NCBI GenBank assembly: GCA_022495995.1
Contig: JAFEMH010000163.1
Coordinates: 248,001 to 312,000 of the forward strand
Direction of reading: 5' to 3'
Length of the DNA stretch: 64,000 nucleotides
From: Adenophora triphylla var. japonica
Lineage: Eukaryota > Streptophyta > Magnoliopsida > Asterales > Campanulaceae
Shown: positions 1 to 64,000 of the stretch, piece by piece
How positions within the stretch are numbered: position 1 is the first letter of the stretch
Layout: each line of letters begins with the position of its first letter
The notes under the pieces: generated by a model
The model's database searches: none
What the model saw: only the letters and a program-made list of their open reading frames with translations
What the model was told of the DNA's origin: nothing
Program-made: the position numbers and the translations under genes

Positions 1-220
1 GTTGGACCGGGCTTTTTGATGACGATCCACCTGTCTGGGCGTTGGACCGGGCTTTTTCTTTGATGATTCACCTTTCTGGGCTCTGAATCATGTGAATTGG
101 GTTGATCTTTGGACCACTCGGTTCTCGGGCGACTGGTGCCGTACCGGGCGATTGTGCGCATGTCACGTTTGACTCGTTCCGTGACTTGCGGTACCGGTTT
201 TTCCACGTTTCCTTGCTAGT
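1..220. repeat. E1 3' spacer with a 41-bp direct duplication
   Basis: Positions 1-40 and 41-81 are two copies of one unit that begins GTTGGACCGGGCTTTTT and ends CTGTCTGGGC or CTTTCTGGGC. By position, upstream of the antisense PMD promoter, this is the E1 counterpart of the satellite-like spacers seen in E3, E5 and E6. The 3' LTR of E1 would lie further left, outside the window. Confidence 0.5.
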
Positions 221-315
221 TTATCATTTCCAAGGGTAAATGTGTCAAAATTTTGAACTTTGACGTTGCGTAGACGCTTATTGTCGAAGACAATTTTGTC
301 CTTTTCCAGAAGGTT

Positions 316-372
316 TATCTCGCGGCGGGATAAGATATACCGCGCGAGATATGTACTGTCGGGGCATATAAA
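316..372 (+). promoter_or_regulatory. Promoter of the E1 antisense PMD gene: paired CGCG dyads plus TATA box
   Basis: Two related dyads lie at 316-332 (TATCTCGCGGCGGGATA) and 336-351 (TATACCGCGCGAGATA), 20 bp apart start to start. A TATA box (TATAAA, 367-372) follows, about 150 bp before the PMD start codon at 521. The same dyad pair occurs in the E1 LTR, leader and DUF7745-like promoter. CGCG cores are known targets of plant CAMTA factors; binding here is not shown. Confidence 0.65.
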
Positions 373-520
373 CAGCAGCTCTAGCTCATTTTGAAAATAT
401 CCTCTTCAAAATTTCCCTCCCTAGCTCGAGCCAAGGTCGCCTTTTCTGTGGTTTTTTCGCGGATTTGCTTGGAGATTCTCCCCTCTAATCCATTCTCAAT
501 CCCTCCTTCCTCCATAATCC

Positions 521-2308
521 ATGGCTCAAGAACAAAGGAACCCGATTTTGGGTAGCTATTTGCTAGGGAAGGATTACCCTCGCGATGATCTTACCTTTGA
601 TAGGCACGCCCACATCTTTACCGCTGTCCGGGAGGGCTTGGTAAGAACTCTATCTTCACCTCTTGTTTCTTGTATTGCATTGATTTGAATCCCCTTTCCC
701 TTGAATTCAAAATTCCCTCAATGGCCTTTGTTCATGTTTGTGCTTAGAACTAGATTCCCCTTGCATGCGTTGATTTTGTGCATTTCTTTGGATGTTTGTT
801 GTTGCATTGTGTGCGTATGAGCCTCCTACACATCATGGATTGTAGGAGAGGTTGATTCGGATTATGATTGACATCCTTGGGCAAGCTTTTCTTGTACGTA
901 CGCCAAGTGTTCGATGAAATGCCCCAATGAAAAATTTTCTTCTATTTCATTGATTTCTTGACATGGAATGATTTCTAATGTTGCCCTCTCTGTTTTTCCT
1001 CTGTTTTGCAGTCGTATAAGCCAATTAAGAACTGTCGAGGGAGTACAAAGATGGCTAAGGAGGTGTGGGACAAGATCAAGGATCTTGATGGCGTTCGGGA
1101 TATGGTGGCCCAAACGGGTCTTCTGACTTTTGTTGACAATCTTAGGGGAATTAGGCGGACCCCCCAAGTTCTCCAGGCTATTCGGGAAAGGTGGTGGGAC
1201 ACTACCTACACTGTTCACTTGCGTTTCGGGGAAGCGACTATGACCCCGACTGACTTTCTGGCCATCACGGGATTGGAATTTATTGGCGATCCCCTGCCGA
1301 AGTTTCCGAATTATAAGCCCGCGAATCCAGCCGCGTGGAGGCAGTTGATTGGTTTCCCCCCCAACAAGGTCAAGGGGTTTGCTGCTGAGTTGACTCCCCT
1401 CCGGCGTCAGATTGAGGAGTATGCTGAGAAGCCAAATATGCATACTGATCGGTTGGTGAGGGGTGCCCTCTGGTATATCCTTTCCGAGACTATTTTTGCG
1501 AACCATTCTTCTACGGCCCATCTTTCTCTGTTACGTTTGTTGGTTGATCTGGATGAGGTGAGCGGCTACGATTGGGGCTCAGCGGGACTGGCCTTCTGTT
1601 ACCACGCCATGGATGAGGCGTGTAGGCACACCAAGGATACTCTGTCAGGGTATTCTTATGCCTGGGAGGTATGCCTCTTAATTCCGTTTCTGCTCTTTGT
1701 CTGTATGCTCTGTCTGTGTTCCCTTACTGAATCTGTTCTGTTTTCTTGTGCAGATATGGGGCTACACTGTCCTTGGGCTGTATAGGTTTGAGTTGGAGAG
1801 CCGGGCCCCTTTGTTTCCGGATATCAGGAGGTGGAGCCACCCGAATCGGACCGTTGATGAGGAGGAGGACCAGGATTGGACTTTGACGGTGGTGGAGGCG
1901 CGGGCTATACTGGACACCTTTGAGTACGAGAGACTGGGCCTGTATCCTTGGACCTTGTTAGAGATGGAGGTGCATCGCGCTTGGGATGCTACCGGGATGC
2001 AGAGGATGCTGGCGTCTTTGGAAGGGGACACCATGTATCTTGGTGAGCGGGTCTTCCCACAGCATGGCCGGGGTAGACTATCATACAGGGTGCCGGCGGA
2101 TCCGCCGAGGTCGATGTATCCCACCCACTCTGTTCCGGAGGATGATTATGCTAGTCTTTTGGTGGGTGATGCGGCGACGGCCTTGCGTGATCCCGGGGCT
2201 TCTTATGCGGAGTTTACGCCTCGGTTGATGGGTCCCCTCACGGTGGGGATAGGCGATCACATGCTCGTGGCTCCGCCTCTGCGCACGCTTCGGGTTCTTG
2301 ACCCCTAG
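521..2308 (+). CDS. Plant mobile domain (PMD) protein, antisense accessory gene of E1
   Basis: Three exons join in phase 0: 521-640 (donor GTAAGA), 1012-1668 (acceptor TTTTGCAG, donor GTATGC) and 1754-2308 (acceptor TGTGCAG, stop TAG), giving about 443 residues. Exon 2 shows typical PMD (aminotransferase-like) features: RWWDTTYTVHLRFGEATMTP followed by DFLAITGL, and later a leucine-rich helical stretch. PMD proteins such as MAIN and MAIL1 are nuclear and affect gene expression and TE silencing; copies also ride on transposons. The gene runs opposite to E1 gag-pol and has its own promoter. The stop at 2306-2308 precedes sequence that matches the end of exon 3 in the other PMD copies, but in another frame (to a donor at 2463), so the C-terminus is probably lost by a small frameshift. 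This is the least damaged of the three PMD copies. Confidence 0.75.
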
Positions 2309-3115
2309 CACTTCCTCCCAGGCTACCGGTTCTCTGCCTTTTGCCCCAGACTACGGCCCTCTGAGCTACACGTATATGATGGGGAGCATGCCGATGATGG
2401 GGCACATCCCGTCTCCTGATCAGGTTCCCGAGGGTTACCGCCTCCCGACTGATGTCTCTTCGGTATGTTTCTGTTTGTCTTGTTTCTCGTATTCGTCCAT
2501 ATAAGTTTATATGTCCGACTCCATCGAGCATCTTTTTTTCTTTGATTGTCGAGGTCACCATATCCGCGGCCGATTACAATCGTGGAGCGACCAAGATGGT
2601 GGGTTGATGGCTTTGGTGTCGGACCTGTCCCGAGAGGCCAGTTCCCCGAGAAGGCTTCTTCGGCGACCTCGACAGTGGCCTTGGCGGTGACCCCTACTTG
2701 CGGAGCCAAGAGGTCGAGGAGGGATGGTAGACCCCGTGGTGGTGATGGCGGAGGTGCTTGGCGGCTCGAGCGACTTGATGGCGTGATCCTCCACTTTTTC
2801 TTTATCCGATTATCTGTACATATTGGCCGTGTGGGCCCGGACAATTTTTCTTTCTTTTAAATTTTTGTTAGGAACACATAGGTAGCACAAACAATGGTCT
2901 TTCTTAATCCCTAATCCTAGGTCTAATTAGTTAGTTGATTAACTTTCTCCACTTTCCATGTTTTCGGAAATGTAATGGCCGTTAGGCCGCAATTTTGAGC
3001 ACGAGTATGGTGTTTTATTGCATGTTATGAATTGTACACACTTGGGTTTTTTCGAGACTTGCTTTGTCAAGTCGGGGCTAGATCTTGTTTGAGTAGAGCT
3101 GCTGTTGCTTTGCCG
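2309..3115 (+). other. Remnant of PMD last exons and 3' flank
   Basis: From about 2298 to 2462 a shifted frame ends in YRLPTDVSS before a GTATG donor, matching YTLPADST before the last intron of the PMD copy at 26581. A possible last exon begins near 2552 after CGAG, but it is interrupted by stops. A basic stretch (AKRSRRDGRPRGG) near 2707-2745 may be its remnant in another frame. From about 2860 to 3115 I see nothing coding. Confidence 0.45.
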
Positions 3116-3121
3116 TAGGGA

Positions 3122-3216
3122 TATCTCGCGCGAGATAAAGTGTCTCGCACGAGACACGCTACCCGAAGAAATCTCTTCCTTTTTCGAACGAGATTTTGAC
3201 GGTTTTACCTATAAAA
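3122..3216 (+). promoter_or_regulatory. Promoter of the E1 DUF7745-like gene: paired CGCG dyads plus TATA box
   Basis: The perfect 16-bp palindrome TATCTCGCGCGAGATA (3122-3137) is followed by the relative TGTCTCGCACGAGACA (3141-3156), 19 bp start to start. A TATA box (TATAAAA, 3210-3216) follows, about 100 bp before the ATG at 3318. Motif and layout match the PMD promoter at 316-372. Confidence 0.65.
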
Positions 3217-3317
3217 TCACCACAGTAGTCCGGCCGGATAACTCATTCTAGCCTTTCAAACTCTAGAGATATCCTGTTAGGGTGAAACTCTTGTCTTCTT
3301 CTTCAACCACATGATCC

Positions 3318-4823
3318 ATGGCTTCCAAGGAGATTGCCCCAACGTCCATGATTGTCGATGATTTTTCTTTGTCCTCTGAAGTGATTGCATCTTTCAAGCA
3401 AGCATCAAGGGATTTTGTAAGGTCATTTCGCAACCGGTCTCGCAATAAGTTTATCGCGAGAATTCGGATTTAGAATTCTTTTCACTTTGAAGAACCTCCA
3501 ACCGGATTGGAAGTTATTGCGGGGTCTTTGCTCGATTTTGGGATCCCTCTATTCATCTTTTCAATTTTTCTTTGAATGAGATGGTGCCTACTGTGGAGGA
3601 ATTCGCCATTATCTTGGATATGCCTTTGGTAGTGAAATTTCTGTTCCTAAGTATCATAGGAATCATTCGGAGGCTTTGAGCGAATTGTTAGGGATCCCCT
3701 TGATACTTGCTATGGGTTGGTTCACCGCAAGTGGGTTGATTGCTCTTCTTTTCGGGACGCTTCGGCGGTGATTACGATGATGACGCTTTTCATGTCCATA
3801 AGCGGAATTTTAAAACTCTTTCTCTTTTCGGAGATGTTTTGTTTACGTGCGGGGACGGCTTGGTCGATTCCCAGTGGTGGAAGTTGTTACGCGAGGCTAG
3901 GAAACGTTCTAGGAACATTATTCCGCTAATCTTGGGTGAGACCCTTCATGGTCTTGATGAGGCTGCATAGGATTGGCGTCATGACTCAAGGAGTCCCCTC
4001 CTGGTGACTATTTGGCTTAGGGAGTATCTCAAGTTGATAGGTCCCCGTTGGAATATTCTCCTTTTACATATCATACGCGAAAGTTGTTGATCAAAGATCT
4101 TTCGGCGGATGAATGAAATTTGAGTTGATTGCGAAGGCCGAAGCGCAATATTCTCTGGTGTCCACCTTATTGGAGGTTAAACAAGTATGTTGCCAATACC
4201 AAGGGTTTTGAAAGGGTTGTTCTTCCGGGTTTGCGAGATTCCTCCTTTTACTTTGCCAAGCGGGTGCTCAGTCGGTTTGGTCGACGGCCGGGACACTTAT
4301 CTTTTCGAAGGAGCTTCTCGTGAAGTGTCTTATATTGGTGTAGAGTTTGCGCAGTGCTAGCTCAAGCATGGGGTGAAGGAACTAATCGGGACCGTTGGTC
4401 GAACCTTGGGACATTTAATGCAAGCATCTTCTGTCGACAAATATTTGGATTGGTTCCTCCATACCGGTCATCCTAGTGCGAGAGAAGATTGATGATTTGC
4501 GGCTTTCATTGCTAAGAGATTCTTTTGTAGCTAGCGGTATCTTGCGAAGGAGCGAGGCTCGGTGCGATCCTGCTAATGTGCGAACTGATCCAACTCAGGA
4601 TTTTCTTGATGGGGATTGGTACGAGAGGCGAGGCAAGGGAATGCCTGGAAAGACGCAAGCTTTGGATAGGCCTCATGTCTTCAAGAGATTGTCGGAATCT
4701 GCCTTTGATCGTCTCGACTCTGTTTTTGACCGTCTCGAGGGATGTTACGCTTTGAGAGGCTCAAGCGCAAGGAGGATCACGACGACGGTGGAGACCATGT
4801 CCGCCGGCCAACCAAGTCAATGA
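3318..4823 (+). pseudogene. DUF7745-like retrotransposon-associated gene, degenerate (E1)
   Basis: An ATG at 3318 opens about 50 codons and then the frame breaks. Recognisable pieces in shifting frames are PTVEEFAIILDMPL (about 3590-3632), a block containing IIPLILGETLHGLDEA (about 3917-3967), WLREYLKLIGPRW (about 4013-4052), LPGLRDSSFYFAKRVL and an open C-terminal stretch at 4476-4823. The same order of motifs occurs in the gene at 46900-48212. I assign it to the plant DUF7745 group, proteins of unknown function that are common in retrotransposons. It is antisense to E1 pol and lies between the pol end and the PMD gene. Several frameshifts and a TAG at about 3968 make it a pseudogene. Confidence 0.55.
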
Positions 4824-5022
4824 AAGGCTAGATCTTTAGGAGTACCAAGAGATTGCTTTGATAGATCAATTGTTTACGCTTTATTAGTATTATTTTTTTC
4901 AAGTTTGTTAGCTTAGCAAATTAGTCGTTGTGGTTAGAATTTCCCTATTGTCATTAATGAAACGCATTCGATTAATAAAAGGGACAACTTTGATTTGTTT
5001 ATTTGATTAGACCGAACCCGAA

Positions 5023-5081
5023 GGCTGCCTACGTTCCTCTTTTACAGCAATTAAACAAGAGGCTCAGGTCCAACGTAGTTC
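5023..5081 (-). other. Conserved GAACTACG...ACGTAGGCAGCC block, 3' of E1 integrase
   Basis: On the minus strand it begins GAACTACGTTGGACCTGAG and ends GAACGTAGGCAGCC. It is one of nine copies in the window, all in the sense direction of their host Tat element. E3 has it at the same place after integrase (46421-46477). Conservation between divergent families suggests a functional RNA or DNA element; the function is unknown. Confidence 0.6.
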
Positions 5082-5124
5082 ATTTTTGAGAAAAGGACAA
5101 AATATGGTTCCGGGCCGTGGGGTA

Positions 5125-5190
5125 ATCTCGCGCGAGATAAGGCCCCCTTCTTTCTTTTTTTTTTTTTTTTTTCTTTTTTTTTTTTTTTAT
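5125..5190. other. Single CGCG palindrome and long T tract
   Basis: ATCTCGCGCGAGAT at 5125-5138 is an isolated copy of the E1 dyad. It is followed by an almost pure T run from about 5152 to 5189. The run is an A tract on the pol sense strand, close to where the pol message would end. Confidence 0.5.
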
Positions 5191-5216
5191 GCACACCCTT
5201 TCTTTTGCCTAGACCG

Positions 5217-5294
5217 CCCCTTCGGGTTTTCAATCCAGCGGGCTTCTTTTCTTGTGCTAGCTCTAATTTTTTGCCTAAGTTGTCCTTTCCGGGA
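5217..5294 (-). repeat. Two GNRA-like hairpin units after E1 integrase
   Basis: On the minus strand the units read TTGAAAATCCCGGAAAGGA (hairpin 5283-5294) and TTGAAAACCCGAAGGGGCGG (hairpin 5217-5226). Each holds a short C/G stem around a purine loop. They correspond to the three CCCT-GAAA-AGGG units after E3 integrase at 46215-46354. Confidence 0.55.
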
Positions 5295-5335
5295 TTTTCA
5301 ACCTAGCGAGCGATTTGTTCTTAGGGGGCCAAGTC

Positions 5336-6560
5336 ACGCAAAATACTTCTTGAGCTTGTCCATGTTGACCGGCTTCGGTAGTTGATCTCCGTCTAAGTCT
5401 ACCAGCTGAAGGGCTCCCCCAGAGAATATCTTCTTCACAATGTAGGGTCCTATCCACCTTGGTCCCCACTTGCCTAACGGGTTGAAAGGTCGGGACGATG
5501 CTCACGGAGCACCGAGTCGCCTACTACGATGTTCCTTGTCTTGACCTTTTGTTGAAAGCTCTTGCTATTCTTCTTTGGTAAACTTGAGTGTGTTCGGTCG
5601 CTTTCAACCTTCTTTCGTCCAACGGGGCTAGCTCTTCGTATACGCTTTCTAGCCGGTCGACTTCATTCACTTGGTTTTCTAGGAGAACTCTTAGTGATGG
5701 TATTTCCAATTCTATCGGTAAAGACGGCCTCCATCCCGAATGTGAGGGCGTAGGGAGTTTCTCCCGTAGGCATTCGGACTGAAGTGCGGTACCCCCATAG
5801 TGCGAATGGTAGCTTGTCGGGCCGGTCTTTTCCGGTGGCGCCACTTTTCGATGATGGTCTCGATTGTTTTGTTCGCGGCTTCAAGCTTGCTCCTTTTGTT
5901 TGAGGCCTATAAGGAGATGACTTGTGTCTCGTGATTTTGTACTCGGTCGGTAGGCGATCGGTTTCCTTCTCGAAGTGTGACCCATTATCGGATATCATCT
6001 CTTGTGGAACCCCATATCGGCGAGATGATGTTGTGCTTGATGAATTACGCAACCTTTCGGCATTCGGAACTTTGTAGGAGGCGGCCTCGACCCATTTAGT
6101 GAAATAGTCGATGGCTACTAGGGCAGCGTGTCCGTTGGCTCTGCAGGTGTGATCTTTCCAATCACGTCTATCCCCCATGTAGAGAATGGCCAAGGTGAAG
6201 TCATTGGGTACAGCAACGAAGGCGGTGCATGCTGAAGATTGGCGTGTATCTGACACTTGTGGCACTTCTTGACCATTTTGGTACAGTCGGCTTCCATGGT
6301 CAGCCAAAAGTACCCTTGTCTGATGATCTTTTTGGTGAGCATGTTTCCGCTCATGTGGGTTCCACATATGCCTTGATGAACATGGTCCATTATTTCCTGG
6401 GCCTCTTCTTCGGTGGCGCAAAGGAGGTTTCCTTGGGAATGTTTCTTGAATAGACGGCCAGCAGTGATGACGTATTGGCGGCCCAACCTTTTAAGGGCGA
6501 CCTGAGTCTTCAGGTCTGTCTCAGGCGGTATGGTTCCATCTAGGATGAAATACCAAATGT
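5336..6560 (-). pseudogene. E1 integrase (Tat-type), frameshifted
   Basis: In element order there is an HHCC zinc-binding region (HVHQGICGTHMSG, then CHKC), the catalytic core with IDYFTKWVEAASYKVPN and ISDNGSHF carrying the first two catalytic aspartates, and SPYRPQTKGA, after which the frame shifts through the region of the catalytic glutamate. Further on come FALWGYRTSVRMPTGETPYA, a second shift, LDERRLKATEHTQVYQRR and finally a GPY-type C-terminal module (RWIGPYIV) ending with TGA at about 5336. Integrase inserts the cDNA into chromosomes. At least three frameshifts make this copy inactive. Confidence 0.85.
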
Positions 6561-7600
6561 CGTGGTACCAAGGTTTCCCTTCGGAGTTTTCAACAGCGGC
6601 ACCTTTGGATAACCATTTGCCTTTGCAGTCGTGAAGATCTATAACGGCGCAGTATGCAGGAGTTGCACGCCGTGTTATTTTGAAGGGTTTAACTGCTTTT
6701 CCTTTAGGGATTTCGACCAAAGAAGCAAGTGTGGCTAATGCGTCCGCAAACCGATTTTTGTCTCTGGGGAGATAGTGGAATGAGACATCCTGAAATTGTT
6801 GCGCCAATTCTTGGAGGTGGGCCTTTGTATCTTTGAAGTGTTGGATCTTGGACCCTCTACTTCTTCAATGTCGATTGATGATCAATTGGGAATCCCGAAT
6901 ACCTCGAGTTCGGTCACGTTGCGTTCTAGGGCTGCCTCAAGCCCCGCTATGCAAGCCTCGCATTACGCGGTATTGTTGGTGGCGTCAAAGTCAAGACGTG
7001 CGCTAGTGGAGTGTAGATGTCGTTAGGGTCTACCAATAACATTCGATGCCAAACCCTCTCTTGTTGGCTGCGCCATCGAAAAATAATTGCCACTTATTTT
7101 CTTCTATGCTTAGGATGTCCTCATCGGGGAATCGCGGGTCTTCCCCCTTCACTTCGTCGCAAGGAAATTCGGCCAAGCGATCTGCGAATACACTCCCTCG
7201 ACGGATTTCGAGTGACGTAAGTGATATCATACCCCGCGAGCATGAAGTACCATTTGGCTAGTCTCGAAGACAAATTTGATTTGTCTAGGATATATTTCGG
7301 TGGATCCATCTTTGCGATGAGACGGACTGGAAAGGCTTCCATATAGTGCTTTAGCCTTTGTGATACCCGGACGAGAGCGGCGCATGACTTGTCGAGTGGA
7401 GAGTAGTTGATTTCATTTGCCTTGGAATCTGCGGCGACAAAGTAGATGGCATTTTACGTGTGCGAAGGCTGTTCTTGAGCAAGCATAGCCCCTAATGCGT
7501 TGTCCGTGCTTGTGAGGTATAGCTTCAAGGGCTTCTCTTTGTGTGGTGGAACCGGGATGGGTGGGGAAGTCAAGTAGTGCTTAACTTCCTCGAATGCTTC
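6561..7600 (-). pseudogene. E1 RNase H region, two RNase H-like domains, frameshifted
   Basis: The retroviral-type RNase H/tether is marked by MDPPKYILDKSNLSSRLAKW and GYDITYVTRN (7121-7342 in one frame). It is followed by a second, archaeal-type RNase H: WQLFFDGAANKRG with its catalytic Asp, an EACIAGLEAA-type segment near 6960 on the minus strand, and FHYLPRDKNRFADALATLAS near 6710-6790. Two RNase H domains in a row are a known feature of the Tat lineage. Frame changes near 7230 and 7030 break the reading frame. Confidence 0.8.
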
Positions 7601-8870
7601 TTGACATTCTTCGGTCCACTCTTGAGGTGCGTTTTCTTAAGCGGCTTAAAGATGGGGTCGCACATTGTAGTCGGTTGATTAATGAATCGGCGATATATTG
7701 GAGTACGCCCATGAATCCCTTTACTTCTTTACGTGTCCTGGGTGGAGGCATGTACGTAATGGCCTTTATCTTGGCGGGATCTGTTTCTATGCCGCGTTAC
7801 GTGACCATGTATCCCAAGACTTTCCCTTTGACTACTCCGAATGAGCATTTGGCGGGATTGAGTCTCATTTTGTCTTTGTCTCGGTCGATTGAAGAATTTT
7901 ACGAGATCTACTGAAGTGTTGGCCATCTGTCCCCTTGAGTGGATAATCATGTCGTCCACATACACCTCTATTTCTTTATGGATCATGTCGTGGAATAGTG
8001 TTGTGGCTGCCCTTTGGTAGGTAGCCCTGGCGTTCTTGAGACCAAACGGCATGACCGTGTAGCGAATGTTCCCCAAGGTGTGGTGAATCTTTGTTTTGTC
8101 TTTGGTCCTCTTACGCCATGAGGATTTGGTTATACCACTGCGAACCCGTCGACGAATGAGCGGACCTCGTATCTTCTTGTGGCATCGACCAACATGTCTA
8201 TGTTTGGTAGCGGGAAGTCATCTTTAGGGGATGCCTTGTTCAAGTCTCTGAAATCAACACAGACTCGTATTTTCCCGTTCGACTTGGATACTTGCACCGT
8301 GTTTGCTAACCATTCCGGATATTCAATCACCTTGATGAACCCTACATTCAAGAGTTTCATGATTTCCTCTTTCACTTGCATTGACCATTCCGGCTTGATT
8401 CTGCGTAGTTTCGCGGCGGCTTGGCGTTGGGTAGCAGCGGTATCTTGTGTTCTACAACTAACTGATTCAACCCAGGCATATCTCTGTAGGACCAAGCGAA
8501 GACGTCGATATATTCTCTGAGGAGCTGCGTCAAGGTTTCTCTGTCTTCCCCCTTGAAGAAACTGCCGATCTTTGTTTCTCTGGGGTCCTCCGTTGTCCCA
8601 AGATTAACTGTTTGCATTTCCTCGTCGTCAACAGGGCCATTCTTTCCACAACGACCTACTTGCTTAGCTAATTCTTTTAAGATTTGTTCGTTTTCTTGAT
8701 CTATCTCATCGTATGATTCATTATTAACGTGTTCGTTATATTGATTATTATTAGTTAATTCATCATTTACGATGTTAGCAATCTCAGGGTACTCGGAAAG
8801 ATCAAAGTTTTCATTAAGGAAGTAAGGGAATACATGTTCAGCCACCGCCTCGATTTCCTCTCGAGTGAGT
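7601..8870 (-). pseudogene. E1 reverse transcriptase with N-terminal linker, frameshifted
   Basis: The linker (VNLGTTEDPRETKIGSFFKG, then YIDVFAWSYRDMPGL) is continuous from 8845 to about 8440. RT follows in another frame: IKPEWSMQVKEEI, RVCVDFRDLNKASPKDDFPL, NIDMLVDATRRYEVRSFVDG (catalytic Asp region). After a stop at 8130 the palm continues as YTVMPFGLKNARATYQRA and IEVYVDDMIIHS with the YVDD catalytic motif. The 3' part (about 7600-7728) is fragmentary. The RT copies RNA into cDNA; several frameshifts make this copy dead. Confidence 0.85.
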
Positions 8871-9667
8871 TCATCGGAGGTGGAGCACAGCTTCTAATGT
8901 AAAAGTTGCGGGGCCTATCTTCCTGCGAGGGTGGGGAGTGCAACCAAGCTCTTTGATCATGAAGTCTTCATCAACAAGCTGGTCCCCGGTGACGTGCCGG
9001 TTTAGAATTGGCTCATCACATTTACGTATTAGTCTTGTATAGTTGGTAGTTGGAGTGTCCCCCTTGGATATTGCATGGATGCTTTGTCTTCCTAACCGGC
9101 ACGGAGTCTTGGGCTTGTCGCGGCATGTCTTCTCCCAACACAAAGTCCCATTCACTTGTCATTTACGCCTTCGTGCCCCACAAATCATTAGGGATCGGTG
9201 GGACGGATTACATTTCATCACGGAGATGCATCGCGATCGCTGAAGATTTCAAAGCCCGGTTGGCGTTTTCCTTTATCATCGATCCATGGTTACGAAAAGA
9301 TAAAGTAGGGAATACTTTCCCCTTCTCGAACAAAGTATCCATTGAGTGTCTTTCGATATGGTTTGAGGTTGCAATCCTTGGACTTTGGGTCATTGCAGCC
9401 TTTGTATGAGGTTCCTTCCCACTTGATTTGAGTGAAGCCCCACTCTTCTATGTCATCTTCATCGTGGATGGAGATGTCGTACCCTAGTCCATGCTTTGTG
9501 TGAGGCGGGGGGACCGGTGGTGGTTCCGTTATTCCTTGTAAGTGCTTTCCAAGCCCCAATCCAGGAAAGTACCCTTTTGCTGGTGTCATTCTCCAGACAG
9601 GAAGGCTTCCAGAAAACCTAAGTGCCTTTGAGTAGTCGTTCTCGTTGTAAGTTTCCATGACATTCAC
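8871..9667 (-). pseudogene. E1 pre-RT region with a G-patch-like motif
   Basis: An open stretch at 9290-9667 contains GYFPGLGLGKHLQGI followed by KHGLGYDI. This is the glycine pattern of a G-patch, a motif known downstream of protease in some retroviruses and seen in Tat elements. A second piece at 8871-9155 leads to the RT linker in another frame. I find no retropepsin D-S/T-G or D-G-G motif between gag (9865) and here, so E1 seems to lack protease. Confidence 0.6.
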
Positions 9668-9864
9668 AGTGCTTTCTCTCTCAATCTCAAAGTATTAATC
9701 GGAATTGAAAAGGGAAATACTGACTAACTATTATTAAAAAGCAAACTTGGTACTCTTGCCCACAAATGAAGTCTTTAGGCAAGTAGTACCCGACTAAACT
9801 AAACTAGGCTACTAACCGTTTCTTTTGCAACTAAAAGTAAATAACTGAAATGAAAAGAGACTCC

Positions 9865-10807
9865 TCATTTGTTTGAACTCATCCAAACTATTCCACCACT
9901 TGGGCAAATTCCGATGGCGTCGCTGTCAATCAAGTCTTGGACTGCATTTTTCAGGTTGAAGCAATCATTGGTGTGATGGCCATTGCATTGATGGTAGTAG
10001 CAATAGAGGTGTGGAGATCGACCTTCCCTCTTAGGTTGGTAGCCTTCTATTGGCTTCAGCTTTCCGTCCTTGTGAAGACTTCTGAAAAGATGACCAAGAG
10101 TGATGTTTCCGATGTCGGAGAAAATCCTCCCCTTCCTTCGCTTAGCCATTTAGTTATGGAGGTCTCGGATATGGTTCTCGTAGTGTTGCACAAAGACGAG
10201 GTGGCGAGCCTGATATTCTTCCTCCATTTGCTCTTTGAGGTCATGGTAGAGGGTATTGAGGAAAAACTTGACCCTCTCATCCATGTAATCTTCAATGTGG
10301 GCTTCAAGGTTGATGCACTTTTGGGTCATAGTTTCAAGTTCGCTCTTGACTTCCTCGAGCTCTTCAATCAACATCTTTGTCTTTTCGGCTTGGATGGATT
10401 CTTCCATGTGATGCCACGAGTCATTGTCATTAATTTCTTTGCGGGGCTTTGGCAAGTTGAGTTTTGATGTCACTTAGCTCCTCTTGCACGGATGATCGCC
10501 CACTGTCGGAATCACTTTCCATCTTCCGAAAATCCCTAGCAATGCGAGTGGCGGGCAAATCAAAAGCTTCTCTCCAACCTTCCACGTGTTCCATTTCAGC
10601 GACAAGAGACTTGGTCAAATCTTGGAGAGTGGGTTGTCCACGGCTTTCCTTGGTCATGGCATGCCTTCCGGTAGACATTGTGTTGGGAGTCTTGGAGTTG
10701 AGTAGCTTCGGAAAACTGATAGAAGAGATGCAGATATCAGGTTCTAGCCCCAACGAGTCGGAAGCAGGCTTAAATGGCTCAGGCTCAAATTCAGCAAACA
10801 GAAGCAT
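9865..10807 (-). pseudogene. E1 gag, fragmented
   Basis: Three successive frames are used: 10807-10430, 10473-10150 and 10149-9865. The middle part is predicted coiled coil (IEELEEVKSELETMTQKC and following). The last part has a CCHC-like knuckle, CYYHQCNGHHTNDCF, as in the gag of E2. The usual Tat gag core (LKGSALTWF-type block seen in E2 and E3) is not recognisable, so it is either deleted or highly divergent. The first ATG lies directly after a CGCG dyad pair. Confidence 0.6.
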
Positions 10808-10808
10808 T

Positions 10809-10842
10809 ATACCGTGCGAGATAAGTAATCCCGCGCGAGATA
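10809..10842. promoter_or_regulatory. CGCG dyad pair directly upstream of the E1 gag start
   Basis: ATACCGTGCGAGATA (10809-10823) and ATCCCGCGCGAGATA (10828-10842) lie 19 bp apart, immediately 5' of the gag ATG on the minus strand. They are members of the E1-specific dyad set. Confidence 0.55.
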
Positions 10843-10963
10843 ATCACACGGAAAGTCGATTTTTATTTAGCCCTAATTTTTGGTCGGAACGGAAAGTCCG
10901 TTTTGAGGGGTTTCTAAGGCCTTTATCAGAACCTAACGACTAAGCAATCAATCCGATTTTTGT

Positions 10964-11090
10964 AAAACAAAGCCATGTAAGATTGTTTTTTTTTTTTTGA
11001 AGGATTATATGCACATTTTTCTTGAAGGGACATCCGAAAGGGACTTTTTCCGAATCCTTTCTTATTGTCAATTTTACATGGCTTTGTTTT
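10964..11090. repeat. Foldback element with 22-bp inverted ends
   Basis: AAAACAAAGCCATGTAAGATTG (10964-10985) is inverted at 11069-11090 with one mismatch, enclosing about 83 bp that include a T run. TTTTTG on the left and CAAAAA on the right extend the dyad imperfectly. It could be a small foldback/MITE-like insertion or a leader RNA hairpin of E1. No clear target duplication is seen. Confidence 0.55.
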
Positions 11091-11450
11091 GATCAAAAAC
11101 AAGAAAAGATCACCGAGTCAAAACCGACCGGTCACGGAGTGATCCTAAAAAGTCAATCTACATGAGAATGTGGCGATGCAGGGCTGGAAGGCTAGGCTCC
11201 CCGCGATATGACAATCTAAGTGGATTGAATACGCGGAGTGGGATTGTCCAACTTCGGAGAGACCGGCGACTAGGTGGTTACCGTCATCCGTCCTTAGTGT
11301 GGGTCCCGGGTTTATAGAGGGTATGCAGTGCAATGACAGTTATAGTATGATGTGCGCGTGTGTGATAGTCAATCTATGTGATAGAGTAAAATAGAAAGTT
11401 TTATTATTTTTTTGAAAGTTAAAAGAGAAAACAGATAGTGGCCGCACCAA

Positions 11451-11502
11451 GTGGTTTCCTACGTTTCTCCCAATCTAGGAAGACTCAGGCCGTCGTAGTT
11501 CC
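11451..11502 (-). other. Diverged copy of the GAACTACG...TACGTAGG block in the E1 leader
   Basis: On the minus strand it begins GGAACTACGACGGCCTGAG and ends GAAACGTAGGAAACC. This is the only copy located in a 5' leader rather than near the 3' end. Confidence 0.5.
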
Positions 11503-11777
11503 ACATAAAGAGAGATAAAGAGAGATAAATAATTTAATTTACAACTCCCGAATCCCTAATGGACCGGACTTTAATTAAATAAAACCCAATCACACGCTTC
11601 ATAAATAATAATCAATTATTTAAGGAAAATAAAGGTCCAAGTTCTACACCTTAAGGGAGGCCTTAAGATGCGGGAACTCTGCGAGATAATGAATTACAGG
11701 ATCCCCCTTGCATGTTCGGCTCTCGTCTTGGATTACGAGCGAAACAGAGAAACCAAAAAACAACCAGATGGAAGCCC

Positions 11778-11813
11778 TATCTCGCGCGAGATAATGATAT
11801 CTCGTGCGAGATA
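11778..11813. promoter_or_regulatory. CGCG dyad pair in the E1 leader
   Basis: The perfect palindrome TATCTCGCGCGAGATA (11778-11793) and its one-base variant TATCTCGTGCGAGATA (11798-11813) are exactly 20 bp apart. They lie about 115 bp inside the primer site. As RNA each could form a hairpin; as DNA each is a two-fold site. Confidence 0.65.
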
Positions 11814-11909
11814 TCTCCCATCCGAGAACGAGAAAAAATTCGAATTTTACAAAATAGATTGAAAAACCTCTCTTTTAATTTTGACGCAAGTTTAAGCCTC
11901 TTAATTTTC

Positions 11910-11929
11910 GGTCCCAGGCGGAGTCGCCA
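11910..11929 (-). other. Primer binding site of E1 (tRNA-Arg type)
   Basis: The minus strand reads TGGCGACTCCGCCTGGGACC, starting 3 nt inside the LTR end. The matching sites of E2, E3 and E4 read TGGCGACTCYGCTGGGGA, the site used by Ogre/Tat elements and assigned to tRNA-Arg. Confidence 0.75.
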
Positions 11930-11932
11930 CTT

Positions 11933-12947
11933 TGTAGCGTTGTGAGAAAGAAATTACGGTTCTTTTTATTTTTATGAGTCGCCACCTATATTATTTGATT
12001 GGAAACATAGAAAAACCATTTGAGAGATTTGAGTTCGGGGCTTAGGTTATGAAATGGGTAGGTTTAGAAGGCATCCATTTCACCCAATTCGGAGATCGGT
12101 CTTGCTAAAGAAAAGAGAGGTTTTTCAAAAGAAGAAGTAAAAAACGAATTCAAATACTACAAATAAAGGTCCATTTGACGAGGTCAAACGGAATGTAGAA
12201 TCGATTGCTTCGAGACCGTCTCCATGATTTGGAGAGGCTCTAGGCCGATCCAAGATTCTATGGACTTATACCACTCTAACAATCAATTAGAAGGAAGATT
12301 AGGAATTACCTTGCGTGAGGTGATTTCCAAGGGCAGTTTTACTCAAGTTTAGAGTCGACCCTTCACACGGACAGAGCTTTGCCTTGGTCCTTGGTTTGGA
12401 GATTGATGCTTGTTTATCAACAAGGTTGACAAACAAACTATGAGGTGAGTTTTAGGGTGATTTTGAAGAATCCTTTCAGGGAAAGAAAACGACAAAATGT
12501 GTGTGTGTTGTGTAAATTCGCGGTCCGGGACCTTCGACCTTCAACCTCTTGAGCCTTGGAAGTCACCAAGTATTTATAGAGGTTGGATATGAAGAAGTGG
12601 AGAGTTAAAACCCTATCAGATGGTTCTAGACCTCCTCTCCCATTGGTTGGCCGGAGAGATAAAGTTTTATCCTGGAAAGAGGTTGAAATCGACGAGGAAC
12701 TCGTCGTGTCGCAATCTGCGAGAGGAGATATCTCGCGCGAGACACGCCATCTCGCGGCGAGATATTGCTCCTGTGGACAGTTTTGTCCTTTCCTCGTTAT
12801 CTCGTATGCAGTTTAGTCCCAAACTAACGGTAGTTAGTCAAAACTTTAACGAAACATGACGAAATGGTGGATTTCTACTTCTTGACTCAAAGCGAGACTT
12901 AGAGTGGTATAAGTATGATCCGATGTGTTCAGAATGGGGTGTCTACA
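11933..12947 (-). mobile_element. 5' LTR of E1 (1015 bp)
   Basis: On the minus strand the LTR starts TGTAGACACCCC and ends ACAACGCTACA, giving TGTAG...CTACA termini. The primer site lies 3 nt inside. The outer side abuts the gag of E2, interrupted at 12948, so E1 is inserted there; the expected 5-bp target repeat on this side is 12948-12952 (CCTTA). The other LTR is outside the window. The LTR holds a promoter and no coding sequence. Confidence 0.75.
12571..12764 (-). promoter_or_regulatory. E1 LTR promoter: CGCG dyad pair and TATA box
   Basis: The dyads are at 12729-12744 (TATCTCGCGCGAGACA) and 12749-12764 (ATCTCGCGGCGAGATA), 20 bp apart. The TATA box is TATAAATA on the minus strand (12571-12578), about 150 bp downstream. 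The dyad variants closely match those of the antisense PMD and DUF7745-like promoters of the same element. Confidence 0.65.
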
Positions 12948-15326
12948 CCTTATTACAACCATTGCTACCATTTCCATCTACGGATTCCCCAAACTCTATT
13001 ACATTGACAAAATAATCTTGCCCAAAATCCATGAGATTCACGGTGTTACATGGCAGAGGATTGCTGACAACATTTGGGCGAGGAGATTTCTCGATCTTCT
13101 TGTCATCTACGAGCCCTTGAATAATCTTTTTGAGGGTTATGCAGGAATTTGTGGTGTGCCCTGGGAACTGGTGAAATCGACAGTACTTGCTAGCATCCAG
13201 ATGGGGATTAGGACGGGCAGGACTATAATTCTCTAACGGCTTGATCATACCAGTCCGGAGCAATCCGTTGAAAACTTCCTCTGTAGACATGCCCAAATCA
13301 TCAAATCGCGGCTGCGGCTTAGGCTGAAATCTCACTGCATTCTGCGCATTACTACCTCCTCTCTGCAGATTATTGATACTGTTGTCTTTGGCCACTTCCC
13401 TTCCCCTTGGCGCCATTGCTGAAACAGGGTTGGGTGCTCGGTATCGGTATCCTCCATTACCGCTGCTACCACCGGCATTTGCGTACGGGTTTTGATTGAA
13501 CAATTTGTTTTCACTTCTAGCTCCCATTCCAACCATCTCTCACAGATCTGGGTACCAACCTTTTCCAATGGCTTCCCTGAGCACTGGCTTAACACATGAC
13601 AAGAAAATGTCTTTTTGGTCCTGGAGGGGTATTGGCTCCGATAGCTCATTAAGCTTGGCATTCCACCGTTTATAGAATTATGTAATTGACTCATCAGTCT
13701 TCTGGATGGTCCCCACTAAATCATCCCGGGTGGTACGCCACTCCAAATTGCCTTTGTACTTCTCCAAAAAGGTCTCCGTGATCTGGCTCCAGGTGGAGCG
13801 GCATTCTTGTTTCAAGGCCAAAAACCATGTGAGCGCTGATCCCTTCAAAGTCAGATGGAAGTGGGATGCCATGAACTCGGGCGTGCAGCCCATTGGTCCC
13901 ATTGTCATAACATAAGTATCTATATGAGTTTTCGGGCAAGCAGTACCGTGGAAATACATTTTGGACATTTTAAACTTGTGAGGCAAAGGCGTTACTTGAG
14001 CTGGGTCCACAACCTTGAGACCACTAGAACCCACGGTCAATTTATCGATCTGTTGTTGCATCTGTTTCAATAAGGCTGTTACTTCTGGCGTCAATCCTGG
14101 AATCTGGGGGATCGCGGGAGACACTGTTGATGAAGGCACTGGAAACTCTGGACTGGATCTAATGGGCAAAGCTGCTGGTGGGAGACCAAAGGTACTGGGT
14201 ATGTTGATGTTACTGTCCAACAAGCTGACCGAGCTAGGGATCATGTTCACATACATATCATAACCGTTAAACTGCACACTGGGGTTCTGGGGATCGAACT
14301 GCGCTGACTGACTTCTGAACTGACCAAGAGCAGAAAATCCTGTACTGATGCAGGGAGCCGAATATGGGGTAGAACCATATAAATGCTGGGTAAGAGGGGA
14401 ACACACGGCGGGCTGAGAGAAACTGCTTTGGGTCTGAGACTGCCGATACCTCGGAATATTGTCTTGACAGATCTAATTTCCTGAAAGACGGTATTGACCA
14501 TTCTGCTGCACATCAGACTGACCACCCTGAAAACTGTCGAAGTATACTCTGAACTGGGGTTGTGGATAAACTGCTTGAAACTGAGATCCATACTGAAACT
14601 GCGATGCTGGGGCATTGGGAGTTGGAGAGACAGTGAGATCGAAGAAATTTGATGTTTGACCGCCATTCTTGCTAACACCTTGCTGAATAACTTGGTTATA
14701 CCCCTGAGAGGATGGGGGAATGAATCTTCCTTGGTCACCCACAAACATTCTGGGAGATGACATTTGATCGGGGCGGGGGCATAGCTTACTGGAGGAGGCA
14801 TCGCATTGTAACTGGGCTGAGTGGGTTGGGCAGGTGAAGCGGATCCAATCTCATTGTGGCTATCTTCTGTGATCTCCTCATAAGAACCGTCCTCTCGATG
14901 AAGTACTTCGATCCCTTTGGCCCTCATGGCCTCAACAAAGCGGTTATGAGCTTCTTCCTCACGGGCCTTGGCATTCTGAGCCAATAGACAGGCCTCACGC
15001 TCTCTGGTCAAAGCGGCTTCCAGATTCATCCTCAACTCATCCGCAGACATCTCGCTCAAACTTGATAGACCCAAAGAGACCGATCCTCCGGCAGACTGAG
15101 CGGCAAACACATCTCCATTCCCGGCCATATCTGATTCTACACCGACTGAAACTGCTTGAACTGCTTGAACACGAACCAAACGAGCTCCTGGGACAGATGA
15201 ACGGGTCCAACTCGCCGTAGCTGCAGGGGTAGAGATGGGTTTATAAGGTATTGAAGGGAAATTTTGAGGAATGGGAGAGGGGAAGGAACGGGACAGACTC
15301 GCACAAACAAATTTATTTATCTTCAA
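12948..15326 (-). pseudogene. E2 gag (Tat-type), frameshifted and cut by E1
   Basis: The N-terminal part (15326 to about 14765) has a charged helix (LEAALTREREACLLAQNAKA) and VEAMRAKGIEVLHREDGSYE, like the gag starts of E3 and E5. The frame changes near 14765 and 14406. The core follows at 14406-13678: PLPHKFKMSKMYFHGTACPK, FHLTLKGSALTWFLALKQEC and ITETFLEKYKGNLEW. After another frame change, 13536-12948 carries a CCHC-like knuckle YCRFHQFPGHTTNSC. Gag forms the particle and binds RNA. The rest of E2 lies beyond E1, outside the window. Confidence 0.85.
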
Positions 15327-16431
15327 GTATAAATTAGTGTCTTAAATCCTAAGTACGGTTGGGAAAGGAGAAGCCTTTATTCATACTAACTATACCTTGG
15401 GGAAACCTAAGGATACAACGTTCAAATTACACTAAATGCCTTGGTCTGAAATATATAATAGGTAATGATACCTAACCAAATCCTAACATCATTATGGAAC
15501 GAAGTGGTTGTCCAAATTTTCTGGGGAAATTTGGGCAGCATAACGGGTCTTTTCGAAGAATTTCGAAGAAAAATCCGGCATGACCTCTCGTCGGTGCACG
15601 TTGACAATGCGGCATGATCTCTGGTTTAGAACACGCCACGGGAGTGACATGTCCCCATGTGAAATCATGTTACGTTGGCAACATGCCCACAAGATGCGAG
15701 GTTTTGGGGAAGGTATAAGGACCTACGATATGTTTCAAAAACAATTCATTTTGTTGTAATAAAAACATTGTATCAAAACCAACCGTGGGTAAGGTTTAAG
15801 TGTGGTGCCACCTATAACGCACTAGGGGGTTAGGTTTGATTTCATGCGCTCAAGCGTAGGCGACATTCATCACCGTCCGCGATGCCGTCAATCGCACCCG
15901 AGGGTTCTAAGTCTAAGTGGTGTAGTGTGCGGATGACTATATTCTTTTATTTACAAAAAAACAAGATTTTTTTTTATATTTTTTTTATTTTTGAAAAGAG
16001 GAAAGAAAACACACACATACACACACACTCACAGGGAATATAGGGAACAACAATCAACTGAGCCACATTCGATTCAAGGGACTGCCCTCAAACCAACCTT
16101 CTGAATATCTGTTCAGTGGCCACTCCTTGTCGCGTGACACAGGATATCAAGGGACAGAGATGTCGCACGACCTGGGTGGTCACTGAACCAGCATTCTGCA
16201 ATCATCAAATCGGCCCCTGCCTCTCCATGGCAAGAACAAAGCTAGAACATATAATAGCACAACAAAATGGCCACAAGGCACACAAGGATCACAAGTCTCA
16301 ATTCATATCAACAAAATGCATGAACCACAAATGATTATCAAATATGCACACAAAGACAGATGTATTGGATGTTTAATTTAATGAAATCTTGACCCACTTA
16401 ACATTTGAAAAACAGGTTTTCAAAGTACACC
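15327..16431 (-). other. E2 leader, noncoding
   Basis: About 1.1 kb between primer site and gag. I see no convincing ORF. It carries the E2 TGTCGCGTGACACA motif (16128-16172) and short CA-rich tracts near 16010-16030. Confidence 0.6.
16128..16172. promoter_or_regulatory. E2 motif pair in the leader
   Basis: TGTCGCGTGACACA (16128-16141) and the diverged TGTCGCACGACC (16161-16172) are 33 bp apart. The motif recurs in the E2 LTR. Confidence 0.5.
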
Positions 16432-16451
16432 TATCCCCAGCGGAGTCGCCA
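16432..16451 (-). other. Primer binding site of E2 (tRNA-Arg type)
   Basis: The minus strand reads TGGCGACTCCGCTGGGGATA, one base inside the LTR end. Confidence 0.85.
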
Positions 16452-16831
16452 CTGAATGTGCGCTCGCCCTCGCGAAATTTTGGGTTTCACGGTGAAAGAG
16501 TAAAAAAGAGAGTCGCCATGCCATGCTTAAGAGGTGCACTTTAAAAAACCTATGAAAAGAGAATGGGTTCGGGGGTCAAGTTATGTGTTGGGAAGAACCG
16601 AGAGTTCACCCAGCACGCCTCGTCCGTAGACGAGTCTTTCAATTAAACATCCAAGCAAATCCAAAAGTGTGTGCAAATATTGATAATGAACAAGTGTGCT
16701 GAACATACATTTTATTGATATGAATTGAGACTTACAACTTGTGAACCAATTTATTTAGGGAGGCCACATCCCTACTACTACAATCTAGAACAGATTACAA
16801 GGGGAAAAGGTTTCTGGAGACAGGCACGATA

Positions 16832-16909
16832 TGTAGCATGACACATGACACAGGTGACCGCATATGTCGCGTGACACAGGAACCTATGAATAATGTGTCG
16901 CGTGACACA
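16832..16909. promoter_or_regulatory. Triple E2 motif within the LTR (transcribed part)
   Basis: Three copies at 16832-16845 (TGTAGCATGACACA), 16865-16878 (TGTCGCGTGACACA) and 16896-16909 (TGTCGCGTGACACA) are spaced 33 and 31 bp. They lie downstream of the LTR TATA box, so they are in the transcript. Confidence 0.55.
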
Positions 16910-17514
16910 CAGAGACCATCTGCAGAAACTTACACAATGAATGCCAGAATCAACAACAACTAACACAGATCTAATTAATTGAACAGATTAGATGCGAAAT
17001 ACAAAAATAACAACAAATCGACCCCGGGAGTGTGGATATGGGTAGATCCACACCCCCTCGAGGTTTAAACACCAAATCTAAACAAGTATTCAACAATGAA
17101 AGCTCAATTACACAGATTAGACAATTTAAACAGAGAGATTGCGATTGGGATTCAGTAATCTAGACAGATAGAGTCTGATTACTGAATCCTACCAAAATTA
17201 AACAATAGAATTATGAAGAATTGAGTAGAAGGAAGAGAGAAGAGGGAGTTTGAGATTCGTTACCCTTATTGCTTCCACGAGTTCTGTATCAAGTTAGATA
17301 TAAAACCCTTCAATTTGCTGCTTCTGGTCTTGGGAGGATTGATGCAAAGGATCCAAGTGGTTTGGCTTAGGAAGGGGCTTGAATTGGAGGGAATTGGGGT
17401 AGATTGAGGGTAGGAGAGAGAGAGAATTATGTTTGGGGCTTTTTGTTACGACGCAATTTCTGCAGAGTAACAGTAGGCTGAAGTTGGGATCTATTTCTGA
17501 GAGGGGGAGGGTCT

Positions 17515-17600
17515 TATTTATAGGCTGTAGTTAGTGGTCATCTTGTGTCACACGACTATACGCAACCACTTTCCATGCCTCGACTTGTCGCGTGACACAA
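17515..17600 (-). promoter_or_regulatory. E2 LTR promoter: inverted motif pair and TATA box
   Basis: TATAAATA on the minus strand is at 17515-17522. Upstream lie TTGTGTCACACGAC (17543-17556) and TTGTCGCGTGACACAA (17585-17600), which are inverted relative to each other. This has the same architecture as the E1 and E4 LTR promoters but a different motif. Confidence 0.6.
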
Positions 17601-17860
17601 GGTGGCCTCAACCGTTTTTGGCGCCAAAACCAGTTTTTGGAATATTTAGGCCTAAATACCTAAAAAGTCCAAAAAGGTTTATTCCTAACAAGTCCCTTGG
17701 CATGAGCAAGGTACCAAAAGGTACTTCCTTCGCGGGAAACTTATGAAATGTTTCCGGAAGTCTCGGGATAGGCCGAGAATTTACCAAAATGCCCCTTAAT
17801 GCAGTTTTATTATATTAAAATGCATCTAAAAGGGTTGCGAATTGGATTGGCGTACTTACA

Positions 17861-19077
17861 GGCATGTCTCGGTAAGACCAAGCGAACACGTCCACGAACT
17901 CTTTGAGCAGTACAGTCAATGCATTTTGCTCTGTGCCGGTGAAGAAACTTCCGATTTGCGTCACTTTTGGCTCTTCAGCATTTCCCAAAGTCACTTTGGT
18001 TAAAACCTCCTCGGCAGCTTGGGCCCGGTTTTTCTCTCGTTTGACAACATGCTTAAAGATGTGCTTAATGTATTGTTCGTTTAATGTATCTGCTTCTTTA
18101 TCAAGTGAATAGTTATTAATTGTTTGTGTGTTAGTTGATTTATCAGTTGTTAAAGATGCAATGAGAGGATACTTAGAAAGATCGAAGCATTCATTAAGAG
18201 CATATGGGAATACATTATTGACAATGAGTTCGTAATCTTCTGGCGTGAGGCCATCAGATGACTCGAGAGACTCGAATTCAAAGATAATAGACTCAGGATG
18301 GGTTTTGACACTGGACTCTGGGGTGCGAGGGGTCAGACCAAGTTGTTCGATAATGTTCTTTTTGCTGGCGTTGGGTCCAGAGAAGGTGGCCCAGTTATTG
18401 AGTGGCAATGAGCCTGATAGGAGGCGGGGGTTGAAAGGCCTTTTGTTGCCGTTCCCGATCATGGCTATCATAGAGTTATCAGAAACAAAATTAATTAGGT
18501 CTGGCACCTCGATTTCTTTACTGAAGAGCTGGTGGAGCAGTGGCTCGTTCCAAGCATCATCTGCGGAGTCTTTTGCTCTTGTCTTGGGCCTTGCTAGCTT
18601 GAATGCAGATTTGCCCCGCTTGTTTGGGGCAGGGGTGTTGACATAGAGTTTTTCGAGTTCTTCTGCCAAAGAGTGGGTTTTCCCAAAACGGAATTCATTG
18701 TGAATAGTGGTGGTCATGGGTCCCAGCAGAGGTGGTGCATCGAGAAATGCTCTTCTGACGGGATTTGCCTTGAGGCCTCTGAACCTTGCGAGGTTCTGCT
18801 GGAGCTTGTCCATGGTTGTCGGCCAGTTTTATTTGGCGTTGATCAGCTTTGTTCCCTTTTTTGTGTCTTCGTTCAAACTGCCGGTTTCCCTTGTAAAGTA
18901 CCTAGTCATGTCGAAGCTGTAAGGGCAGAGATCAGAGATTGCGTGCAAGCCTCTTTTGCTATTGGTGGAGCGTTTCCGTGCGGCTCTTTTGTCTTCCGCA
19001 GCGTCTTCGGGAGTAGGAATGTATCCCAGGCCATGTAGGGTATTCTGTTCCTTGATATTGATGATTTGTTGGGTACC
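17861..19077 (-). pseudogene. E4 pre-RT linker and RT start, cut by E2
   Basis: A long open frame (18813 to 17861) contains LQQNLARFRGLKANPVRRAF, LTPEDYELIVNNVFPYALNE, VTLGNAEEPKVTQIGSFFTG and LLKEFVDVFAWSYRDMP, the standard Tat linker into RT. It stops at the E2 insertion point. The stretch 18814-19077 joins it, out of frame, to the G-patch region. The rest of E4 pol is on the far side of E2 and E1, outside the window. Confidence 0.8.
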
Positions 19078-20940
19078 CTAATGGTGTTTTCCCAAACCAA
19101 GCCCCGGGATGTAGTTCATGCGCTTCATCATTTTCATCGGGGGATGGATCTGGTCCCAGATCAAAGGCAGGTCTATGTGGCACACCTGGTCCTTCAGGCT
19201 TTCGATTGTGAACCCTGTCAGCATCATGCCATCATTGTCGTGTTTGATCTCCAGTACTGGAACTTCGTTTGTGTCGGTCCCTTCGGTGATTATGCTATCA
19301 CCATAGATGATGGTAAGGTCTGTTCCTTGGATGAACTTTACGCACTGGTGGAGGGTGGATGCCACCCAATTGATCAGGTGTAGCCAAGGGCATCCCAAGA
19401 TGGCAGTGAACGTGATCGGGATGTCGATGACTTGGAAGTCGGTCGGGACCATCTGCTTTCTTAACCACAGGTTCAGTGTGGCTATTCCCAAGACTGAGCG
19501 AGACGTTGAATCGTATGCCTTGATTGTCTGAGTTGAGGGTTTCAAATCAATTGTCTTGATCCCTAGCAAATCCATCATTTTGGATGGGAGGACGTTCATG
19601 GCTGATCACCCATCTACCAAGACCCGAGGGAAATGACGCTCATCAAGTTGAACTGTTATGTAGAGAGGCTCATTGTGGTCAGCCCCAAATTTTGGGAGGT
19701 CGAGCTCCGTGAACGTGATGATGTTGTTATAATGAATGTTGCCGATCATCTGAATCGCTTCATCTGGTGTCACGGAGATGGGTACTATGGTCTGGGCCAG
19801 ACTTTCCTCCAACATGAGTTTGTGCGGGTAAGAGGAAGTGAGTAAGGACCAGAATGAGATGTTAGCCTGAGTACGCTTGAGCTGAGTTAAGACAGGATCT
19901 TCAGCCTTCGGGTCAAGGGTTTTGGCTTCTTTGGCGTAGGGCCCCTTTTCGGTTCGAGGTTCAAGCATGGCTGGCCTTTTGTCTGCCCATGGAGGATTCG
20001 TCGAGATTTGACCGGAACGTGTCAGTACGTTTACCTCTGGCTTGGCTGCTTTACTTGTCTCTCCTACTTCTGTAATGAGTGGGCCTTGGTTGGCGTAGGG
20101 CCATACCGCGCATTTTAGTTCATTTACCGTCATTGCTTTTGTTGTAGCGTCAACAGTGGCTTTGAGATCTTCCCAGGACAGGGGTTGAGGTATCTGGACC
20201 CTCGAGCCATTAGGGGCAATGCGGAGCTCGTCCCAGCTCATCATGGAGCAGACGTTGCCGTGGTCTTGTGCAGAGCTAGGCTGAGGAGATTTACTGGAGT
20301 AGATGACGTAGTAGTCAAACTTTCTTGATGGTTCTCCAAGGGTTCCGACCGTGGGGTCGCCGGATTCGTATCTCTTCTTCAGTATTCTTTGAGAAGAGGG
20401 TTTCTTCTTTCTTCGATGGTGATCCTCGTTCATTTCATCTTGGAATTCCATTTCCAGACAAGCGGTGCAATCGCAGACGTCCCACCAAATGTGTTCATTG
20501 TTTGGCGGTGGTATCGGGACCTCAGGATGTTGAACGGACACGTCCTCCCCCAGGGGGTCTTGTGGCTTTATGTCGTAGCTGCATGGCTCGTACGAGGGCA
20601 ACAGGTTGACTTCTGGGAGACAATGAGAGACGTTAGGAGCTGCGGGAGCGGGCATTTCTTTGGGAGTCCCGAGTGATTGGGGAATGGCTAACGTTCCGAA
20701 GTGGTGCATGGCACCTTCGATCCAGGCTTGCTGCTCGCCTTGGCGTTTCTCAAGAGCCATGAGGACTTGCCAAACATCCTCCATGGTTGGGAAATTTCTC
20801 GGGGGTAAGGTCCCATTTTCCTCATTGTTATCCACCGACTTGGCCATGGGGAGTTGACGGACTGCCCTAGTGACTGTGCTGGGAAGGATGTTGGACCTTG
20901 CGGCTTTGACACTGGGAGAATAGTTCCCGGGTACTCTCAA
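19078..20940 (-). pseudogene. E4 gag-end remnant, protease and G-patch
   Basis: The frame at 20940-19606 begins with a gag-like N-terminus, then a Cys cluster WWDVCDCTACLEME, the pre-protease block WEDLKATVDATTKAM, and the protease start LPKFGADHNEPLYI and FPRVLVDG. A TGA at 19603-19605 replaces the next Gly of the D-G-G-S-A active-site motif seen in E5. It then continues as SAMNVLPSKMMDLLG and ILGCPWLHLINWVASTLHQC, and ends with a G-patch-like NYIPGLGLGKHHQG. The gag core and zinc knuckle are missing, so gag is internally deleted. The retropepsin would process gag-pol. Confidence 0.75.
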
Positions 20941-22157
20941 TCACTCTCGGTTCACTGGAGGGGGTGACGGGTAAGGTTTAGACACGGGAAGGCTTTTCGG
21001 GATAAAAAGGGGGAAAGCTCACGTGACATGTGTTTCCGCTTTTATTTTTTTTGTTGTTTTAATTTACTTAAAATAGTGTTTTCTCAGAATCCTAGGTAGG
21101 TTGGAAAAGATTGCTCTTCTTTTTCGCAACTATGCTAGATCCTGGGTCAGTGGAGACCATCTGTGCGGCTATAAGCCCCTCGTTTTGCACCTGTATTTCT
21201 ACATCCCTGGGTGGACAGCCCCGGGCGAGGGTCCTATAGGGCAAGCAATTTCCATCGGCCTAAAAGAAAAATCAAACCTAAGGACCGAGCCTGTCATGTT
21301 CGTTTTAATGCGTTAGCCATGTGAATATTGAGCCGAGCTGGCACCTGAGTCAAGATCGTGTCAAGAGTTCGGCATGACCTCTCTTTACCTTCCTTACGCA
21401 AGGGATCTGTGACATTAGGCGTTGGCTGGGTCATATTGTCATGGCTGACGTATTAAAGGCTTGATGACATGGTGTCATGTGGGCATGGATGTATATCCGG
21501 GACGGAACATCGTCTGGGTGTAGCTTCGGAAAATCAAGATCAGGTCAAGATTTTAGCATGACCTTTCATCGCTTTGCTTGCGCAAGGGATCTTGAGTTCC
21601 GAGCTTCGACTCTGAAAATGGTCGTCATAGGATATGTATCCAGGCTTGTATGACACGGACTGGGTAAAAACCAACCGAGTCTGGATAGAGTGTGACTCAA
21701 GACTCAAACGTGCATGGTTGACACTTGGCTAGGATGGGATGTTTGGAATGATCCCATGCGCATTCGAGAGGCGTAGGAAGGCCAAACGAACTGCAACTAA
21801 GACCACCCCGGGTTAAGGGTTGTAGTGTGCAGTGTATCCGAGGCAGCAGTACGCGCAGCGTGCGGTGTACCGAGGCAGCAGTGCGAGTAGCGTGCGGTGT
21901 ATCCGAGGCAGCAGTGCGAGTAGTGTGCGGTCTCTAAAATTCTTTTTCTGAGTAAAACAGAAATTTTTAGAAGAATTTTAAATGTATGTACACAAATGTA
22001 TATTGATGCATTTTTTTGTATTTTTTTTTTGTAAAGTAAAAAAGTAAAGCACATGCACACACGCACAACATTTAAAGAAAGGGGTAAAATGAAAGTTTGA
22101 CCCTCATCATCGTTTTAAAAATCTTTTGTTTTTGTTTAAAATTTTTTAAAACAAAAT
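20941..22157 (-). other. E4 leader with conserved short ORF segment
   Basis: Between primer site and gag. The segment 21100-21245 translates on the minus strand to LPYRTLARGCPPRDVEIQVQ and following, matching the leader ORFs of E3 (31787-31981) and E5 (60227-60409). A short CAG-rich region at 21830-21930 repeats GTGTATCCGAGGCAGCAGTG about three times. The sequence at 21350-21600 holds imperfect copies of the CAAGATC hairpin repeat. Confidence 0.55.
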
Positions 22158-22177
22158 TATCCCCAGCAGAGTCGCCA
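22158..22177 (-). other. Primer binding site of E4 (tRNA-Arg type)
   Basis: The minus strand reads TGGCGACTCTGCTGGGGATA, two bases inside the LTR end. Confidence 0.85.
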
Positions 22178-22728
22178 ACTGAAATTACCTGATCCGGCTC
22201 GCGCGCGGGCCCCGGCATCTCGCATTGTTTGGAAATTGCCCGGATCCGAGAGGCAGCGCGAGGCATCTGGCATTTTCGCTTTTTGCGTTGGGAGTTGCCT
22301 CGCCGTTTGTTTTAGCTGTGTAGAGTCGCCACACCATTTTGATTAAGCCCAAAATATTGAGAAAAGGCATCAGTTTAAAAAATAAACTGTTTTTGTGTGA
22401 TGATATTTTTGAGTTCGGAGGTCAGGTTACTCCTTGGGAAGAGAATATTAGAATATTAGAGCTCACCCGAGTAGCCTCGTAAAAAACGAGTCTTTCGACA
22501 CCCCTTCTTTCTTTAAATGTTGTGTGTGTGTGTGTGTGCTTTTAAAAATGCATGCTGTGTCGGATGTCAACATCGTACACTGCTTTATTGAAATGTATTG
22601 AAATAGTGTAGGAAGGAAGCTTTACCAATATTGGTTCGTGTCTGTCTTCCGCTGGGGAATAGTGTTTGAGGATGAAATAGTGTTCCGGGACGGACCGGGA
22701 TTACTTCGGGATGTGCCGGTTGTCTGCG

Positions 22729-22892
22729 GACAGAGCTTCGGCGTGCCACGGGATCGTCAAGTGTGCACTCGGACAGAGGTTCGACGTGCGTTGGGATCGC
22801 ATGGATCATCGGTTGAATTTGGGCAGAGGTTCGGCGTGCGTCGGGATCGTCGGTTGCGTTCGGGCAGAGGTTCAGCGTGCGTCCGAGTTGCC
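22729..22892. repeat. Tandem repeat in LTR, about 3-4 units of roughly 48 bp
   Basis: Units share GGACAGAGGTTCGACGTGCG and TGGGATCGT-like segments, for example near 22730, 22773, 22822 and 22862. It is found in this LTR only. Confidence 0.65.
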
Positions 22893-23323
22893 GGTTTGAC
22901 TCGAAAAGAGCCAGGATGCCTCGGGAAAGACCAGGCAAGGCCTCAGATTACCACGAGGGGCCTCATAGTACCTCGAGAGGTTCGGCTTGTGTGTGTCTAT
23001 GTGTGACTTGAAAAAAGGAGAGAATGTGCCAAGTTATCTGCAGGACATATAAACCATATAAGAAGGTTATAGCTCGGGATTCCTTGGATTTGATGTTTTT
23101 GAGATTTTGATCCCGTGCTTATTTTGGACTTGTGATCATCATTACGTGACCTTTTTACCCTCCCATTGGATTAATCAACCATAGTAGGCGTAAAAGCCTT
23201 GGTGTGTCTTAAACCAACATTCTTTGGGGACTTGGTCATATGTGATCAAGAGAGAGACACCTTTTATATTCCAAGAATGAGACTCTTTAGAAAAAGAGAA
23301 GTCTTTGCCCATCAATCCTACAT

Positions 23324-23368
23324 CTTGAGACGATTGAGCTTCGTAGGGACATTTATGCTCGTCTCAAG
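23324..23368 (-). other. Conserved U5 hairpin in the E4/E6 LTR
   Basis: CTTGAGACGA (23324-23333) pairs with TCGTCTCAAG (23359-23368) around a loop containing TAGGGACA. The same hairpin exists in the E3 and E5 LTRs. Confidence 0.6.
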
Positions 23369-24254
23369 TAATGATTGGAGATGTCGAGACTAAGATCCAT
23401 CCGCTTCTAAAGGGACTACGACTATGGCATTTTAGTGGCGGAAACGATGTAAAGATGAATTCTTTACACTGATCCAGACCACGGGATGCTCCAAGGACCA
23501 AGGGGACTAGGGGAAGGGGTATAAAGATTGGATCTTTATACTCATCCTATGTCTTTCGTGCCTTAAAAGGCTACTAGACAATCCTCGGAGAGTGATCCAA
23601 CCTAAAGGGACATGGGGAAAATGACTTTGAAAGTAAAGGTTGCATTTTTAAGGTAAATAACGTAATGAACATTATTAAAGCTAAAGATATAATGTAAAGG
23701 GATGACCTTTATGTCTTTCCTATGTCCTTTAAAACCTCATAAGGTGGACAATCCTTGCAAGCTAGGTCAAGGGAATGGGATGACAGAATGAGAGTAAAGA
23801 TATCATTTTTATGTAATAAAATGAAGAGATTTCACATCATCATGTGGTGAATCTTCCCTAGAACAAGCCACTTGTGGACCCTTGTTCATCCTTGGGAGAG
23901 GATTCCCCATGAATCATTTGTGTAAGGGAGAGGGGAATATGATGATTTACATGGTAAAGATAGGAACTTTATATCATATAATCAAAGTAAATGACAAATA
24001 AAGGCAAGATAAATGACAAGCAATAAATAAAGCAATATAAATGATAGTATTTAAAGGGAAAAGGAAGGAGAGATTACCAATGGTGGTTCTCTCTATCTCC
24101 TAAGGGAATTTTCCTATGTAGGAATGGTTTTGGAAGGGTTTTATGGAGCAGGGAGGTGGTTTTTGGGATGTTTTGTTCTCTAGAAATCCGTGATGTCAAA
24201 TTGGCAGAGTAACAGTGCTTAATTGTTGTTGTTAAAATGGGTAGAGGAGGCCTC

Positions 24255-24330
24255 TATTTATACGCTGCAGTGTGCTTCCTAAAGAAGCCGCCCGACGTTA
24301 ACCTTCAGGAAAAGAAGCCGTCCAGCGTTA
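24255..24330 (-). promoter_or_regulatory. E4/E6 LTR promoter: GCC-type motif pair and TATA box
   Basis: TATAAATA on the minus strand is at 24255-24262. Upstream are AAGCCGCCCGACGTTA (24285-24300) and AAGCCGTCCAGCGTTA (24315-24330), exactly 30 bp apart. AGCCGCC is the known GCC box of plant AP2/ERF factors; use here is inference. Confidence 0.65.
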
Positions 24331-24544
24331 TCCACTGTTGAGTCAGCATGTTTCTAGATTCAAGCAAGGTGGCAGCTGGAAGCTTCCTTCCAACGAGATC
24401 ATGCATGGAATTTTAATTTTTAGCAGGTCCTTCCTCCCTTGGAATGTTTGGAAAAGTTCCCGAATCGCCCCTGAACTTTATGAAAGTTTGGGGAATTGCC
24501 AGGAAACTTAACCGGAAGGCATGAGCCAGATTTGGGTACTTACA

Positions 24545-24557
24545 GAAGCCCCTCGGC
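24545..24557 (-). other. Polypurine tract of E6
   Basis: The minus strand reads GCCGAGGGGCTTC directly before the LTR start TGTAAG. An identical tract abuts the E5 3' LTR at 55400-55412, which supports the assignment. Confidence 0.75.
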
Positions 24558-24599
24558 AACGGTACTTGCAAGGCAAGTGGGGTTTTCGATAAAAAGAAT

Positions 24600-25250
24600 C
24601 CAATCTGGTGAATTGCCGAGACGGATTGGGTGACCAAGGAGGTCGAGTGGCTGAACCTTTGGAAGGCTACCTACGTATCTCGGGGGAATCAAGCCATGAT
24701 TGTAGTTCGGAATCTACTGGGGAAAGGGTGTCATATGTGACAAAATGGCTAAACCTAAAGTAGGCTACCTACGTATCCCGAAGGAATCAAGCCATGATCG
24801 TAGTTCGGAATCCACTAGGGAATGTCAAAGAGAAACTGGTCCCTTGCTATGAGGATGGGAAGGAAGTGACCTAAGAGGTCAAATGGCTGATCCTGCTGAG
24901 GATATGCCAAATGAAGGGAATGACCAATGTGGTTGGATGGCTAGACCTTTTTGAAAGGCTCATGCATCACTGAGGAGTGATGAAGAAAGGGGTGACCAAT
25001 GTGGTTGGATGGCTGGACCTTTTTGAAAGGCTCATGCACCATTGAGGAGTGATGAAGAAAAGGGGTGACCAATGTGGTCGGATGGCTGGACCTTTTTGAA
25101 AGGCTCATGCATCACTGAGGAGTGATGAAGAAAGGGGTGACCAATGTGGTCGGATGGCTGGACCTTTTTGAAAGGCTACCTACGTATCCCGGAGGAATCA
25201 AGCCGTGATCATAGTTCAAGGTTCACTAGATAGTTAGGAACATGTCTAGG
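24600..25250 (-). repeat. E6 3' spacer: repeated conserved blocks
   Basis: Three copies of the GAACTACG...TACGTAGGTAGCC block lie at 24664-24708, 24763-24806 and 25174-25217 (minus-strand sense). Between them are about four copies of a roughly 72-bp unit starting GACCAATGTGGTCGGATGGC (about 24918-25150). No coding potential is seen. Confidence 0.7.
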
Positions 25251-25294
25251 ATCCTTGGAATTTTGACGATTAATGGAGGAGTCACCTTAAGAAA

Positions 25295-25710
25295 CTAAAG
25301 CTTACGTCGCTATCGAGGAGATAGAGGTAGCTAAAGTTGGAAAAACTAAAGCATACGTCGCTATCAAGGAGATAGGGTAGCTAAAGTTGGAAAAGACTAA
25401 AGCTTATGTCGCTATTAAGGAGATAGAGGTAGCTAAAGTTGGAAAGACTAAATCTTACGTCGATATCAAGGAGATAGAGGTAGCTAAAGTTGGAAAGACT
25501 AAAGCTTACGTCGCTATCAATGAGATAGAGGTGACTAAAGTTGGAAAGACTAAAGCTTACGTCGCTATCGAGGAGATAAAGGTAGCTAAAGTTGAAAAAG
25601 ACTGAAGCTTATGTTGCTATCGAGGAGATAGAGGTAGCTAAAGTTGGAAAGACTAAACTTTACGTTGCTATCGAGGAGATAGAGGTAGCTAAAGCTTGGA
25701 GTTTGATAAT
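25295..25710. repeat. Array A in E6: about 8 units of 51 bp with CTATC/GATAG dyads
   Basis: Each unit contains GCTATCGAGGAGATAGAGGT with CTATC...GATAG arms, followed by AGCTAAAGTTGGAAA and ACTAAAGCTTACGTC. Starts are near 25310, 25359, 25410, 25461, 25512, 25563, 25615 and 25666. Because 51 is divisible by three, it yields a spurious repetitive ORF. Confidence 0.85.
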
Positions 25711-25727
25711 TCGGAGGCTGTCACCTG

Positions 25728-26335
25728 ACGTTATCCCATTTGGCGATAACGGAAGGTTTCTCGGAGGAGACGTTATCCCATTTGGCGATAACGGAAGGTT
25801 TCCCGGAGGATACGTTATCCCATTTGGCGATAACGGAGGATTTTCCGGAGGAGACGTTATCCCATTTGGTGATAATAGAAGGTTTCCCGGAGGAGATGTT
25901 ATCCCATGTGGTGATAACGGATGATTTCCCGGAGGAGACGTTATCCCATTTGGCGATAACGGAGGATTTCCCGGAGGATAAGTTATCCCATTTGGCGATA
26001 ACAGAAGGTTTCCCGGAGGATACGTTATCCCATTTAGCAGTAACGGAAGGTTTCCCAGAGGGGACGTTTTCCCATTTGGCGATAACGGAAGGTTTCCCGG
26101 AGGAGACGTTATCCCATTTGGCGATAACGAAAATTTTTGAGAGAAAACCTTATTCCATTTGGAGATAACGAGAATGTTTGAGAGAAAACGTTATTCCATT
26201 TGGAGATAACGAGAATTTTTGAGAGAAAACGTTATTCCATTCGGAGATAACGAGAAAATTTTGGAGAAAAACGTTATTCCATTTGGAGATAACAGAAATT
26301 TGGGAGAGACAACGTTATTCCATTTGGAGATAACG
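25728..26335. repeat. Array B in E6: about 15 units of 40-42 bp with GTTATC/GATAAC dyads
   Basis: The unit begins GTTATCCCATTTGGCGATAAC, an inverted repeat GTTATC...GATAAC, then GGAAGGTTTCCCGGAGGAGAC. The right half (from about 26110) is a variant with TTATTCCATTTGGAGATAAC and GAGAGAAAAC. It lies between the LTR promoter (leftward) and the PMD promoter (rightward). Confidence 0.85.
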
Positions 26336-26396
26336 GGAAATCTTGGTTAAATGGAAAGTCCAGGGGTAAAAGTGTAAATTCAGCTTGAGGCAAATG

Positions 26397-26468
26397 AAGC
26401 CGCCCGGCATGAGATGGGGAAAAAGAAGCAATCCGGCTTGAATCCTAATTTCACCAGATTTATTTAAA
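26397..26468 (+). promoter_or_regulatory. Promoter of the E6 antisense PMD gene: GCC-type motif pair and TATA-like box
   Basis: AAGCCGCCCGGCAT (26397-26410) and AAGCAATCCGGCTTG (26426-26440) are 29 bp apart, in the style of the LTR pair at 24285-24330. TATTTAAA (26461-26468) is the likely TATA box, 113 bp before the ATG at 26581. The minus-strand PMD promoter at 51486-51562 has the same TATTTAAA form. Confidence 0.6.
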
Positions 26469-26580
26469 CAGAAGGAGAACGGGCAGCAGCCATTGTTGCT
26501 TTTTGTTCTTGCGAGTAGAGAGGAGAGAAAAGAGGGAGAAACATCAAGATTTTGGAATCTTTATCTTCCTATTGCTCAAA

Positions 26581-28804
26581 ATGGATCAAGAAGGGAACAT
26601 CTTGCCCCGCCAAGCGTGTCGGACTTTGTCGCAAATCGCGAGGATGAGGCGGAGGGAATTTGTTAGGACCGAGCGAAAGTATGACTTTGTGGCGCCTACT
26701 TCTGAGTTTTATCCCGGTAAAAGGGAGCACAAATCTATGAAACCTCAATCGATTGGGGTAAGCACTCTCGATTTACTTGATTTTATCAATTTTGATTGAT
26801 TTTTGATTGATTAGGGCTGGACTCGAATTTTGGGAATTTTTGGATTTTTCTTGTGATTTTATTGATGATTTTAGGGATTTGTTAATTAACCTATGGGGCT
26901 AAGGATATAAATAATCATGCATGTGCAATTTATTTGAAAAAAATATGAGAATGACTCATTTTTGAAAATAAAGTGAGAAAAATAATGCCTAAAATGTGAC
27001 GGAGTTCTTGCATGTGCTAGAACTAGGTCAACTCCTGATCATGGATGCGAAAACGAGATTTTGGACGATGAAAATGATTCATGCATGCCTTTTTGAAAGA
27101 TTAAAACCTATACACAAAGAATTTTGTGAAAACTGGAATTTTGTGCTTGGTAGAGCATGTGCTCGGGGTGACGTGTTTCAAATGATGAAAGACACGTGTT
27201 CTAGGCAAATGATGCTAGAAAACTTCTTATGAATGCTTTTCTTTAGCAATGTGTGCATTATTTTGTGCATGTATGCATGTTTCTGAGATATGCTGAAGGA
27301 CTAACGTGCTTTTGTTGTGCTTACCTATAGGAGAGCAAGTCACGGGGACCCGCTGAGATAGCGGTGAAGTTATGGGACAGGATGCCCAACTTTGAGAAGG
27401 ATGGCTACAATCCTAGGCACCTAGTGGTGGCGACTGGTCTCCATTCTTTTGTCGAGGCTATCAGCCAAGGCATTCACGTGACCTCCAAGAGCAAGGGGCT
27501 GGTCCAAGCCCTTTCTGAGTTTTGGTGGGACACCACTCACAGCTTTCATCTAGGCAGGGGAGAGGTCACGGTGACTCCCGCCGACTTTACAACTATTACT
27601 GGCTTGAGATTCACAAATCGGCCTGTGACCTAGAGGGATCACATTTCTGAGGCTGAGTTTAGAGATTATGACCTTATGTTTTGACATGCAGGTCTGGTTT
27701 TGTGAGGTGATTGGGTTCTTTCCTTGGAACCAACAGAGTGATCCCCCTATCTTCCTGGCCATGGTGCGCTGGAGAGGAGAGGCTAAGGACAAGTTCACCA
27801 GGAAGACCCGAATCACCTTTGACTATAAGATGGTGAAGCCTGTCATTAACAGGGACGATTATGAGGGGGTGAGCTTCTATCCCTGGGGGAGGTATCCGGA
27901 GGCTTTTATGGGAGATGCCGTGGTCGTGACCAGGCAGAGGAGGTGGCTAACAGGCTTGACCTGTGATATTATCTATTTGGGGGACCGATTCTCCAGGCAG
28001 CACGGTTATGTCCCTCCTTTAGGCGCGATTACCCCTAATGATCCTCCTCCTTTCATGCTGCAGCCCAGGCACTGGTCAAAGGATGAGAGGGACAGGTATA
28101 AGGTTGGTTTGGCGGCTGAGGATTATTTTGACTATGCTACCCAGTACGCCACCTTTGTGGATGAGCGTTTGAGGACGCCTCAGAGGTTGGTGAAGATCAC
28201 CGCTGCCCAAGGGTACGGGGAGGCAGAGCTAACCAATCCACCTGTTCCTCCAGCTCACCTTTCTTATGTGGTGAACGGGGTGTCGAGGAGGTTGATGGTG
28301 CCTATTCCAATCATGAGGGATGCTGAGTATACTTTGCCGGCAGACAGCACTGTAACTAACTCTGGGTTTATTTTCTTATTCGACTTTTCAATTTTCTGTG
28401 ATTTTGAACTTTTTTGGGATTTTCTGAGCTTTTCCTTTTTCTCGCAGGTCCTCGCTCGCACGTAAGACACTCTGGTGCGGCATAACAGGGGCTGGAAGGA
28501 GCTGACTCGGTCCCTCTTAATGAAGCTGGCTTGCGCGTCAAGGGCTGCGGGAAATGCCCAGGAGCCTGAGCGTAATAGGAGGCAAGTCGGGAGCACGGTT
28601 TCTTCATCATCAGCATCAGGGTACCCCTCATACTCTACTAGTGCCGTGCCTCGGGGGCGAGGGCCTAACAGTGATATTTTAGAGTAGCTGGCAGAGTACG
28701 AGCATATGCCCTTCAACCTGACCGCCGTGAGCGATGATGAAGACCTGCTAAGGGACCCCGAGCTTTATGAGCTGAGTAGCGATGATGATGAGTCAGAGGC
28801 TTAG
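26581..28804 (+). pseudogene. PMD gene of E6, with nonsense codons and an internal deletion
   Basis: Exons by comparison with the copy at 48756-51379: exon 1 26581-26757, exon 2 from 27331, exon 3 27691-28351 (acceptor GACATGCAG), exon 4 28448-28804. The PMD signature is in exon 2: FWWDTTHSFHLGRGEVTVTP followed by DFTTITGLRF. Damage: TAG at 27631 where the sister copy has Trp; loss of the rest of exon 2 and the start of intron 2 between about 27675 and the exon 3 acceptor; TAA at 28463-28465 in place of a Tyr codon; TAG at 28685-28687 in place of Gln. The C-terminus is acidic (SDDDESEA). It is antisense to its element, as in E1 and E3. Confidence 0.8.
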
Positions 28805-29090
28805 GGCCTTTGGTTCAAACTTGGAGAGTGAGAGAGAAAACAATGAACAAATTATGCATAATTTGTATTTATTATTTTATTTGGGTGCCAAGGAGGCAAA
28901 CATAATGTAATGATCTTTTTTTTTTCTTTTCTTATTGATGCTTTATTATTTTGCATATTACTTGAGCCTCGGGGCAACTTTTTGCATGGAAATGGGGCAA
29001 AATTTGAGCCGAAATGGTTTATGATGGTATATGAATGTATGGATGGTGTTTGAGAATGTTTTTATGCAGGGATGAGGGAAACCAACATCA
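28805..29090 (+). other. PMD 3' flank joined to a truncated LTR
   Basis: 28805 to about 29000 matches, inverted, the stretch 48560-48755 beyond the other PMD copy (shared ACTTGAGCCTCGGGGC and GGAAATGGGGC). Near 29090 it changes to LTR sequence of E3. Confidence 0.6.
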
Positions 29091-30562
29091 TTGACATACA
29101 ATTTTCAGCACTGTTACTCTGCAGAAATACAAACTCGAATTGCAGTCCCTAAAAATACACAAATCCACTCTCTCTCATATACTAATCCTACTTTAATCTA
29201 TTTCTAAATGGATAGTGACTAGGAAAACTCCCTTGGAAGATAGAGAAAAACCAATATTAGTAATCTCTCCTTCCCTTACCTTTGATACATTCCTATTTAC
29301 TCTTATTTCCATTGTTACCTCTTGTTTATCTTCGTTTATTGTCATAAAGCTTTAATCTTTAGCAATGTAACTCCATATTTCTCACTGCCCTACACAAATG
29401 ACTCAATGGAGATCCTCTCCCTACGATGAACAAGATTTCATAATTGGCTTGTTCTAGGGATGATCTACCAAATGAGGATGTGATTCCCTTTTATATTTAT
29501 GTATAAAAATGCAATCTTTATCTATTATATGTCATCCCCTTCCCATTGATCTAGTTTTTCCAAGGATTGTCCACCTTATGAGGTATTAAGGACATAGGAA
29601 AAGCCATGAAGATCATCCTTTTACATTATGTCCTTAGATTAATGATACTCCTTGTATTGTTCATATTAAAAATGCAATCTTTACATTAATACTATTTCTC
29701 CCCATATCCCTAAAGTTGGAATCTTTCTCCAAGGATTGTCTAAAAGGCCTCCTAAGGCATAAAAGACATAGGATGATCATAAATATCCAATCTTTACATC
29801 CCATTTCCCTAGTCCCGTGGTTCTTGATGCATTCCATAGTGAGGATTGGTGTAAAGACACCATCTTTACATCAATCCCATTATAAAAATGCCACAATCTT
29901 TGTCCCTTTAGAAATCAATGAGTTTTAGTCCCAAAATCTCCGATAATCACTTGAGACAAACACAAGATGTCCCTACGAATCATCATTGTCTCAAGATGTA
30001 GGATTGATGTACAAAGATTCATTCTTTTCTAAAAATTCTCATTATTGAACTTAAAAACAAGTTCTTCGATCACATTCGACTAAAATCCCCAAGGAAAGTT
30101 AGGTTAAGACATACCAAGGCTCCTATGACTATGTTGGTTGATTAATCTAATGGAAAGGTAGATAAGTCTCGTAATGATGATCATAAGTTCAAAGTGAGCA
30201 GAAGATAAAAATTCCGGAAACTCCAAAGTCCAAGGTATCCCGAACTATAACCTTCTAAAAATGGTTCTTACGTTCCGATAATAAACTTGGCACATCTTTT
30301 CTCCTTTCAAATCACACACGAACACAAACAAGCACAAATTTTGGACCTAGGAAGAGTTGCTTTTTCAAGGCTCCTTGGGTGAACGTCAAACGTTCTTCCC
30401 AAGGAGTAACTTAACCTCCGAACCCTTTTCCTTTTTTTCAAAGTTTTGAGGATAAATCAAAATGGTGTGGCGACTTCGTTTTTCATAAATCCGGTGTCTT
30501 CAAACTGAGGTGAACTCGACCCTTTTTCGTAAAAAAAAATGAAAAAATGGGGCACACATTCA
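29091..30562 (+). mobile_element. 5' LTR of E3 lacking U3
   Basis: From about 29091 (CATTGACATACAATTTT, then CACTGTTACTCTGC) the sequence matches, inverted, the R and U5 part of the E5 LTR (55095 down to 53724). The 3' end is near CACACATTCA, five bases before the primer site. The whole U3, with TATA box and motif pair, is missing. Homology begins about 30 nt downstream of where the TATA box would be, so the left end coincides with the expected RNA start. Confidence 0.65.
29950..29995 (+). other. Conserved U5 hairpin in the E3 LTR
   Basis: CTTGAGACAA pairs with TTGTCTCAAG. E4 and E5 have CTTGAGACGA with TCGTCTCAAG, so one base pair changed on both sides (A-T versus G-C). The loop keeps TGTCCCTA. 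Confidence 0.65.
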
Positions 30563-30567
30563 TAGTT

Positions 30568-30587
30568 TGGCGACTCCGCTGGGGAAA
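30568..30587 (+). other. Primer binding site of E3 (tRNA-Arg type)
   Basis: The plus strand reads TGGCGACTCCGCTGGGGAAA just after the LTR end. Confidence 0.85.
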
Positions 30588-31786
30588 AGTAAATGTTTTC
30601 CAAACTTCTTCTCTCATAAGAAACGTTGGAAACATTTACAAGGGTTAGCCTTCCGTCACGGGTCCGATCTTTGTGCTTGTGCAATTTTTCTTTTTTCATG
30701 CATCCTTTGTGTTATTTTTGGCTTGTGCATACTCTGAATGATAAACAGATACGTCTCTGAAGCTGAAAGTTACCAAAAATCCCTGGAAAAATAGTCTGGA
30801 AAGGCAGCAATTTGGAACCTGGAAAACTGTTGGTTCTAGCCGGACGGCCGTGCGGCTTTATCAGCAGTTCCACCAGGACTGTTTTCATCTGAGGTTAATC
30901 AGGGAACCGTGGCAATTTGGGACTATTCAGTCTTGAATCTGGCCTGGTTCCAGAAAATTTATGTGCTTATGTGATGCATTCTTCCCCGCCCCAAAACATT
31001 TTTTTAAAAACACGTGATGAAAAATCTCTATTTTAACTAAAAAAAGAATTTTTTAGGAGACCGCACACTACGCGCACTATATATCTCCTGTACACTTTTG
31101 CACGCATGTCCTTAACCCGAGATGGTTGTTCAGTTGCAGTCACGGACAGTGTAACGATGCTCCCGGGCACGCACAGAATCATCCCAAACTCCCCATGGCA
31201 GCCTGTGTCGACCACTGCACTAGTCCGTGTCACAGTCTTAAACCCGTGACTTTTTGGTTGGTTTTGTCTAGACCGTGTCATACAGCTTCGTCGTATACCT
31301 CCGTAAAGTCAAACCCGAGCCCATGCTAGAGTCAAGATTCCTCGCGCAAGCAAAGCAATGCCAAAATTTCGTTAGGCAAAATTGGCAAAATCTTGACCTC
31401 GGCATTGACCTTGACTTTGAATTGCACGGAGTATGTAAAATTCAAACCCGAGCCCAAGCTAAAGTCAAGATTCCTCGCGCAAACGAAGCCATGCCAAAAT
31501 TTTGTTAGGTAAAATTGGCAAAATCTTGACCCTGACATTGACTTTGACTTTGATTTGCACAAAGTAAGCAACAACGCTCAATGTGACACCGTGTCATTCG
31601 ATTTTTAATGTCCAACCTATGCCTATTATTTTCCTTGGACAATGCCAAAGTCAACGTCTATCGCGCAAGTGAAGCCATGCCGAAATTTCGTTAGGCAAAA
31701 TTGGCAAAATCTTCACCCCGATATTGACATTGACTACAATCCGCATCGCTCATGCGTTAAAATTCCTATGATCCACTAGACCCTAG
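30588..31786 (+). other. E3 leader with GCC-type motif and hairpin repeats
   Basis: AGCCGGACGGCCGTGCGGCTT (30838-30858) carries overlapping inverted GCC-type motifs. Two near-identical 67-nt units at 31331-31397 and 31464-31530 start GTCAAGATT and end AATCTTGAC, so each can fold into a long stem; a third decayed copy lies at 31650-31714. Short ORFs here overlap these repeats and are not convincing. Confidence 0.6.
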
Positions 31787-31981
31787 GAACGTTCTTTTCT
31801 CTCGGTCAATGGGATCCACTTGCCCTATAGGACCCTCGCCCGGGGTTGTCCACCCTGGGATGTCGAAATACAGATGCAAAACGAGGGGCTTATACACATA
31901 GTGACGGAGCCCACTGATCTAGGATCTAGAGTAGTTGCGAAAAAGAAGTGCAACCTTTTCCAACCAAATAGAGATAATTAA
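31787..31981 (+). CDS. Conserved short leader ORF of E3, function unknown
   Basis: The stretch is open without an ATG from 31787 to TAA at 31979-31981 and contains LPYRTLARGCPPWDVEIQMQ and EPTDLGSRVVAKKK. The E4 and E5 leaders keep the same frame; the alternative frame has stops in E4 and E5. It could be an exon upstream of gag, since all three leaders share a following TTTTAAGTAAA (possible donor) and a CAG acceptor-like site just before gag (32089 in E3). The phases I tried did not join cleanly. It could instead be a structured packaging region. I do not recognise it. Confidence 0.4.
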   Translation, partial: ERSFLSVNGIHLPYRTLARGCPPWDVEIQMQNEGLIHIVTEPTDLGSRVVAKKKCNLFQPNRDN

Positions 31982-32101
31982 AAGACACTGTTTTAAGTAA
32001 ACTTGAAGATTCTTAACTGCATGTTACTTGAGCCTTCAGCCTAAACACCTACCCCGAGTCTAAACCTTGCCTATCCCTTTCCCACAGCGAGAAAGAAGTG
32101 G

Positions 32102-34683
32102 GTGAGAATTCCGGGTCAACGACTTTGCAGTATAGAAATTTCAGGCTCAGACAGTTCATCAGAATCGTCAGTTTTGTCTACTCAGAGGTTTAGAAAGGCA
32201 GATCTGACTGAAAACAGTGGTGGTATGGGTAATCCGGTGATTAGAGAGGAAGAGTTAACCCTATCCTTGGATAACAGCCACAATGCTCATGAAGAGCAGC
32301 AAGCCATGCTCATCGATGATGTCCGCCGTCATGGGGTTCAGATAGTAGTTATAGCAAATGGTTCTCTAGTCATGGTGGAAGATGAGACTCCAGAAACAGT
32401 GATTTCAGCCCCTCCATCCTACAACCAATGCCCTCCTCCATCTACATATGATCTCTTACCAAGGACTGCTCCCTTTCAGTCCTTCCCAGCACCTCAAGCC
32501 ATCAGGGCTCCATCGCCCTCAACTCCTCAGATAAGACCAAGCTTCGTTCACTATCAACAGCGAACGAATGCTACAGCCACCCAAGTTTCTCAGTCTCAGC
32601 ATTATCCCATAGGCTTCATCCCTCCTCCTCAGCACGAACCATCCCAAATGATTTCAAAACCTCAGAACCAATGCAATGATCTCCTAAACGCTTGCCCCAC
32701 AACAGCAGATCTTCCTCTCCGGCCTTGCCATTAGGACCCTATGAGGCTCCTTACTCCTTCTTTTGCTCTGATAGCTATGGATCCAATCCCTATGCCTCCG
32801 GCCTGTCCTATGGAAACCAGGGACCAGGTCAAGTTTACACCTATTTCCCTCCAAAAGATCCTCAGGTCGTGGTACCAGCCACCAGTGTTCCACCTACTAT
32901 ACCGCCACTCAAGTCTGATAACCCTACCCTGGAACCGAGCAATCCTAAAATGTCATCTGACCCTAACATGGCCTGGCTCGTGGAGCAAGTTAAGTCCATG
33001 CAATAGAAGTTTGGTGAACTGAACACTAAGAAAGTATCCTATCAGATCACCGATCCAAGCAAAATTGTTCCCCTTCCTCCAAAATTCCGGATGCATAAGA
33101 TTGAAAAGTTCAACGGCATGGACTGTCCCCGAACTCACAGCGAACATTACCTTCTGGCTATGATGGCCAAGGATTGTACGTATCAGCAAATGGCCAATCA
33201 TTTTCAACTATCGTTAAAGGGTTCAGCTCTTAGGTGGTTCTTGCATGTAAAGCAAGAGGCCCGAGGCACATGGGACCATATTAAGGAAACATTCATGGAA
33301 AAGTACAAGGCCAACTTGAACTGGGAAACTAGCAGAAACGACTTGCAAGGGACTTTGCAGGACTCAGATGAGCCGGTGGGTGAATTATACAAGAGATGGA
33401 ATTGGAAGCTTAGTGAAATGATGTTCCCGTTGAATGAAGAAGAACAGATGGAAATCTTCCAGTCCTGCCTAAAGCCCCAGTTAAGGGTCCAGATTGGCAA
33501 TTACTATTATCCTGATCTCCGAGCGATGGTGAATGCTGGCACCAAATTTGAAAATGCCTTCAACATGCCACCAGTTACCGGAACCAGTAACTCATACCGG
33601 TATAGAGCACCAACTTTAAACACTCCAGCCAGCGCCATGAAGGGAAAAGAAATAGTAGGGGCAGTCAATTACATTCATAATGAGAAAGTCGGACAAAGTT
33701 CATGTCAGACCGCTACAAAGCCGAGGCCTCGCTTCTACACTGCTGAAGACTTTCGAATGCCGTTGGAAAAAGTATTCGATGGTTTGGAAGCTGAAGGGAT
33801 TATTAGACCTTTATAGAATTGGAAGCCCAAGAACCTTAACATTAGGTTGGACGAATCTAAGCATTGTCATTTCCATAAGTACCATGGGCATACCACCCAT
33901 GATTATGCCTATTTGAAGCACCTGATCTCCCGTCTGATCGAGGAAGGCAAGCTTGAACCGCCTCAGGGCCCCAATACAGTCAAGAATCCTCTTTCGGCCA
34001 ATGACCAAATGAATGTGATTGAGTTCAAAAATTCAGAGCAGGCAAATGCAGTAGGGTTCGGGAATCCAAAGATTATAGACATCCTAGAATTCAACGTTCC
34101 TTACGTTGAATTGCATGGGGAATGGAAAGATCTGATTGATGCCTCAGCCAGGGAAGGGCAATTTGGCCCTATAATAGGGACTGATTTCATTAATGTCGTC
34201 AAAGCAAGATCTCTTTTCGACAACATCGAGCCAGTTACCATAGTCAAGATTATCGAGGAAAAAAATACTTATGAAGATTGTGAGATCGAAGTAAATCAAG
34301 CTATGATGGCCTAAGTCTCCCCAGAACCTTTCATCACCCATGGTGAACATAACGTGTTTGTGATGGCCCTTACTGCTCAGGAGGATCAGTCCCAACTACC
34401 AGCTTGGAGAAATGTGGAAAGAAGAACAAATGACCAAGGAGACTCCGATGACGGAGAAAGTTGTCTCTCAGATGCTAACAGTGTAACTGGCCTCGGTACT
34501 CCAGAAGTGAAACTAAATGTGATCGAATTCAGAGAGGAAGCCGTTCCAGCTCAACCAAAGCTCCACTTTGGGTATGATGTCTGTGAATGCGACCATTGCC
34601 TGGAGGATGCACATCTGGATTGGAACGCCAGCAAATTTGCTACTCCCCCAGACAACAACAGTGAAGAGTACCCCCCTGTCTAG
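32102..34683 (+). pseudogene. E3 gag (Tat-type) with interruptions
   Basis: The N-terminal third (32102-32734) has a charged helix (EEQQAMLIDDVRRHGVQIVV) and a Pro-rich linker. After a frame change a second Pro-rich part leads to the core (33091-33816): MHKIEKFNGMDCPRTHSEHY, FQLSLKGSALRWFLHVKQEA, IKETFMEKYKANLNW. TAG at about 33004 and 33814 interrupt the frame. The zinc knuckle follows as HCHFHKYHGHTTHDYAYL, where the last Cys has become Tyr. A C-terminal part carries HFGYDVCECDHCLEDA, matching a Cys cluster in E4. Protease does not follow: the sequence passes straight to the pre-RT linker. Confidence 0.85.
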
Positions 34684-34689
34684 TCCAGT

Positions 34690-35964
34690 CAAACACTTTG
34701 TCATTAGTAGTATAGGGTTAAGAGTCTCTAGAGTCAGGAGTCTTTGAGTTTGAGTCCTTCGAGTCATCTAAAGGCCTTATGCCTGAAGATTATGAGTGTG
34801 TCGCCAATGTCATCTTTCCCTTTGCATTAAATGAAATGATAGATCTTTCCTAGTATCCCCTTATTACCAACTTACCAAATGATAAATTAACTAATAATCT
34901 AACAATAGTTAATAATGATTCATTTGAACAAGATGCAAACACACTGAATGAACAATACATTAAAGAAATCTTTAAGAAGGTTATTGATAAAGAGGAAAAC
35001 CGTGCCCAAGCTTTCGAGGAGGTTTTGACTAGTGTTAACCTGGGTACTATCGAAGAACCTAAAGAGACACAGATCGGGAACTTCTTTCAAGGGGCCGAAC
35101 GGGACAGACTGGTTGATCTGCTCAGAGAGTGTGTGGATGTGTTCGCCTGGTCTTACAAGGACATGCCGAGGCTGGACAGTTCAATTGTGGAACACAGGAT
35201 TCCTTTGACACCTGATGCCAAACCTGTGAAATAGAAGCTAAGTAAAATAAAGCCAGAGTGGTCTTTGCAGGTCAAGAAGGAAATTGAAAAGATACTTCAT
35301 GTAGGATTCATCAGGGTCATTGAATATCTGACCTGGTTGTCAAATATTGTGACTGTGACTAAAGCAAATGGGAAGGTACGCTGCTGTGTGGATTTCTAGG
35401 ATCTAAACAAAGCCAGTCCCAAAGACAACTACCTGTTGCCAAACATAGATATTTTGGTGGACGCCACGGCCAACTACGAAGTCAAGTCATTCGTTGATGG
35501 TTTTGCTCGCTACAATCAGATCCAGATGGCGAAAGAGGACCAGGAAAAGACAGCTTTTACCACGCCATGGGGGACATACTGTTACACGGTGATGCCTTTT
35601 GGGTTAAAAAATGTTGGGGCTACGTATCAAAGGGCAGCAACTGTGCTTTTTCATGACATGATTCACAAGGAGATCGAGGTCTATGTCGACGATATGATTA
35701 TCCATTCCAAGGGTGCAGACGGACAACATTTTGTTAATCTGCGAAAGTTCTTTGAGCGGTTAAGGAAGCATTCTACGCGACTGAACCCTACAAAGTGCAC
35801 CTTCGGAGTGACAAGGGGAAAAGTACATGGGTATATAGTCATAGAGCGAGGCATTGAAGCTGACCCCCGAAAGATCAAAGCCATTATGGACATGAGAGCG
35901 CCTCGATCCCAGACAGAAGTCAAAAGCTTTATCGGCAAATTGCAGTACATCAGTCGTTTCGTCA
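34690..35964 (+). pseudogene. E3 pre-RT linker and reverse transcriptase, first part
   Basis: Blocks in order: SKGLMPEDYECVANVIFPFA, VNLGTIEEPKETQIGNFFQG, CVDVFAWSYKDMPRL, then RT with IKPEWSLQVKKEIEK, CCVDF-stop-DLNKASPKDN, NIDILVDATANYEVKSFVDG, YTVMPFGLKNVGATYQRA and IEVYVDDMIIHS (YVDD catalytic motif). TAG codons at 35232-35234 and 35398-35400 fit C-to-T or G-to-A changes. The gene is cut after YISRFVNQ by the Athila insertion and resumes at 43797. Compared with E4, the protease and G-patch (roughly 1.5 kb) are missing before this point. Confidence 0.9.
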
Positions 35965-35969
35965 ATCAG
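35965..35969. other. Target site duplication, left copy
   Basis: ATCAG, directly repeated at 43792-43796 on the other side of the Athila-type element. Confidence 0.9.
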
Positions 35970-37436
35970 TGATGGATAAAATTTCCACTGTGTAATAAAA
36001 TACCTAGCAAGTGTACTAGCTACCGTTGTAGTAGTATGCACAAGCAAGAGTCAAATCCACAGAAACTTGAGTGAATTAACAAGTTGATTTAATTAGTGTA
36101 AAGTAACCAGGGAGTTTTTGATTTTGATTGATTTAAACTAAATTAAATTGAAAAGCAAATAAATTAAACTAATGAAAATAAAGCAAATGATTGAAATCAA
36201 GAATGACAACAGGATTCACGGATTGGGTTTCACAATACTTTCACTTTATGCTATTTTATCTCTTTAAGAAGAAATCAATTTCATTAAAGGGTTCATTCAC
36301 AAAATCATGAGTTAGGACGGTTTGGTGTGCGATTTGCAACTCAAATATTCTCTTTTTATTATACTTCCAGTTACGTTTAATATAATAATCCAAGAAAGCC
36401 TTAAGATCGAAAGAATATTTGAACCTAAACCAATTGATTTCAGTTATGTCCTCAATTAGGTCTAAGTCGTAAAATATTGGTCATGTATCTATGCCCGAGT
36501 TACCGTAGCAATGGATACCCACAAATTCTAGGGCCAAAAGTATCTTAGTATAAATTTGAAACCCTAGAACGAATTAAAATTATTTTACTACTCTAGAAAG
36601 AAATTGAATTAAGAATGAAAAGCTATAGCATAAAGATCGTGTAATGTTAATAACCAATCCATAAATCAAATATTTAGCTACTCATAATAATAATAAAATT
36701 ACAAGAAATTAAACCTGACATTCAATCGTAATAAACAAAGAAAACAATGGTTGCTAATCTTCTTGATTTATATCCTGGCAATAGTGAGTATTTTTTCCAA
36801 AGAATAGTGTTCCTCTCACGGCCAGAATGTATCCTTTCAAAACAATGCTGTTTACTCTAAAATACCTAGGTTACACATGTGTGAGGTTAACCAAATCAGG
36901 CCCAAAACCACCAGGCCCACTTCGCCTATGTTTTTCCTCGGCCACAGCCCAAGTGTACAGCGCCCTATTATGCCTCAGCCAGCCAGCCTTGCCTCGGCCA
37001 CTTGCCCCAATTGTCTCAGCCAATAGCACTTGTTCCTCGGCCAACCATGGCCTTGTCTTGGCCCAATTTTGCTCAGCCAACCTAGAGATTTTTGGGGCCA
37101 CTTACCTTGATGTTGACCCATTTTGGATTCGTCTCGCGCTAATTGCACAGTCGCACTTTAGTCACTCAAATTTTCCCTTTTGCACTTTCATCCTTGAACT
37201 ATCCATATTTTTACTTTGGCCCCTGACTTTCATAATATCAAATTAATCCTCGATTTTCCAAATTTGCAAATAGGTCCTTGTACTTCCAAAGTAGGCTTAT
37301 ATCCTCCGTTTTTAGCATTGTTGCACATCAGCCCCTGAACTATCAAAACACTCAAATATACATTAAATTCTCAAGGTTTCGAACAGAAAACAAGCTTAAG
37401 AACATATCTTTTAGATGGGTAAAATCACATCCATCA
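35970..37436 (-). repeat. 3' LTR of the Athila-type element (1467 bp)
   Basis: It matches 42323-43791 along its length. By eye the first 390 bp differ at about 22 sites, mostly transitions; the later part appears closer. It is AT-rich and noncoding. Confidence 0.92.
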
Positions 37437-37451
37437 AATATCCCCAAACTT
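37437..37451 (-). other. Polypurine tract of the Athila-type element
   Basis: The minus strand reads AAGTTTGGGGATATT immediately before the 3' LTR start TGATGG. Confidence 0.75.
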
Positions 37452-39498
37452 ACCTTTTGCTCGTCCTCGAGTAAAACAAAAGAAATAAACAAAAACAAAA
37501 CTACCCTAACAACTAAAAACAATCAACAGAAAATATTTTTGATATGTTCTCAATATATACAAGGTTTCCGGCCAAAGAAGTCTCAGATTCTAACATAATA
37601 TGCTAAACAAGTGCCAATAAGAATATGCAATTACAATTACATTAATGCATCTAACCCACAATTTTCCACCTCGGCCTGAATGATGAATGAAATATGGGAG
37701 ACCATGATCACTAAGATAAGATTGTTTATGGGTTCACTAAAAAATGCCCTACATCACAGAAGACAAACAATTCAACTTACAAGGATACTCATATGCATGA
37801 TTACGCACTTGTCAACCCGATTACTCAATATTGAACACGAATTATGGCTTTAGGGTTAAATCCACAACAATTGTGGGGCTAGGTTCACGGGTACAAATGA
37901 AGGAATGGACATACAAACACAAGAATGTGAAACTAAAAGTCTTTCAATTACATGTTACTCCTTCCTGAAATTTAGCTTTCCGCTCACCTTTGTTTCCCCA
38001 ATGCTTCAACCCCCAAACTAGACGTTGTCATACTTTATACACGTGGGATTGAAAGCATTCCCTCACTCAAAATCGGTTACTTATCAATCATATTTCACAA
38101 AATAAAGGGGTAAGCTGTTTCTTTTCTTTTCCTTTTTTTTCTTTTTTTTTTCTTTTTTGTTTTGTTTGTTTATTTTTTTTTTGGAAAAGAAAACAAAATC
38201 GCCACCCAAACATCATTTAGTGCCATGGCATCCTCATGGGTGTGATGTAGCACACCTAGTTCGAATAATCTGCTCCCCAAAATTAATTAGTGCCGCCTCA
38301 CCCTATCCTAGCTTACTGGCGCACCCAATTGCCGAAAGCTTCCTTTTGCCAAAACTGAATTAGTGCTGCCTCATCGTTTGGGGTGTGCTACGACACACAA
38401 TTTTTTTTTCTTCCCAAGTTTTGATGCTGCCTCACCCTCATTACTGTGCTGCCTCACACCCCCTAGCCGAAGGTAATTTCCCCAAAAGGGAATTAGTGCC
38501 GCGTCACCCATTTAAGTGTGCCACCACACCCTCCATTTTCTGACCAATTTTTATTGCATAAAATGACCATTTTATTTCTTTTCTTGACCATGTTTCACCC
38601 ATGATTTTTCAAATATCACCCACACTTTCCATTCAATCCCTAGTTTCACTTTCTTAAAAAGGTAGAATAAACCTATTCTAGGTGTCAAGGGTTAGGGAGT
38701 AGGCTTCAGATGAAGGCGAATGGTGGTCTACATGTTCCATTCTTTCTAACAAGGCTAAAAAAGGGATCAAGCGATAATTCATATATAAACAATGTCGAGA
38801 AAGTCGAAGGCTCACAAGAGGGTTGTCAAAGAAATAAAAGCCATAAATATCAAGTAATCTATTGATTTGTTATTGACAAGGGTGCAACCATGTTCTAGGA
38901 CCCCCGAGAATGTCAAAGTGAACCCATAAAGGACACTTAAATTAATGACCATGATCAAGAAATATGATGGAAGTGAATGGTGGTGCAATTGTGTTCTACA
39001 TGTATTAATGCAATTCTAATTAACATATTCAAATTGGCACAAACTAGCAAAACTCAATCAAAAACCCTCAAATCATCACGGACGTTGGCCAACTTCCTAA
39101 CATATAATGAGAACAAAATTTTTAAAATTTTCAATTTTTTTTTTTGGAGGGTGACACTATATGCACTCCCCTATAAACCCACAAACTCGGAGAGATATCT
39201 ACCCCCAAACTCAAAACATGTTATGTCCTCATAGCAAAAAAAAAAAAAAAAAAACATGCCTTGGATTCAAAGGAGATATGACACAACAACACAAATAAAT
39301 AAAGCAAATACAACGTACCTCTTTGGGTTGCCTCCCAATTAGCGCATTTGATTAAGGTCGTTAGCCCGACCATTGCTCCCAACTAAATGGGATTTGAGGT
39401 GGCCACACTCATTATGGCCTTGGCTTTCCTTCCCTTGGCCCACCTAGCACATTCGCGGGCACAGACGCCCACAACTTTCCACAAAAATTTACCCTTTG
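37452..39498 (-). other. Noncoding 3' half of the Athila-type element
   Basis: About 2 kb without RT, RNase H or integrase. It contains T-rich tracts (38126-38182) and a decayed repeat of TTAGTGCCGCCTCACCC at 38210-38535 (about five copies). A pure A run lies at about 39235-39254. I see no gene. Confidence 0.7.
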
Positions 39499-40440
39499 TT
39501 ATAAGTTCGGGTGGAGCCTAAGGAATTTTCTTAACCTTTTTCTTGCCCTTTTATTTTTCTTCATTTTCTTTTTCTTGGGGGCCTCTCCCCCAAACTCATT
39601 CTCAGCCTTAGTCTTATCACAATCATTCCCCTCATCTTCCTCCACAAAATCACAAGTATCCTGAACACACATCTTAGCAAACAAAGTATCAGAAATATCA
39701 AGAAAACAACAATCTTCCACATTAGCACCTGAGTCCTCATTATTAGATTTCAGAGGGAAGAAAGATTTTAATGGGGACATCGACCCCTTTTGGGATCGGC
39801 CTAGGGGGTGATATGGGCCATCACAAGAACCAAGATTGTCGGCCTTATTTTTCACGGCACACAAGTGGGAACCCGCACTATCCCTAGATTTCTCACAGTC
39901 ATTCACAAACACTTTATAAACATCACTCTTACTATCATTCCATAAATTCTCATTCACTTCTACCCTATCAATGAAATGACAAGAACTGTCATCATCCAAA
40001 GGGTGTTTCACGGCATCAAACATAAATATGCCAATTTTTTCACCAGCCACCGTCATAGAAAGTTTCCCATCCCCCACATTAATAATAGTGTTGGTTGTCG
40101 CCATGAAAGGTCTCCCAAGTAATATGGGTGAATCACGGCGACTTCCTTCACCTCTTGGCATCTCAAGCACCACAAAATCAACAGGGACAATGATTGAATT
40201 TACTTGAACTAAAACGTCCTCCACAATGCCCACAGGTCTTTTAATGGATCGGTCCGCAAGTTGTAGGGCCATTGTGGTGGTTTTTAATTCGGGTAAACCC
40301 AACTCCTCATACAGATAATAGGGCAGCAAATTAATGCTAGCACCAAGATCCAACATAGCTTTCACCCTCTTTGACTCCCCCATAGTAATAGAAATAAGAA
40401 AGCTTCCTGGGTCTTTCAATTTGGGTGGAAGACTATGTTA
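39499..40440 (-). pseudogene. Athila-type retropepsin and basic tail
   Basis: The active-site region reads MLDLGASINLLPYYLYEELG. D-L-G-A-S in place of D-S/T-G is usual in Athila-type elements. The flap and the ILLGRPFMATTNTIINVGDG block follow. The C-terminus is very basic (KKKKMKKNKRARKRLRKF) and ends at 39499. A TAA near 40438 separates it from gag. Confidence 0.8.
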
Positions 40441-42261
40441 TACCACAGCACTAGCATTCTCACTCATCAATACTCTCTCATTTGTCCCATACCTATGTTT
40501 CTTGGAATTTAATTCTTTGAAAAATTTGGAATAAGCAGGAATGTTTTTGATCACATTGAATAAAGGGATATTGATGTTCACCTTAGAAAACATGTTCATC
40601 AAATCCGACATTTGCTTATCCAATTTATGTTTTAAAAGCCTTCCGGGAAACGGTACGGGAGGTACAAATAGCTTGGGGATTCGTAGAGTTTTTCCCCAAA
40701 TCATTTGTACTCTTATCATAACCATCATCATTATTATCAACATTAGCATTATTATCTACAATAGGAGGGGGAGGAGAAAATGAAGACGGATTTACCTCAT
40801 TACCTACCTGTTTTCCATTTCGAAGGGTGATAATGGCATTTGCTTGATGTGGTTGGCTCGGAAAGGTCCCGGGCTTATGACCTTGTAGGGCGGTTGCCAA
40901 TTGCCCAATTTGAGTCTCCAACTTCTGAAGGGCAGCTTCATGGTTCTTGGAAGCTTGTTTACTTTCCGCCCTCAATTGATTATTTTCAGCCTGCATTTTC
41001 TCCATGGCCACTTCCCACGGTTCCATTTTTTGCTCATACTGTCCCCGTGGAGGTTGAGGATGGAGAGGCTTATTTTGTTCTTTATTACCTCCCCATGAAA
41101 AATTTTGGTGTTGCCTCCACCCCGGGTTGTATGTATTCGAATAAGGATTATTGTTTTGAGGGAACTGCTGGCCAAATCCTTGCATTGCATGTGCCTGTTC
41201 AGAATTAAACAGCAAACCACTTTGACACATGTTAGTATCATGAGTGTTAGAACCACAGTTGACACAACTATCATAAACAAGATGAGCAGTAGAAGGCACA
41301 GAAGAAGAAGAAGAAGAAGAAGAAGAAGAAGAAGAAGCAATTTGCAAAGCTAATTTATCAAATTTTTGGTTCAGTAATGCAAACTGCTTAGCAATCTCGT
41401 TGCTTAGCCCTACCTCATTCACTCTCCTTGTTGTCCCCCTTGATCCCTTTTGTTGAGAATTAGCACTCAACATTTCAAACAATTCCTGGCACTGTTGGAC
41501 AGTCTTGCTTCCCAAACTATCTCTGCTGCATTATTTACCATTGATTGGTATTCAGGGGATAAAGCCCCATAAAAAGTTTGATGCAACATAGAAGCAGGGA
41601 AGTTATGGTGGGGACATTGAATTTGTAACATCTTAAACCTATCCCATGCCTCGTGAAAGGCTTCCCCCGATTCCTGAGCAAATCCCATAATTTTCACCCT
41701 AAAATTAGTCAATGCATCGTAAGGGTAAAATTTAGTAACAAAAGCATCATGCAAAGCATTCCAAGTAGTGATGCTACTAGGAGGAAGTAACAGTAGCCAT
41801 GTTTTGGCTTTATCTTTCAATGCATATGAAAAACACTTCAGTCGCAAGTGCTTCGAAGTAACCCCCTCCTTAATAGGGAAACCACTCACAGTGGACATGA
41901 ATTCTCTAAAAAATGCCAATGCATCCTCACCAGATAAACCATGAAAATTGGGAAGCATGTTAAAATAATGGCCTTTAATTTCATATGCCAATGCTGCATC
42001 GGGCAACACTATGCACGACCCCGATGTGTCGACCCTAGGCATGGCAAAACAATTCATTGTTTGGTCTGCCATCACCAAATTAAATTCTTCTTCTTCCTCG
42101 GTGGAAGAAGTTTCCAACTCACTTAATTCAACTACTGTCTCGATGACAGAAGTATCAGACTCGGTATCTGATTCTCTTATAGGGGGAATGCGTCTTCCAA
42201 CTCTGTTGATAAAATCGTTCGCAGGAACTACCGGGGAGTTCAGCGAACGTCTACCAAACAT
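40441..42261 (-). pseudogene. Athila-type gag, two frameshifts
   Basis: The N-terminus is acidic (LETSSTEEEEEFNLVMADQT), followed by the retrotransposon gag core: FHGLSGEDALAFFREFMSTV, LRLKCFSYALKDKAKTWLLL, WNALHDAFVTKFYPYDA, FHEAWDRFKMLQIQCPHH. Downstream are a CTT/GAA microsatellite coding for a Ser run (41301-41336) and a CCHC knuckle CVNCGSNTHDTNMC. The frame breaks near 41490 and 40690. Gag assembles particles and packages RNA; a non-autonomous element would supply its own gag but borrow pol. Confidence 0.85.
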
Positions 42262-42298
42262 GCACCGATTAAATAAACGTGTTAAAAATCACAACAAG

Positions 42299-42316
42299 TC
42301 TCCGACAACGGCGCCA
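42299..42316 (-). other. Primer binding site of the Athila-type element (tRNA-Asp type)
   Basis: The minus strand reads TGGCGCCGTTGTCGGAGA, six bases inside the 5' LTR. It is close to the Athila consensus TGGCGCCGTTGCCGGGGA. Confidence 0.88.
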
Positions 42317-42322
42317 AAAACT

Positions 42323-43791
42323 TGATGGATAAAATTTCCACTGTGTAATAAAATACCTAGCAAGTGTACTAGCTACCATTGTAGTAGTATGCACAAGCAA
42401 GGGTCGAATCCACAAAGACTTGAGTGAATTAACAAGTTGATTTAATTAGTATAAAGTAACTAGGGGGTTTTTGATTTTGATTGATTTAAACTAAATTAAA
42501 TTGAAAAGCAAATAAATTAAACTAATGAAAATAAAGCAAATGATTAAAATCAAAAATGACAACGGGATTCACAGATTGGGTTTCACAATACATTCACTTT
42601 ATGATATTTTATCTCTTTAAGAAGACATCAATTTCATTCTAGTGTTCATTCAAAAAATCATGAGTTGGGACGATTTAGTGTGCGATTTGCAACTCAAATA
42701 TTCTCTTTTTATTATACTTCCAGTTACGTTTAATATAATAATCCAAGAAAGCCTTAAGATCGAAAGAATATTTGAACCTAAACCAATTGATTTCAGTTAC
42801 GTCCTCAATTAGGTCTAAGAAGTAAAATATTGATCATGTATCTATGCCCGAGTTACCGTAGCAATGGATACCCACAAATTCTAGGGCCAAAAGTATCTTA
42901 ATATAAATCTGATACCCTAGAACGAATTAAAATTATTTTACTACTCCAGAAAGAAATTGAATTAAGAATGAAAAGCTATAGCATAAAGATCGTGTAATGT
43001 TAATAACCAATCCATAAATCAAATATTTAGCTACTCATAATAATAATAAAATTACAAGAAATTAAACCTGACATCCAATCGTAATAACACAAAGAAAACA
43101 ATGGTTGTTGATCTTCTTGATTTATATCCTAGCAATAGTGAGTATTTTTTTCCAAAGAATAGTGTTCCTCTCACGGCCAGAACGAATCCTTTCAAAACAA
43201 TGTTGTTTACTCTAAAATACCTAGGTTACACGTGTGTGAGGTTAACCAAATCAGGCCCAAAACCACCAGGCCCACTTCACCTATGTTTTTCCTCGGCCAC
43301 ATCCCAAGTGTACAGCGCCCTATTATGCCTTAGCCAGCCAGCCTTGCCTCGGCCACTTGCCCCAATTGTCTCGGCCAATGTCCCTTGTTCCTCGGCCAGC
43401 CATGGCCTTGTCTTGGCCCAATTTTGATCGGCCAACCTAGAGATTTTTGGGGCCACTTTCCTTGATGTTTGCCCATTTTGGATTCGTCTCGCGCTAATTG
43501 CACGGTCGCACTTTAGTCACTCTAATTTCCCCTTTTGCACTTTCGTCCTTGAACTATCCATATTTTTACTTTGGCCCCTGACTTTCATAATATCAAATTA
43601 ATCCTCAATTTTCCAAATTTGCAATTAGGTCCCTGTACTTCCAAAATAGGCTTATATCCTCCGTTTTCAGCATTGTTGCACATCAGCCCCTGAACTATCA
43701 AAACACTCAAATATACATTAAATTCTCAAGGTTTCGAAAAGAAAATAAGCTTAAGAACATATCTTTTGGATGGGTAAAACCACATCCATCA
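42323..43791 (-). repeat. 5' LTR of the Athila-type element (1469 bp)
   Basis: Direct copy of 35970-37436. The end ATCCATCA (43784-43791) is followed by the target repeat ATCAG. Confidence 0.92.
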
Positions 43792-43796
43792 ATCAG

Positions 43797-44930
43797 CTGA
43801 CAACCATGTGTGAGCCTATCTTCAAGCTTATAAAGAAGAATGCCGATACAGAATGGAATGAAGAACGCCAGGATGCCTTTGACAAAATTAAGGCATACCT
43901 AGTGAATCCCCCGGTACTATGCCCCCCGCATGGAGAGAAACCTCTTCTACTCTATCTCACAGTCACCGACACAGTAGTTGGGGCTATGCTGGCCCAGGAA
44001 AAGAAATAGTCTCGGGTAGAGAATGCCATTTACTTTGTGATCCAAAAGCTGCAAGGGAGTGAGCTCAATTACTCGGTGTGTGAAAAGACCTGTGCAGGAC
44101 TAGTATGGGTAGTCGAGAAACTGAAACACTACATGCAGGGTTACTCGGTGAATTTGGTCTCAAAAATGGACCCCATCAAGTACCTTTTCGATAAAACTTC
44201 CCTCTCGATGCTCCTGGCTAAGTGGTCATTCTTCCTAGCAGAGTTTGACATAAACTACGTATTAAGAAAGGCAATAAGGGTCAAGCACTATTAGACCATT
44301 TGGCAAGTTTCCCTAGTAATGAGGACCGAGGGCCTGAACCATAGTTTTCGGACAAGGGGATTTTCGCTGTTGAGCTCGAGAATCGATGGTAACTTTTCTT
44401 CGACGGAACTTTTAACAAAAGGGGAAATGACATAGGGATATTGTTGGTAGACCCAAAAGATGAGCATACGCCAATAGCCGTCAAGCTGAACTTCTCTGTC
44501 ACAAACAATGCGAAAGAGTATGAAGCCTGTATAGCCGGTTTGGAGGCTGCCCTAGAAAGAAATGTCAAGGAACTCGAGGACTACAGAGACTCAGCCTTGA
44601 TCATTAACCTGGTCTCAAAAAAATGGAAGACTGTGGGTCCTAACCTACAGAAGTACCATGCTTATATGGAAGAATTGACAGAGCAGTTCAAAGAAGTGAC
44701 CTTCCATTATCTGCCAAGAGACAAGAATATATTTGCAGATGCCTTGGCTAATCTAGCCTCATTGGTAGAAATCCCCAAGGGAAAGGCAGTAAAACCATTC
44801 AGAGTAGGTAGAAAGGAAACGCCAGCCTTCTGTTGTGAATTAGAAGTGGACCTGAACTTGTCAAGGAACCTTGGTACAATCAAGTTTGCCAGTTTCTCAA
44901 AGATAGGGATTTAGCATTCACAGACGAAGA
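43797..44930 (+). pseudogene. E3 RT end and double RNase H
   Basis: This continues the RT cut at 35964: TTMCEPIFKLIKKNADTEWN, then the first RNase H with LLLYLTVTDTVVGAMLAQE, SELNYSVCEKTCAGLVW and MDPIKYLFDKTSLSMLLAKW. After stops comes the second, archaeal-type RNase H: NFSVTNNAKEYEACIAGLEA and FHYLPRDKNIFADALANLAS. Stops at 44007-44009 and about 44292 and a frame change near 44400 disrupt it. Confidence 0.85.
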
Positions 44931-46142
44931 AGGTAAGCTGAAGGAAGGCATCAAATCTAAAAGCTTGCAAGCTTTGAAGTGACTAGCCTCTTACTATGTC
45001 ATTCTAGGAGGCGATCTGTACAAAAAGCGATACCAAGGACCACTCCTGCTGTGTGTCACCAAAGAAAGAGCAAGAGAGCTAATGAGCGAAGTCCATAATG
45101 GTCCCTGTGGTCCTCACATGAATGCCTGAGCATTAATGCAAGTGATCCTCAGAATGGGCTACAACTGGATCTCCATGGAAACAGACTGTATTCATCATGT
45201 CCGAGAATGTGACAAGTGCTAGCGGTTTGCCAACCTTAATCATCTCCCACCTCATGACCTGTACTGCATGATGACGCCTTGGCCGTTTGCAACTTGGGGC
45301 ATTGATGTAATCAGGAAGATAGCCACAGCCGAAAGTAATGGGCATGATTTTGTGTTAACGACAGTGGACTATTTCACGAAATGGGTGGAAGCAAAGTCTT
45401 ATAAGGTCCTCACATCCAAGAAGCTTGCCCAGTTTGTCAAAGAGAATATCATGTGCAGATATGGGGTGCCAAACGAGATCATCTCGGATAACGGGACACA
45501 TTTTGAAGGAGACTGTGATAGATTGCTGTCAGAATTCAAGGTTACATGTCACAAATCATCTCCGTACAGGCCCCGGACAATAGAGCAGTAGAAGCTGCAA
45601 ATAAGACACTTGAGAGAATCATCCGAAAGATGGCCACTCGCGGTCGTGACTGGCCCAAAAAATTACATCTAGCACTCTGGGGCTACAGAACTTCTGTCAG
45701 AATTGCCACAGGAGAAACCCCGTTCTCCTTGACTTACGGAATGGAAGCAGTCCTGCCTGTAGAGTTGGAAATTCCGTCACAGAGAGTCCTCTTGGAAAAC
45801 AGCATCAACGAAGTAGAATTGTTGCGCAGCCGGAATGATGAGCTCGCCCTGCTTGATGAAAGGAGGCTAAAAGCCATGGAACATACTCGAGCCTATCAGA
45901 GGCGAATGGCCAGGGCATTTGACAAAAAGGTCAAGGCCATAGACATCAAAGAAGGAGATTTGGTACTGAAAGAGAAGCCCCCTACGAGAGATAACCCTCT
46001 AGGAAAGTGGGAACCCATTTGGATTAGCCCGTATGTGGTACAGAAGATACTATCGATAGGAGCAATGAAGCTTGCAGACCTGGACGGTAATCCTTTTGTT
46101 CACCCTGTCAACGGTGACAAGCTTCGTCGTTATTATGTTTAA
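44931..46142 (+). pseudogene. E3 integrase, two frames
   Basis: HHCC region: SEVHNGPCGPHMNA and VRECDKC with stops around them. Core: VDYFTKWVEAKSYKVLTSKK and GVPNEIISDNGTHFEGDCDR (two catalytic Asp). After a shift near 45575 it continues NRAVEAANKTLERIIRKMAT, which contains the catalytic Glu, then LALWGYRTSVRIATGETPFS, LDERRLKAMEHTRAYQRRMA and a GPY-like end ISPYVVQKILSIGAMKLADL. The stop is at 46140-46142. The last 198 residues are undamaged. Confidence 0.9.
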
Positions 46143-46195
46143 AACAAAAAAATAAAAAAAAATATATAAAAATAATAAAAGTGCAAAAAGAGTAA

Positions 46196-46384
46196 TACCC
46201 AGCTAGGCTGAAAACCCTGAAATGGGCGGTCTAGGCTGAAAACCCTGAAAAGGGCGGTCTAGGCAGAAAACAGGGTCGCCCCAACAAAAAAGAAAGAAAG
46301 AAAAAATAGTACAAAAAGAGTAATACCCAGCTAGGCTGAAAACCCTGAAAAGGGTAGTCTAGGCAGAAAACAGGGTTGCATCAA
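46196..46384 (+). repeat. Three GNRA-type hairpin units after E3 integrase
   Basis: The repeated unit is TAGGCTGAAAACCCTGAAAA followed by GGGCGGTC. CCCT-GAAA-AGGG hairpins lie at 46243-46254 and 46343-46354, with a variant at 46215-46226. A G-A-A-A loop closed by a G/C-rich stem fits the GNRA class. E1 has two related units at the same place. Confidence 0.7.
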
Positions 46385-46420
46385 ACAAAAAAACAACAAA
46401 ATACAAAAGTTCATTAGAAT

Positions 46421-46477
46421 GAACTACAGAGACCTGAGCCCCTTAGTCTTTCTTGTAAAAGGGGAACGTAGGCAGCC
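46421..46477 (+). other. Conserved GAACTAC...ACGTAGGCAGCC block after E3 integrase
   Basis: It begins GAACTACAGAGACCTGAGCC and ends GGGGAACGTAGGCAGCC. Position and sequence match the E1 copy at 5023-5081. Confidence 0.65.
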
Positions 46478-46899
46478 AGAAATGGTTCGGTCTAAACAAT
46501 AAATAAGACATTCAAATTTTCATGAAATGTGTCTTGAAAAATTCTAAGATAATATCTCTTGTTTTTACAAATTGAAAACTTCTTGATGAGTTCAAGCACG
46601 GTCTATTCTTGACTCTCCTAACCTGCTACGAAGGCAAAAATATACAATAAAAGACCTAATCAACTAATGTGTTTGCAAAAGGCAATAAGCGGATGCTTAG
46701 AATAGGTCTATCAATTGTCAGCAACAGCATCATCCTTGTTCTTCTTTCCCCAACCTCGACCTCATCGATTTTTCTTTCTCTTCTTCTCAATGATGTCTGT
46801 CTCCCTCATTTCTATCTCAGGCACCTTCACTGGAGCCTCGATCAAACCTGTATCAATAAGTGCCTTCCCTACCCTGGCACGAGTCTTTATCTCCTGCCG

Positions 46900-48212
46900 C
46901 TAAGCCTCGGTGAGAGGAGAAACCTCTGATAGTCTCTCATATCTGACTTCCATGTCTTTGATAAAATTGCTCGACTGATTATGGCGACTATCCTTTTCCT
47001 CGGCCTCTCTCAAAGCCCTGCTAGATTCACTATCATCACCCAATAAAACCTGGAGCCTCTCTCCCAAGACAATCTGAGTCACCCCCATCTCCGTCTCATA
47101 CCAATCCAGGTAAGCTTTGGTCAAAATGGTACTCTTCGTGTTCTTGAGAATGGCTCTGGGTGGAAAAGCGACATATGTCCACGCTCTCAATAAAAAAGAT
47201 GAGTTGTCTGGATCTCTCAGGTCTAAAGGTTCCACATCCATGGTGCGAATGTCCTCCCAGTCATCCAATGGCTCCTGTAAGGCCCCGAACTGTCTCAACA
47301 CCAAGCGGGGAATGTAAAAGGATGACAAGGATAACCCTGGAAACCTCACTATGTAGGACCCCTGAAATGTCCTACGGGTCTGCAACCTCCAATGAGGCGC
47401 CCACCAACAAACATCCGAAGTAGATAGTCAAGCCATCATCAACTCCCAGCGACCCTGATCCTGCTGTCTCGGTGTACCCCTCTGAGAAATCACCCAAGGA
47501 TAATGAGTAGAAAAAGCCCCAGGTAAAGCCTCGAACCTCTCCTACAACCACAGAGTCAGTACAGCTGGGCTCCCTAACCGCATAAAATGGTCCCCCTGGC
47601 CATCCTATCAATACCGTGCAGCGTCTCACCAAAAATTAGATGGACAATATCTCTCCCAGCCCTGCAGTCTCAGACCATGTCCAAAAGGCCGCTATGGCAC
47701 ACTCCAAAAGATTCGGCAGTGAAAAGGAAAGAAAATATGTAGAGAATGAAAGCATCCATAGATACCGTGGTTCCAGCAGTACCAGGAGACATGAATCTGC
47801 TCGGAATATCAGAGATGTCGATCCTATCGAGAGCTATCATCATCCCTTCAACTTCTTCCGGAGAAATTTGCAGAAAAGACCCCAGCTTTAGGATCACTGG
47901 TAAATCCCCGACCAAAGTAATCGAAATAGACTCAATTTTCGGACCCCCAATCAATGCTCGAAAATCCTCGAAGGTGGGAACGATCTCATTGTAGGAAAAG
48001 GAGTAAACGTGTCTCCGGACATCCCAAAATCTTGTTGCTGCTCTCAAAAGGTCCCAATCGGGTGGAAGATCCTTCAAATGCCAGAAAGATTTTATTTTGA
48101 AGGTGTTATCAAAAAGTCCCTTGTGAGATTGAAAGTTATACCTCATCCATGATTGAAGGTTGGAAAGAAAATGATCTCTTTTCCCCTTTTGCAATCGGAC
48201 CGGTTTCTCCAT
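46900..48212 (-). pseudogene. DUF7745-like gene, antisense accessory gene of E3
   Basis: The first part (48212-47670) is open from an ATG: FKIKSFWHLKDLPPDWDLLR, ATRFWDVRRHVYSFSYNEIV and PTFEDFRALIG, the conserved N-terminal block of the group. The middle (about 47640-47390) is in other frames. The last part (47385-46900) contains YIVRFPGLSLSSFYIPRLVL and a helical end. The order of motifs matches the E1 gene at 3318-4823, here better preserved. It is antisense to E3 pol, 0.8 kb after its end, and followed by the PMD gene. Function unknown; I infer a nuclear role only from its constant pairing with PMD. Confidence 0.6.
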
Positions 48213-48298
48213 GGCAACAATTTGATTTATCTTTCTTTTAGGCTAAAAATCTATTCTTGGATGGTCTGAGACAGTGTGGGAGGAACCAAAATGGGAAA

Positions 48299-48400
48299 TT
48301 AAATACAAAGACCCTTCCTTGGCTTTATTTGCAGAAAATCAGTCCATGCAGAAGACCCAGCCGTGTGGCCTTTTTTTCTCAGGTCCTAGTCGGGCGGCTT
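48299..48400 (-). promoter_or_regulatory. Promoter of the E3 DUF7745-like gene: GCC-type motif pair
   Basis: On the minus strand AAGCCGCCCGAC (right) and AAGGCCACACGGCTG (left) have equivalent GGC positions at 48396 and 48367, 29 bp apart. A TATTTAA box is at 48299-48305, about 90 bp before the ATG at 48212. Confidence 0.55.
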
Positions 48401-48755
48401 CATTCGCTGCTGCAGAAAAAAAATATGCAACAGCCAAAGCTATTGCCCAAGTGGAATTTTCACCCCACTTTCTCAAAAACCTGCATAAAAATCATCCCAA
48501 ACACAATTCATACATTCCAAACACCATCATAACACATTTTGGCCCAACTTTCGCCCCATTTCCATGAAAAAAACCGCCCCGAGGCTCAAGTAATATGACA
48601 AAATAACAATAAAAAAAAATAAAAAAAGAAAAATCATTACATGTCTTTGCCACAATTGGCCCCAAAATAAAAAAAAATTTAAATAATTACAAATTGTTTG
48701 TCATGCATCATTTGTTTTTGTTTCTATCTCTTTCTAAGTACGGACAGAAAGGACC

Positions 48756-51379
48756 CTAAGCCTCCGACTCCTCATCGCTGCTCAGCTCGTAATACTCGGG
48801 GTCCCTCATCATGTCCTCATCGTCGGTCACGGTAGACAAGTTAACAAGCACATGATCATACTTCGCCAGCTGCTCCAGGATGTCGGTATTTGGCCCACGC
48901 CCCCGAGGTAGGCCACTGGTCGAAGATGAGGGGTATTCTGAGGCCGATGACGAAGAAGCCACACTCCAGACATGCCTCCTCTTGCGCTTAGGCTCCTGCG
49001 CATTCCCCGCAGCCCTCGCCGCACAAGCCAGCTTCCTCAAGAGAGATCGAGCTAGCTGCTTCCATCCCTTATTTTGTCGTACCAAGGTGTCATAAGTGCG
49101 AGCAGGGACCTGCGAGAAAGAGAAAAGCTCAGAAAATCCCAGAAAAGGATTCAGAATTGCAGAAATAGCCTGGACAGGAAAAGGAAAAGCCAAAAGAAAA
49201 AGGAATCCAGAATTTACTTACAGTGCTGTCAACTGGAAGAGTAAACTCAGCATCTCTCATTTCAAGAATGGGCACCATCAGCCTCCTTGTCACCCATTCA
49301 CCACATAAGATAGGTAATTTGGGTGAATAGGTGTATTGGTTAGCTCTGCCTCTCCATACCCCTGAGCAGCAACTATCTTCACCAGCCTCTGCGGCATCCT
49401 CAAATGCTCCTCTACAACGGTGGCATAAAGAGTGGCGTGGTCAAAATAATCCTCCGCTGCCAAACCGACCCTGTACGTATCCCTCTCTTCCTCTGGCCAA
49501 TCCTTGGGCTACAGCATGAAAGGAGGAGGATCGTGAGGAGTAATAGCACCCAAAGGAGGGACATGACCATGTTGCCTGGAAAACCAGTCCCCCAAGTAGA
49601 TAACATCACAGGTCAATCCTGTCAGCCACATCCTTTGTCAAGTCATGACCACGGCATCGCCCATCAAAGCCGCAGGATACTTCCCCCAAGGGTAGAATGT
49701 AACCCCCTCACAGCTGTCCCCATTGATGATGGGCCTCACCATCCTGTAATCAAAAGTGATCCGGGTCTTCGCATTGAACTTTTCCAATGCCTCACCTCTC
49801 CAGTGTACCATAGCCGGGAAGGTAGCGGGATCACTATGCTGGTTCCACGGAAAGAACCCGATCACCTCACAAAACCAAACCTGCATGTCAAAACATAAAG
49901 GTTATTTTCTCTCATGAATTTTGAGGGTACAAAAAGGCAATGAACAGAAAGAAGAATGAGAATACCTCCAAAGCAAAGGAGAAACAATACATAGAAGCAG
50001 CCTTGTTCCGGTTGTACTGATCCAAAGAAAAATAAAGCTCTGCCAATCCGGCCTCACCCCAAGAGATCTCCCCAACAGCAGCCAGATCATCCAAGGAATC
50101 TAACAAACAAATCATCGCCAATGTCCCAGAATTAGCAAAGATGGTGACAGATAAAGTCAACCACAAAAAATCCCTCACGAGCTGGTGAGCAGTCACATTG
50201 TTGGCAGCAAATCCCTCCATGCACCTGAGAACCTCAATCTCCACCAAACGAGTCTCCATCCCTAGCCCCTTCGGACGGATGTCAAATCCCATAAAATCCT
50301 TGAACTCAGCATCAGTGATATGGTCTCTCCAGGTCACAGACCGATCAGTAAACCGCAAGCCTATAATAGCCGTGAAATCGGCAGGGGTCACTGTAGCCTC
50401 TCCCCAGCCCAAGTGAAAGCTATGGGTGGTATCCCACCAAAACATAGAAAGCAATTGGATCAATCCCTTACTCTTGGTCGTCACATGAATGCCTCTGCTG
50501 ATAGCCTCAACAAAGGCATGGAGACCTATAGCCTCAACTAGCTACTTAGGGCTGTGACCATTCTTCTCGAAGTCAGGCATCCTCGCCCACAATTTCACCG
50601 CTATCTCAGCGGGTCCCCGTGATTTGATCTCCTGCAAGTAAGCACATCAAAGGTACGTTAGTCCTTCAACTTATCTCAGAAACATGCATATATTCACAAA
50701 ATCGTGCTCACATGCCAAAGAAAAGCATTCATAAGAGATTTTCTAGCATCATTTGCCTAGAACACACGTCTTTTATCATTTGAAACATGTCACTCCGAGC
50801 ACATGCTCTCCCAAGCAAAAAACATCTCAGTTTTCACAAAATTCTTTTCATACAAATTTAATCTTTCAAACGAGCATGCATGAATAATTTTCATCGTCCA
50901 AAATCTCATTCTCCCATGATCAGGAGTTAACCTAGTTCTAACACATGAAAGAACTCTGTCCCATTTTTGGCATTATTTTTCTCACTTTATTTTCAAAAAA
51001 ATGAGTCATACTCATATGTCTTCAAATAAATTGCACATGCATGATTACCTATGTATCTAACTTCGTAGGTCAATCGTTAAATCCATAAAATCATCAACAA
51101 AATCACAAAGAAAACCAAAAATTCCCAAAATTCGAATTTAGCCCTAATCAATCAAAGATCAACCAAAATCGATGAAATCGAGCAAATCGAAATTTCTTAC
51201 CCCTATAGATTGAGGTTTCATCAACTTGCGATCCCTTTTATCAGGATAAAAAATTGAGAAGTAGGCACCGCAAAGTCGTACCTTTGGTCGGTCCTCACAA
51301 ACTCCCTCCTCCTCAACCTCGCAACTTGTGATAGATTACGGCACGCTTGGCAAGGCATAATGTGTCCTCCTTGGTCTAT
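48756..51379 (-). pseudogene. PMD gene of E3, start codon lost
   Basis: Four exons on the minus strand: 51379-51201, 50631-49966, 49880-49222 and 49109-48756, with consensus splice sites. Exon 2 holds FWWDTTHSFHLGWGEATVTP followed by DFTAIIGLRF, the PMD signature. Exon 4 ends in an acidic tail (SSDEESEA). Where the E6 copy has ATG GAT the sequence is ATA GAC (51379), so the start is lost. TAG codons also occur in exon 2 near 50540 and in exon 3 (about 49635 and 49510), and exon 3 has frame changes. It is antisense to E3 and downstream of the DUF7745-like gene, as in E1. Confidence 0.75.
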
Positions 51380-51485
51380 TTGAGTAGTAGAAACTCGAAT
51401 TTTTGAGGATATTGGCATTTTCTCTCTCATTTCTCTCTTCTCTCCTCGGTAAACAACAGTAACAATGGCCACTACCCGTTCTTCT

Positions 51486-51562
51486 GTCTATTTTAAATAA
51501 ATCTGGTGCGCAAAGTCTTAGACTGTGCGGCCTCTTTTTCTCCATCTCTAGCCGAGCGGCCT
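51486..51562 (-). promoter_or_regulatory. Promoter of the E3 antisense PMD gene: GCC-type motif pair and TATA-like box
   Basis: On the minus strand AAGGCCGCTCGGCT (51562-51549) and GAGGCCGCACAGTCT (51533-51519) are 29 bp apart. TATTTAAAATAG follows at 51498-51487. Confidence 0.6.
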
Positions 51563-51589
51563 TATTCACCTCAGTTTGAATTTACACTT

Positions 51590-52722
51590 TTGCCCCTGGA
51601 TTTTCCACTTAAGCAAATAATTACCGTTATCTACTAACGGAGTAATGTTGTCTCCCAAAAGTCTCCGTTATCTCCAAATGAAATAACGTTTTCTCTCAGA
51701 AACCTCAGTTACTTCGTTAGAATGGAATAACGTTAGGTGGTCCCTCAAAATGTCCAAACCAATCAGGTGACAACCTCCAAATTGTTAAAATTTCAGCTTT
51801 AGCTCCCTCTATCTCCTTAGAAGGAGATAGCGCCGTAAGCTTTAGTATTCAGCTTTAGCTCCCTCTATCTCTGTCAAAAAAAAAAAAAAGATAGCACCGT
51901 AAGCTTTAGCTTCCGTTACTTCCGTTAGAATGGAATAACGTCAGGTGACAACCTTCAAATTGTCAAAATTTCAGCTTTAGCTCCCTCTATCTCCATAGGA
52001 GGAGATAGCGCCATAAGCTTTAGTGTCCAGATTTAGTTCCCTCTATATCCTTAGAAGGAGATAGCGCCGTAAGCTTTAGCTTCTGTTACTTCCGTTAGAA
52101 TGGAATAACGTCAGGTGATAGCCTCCAAATTCTCAAAATTTCAGCTTTAGCCCCCTCTATCTCCGTCAAAAAGAGATAGCGTCGTAAGCTTTAGCTTTCG
52201 TTACTTCCGTTAGAATGGAATAACGTCAGGTGACAGCCTCCAAATTGTCAAAATTTCAGCTTCAGCTCCCTCTATCTCCGTCAAAAAGAGATAGCGCCGT
52301 AAGCTTTGGCTTTCGTTACTTCCGTTAGAATGGAATAATGTCAGGCGACAACCTCCAAATTGTCAAAATTTTAGCTTTAACTCCCTATATCTCCTTAGAA
52401 GGAGATAGCGCCGTAAGCTTTAGTATCCAGCTTTAGCTCCCTCTATTTATGTCAAAAAAAGAGATAGCGCCATAAGCTTTAGCTTCCGTTACTTCCGTTA
52501 GAATGGAATAATGTCAGGTGACAACCTCCAAATTGTCAAAATTTCAGCTTTAGCTCCCTCTATCTCCTTAAAGGAGATAGCGCCGTAAGCTTTAGTATCC
52601 AGCTTTAGCTCCCTCTATCTCTTTCAAAAAAAAGAGATAGCGCCGTAAGCTTTAGCTTCCGTTACTTCCGTTAGATTGGAATAACGTCAGACGACAACCT
52701 CCAAATTGTCAAAATTCCAGCT
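51590..52722. repeat. E3 spacer array: composite satellite with hairpin monomers
   Basis: Alternating units: CTATCTCCTTAGAAGGAGATAG (perfect 8-bp arms) within CAGCTTTAGCTCCCTC...GCGCCGTAAGCTTTAG, and GTTACTTCCGTTAGAATGGA followed by ATAACGTCAGGTGACAACCTCC. They correspond to monomers A, B and C of the E6 and E5 arrays, arranged here as a higher-order repeat of about 120-170 bp. Confidence 0.8.
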
Positions 52723-53631
52723 TGTTAATGTTAGATCATGTGTTGCCATGAATGTTGTCCCTAGTGTTGCAAACCAGTGTTGCCACTGGTGCTGCCACAA
52801 ATGTTGCCATTTTGATTTGGGAACACCAGAATAGTAACTGTATTTTTCACAAATAATAATTTGTAAATTAATGATTAAATATCTGTTGTTAGTCTGCTAT
52901 TTATGAGCTTGAATAGGTCAACAGAAAGGGCCCAGGCGTGACTTACAAGGAGATGAAGAAATTAAAATATAAACATGTTATTTATATGATTAATTAATGA
53001 ACAAGTAAAAGAGATATTATTTAGCTATTCAAGAAGAGTTTAAAGATAGAGTACAAGGTATCTACAGCAGAGGTGTACAAGCAAAAGAAGCCATGAAGAC
53101 CTAATCTTCTACAATTGAGGCAAATGGAGCTAAAAATGGGGAAACAAATTTCAAGGCTGTTAGCTGGTTATTTTAAGTAGGCTCCAAATTTTGGAGGCCT
53201 ATAAATAGTTCAGTCGATCAGCTTAGTGATCATCCAATTCAGAAAACGCAAATCTGCACAAGAAAAGAATTCTGCTCTTCAAGTGTTGCCATTCAGTGTT
53301 GGCAACACTCTGTCCGACACTCGAGAGTTTCACATATATTTTCATATTTTCGTGAGGTTTTGAGTGATTGTATTCATAGAGAGTTCTTTATTTATTGTTC
53401 CTTGAGTTAATGATTATTTATCATTAAGGGAACATCTTTGACCTTGTATAGAATTCATATTATATATAGAAAGGTCTTGCCCTCCTAGCACCCATCAAGT
53501 TATATATTTATATAACTTGATAAAAATATAATTCTTGTGTATTGTTATTTACTTCCGCTGCAAATTAGATTTATTTCTATTTATTTGTGTTTTTTTCGAA
53601 TTGGTGTGTGTTGTTGTTAGTGTTACCAACA
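52723..53631 (+). mobile_element. Copia-like LTR, probably solo or truncated (about 909 bp)
   Basis: It starts TGTTAATGTTAG inside the array and ends near GTTAGTGTTACCAACA. A TATA box (TATAAATA, 53200-53207) is in the plus orientation. CAGCT precedes it, but I find no matching repeat after it; 53632-53723 is unassigned and then the E5 LTR begins. It has several TGTTGCCA-like words. Its class (copia) is a guess from the terminal TGTT...AACA. Confidence 0.45.
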
Positions 53632-54159
53632 CTAAGTGTGAAATGTGGTTGCCCAAGATCGCGGGTTTTTTTGTGTTGAACCGCTTTTTCGTGTAAGGGG
53701 TCACCGCTTCACATTAGTTTGAAGACATCCGGTTTAAATTGAAGAACGGAGTCGCCACGCCATTTTGATTTCCTCAAAACTTTGAAAAAAAGGATTAGGG
53801 TTCGGAGGTTAAGTTACTCCTTAGGAAGAACGTTTGGCGTTCACCCAAGGAGCCTTGTCGAAGCAAGTCTTCCAAGATCCAATTTTCGTGCTTGCTTTGT
53901 GCTTTCATGTGTGAGATGTGAGTTTAAAAGGGGAGGGAATGTGCCAAGTTGTCTTCCGGATGTATAAACCATGATTTGGTTATCGCTCGGGATTTCTTGG
54001 ATTTTGATATATTCGGGACTTTGATCCCGTGCTCATCTTGGACTTACGACCATCATTATGTGACCTTTCGTCACATATGATCAGAATAGGGACACCTCTT
54101 TTATAGTCCAAGAATGAGACTCTTTAGAAAGGAAGGACCTTTGCCCATCAATCCTACAT

Positions 54160-54205
54160 CTTGAGACGATTCGAGCTTGATAGGGACATTTATGCTCGTC
54201 TCAAG
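54160..54205 (-). other. Conserved U5 hairpin in the E5 LTR
   Basis: CTTGAGACGA (54160-54169) pairs with TCGTCTCAAG (54196-54205). An inner CGAGC/GCTCG stem is possible. Confidence 0.6.
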
Positions 54206-55109
54206 TGATGATCGGAGATGTAGGGGCTTAAGTCCGTCCATTTCTAAAGGGACTTTGACTATGGCATCTTTATGTGGAGGAAACGATGTAAAGATGAGAC
54301 CTTTACACCGCTACGCCCCAAGAGATGCTTCAAGTACCAAAGGGACTAAGGGGAGGGGTATAAAAATTGGATCTTTATACTCATCCTATGCCTTTTTGTG
54401 CCTTAAGAAGGTCACTAGGCAATCCTTGGAGAGTGATCCAACCATGAGGGGCATGGGGAAGTTACATTTAAAGGTAAAGATGACATTTTTATGAAAAAAA
54501 ATGTAATGAACACTATGAAAGCTAAGACTAGGAATGTAAAGGGGAGACCTTTAAGGCTTTCCTTTGTCCTTTAAGAACCATTTAGGTGGACAATCCTTGG
54601 AAGCAATGTCAATGGGAAGGGGATGACATTTATGAAAGTAAAGATGACATTTTTAATGTAAAGATGACATTTTTATATGATAAAGATGATATTTTTCACA
54701 TCATCATGTGAGGAATCCACCCTAGAACAAGTCATTTGTGGTCTTATTGTTAATCCTTGGGATGGATTCTCCATGAATCCTATGTGATAGAAGAAAGGGG
54801 GATATGATGATCTACATGGTAAAGATATGATCTTTACGATAATAAATCACATATAATAGCAATAAATAGCAATATGAAAAGCAAATAAGCAATATAACAA
54901 GATGACAAGTATAATTCAAAGAGAAAAGGAGGAGAGGTTATTCCTCTATCTCCCTTGAAGTTTTCCTAAGGAAGGAGTGACTTTGGATGGATTTTTGGAG
55001 AGGAAGGAGGTGATTTTGAGTGAGTTTTGGTCTCTAAAATTTCATGGTTTCAGTTGGACAGAGTAACAGTGCTCCAAAATTGTATATCAAAATGAATAGA
55101 GGAGGCCTC

Positions 55110-55185
55110 TATTTATAGGCAGCTTTGTGTTTCCTAATGAAGTCGTGCGGCATTAACGTTTGGCAAAAGAAGTCGTGCGGTCTTA
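55110..55185 (-). promoter_or_regulatory. E5 LTR promoter: motif pair and TATA box
   Basis: TATAAATA on the minus strand is at 55110-55117. AAGTCGTGCGGCATTA (55140-55155) and AAGTCGTGCGGTCTTA (55170-55185) are exactly 30 bp apart, as in the E4/E6 LTR, although the core has changed from GCCGCCC to GTCGTGCGG. Confidence 0.65.
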
Positions 55186-55399
55186 TCCTTTAATGACTCA
55201 GCCTGTTTCTAGAATCATGAAAGGTGGCATTCTAGAAGGCCTTTCCAGCGAGGGACTACGTGGAATTTTAATTCCTAACAAGTCCTTTGCCCCTCGGAAT
55301 GTTTGGGAAAGTTCCAGAATTGCCCCTGAACTTTAGGAAAGTCCGGGGAATTGCCGGGAAACTTAACCGAAAGGCATGAGCCAGATTTGGATACTTACA

Positions 55400-55412
55400 G
55401 AAGCCCCTCGGC
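55400..55412 (-). other. Polypurine tract of E5
   Basis: The minus strand reads GCCGAGGGGCTTC before the LTR, identical to that of E6. Confidence 0.75.
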
Positions 55413-56040
55413 AATGTCACTTGCAGGGCAAGTGGGGTTGTCGATAAAAAAAGGATCCAATCTGGCGAACTGCCGAGACGGATTGGGTGGCCAAGGAGGT
55501 CGAGTGGCTGAACCTTTGGAAGGCTACCTACGTATCCCGGAGGAATCAAGCCATGATCGTAGTTCGGAAAAGATCCACTGGGGAATGGGGTGTCATATGT
55601 GATGAATTGGCTGAACCTAAAGTAGGCTACCTACGTATCCCAGAGGAATCAAGCCAGATTGTAGTTAGGGATCCACTTGGGCATGGCAAAGGGAGACTGA
55701 TCCCTTGCTAGGAAGATGGAAGGAATGTGACCGAGGAGGTCAAGTGGCTGATCCTACTGGGGATATGCCAGATGAAGGAAGTGACCAATGTGGTCGAATA
55801 TCTGGACCTTTACGAGGGACTACTTCATCACTGAGGAATAATGAAGGGAAAAGGGCGACCAATATGGTCAGATGGCTGGACCTTTATGAAAAGCTACTTC
55901 ATCTCTGAGGAATGATGAAGGGAAAAGGGCGACCAATGTGGTTGGATGGCTGGACCTTTATGAAAGACTACCTGCGTATCCCGGAGGAATCAAGCCTTGG
56001 TCATAGTTCAGGTCTCACTAGATATTTAGGAACATGTATA
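55413..56040 (-). repeat. E5 3' spacer: repeated conserved blocks
   Basis: Three copies of the GAACTACG...TACGTAGGTAGCC block lie at 55522-55565, 55625-55667 and 55966-56009. Between them are units with GACCAATGTGGTCG and CATCACTGAGGAATGATGAAG. The layout matches 24600-25250. Confidence 0.7.
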
Positions 56041-56345
56041 GGATCTTTGAGGTAATGAAGATTAATGGAGGAGTCACCTGATTTGACAATTAATGGAGGT
56101 TGTCACCTGGTTTAACATTTAATGGAGGTTGTCACCTGATTTGTCAAGTAATGGAGGTTGTCACCTGATTTGACAATTAATGGAGGTTGTCACCTGATTT
56201 GACAATTAATGGAGGTTGTCACCTGATTGACAATTAATGGAGGTTGTCACCTGATTTGACAATTAATGGAGGTTGTCACCTGATTTGACAATTAATGGAG
56301 GTTGTCACCTGATTTGACAATTAATGGAGGTTGTCACCTGAAGAA
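56041..56345. repeat. Array C in E5: about 10 units of 29-30 bp
   Basis: The unit is TTAATGGAGGTTGTCACCTG followed by ATTTGACAA. Single copies of this unit (GGTGACAACCTCC) occur in the E3 array, so it was amplified separately here. Confidence 0.85.
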
Positions 56346-56965
56346 ACTAAAGCTTACGTCGCTATCGAGGAGATAGAGGTAGCTGAAGTTGGGAAACTAA
56401 AGCGTACTTCGCTATCTAGGCGATAGAGGTAGCTAAAGTTGGGAAACTAAAGTGTACTTCGCTATCTAAGAGATAGAGGTAGCTAAATTTAGTAGAAACT
56501 AAAGCGTACTTCGCTATCTAAGAGATAGAGGTAGCTAAAGTTTGGAGAAACTAAAGCTTACTTCGCTATCTAAGAGATAGAGGTAGCTAAAGCTTAGAGA
56601 AACTGAAGCGTACTTCGCTATCTAAGAGATAGAGGTAGCTAAAGTTGAGAAAACTAAAGCGTACTTCGCTATCTAAGAGATAGAGGTAGCTAGAGTTTGA
56701 GAAACTAAAGCGTACTTCGTTATCTAGGAGATAGAGGTAGCTAAAGTTTGGAGAAACTAATTCATACTTTGCTATCTAAGAGATAGAGGTAGGTGAAGTT
56801 GGGAAACTAAAGCGTACTTCGCTATCTAAGAGATAGAGGTAGCTGAAGTTGGGAAACTAACGTAGCTAAAGTTGAGGAACTGAAGCGTACTTCGCTATCT
56901 AAAAGATAGAGGTAGCTGATGTTGGGAAACTAAAGCGTACTTCGCTATCTAAGAGATAGAGGTAG
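56346..56965. repeat. Array A in E5: about 13 units of roughly 47-50 bp
   Basis: The unit contains GCTATCTAAGAGATAGAGGT with CTATCT/AGATAG arms, then AGCTAAAGTTGGGAAACTAA and GCGTACTTC. It is homologous to array A of E6. Confidence 0.85.
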
Positions 56966-57127
56966 CTATCACTTTCATCATATTGGGTCCCACCTCTTGT
57001 GAAGTTAAGGAACATCCTCCGAATAGGATTTGCTGGTTTTCCCCGAACTTTCTCAAGGTTTTCCAGAAGAATTTTCCTCAAGGAGAGCTAACTATCACTT
57101 TCATCATATTGGGTCCCACCTCTTGTG
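56966..57127. repeat. Partial tandem duplication at the E5 deletion junction
   Basis: A roughly 39-bp stretch containing CACTTTCATCATATTGGGTC and ACCTCTTGTGAAGT occurs at 56969-57007 and again at 57092-57130, 123 bp apart. The first copy abuts array A. Confidence 0.8.
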
Positions 57128-58205
57128 AAGTACTGGGCCAGAGACAAACTGTAAAGACAGAGACAGATCCTTTCATTTTGTTTTTCCTGAACTATTCCTT
57201 TAGCCTTTCTGTCATCCTGAGAATTCGGTTTGTATCCCAAACCATGTCGGGTGGTCTGTTCCTTTGCATCAATGACATCATTGCGACCCTGAAGTCTTTT
57301 ACCCAGTCTAAGCGCCAAAAGATAACCCATCTTTCTCATCATTCGCATGGCAGGAGGTATTTTGTCAGAGGTAGCAGTGAGGTCCGTGCAACATACTTGC
57401 GCTTTGGAGGAGGCTACAGAGAATCCGGTCAAGGCAAGCCCTTCGTCATCATGTTTGACCTCTAGTATTGGGATACCTCCCGTGCTGGTTCCTTCCACGG
57501 TGACACTGTCTCCGTAGATAGTAGAAATAGTCACATCACTTGACTGGAACTTGACACATTGGTGCAAAGTAGAGGCTACCCCATTTATCTGGTGAATCCA
57601 AGGTCATCCCAGCAAAGCGATAAATGAAATGGGAATGTCGATCACTTGGAAGTCCACATCCATGGCCTTTTTTCCAAACCACTATTTGAGAGTAGCAATC
57701 CCCAAAACTGACTGAGCAGTGGAATCGTAGGCCTTAATAGTTTGGCCAGAAGGTTTCAAATCTGTGGGCTTCAAATCCAACAAGTCCATCATATTCGCTG
57801 GCATGACACTCATTGCAGACCCTCCGTCAACTAGCACCCTTGGTAATCGACGTTCTTCCAACTGGACTTTGATGTAAAGGGGTTCGTTATGACTGGCTCC
57901 ATATTTTGGCATGTCCAGGTCAGTGAAGGTGATGATATTTCCATAGTGGATATTTCCAATCATCTGGGCGACCTCATCTGGGGTGACATATATGGGCACC
58001 CTGGTCTTGGCCAAACTTTCTTCTAACTTCAGTTTGTGAGGGTATGAGGAGGTTAACGGGACCACATGGAAATGTTGGCTTGAGTACACTTCAACTGAGT
58101 CAACATCGGGTCCTCCTTTTCGGAGTCTGGCTTTTCTACTTCTGGCTTGTAAGGTCTTTTATCTGTCTTCGGTTCGGAGACGGCATTTCTTTTGTCACCT
58201 TTAGG
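56966..58205 (-). pseudogene. E5 protease, G-patch and pre-RT remnant
   Basis: Protease: MPKYGASHNEPLYIKVQLEE, LPRVLVDGGSAMSVMPANMM (D-G-G active site intact), then TIKAYDSTAQSVLGIATLK; after stops it resumes with MHQCVKF. G-patch-like: MGYLLALRLGKRLQG then RHGLGYKPN, with several Gly lost. The end contains ENLEKVRGKPANPIRRMF, the pre-RT linker, and a 123-bp tandem duplication: TTCACAAGAGGTGGGACCCA on the minus strand occurs twice. Pol beyond this is deleted and the array follows directly. Confidence 0.75.
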
Positions 58206-60198
58206 CTATTCCACACTCATCTGTCCAGATCGAGTCATCACATAGACATTAGATTTTTCCGAGTCATCAGTCCTATCGAAGGATTCCTTCAGCTCTTTCA
58301 GGGTTAAGGGTGGGCTTTTGCTGGCGTATGGCCAACTCTGCTGATTAATTTGATTAACAGCACTACCAGAGGTATAGGCAGCCTCCCGAATCTGATCCCA
58401 GGTTACCGGCTTCCTGGCCTTTTCGGAATTCTGACTTCCCCATTGGCTTAGCAACTGGCTGATTTCAGTTTCATCTTCCTCACTCAAAGCCTTGACAGTT
58501 TCATTCAGGCTTTTCAGGGTCAACATGCAATAGGAATTATCATTCCCAGGGTTTGGAGGTTTGCTAATGGCTTCCTTATCTTGACATAGCAACTTTTTCA
58601 ACAAAGCAGGGTCACATTCCTCATCACTGTCAAACATATCCCTGCTCTCCCTCGGGATCAACCTTCTGATGGCATCTTTGACATTGGCCAAACGTTTCCT
58701 GAAGTGGGAAATTCCATCATCGATAAGGATTTCTGCGGGGTCAAACCTTGTGGCAGTTTCCTGTTCTTTACTCATGGGGGGTTTTCTGGGCTTTTTTGCT
58801 TCTCGGCTAACCACTCTTCTACCGTTCCTTCCGGCATTTCGACTGTGTCTTCCTCGGTCTCACTATAGTAACTTCTGTTGGGACTTTCATCTTGACTCTG
58901 ATGACCAATGAGGGCAAAAGAAGGTCGGGATACTTGGCGCCATATAAGGAGTATTCTGGACTCTTCCCCTGACTTAGGGATTACCAAGAAGATATCACTG
59001 TCGTCGTAAGATAGGAATGGGACCGGGGTCGCTTCAAACTTTAAGACCCTTTCTAGGGCTTCCATACATTATTCTTCGGATAAAGTCTCAGGGGTGTTCC
59101 TTAACACTGCAATGGAATCCACTCTTCCTGATGGGGGTTCGACCTCAATAACGCTTACGTGTTTTAGATCAGCGGGTGGAGCCCACTTCCCTTTTTCAGC
59201 TAATGCTTCGATTAATTTTTTCCATTCACCAACCAAGTATTTGTAAGGAGTTTTGAATTCTAGGATGTGGAATTCATACCCTGCCTCATCTGAGCTCGCA
59301 TCCATTTTCTCTTGCGAGTTCTTTCAAAGGTTACAGCCACACTTTGAGGTAATACAGTCCTCCTTTCCAGGCCTGTGATTTTCTACCCTATCTGGTCCTC
59401 CGAGTTTCATTTCCATTGGCTCCACGTTCATTCCTTCTACTTAGCTGTCATCATCACTGTAAATCCATCCATTCCTATTCACATTTCCGACTGACTCTTC
59501 GATGTCACTGTCTGGGAGATAGGCAAATTCACAAGCGTTGACGAAGTTGGAAAGGTCAGCTTGATATGGATTTTCGGGATCAGGGAATTTGGTTCATGCT
59601 GAGGAGAGGGAGTGAGTCGCATGGGATAATGCAGAGACTGATTGAGTGGGATAGCCGTGGCACTTGCTCTCTGTTGGTAGGGGACAAAGCTGGGTCTTAT
59701 CTGAGGAGACGAAGTCGTTGGAGCCTTGATGGCCTGGGATGTTGGAAAGGACTGAAAAGGGGTATTCCTTGGCAAGGTATCATAGGTGGATGGAGGAGGG
59801 CATTGGTTATAGGCTGGGGGAGCTGAGATTGCTGCTTCTGGAGTCTCATCTTCTACCATAACCAGGGAACCATTGGCTTCGACCACTATCTGAACCCCAT
59901 GACGACTGAGCGCATCGATAAGCATGGCTTGCTGTTCCTCATGAACCTTACGACTGCTTTCCAAGGCTAAGGCTAGCTCTTCTTCCCTAGTCATCGGGTC
60001 ACCCAAACCACTACTGTTTTTTGTCAAATCTGCCATTCTGACTCTCTGGGCTGACAAAACTGAGGATTCTGGCAAACTATCTGAGAATTCTGCACTGACA
60101 AGCCTCTGACCCGGTATTCTCACCCACTTCTTTCTCTCTGCGAAAAAGGGATAGGCAAGGTTTAGACTCTGGGGTAGGTGTTTAGGCTGAAGGCTCAA
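58206..60198 (-). pseudogene. E5 gag ends, core deleted
   Basis: The N-terminal part (60198 to about 59530) is open: FFAERKKWVRIPGQRL, EEQQAMLIDALSRHGVQIVV, then a Pro-rich linker. It matches E3 32102-32640. The core (LKGSALRWF block) and zinc knuckle are absent. 59305-59069 has HILEFKTPYKYLVGEWKKLI, which follows the knuckle in E3. 58814-58206 has VTWDQIREAAYTSGSAVNQI and NVYVMTRSGQ, leading into protease. One internal deletion therefore removed the capsid-like part, as in E4. Confidence 0.75.
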
Positions 60199-60226
60199 GG
60201 AATATGCAAATTAAGAATCTTTCAGT

Positions 60227-60420
60227 TTACTTAAAACAGTGTCTTTTATTAATTTCTATTTGGTTGGAAAAGGGGGTGCCCTTCTTTTTCGCAACTACTC
60301 TAGATCCTGGATCAGTGGGTTCCATCACTACTTCTATAAGCCCCTCATTTTCCACCTGTATTTCGACCTCCCAGGGTGGACAGCCCCGGGCGAGGGTCCT
60401 ATAGGGCACGCAGATCCCAC
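60227..60420 (-). CDS. Conserved short leader ORF of E5, function unknown
   Basis: 60 codons from an ATG (60409) read LARGCPPWEVEIQVENEGLI and EPTDPGSRVVAKKKGTPF, matching E3 31787-31981 and E4 21100-21245. It ends in AAG TAA, and this TAA is also part of the conserved GTAAA that could be a splice donor. Confidence 0.4.
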
Positions 60421-61393
60421 CGACCGAGAGAGAAGAACGCTCCTAAGGGTCTAGTGGGTCATAGGAACTTTTGACGCACGAGGGATGCGGATTATTGTCA
60501 AGGCAATGCCAGGAAAGTCTCGTCTTTCAGCCTTAACGGAATTTTGGCAGAGTTCTGCTTACGCGATTGACGTTTTGACTTTTGGCATTTGTCCAAGAAG
60601 ATAATAGGCATGGGTCAGACGGTAAAAGCCAAATGACACGGTGTCACATTGAACTTTGTTGCATATTTTGCGCGAGTCAAATTCAAAGTCAAGGCCAGGT
60701 CAAGATCTTGTCAATTTTTCCTTGACGGAATTTCGGCAGAGCTCCGCTTGCGCGAAAGATCTTTTGATTTTTTGGCGTGGACTTGGGCTTGACTCTTACG
60801 TATCCCGTGCAGGTCAAAGTCAATCTCGGAGTCAAGATGGTGCCAATCTTTCCTTGGCGGAATTTCGACAGAGTTTCGCTTGCGCGAAGGATCTTGACTC
60901 TCGACATGGGCTAAGGTTTGACCTTTACGGGGGTATGCAATTAGGCTATATGACACGGTCTAGACCAAAAACCAACCAAAAGTCACGGTTTTAAATGTGT
61001 GACACGGACTGTGGATTGGTCGACACTGGCTGCCATGGGGAGTTTCGGATGATTTCGTGCCCGCCCGGGAGCATCGTAATGCTGTCCGTGACTGCAGCTG
61101 AACAACCACCCCGGGTTAAAAGGACGTTCATGCAAAGTGTATAGGATATAATGGTGCGCGTAGTGTGCGGCCTCCTAAAAATGTTTAGTTTTGAGTTAAA
61201 ACAGAGATTTTCAGATATGTGTTTTAAAAGGAATGATTTTCGGGACGGGGGAAATGCAACAGTTAAGCACGTAAATTTTTTGGAGCCCGGTCAGTCTTGG
61301 AACTGAATAGCCCCAAGCTGCCTAAGCTACCAGATTAACCTCAGATTGTGTCCTGGTGGAATTGCCCAAAGAAGCCGCCCCGCTAGGATCTGG
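60421..61393 (-). other. E5 leader, interrupted by a copia element
   Basis: It matches, inverted, the E3 leader (30840-31786), including CAAGATC-type hairpin repeats around 60670-60900 and a GCC-type motif AAGCCGCCCCGC near 61371-61382. The match ends at 61393, where the copia LTR begins, so the primer site and 5' LTR of E5 are outside the window. Confidence 0.65.
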
Positions 61394-62826
61394 TGTTAGG
61401 TCCCAAATGGTAGGAATCAGGCTAGAGGGGGGTGAATAGCCTGTTTAAAACTTTTTACTAAAAACTCTTAGACTTTGAAAATGATTGTGGGCAACACACT
61501 TACTAACCGGTGGAGTAATTTTGCACAGTGGAGATTTCGGTTAGCTAGGTGTAAAACCGGTAAGGTAAAGTTTAAAAGCCAGTAAGTCAAATTCTCATGC
61601 AACAATAACAATGACAAATTTTATTTCCAAGTAAGACAAACAAGTTAAGCAGTAAGTTCAGTCAATAGGTTGTGACCAGTTGAGAGATTATCAACTAGTT
61701 ACAACTACATAACAAGAAATAAACAAACACACAAAGAAATGACACATTGTTTGAAGAGGTTCACAGTGTTAAATAACTGGTACGTCCTCTACCAAGTTTG
61801 GTCAGAACTTGGATTTGTGAAAGTGCACTACTGTATTAATGGATCCTACCTATTACAAGTTTCAAGCCAATGATTGAAGGCTGCCAATCTAAAGGTGACC
61901 ACTAACGGATCGTGCTACAATAAAGACCAGGTGTTTTCTAGAGATGTGCTCACGAGTTGAGCTGATTTCTCTAGGGTGTTATGTGTGAATCAATCAATGT
62001 GTTCCATTGGTAGTCTAATGAAGGAACACTACAGTATTGATTGAGGTGCTCAGTGTTTAAGTCCTACAGAGATGTCTAGTGAAAGAGGGGACTTGCTTTT
62101 AATGCTTTGAACTAGGGAATTTGCAGGTTGGTAGTTCAGAGCAGCTCACTCTCAAGGATCATAAATGCACCAACCATCTTCAATGCTCCGGGGAAACTAT
62201 TTATAGTGAACTTTGAAAAGGAGTCGTTGTCTTTGAAGAGGTTGTAATGATGACTTGGACTGGCAGGCATTAAATGAGGGTATCCTTGCATTAAATGCCT
62301 GAGATTGGATAGAGAGGATTTCCATAGGGAGTTGGGGCGCTGTGAGTACTGGTTACTTTGACATTCTTCAAGAAGGTATTGATTTGTTGCAGAGATGTCT
62401 TGTCAGCATGCTTGCTTTACCAACTTTAGCTAAAGTTGATGGCTGGGTAGTTGGGAGAAATTAATGCATCGGCTAGCTGCTAACTGAGGGAAGCTTGATG
62501 AGTAAGCCTTAACCGGTAAGAGGAAGGACATAATCGACGAGGGAGATGTCGGCTAGATAAGGTGGCCAGTTTGGCATGAATACCGGTTAGAGAGGTCAAC
62601 CGGTACGGCAGCTTCAACAAGTAACTCACATGCTGATGGAAATTCTCAGGTCTTCAAGTCTTCAAAGCATGAGAAAATTACATAATAAAAACACTGGCAC
62701 TTGCACTAAGGGAACCTATCATACATAAAAAAAATCTATTTGATCTAATTAAATTAGAGGTCCACATTAATGCTTGTTATGATTGGGATTAAGCAATTCT
62801 AAATCTAAACATATATTTGACTAACA
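61394..62826 (-). mobile_element. 3' LTR of a Ty1/copia-like element (1433 bp)
   Basis: In plus orientation it reads TGTTAGGTCCC...TTTGACTAACA, with TGTTAG/CTAACA ends. A polypurine tract on the minus strand precedes it. It has a minus-strand TATA box (TATAAATA, 62198-62205). The target repeat on this side would be TCTGG (61389-61393). The rest of the element lies to the right, mostly outside the window. Confidence 0.75.
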
Positions 62827-62840
62827 ATCTCCTCCTAATT
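62827..62840 (-). other. Polypurine tract of the copia-like element
   Basis: The minus strand reads AATTAGGAGGAGAT directly before TGTTAG, the common copia arrangement GGAGAT|TGTTRG. Confidence 0.75.
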
Positions 62841-63182
62841 GCTTAAGTCCAATCACCCTAGGCTAGCATCTTTTTGACTTAGTAAAAGAATGATAAATAG
62901 TTTGTCTATTAGGCATATCATTCCCTAAGTCAAATGACAACTTGATGCTACCTAAGTAAGCTTACAAACAAAGTGAAAGCTTAAAGGAAAATTCAAAATG
63001 AAACTAGAAAGAGATTTTGAGTGAGACCTGCAAAATGAAACGGTTAGTAGCATTTGGAACATTCAAAATGATTAAAAACAAAAGGAATTTCAACAAAACA
63101 CAAAGTTTAAGGATAAGAGATTCTCATTAGGTTGCAGACCGGTGACTGAGATAAGAAATACACTATTTCATCGGTTACATTC
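62841..63182 (-). other. Noncoding stretch between copia 3' ORF and LTR
   Basis: About 340 bp, AT-rich, with no ORF or repeat that I can support. Confidence 0.5.
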
Positions 63183-64000
63183 TCAAGCTGCATCGGCTGG
63201 AGGATCAGCTGGAGGATTTGTTGAGTCTTTAACCGGTGAGGGAGCAGCATCTGAGGGAGGAGTAGCCGACATCACAGGGTCTGAGGATTTGTCTTTCTTG
63301 GATGATCTCTTCTCCTTCTTCTTTTTCTTCTTCTTCTCCTTCTCTTCTCTTTTTATTTTCTTCCTTTCTTCACGAACCTTCAAAAGCACCTCATTTTTGG
63401 CTTTGACTTTAGCCAACTCAATTTCTTGATCACGAATCTTCTGTTGATAGCTGCTAAGGGCTTCTGCTGACCGTTTAAGTTCCTCAATAGACCGGTCCAC
63501 AATGGCTTGGCCAGAAATTTGTTGCTCACAAAGAATTTTGTTGGTATGGTGAGCTTCATCAAGTTGCAACAGGAGATCTCTGATGGTATTATCTCTAGCA
63601 TTTATTTGTTCCATGAAGTTGCCAAGAGACATAGCAATACAAGTTTTCAATAGCTCAAATCTTCTTTCATCCTCCTCCTGATTGGACTTAACGAATGATT
63701 GTGCCAATTCATTGTTTACTTCAACAAAACTTTGGAGCATAGCCTCATGAAGTTCAACCAAATCTTGTGCAATAACTGGCCTATTCAAATCATCAGTGGA
63801 AGAAGCCGGTGGAGGAGCAGATTGAGTAACCGGTTGGGAGGCCGATAAGGGAGCATCAGTAAGAGGATCAACTGATTGAGGAGTGAATGTCTGAATGGGA
63901 GGCAAAGAATCGGTAAGAGGCCTATCGGTAAGAGGAGTTGAGGGATCGGTTAGAAAGGCTGTGGAATCAGTGGGAGGATCGGTAGATGAATCGGTAAGTA
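63183..64000 (-). CDS. Extra 3' ORF of the copia-like element, partial
   Basis: The frame is open from the right edge to a TGA at 63183-63185. The N-terminal visible part is rich in Thr, Asp and Pro with repeated LTD/PLTD words. Then comes a helical region (VELHEAMLQSFVEVNNELAQ, LLLQLDEAHHTNKILCEQQI, IEELKRSAEALSSYQQKI) likely to form a coiled coil, a Lys/Glu run (EKEKKKKKKKEKRSSKKDKS), and a Pro/Ala-rich tail. Extra ORFs 3' of pol with coiled coils are known in SIRE-type copia elements, sometimes called env-like. I see no signal peptide or membrane segment here. It could also be the C-terminal end of an altered gag in a non-autonomous element. Confidence 0.6.
   Translation of the reverse strand, partial: LTDSSTDPPTDSTAFLTDPSTPLTDRPLTDSLPPIQTFTPQSVDPLTDAPLSASQPVTQSAPPPASSTDDLNRPVIAQDLVELHEAMLQSFVEVNNELAQSFVKSNQEEDERRFELLKTCIAMSLGNFMEQINARDNTIRDLLLQLDEAHHTNKILCEQQISGQAIVDRSIEELKRSAEALSSYQQKIRDQEIELAKVKAKNEVLLKVREERKKIKREEKEKKKKKKKEKRSSKKDKSSDPVMSATPPSDAAPSPVKDSTNPPADPPADAA

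Follow-up and report, generated by a model that had tools for sequence, protein, structure and literature searches.

Why should one short palindrome recur in pairs at several separate places within a single retrotransposon? The question is raised by E1, a Tat-like LTR element in a 64,000-nucleotide stretch of the Adenophora triphylla var. japonica genome (the window). A sequence-only reading of this DNA had listed five pairs of palindromes and one single copy in E1. This observation is confirmed, as all the TATCTCGCGCGAGATA-like sites (dyads) are present, some shifted by one base (Table 1), while the interpretation attached to it is partly supported. A spacing of 19-20 bp had been given and the start-to-start distances, by position, are 20, 19, 19, 20 and 19 bp. 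At 10.5 bp per turn this is 1.8-1.9 turns of DNA, so the proposal that both members of a pair lie on the same helix face applies only roughly. The sites at 316 and 12748 have a 3-nt centre and the others a 2-nt centre. At 3141 and in the related locus L010 the dyad reads TGTCTC..GAGACA, the change occurring in both arms jointly.

Table 1. Dyads and associated features of elements E1, E2 and E3 (positions in the window)
Feature	Position	Strand	Detail
E1 dyad pair, PMD promoter	316-332/336-351	none	17 bp from end of 12-base core (338) to TATAAA (367)
E1 plant mobile domain (PMD) accessory gene	979..2308	+	exon ORFs 979-1785, 1682-2308; PF10536 E=2.5e-19
E1 dyad pair, DUF7745-like promoter	3122-3137/3141-3156	none	TATA at 3209/3210
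E1 weaker extra (third) dyad TTTCGAACGAGA, DUF7745-like promoter	3182..3193	none	16 bp before TATA
E1 broken DUF7745-like gene	3315..4830	+	piece 3491-3676 against PF24924 E=8.8e-6, 25.4 bits, cut-off 26
E1 single dyad	5124..5139	none	flanked by convergent DUF7745-like gene and pol
E1 leader dyad pair before gag	10808-10823/10827-10842	none	
E1 leader dyad pair	11778-11793/11798-11813	none	within extended inverted repeat
E1 primer binding site core TGGCGACTCCGC	11918..11929	-	
E1 LTR dyad pair	12729-12744/12748-12764	none	TATA 12579 (-) 149 bp downstream
E2 leader dyad pair (33 bp)	16128..16172	none	within longer inverted repeat
E2 dyads 16832/16865/16896 (33, 31 bp)	16832..16907	none	transcribed LTR part
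E2 dyad pair (40 bp)	17546..17597	none	LTR TATA 17523 (-) 22 bp downstream
E3 dyad pair (30 bp)	24286..24327	none	LTR TATA 24262 (-) 23 bp downstream
E3 dyad pair (29 bp)	26398..26438	none	PMD TATA 26461 (+) 22 bp downstream
E3 overlapping dyads	30838..30857	none	leader of + strand copy
E3 dyad pair (29 bp)	48359..48399		upstream of - strand DUF7745-like gene (match 24.3 bits, cut-off 26)
E3 dyad pair (29 bp)	51521..51561	none	PMD TATA 51499 (-) 21 bp downstream
E3 dyad pair (30 bp)	55141..55182	none	LTR TATA 55118 (-) 22 bp downstream
E3 dyad	61373..61384	none	leader of - strand copy

With a free 2-nt centre, the window has nine E1-type sites when up to two mismatches are allowed and 11 when up to three are, every one within E1; dinucleotide shuffles (n = 20) gave a mean of 1.7 sites at 0-3 mismatches (maximum 4). 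In a blind count of 64 symmetric NNNCGNNCGNNN motifs across the window, the E1 arm TCT had the most pairs (seven, which are combinations at three loci, the 3-nt centre making the count miss the pairs at 316 and 12729). Other arms were TGT (four; E2), TTT (three, without breakdown) and AGC (two; E3). A looser blind scan for dyad pairs, which had no shuffle control, returned 17 clusters comprising three of the five E1 pairs, one E2 pair and the remainder elsewhere. None of the six E1 clusters falls within a coding block (chance about 0.003, with blocks drawn partly by eye), and E1 carries a family-specific short motif restricted to noncoding sequence. Retention of CpG was dropped as a signal of selection; the whole of E1 retains CpGs (observed/expected 0.89).

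That the dyads are by-products of local duplication, or of chance in CG-rich elements, is very improbable. Some sites in other loci do lie within tandem repeats, which would suit such an origin, but the shuffles and decoys speak against it, diverged copies keep their dyads in the same place and separate genes share one dyad. The flanks also differ, bearing out the view that the pairs are not simple duplication of a long segment.

The pairs had been placed at control points of the element. This is borne out at the PMD, DUF7745 and LTR promoters and in the leader, but the E1 LTR pair is not adjacent to its TATA box, being 149 bp from it (163 bp upstream in the L010 relative). The pair assigned to the gag start belongs to the leader, and a candidate gag ATG follows it at roughly 130 bp as judged by eye.

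Four TGGCGACTCCGC-type primer binding sites (0-2 mismatches across 18 bases) are present in the window, a type which we take to be a mark of the Tat/Ogre lineage of Ty3/gypsy elements. The PMD profile scored 70.1 bits in E1 and 66.1 and 31.7 bits in the two E3 copies (cut-off 34.9), and the integrase match in E1 is sub-threshold (25.2 bits versus a cut-off of 32.6). Reverse transcriptase and integrase pieces had no relative among viral contigs, nor had reverse transcriptase pieces among prokaryote contigs; the exact pair pattern was found in six stretches of viral contigs, and the three of these whose matches were inspected resembled local repeats. The Tat/Ogre traits found in the window are the primer binding site and the PMD extra ORF. 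In the sections available of one survey, the lineage criteria are a second RNase H domain and reverse transcriptase phylogeny, and a PMD extra ORF is given for 57% of Ogre (PMC6317226).

The dyads of E1, E2 and E3 have a common CG-N2-CG core, with arms that differ by family. Those of E2 are TGTCG-N2-CGACA-like, mostly lack one core C and are spaced by 31-33 or 40 bp; elsewhere in the same genome, E2-type pairs are mostly spaced by 33 and 40 bp. Those of E3 are AGCCG-N2-CGGCT-like and spaced by 29-30 bp at 5/5 tabled promoters (two LTR, two PMD and one DUF7745). E3-type pairs in the window number 12, barely above shuffles (mean 4.9, maximum 10), and five of them sit away from E3 control points. 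The expectation that such pairs would be confined to one Tat family is not supported, as other Tat-like families share the design but differ in arms and spacing.

Constancy of spacing within the family was upheld: beyond the window, 282 kb from this genome contain one E1-type pair (≤ 3 summed mismatches), which is spaced by 20 bp and lies in an E1-related LTR (71% alike). No TCT-arm pair was present in an 80 kb batch of sequence from this genome. Of 15 perfect copies of GTCCGNNCGGAC in 346 kb, 14 lie either in the promoter region of an LTR or ahead of a PMD/DUF7745 gene, and in L013 the motif is found at the LTR, PMD and DUF7745. ATCCGNNCGGAT, recognised post hoc and without prior prediction, has two copies, one each before the PMD and DUF7745 genes of L028. 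A fitting upstream dyad was found for seven of nine accessory-gene matches, from lists that include unrelated dyads, and was absent at L023 and at the L019 PMD(+). Dyad sites in L014, L015, L019, L020 and L025 include some within tandem repeats. All the dyad evidence comes from one genome.

The dyads usually keep a fixed position relative to the TATA box. Among 129 LTR-type TATA boxes a dyad lies 15-24 bp upstream in 20, matches that fall into about eight families in our grouping and so are not independent events, and 13 other bins held one to eight; two of the 20 (L010 5928 and L022 2562) are chance-like. In LTRs anchored by a primer binding site and having a TATA box, the dyad is in place in 6/7, the exception being the E1 LTR. 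Strict dyads precede TATAAA with gaps of 16-23 at 11 of 334 sites, and a second, equally large bin (seven, gaps of 108-111) is made up of two L010 sites and, for five of the same LTR promoters, their second dyad. The contrast is weaker at bare TATAAA (19/334 at 15-24 bp versus 4-18 in other bins). Perfect dyads of any sequence show no peak at this distance (8/129 with a 2-nt spacer; other bins 1-9), and the CG-core class alone peaks there (6/9 versus 57/668 overall). Strict pairs were found at only 4/64 TATA-like sites versus 9/600 random positions, and the DUF7745 pairs of both E1 and E3 are about 52-53 bp upstream.

From these arrangements, the palindromes are probably promoter cis-elements of Tat-like LTR retrotransposons, bound by a dimeric, family-specific protein. 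Each dyad combines the CG-N2-CG core with family-varying arms. One usually ends about 16-23 bp upstream of TATA, in LTR and accessory-gene promoters alike, and a second often lies further upstream at a family-specific distance. A dimer-binding protein, or two adjacent dimers, may recognise the arms and, once bound, may activate or de-silence the promoters of the element jointly. In some families, transcribed copies in the leader or LTR, set in long hairpins, may also act in RNA.

In E1 and E2 the leader copies are embedded in more extended inverted repeats, so such action in RNA is possible. Retroviral dimer initiation sites are palindromic leader hairpins located after the primer binding site, and a palindrome-bearing leader hairpin 3' of the primer binding site is likewise predicted in E1 and E2. 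Six of 11 transcribed units (the E1 leader, the E2 leader and four in L025) have flanks that pair on the transcript strand (P ≤ 0.005), the leader units of E1 and E2 each give the strongest fold in their scanned region, and all five E1 units, promoter copies included, fold better than shuffles. However, that the palindromes act chiefly in genomic RNA, as hairpins for dimerisation or packaging, is unlikely. One locus supplies four of the six paired transcribed units, flank pairing on the transcript strand is seen in just 1/15 promoter units and the promoter copies hold a fixed distance to TATA. Unlike dimer initiation sites, these palindromes are also found upstream of TATA, in U3 and at accessory promoters. 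The flanks of the E2 LTR unit pair on the opposite strand. Window bases 1-18000 had no Rfam match at gathering score.

If the dyads are promoter elements, their reader could be a host transcription factor family, acting as TGA factors do on as-1. This special case of the preferred explanation is possible rather than probable. It is favoured by the common reliance of plant retroelement promoters on host factors. As-1 lies near TATA, and ocs-type elements are likewise tandem palindromes. In the portion available of its description, as-1 (CaMV 35S, bound by TGA bZIP proteins) resembles the present pairs in having two adjacent palindromes in a plant viral promoter, but it is TGACG-based with palindromes 4 bp apart (PMC4677692). 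The Tat-like dyads, in contrast, have CG-N2-CG with family arms and spacings of 19-20, 29-31 or at least 40 bp, and recur at accessory genes and leaders. Neither TGACG nor CGTCA is present in any of the 15 promoter units, 30-base flanks included, and the arms TCT, TGT, AGC and GTC are so different between families that one known factor is unlikely to fit them all. In addition, 0/143 TATAAA sites in 80 kb, a small sample, have a strict dyad ≤ 160 bp upstream, giving no sign of its use at ordinary genes. The E2F site TTTCGCGCGAAA is a CGCGCG-centred palindrome and has that centre in common with a dyad; letters two and eleven differ, the outer TA/TA recur and other families misfit. E2F and auxin-response sites were rejected as the identity of the dyad, fitting single families at best.

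The other special case is VANC-like: the dyads of a family would be recognised by the PMD or DUF7745 protein that the element itself encodes, which would lift silencing from its copies. This is somewhat doubtful, despite the arrangement of the genes: E1 and E3 each encode PMD and DUF7745-like proteins, with dyads preceding both genes in both elements, and L013 and L028 show the same arrangement. PMD genes in L013, L015, L019 and L028, taken with the shared dyads, slightly raise the odds of the promoter-element and own-protein readings and slightly lower those of a host factor, RNA action or chance. As far as the available text of that work goes, VANC of VANDAL carries DUF1985 and binds short, family-specific noncoding motifs, with protein and target co-varying between families (PMC5735166). 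The E1 PMD exon matches DUF1985 (E=1.8e-4), but at 21.9 bits this is under the curated Pfam cut-off of 35.1, and profile searches of the E3 pieces gave no such match. The VANC motifs printed there, YAGTATTAY and AGTTGTCC, are non-palindromic and form tandem arrays, whereas the present dyads, known from sequence, are in LTR retrotransposons. AlphaFold yielded no usable model for the PMD exon (pLDDT 38). With the PMD exon as a protein query, 0/568 candidates scored at 0.001, and among solved structures a sequence search returned five matches, all weak (E 0.18-0.73). In the excerpts available, PMD is termed a domain of unknown function (PMC8616336), and PMD proteins captured by MULEs are suggested, as speculation, to be anti-silencers (PMC5418596). 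Literature searches returned no description of a palindrome upstream of the TATA in a plant LTR retrotransposon, nothing joining Tat elements with transactivation and no co-mention of DUF1985 and plant mobile domain; in the text available, TCTCGCGCGAGA occurred in a bacterial context alone. A fuller version, in which the dyad is a family-private address read by the element's own PMD/DUF7745 protein, so de-silencing or activating its own copies only, with the palindrome also used in the RNA leader, is doubtful.

The presence of each family's own version of the dyad beside gene starts suggests a means by which a family may mark or control its own copies. The elements' PMD/DUF7745 proteins are candidate readers, by analogy with VANC anti-silencing. 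A candidate target site that differs between families and recurs at several genes of an element makes the role of the extra PMD/DUF7745 genes experimentally addressable, and the dyad is a potential sequence signature for finding Tat promoters.

All dyads (short palindromes with a CG-N2-CG core and family-specific arms) that the sequence-only reading had reported for retroelement E1, five pairs and one single copy, were present, and the claimed pair spacing of 19-20 bp was borne out. All six E1 clusters lie outside coding blocks. The outer two core CpGs were retained in 11 of 11 sites (counted by us on the sequences) and the middle was variable (CG, CA, TG or 3 nt), which suggests half-sites around a free centre. 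The distance from pair to TATA box was 14 bp for the plant mobile domain (PMD) gene (17 bp from the 12-base core), 52 bp for the second accessory gene, DUF7745-like, and 149 bp for the LTR. Directly downstream of the TATA box of the DUF7745-like gene lies GTCCGGCCGGAT, with one mismatch to the GTCCGNNCGGAC dyad of other families.

Inspection of the window's other Tat-like elements revealed TGTCGCGTGACA-like dyads in E2 and RGYCGNNCGGCY-like dyads in E3. When pairs in the window were counted over all 64 possible symmetric arms, TCT gave seven, TGT four, TTT three, AGC two and the others 0-1; none was listed in the unrelated LTR element that sits within pol of an E3 copy. E1-type pairs numbered 21 (30 shuffles: mean 0.9, maximum 3) and E2-type pairs eight (mean 0.1, maximum 1), four of which are E1 pairs. 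As the 12 E3-type pairs only slightly exceeded shuffles (mean 4.9, maximum 10), the case for E3 comes from placement at promoters: five lie at promoters (two LTR, two PMD, one DUF7745; 29-30 bp apart), two in a leader (the transcribed stretch before gag) and five elsewhere. At five of nine tabled promoters in the window the pair lies 21-23 bp from TATA; by eye, the E3 DUF7745 pair is about 53 bp from a TATTTAAT.

The window comprises plant DNA and Tat-like LTR retroelements nested in one another. The order judged by eye, E1 within E2 and E2 within an E3-type element, is matched only partly by CpG observed/expected values (E1 0.89, E2 0.63, E3-type pieces 0.50-0.79). E1 looks young by CpG content, yet many frame breaks cut its genes, the cause being either fast decay or assembly errors of the insertion/deletion type.

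Features in the window and at own-genome loci (L numbers) outside it
Feature	Position	Strand	Remark
E1 gag-pol		minus
E1 LTR	about 11936-12949		ends set by eye
E1 PMD gene and broken DUF7745-like gene		plus
E1 frame breaks	3300-10690
GTCCGGCCGGAT	3228-3239
E3 arrays	25286-26340; 56025-56970		units of 42, 51 and 29 bp; adjoin PMD promoter or LTR
Unrelated LTR element	35970-43800		LTR pieces 95% alike
AGGCGCCCGCCT, GCGCGACCGCGC, GCTCGGCCGAGC pairs	L010:1411-1590, 2251-2354, 4415-4520; L020:2940-3145; L025:2660-2880		outside assigned elements
GTCCGTACGGAC, four copies	L009:1733-1982		two 31 bp apart

Among 129 LTR-type TATA boxes in the window and L007-L027, a CG-N2-CG dyad ended 15-24 bp upstream in 20, two of which look like chance; other upstream bins held 1, 2, 6, 7, 7, 8, 6, 3, 5, 6, 4, 3 and 4. 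L028-L035, which yielded no primer binding site, gave 0 of 48. For bare TATAAA, 19 of 334 had a dyad in the 15-24 bin (other bins 4-18). In 4-bp bins, strict dyads peaked at 16-19 (five), 20-23 (six) and 108-111 bp (seven), the last being the second dyads of L012, L013, L018, L019 and L020, whose first dyads fall into the near bin or are at 23 bp or less, plus two L010 sites. Decoy words at a gap of 20-25 gave 0, 0, 0 and 1, and ATAAAT, which overlaps TATAAAT, gave 7. Anchoring on eight primer binding sites found TATAAAT upstream of seven and a dyad 17-23 bp before it in six of these, two being weak (score 5 of 7) and L012 and L020 representing one family. Since perfect dyads of whatever sequence had no clear peak before TATA in this survey, the signal is attributed to dyads of the CG-core class.

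One dyad may precede several genes of an element. Queried with PMD and DUF7745 pieces from the window, 282 kb of own-genome sequence (202 kb of contig C1 and 80 kb of C2-C5) yielded relatives of PMD at L013, L015, L019 (two) and L028, and of DUF7745 at L013, L019, L023 and L028. In L013, perfect GTCCGGCCGGAC is present at the LTR promoter and again upstream of both accessory-gene matches, at 832 bases for PMD and 156 for DUF7745. L028, which comes from the 80 kb of C2-C5, has ATCCGCGCGGAT upstream of its PMD match (by 1099 bases) and of its DUF7745 match (by 157); no other perfect ATCCGNNCGGAT occurs in 346 kb (window included). At L019, GTCCGGCCGGAC precedes DUF7745 by 151 bases and TGTCGCACGACA precedes one PMD by 580; at L015, TGTCATACGACA lies 528 bases upstream of PMD and recurs in the LTR. 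No fitting dyad was found upstream of the L023 DUF7745 or the second L019 PMD. On visual inspection, these accessory-gene dyads are followed after ~19-23 bp by a TATA-like, AT-rich stretch (TTTAAATT and similar). Of 15 perfect GTCCGNNCGGAC copies in the 346 kb, we place 14, each in an LTR promoter region or upstream of an accessory gene; the fifteenth (L018, 9508) is unassigned.

In C1 the E1-type pair occurred once, at 20 bp spacing, within an LTR 71% identical to that of E1, each dyad being altered to TGTCTC..GRGACA. With up to 3 summed mismatches and a separation of 12-60 bp allowed, E2-type pairs were found at L011, L014, L015, L019, L023 and L025, mostly spaced 33 and 40 bp (also 23, 34, 35, 46, 48 and 53). 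Further arms with recurring pairs in C1 were AAA (32, mainly arrays), GCT (8), GCA (5), GCG (4) and AGG (3). The tabulated AGGCGCCCGCCT, GCGCGACCGCGC and GCTCGGCCGAGC pairs are mostly 19-25 bp apart. The element at L009 resembles E3 at 88% in its inner part, and its last GTCCGTACGGAC lies 21 bp before the LTR TATA.

Twenty-nine units were tested for pairing, on the transcript strand, between the 20 bases on each side. P ≤ 0.005 was reached by six of the 11 transcribed units, one of the 15 at promoters and none of the three unassigned ones. In an earlier test (18 bases, both strands), the flanks of the E2 LTR unit paired when read on the opposite strand (0 of 500), and those of the E1 LTR unit paired weakly (0.036). 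The best fold z-scores belonged to the leader units, at -5.6 in the E1 region and -6.4 in that of E2; the E1 LTR unit followed closely at -5.2. Thus, transcribed copies are often part of hairpins, promoter copies less so.

Tandem palindromes are already known: as-1 of the CaMV 35S promoter (PMC4677692) shares this arrangement with the dyad pairs. Narrow literature searches found no description of the CG-N2-CG dyad. For VANC, the anti-silencing protein of VANDAL transposons, PMC5735166 describes an accessory protein that diverges and target sites that are noncoding and differ by family. PMD proteins as candidate dyad readers would fit this logic; the exon of the E1 PMD gene matches DUF1985, the domain named for VANC, below threshold, and the PMDs of E1 and E3 are 38-43% identical and their dyad arms differ. 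The E3 arrays, whose units contain inverted repeats (GTTATC..GATAAC, CTATC..GATAG), are possibly further binding arrays resembling VANC targets. In the proposed mechanism, a dimeric protein would read the dyad as DNA near the TATA box and would act on all of an element's promoters together.
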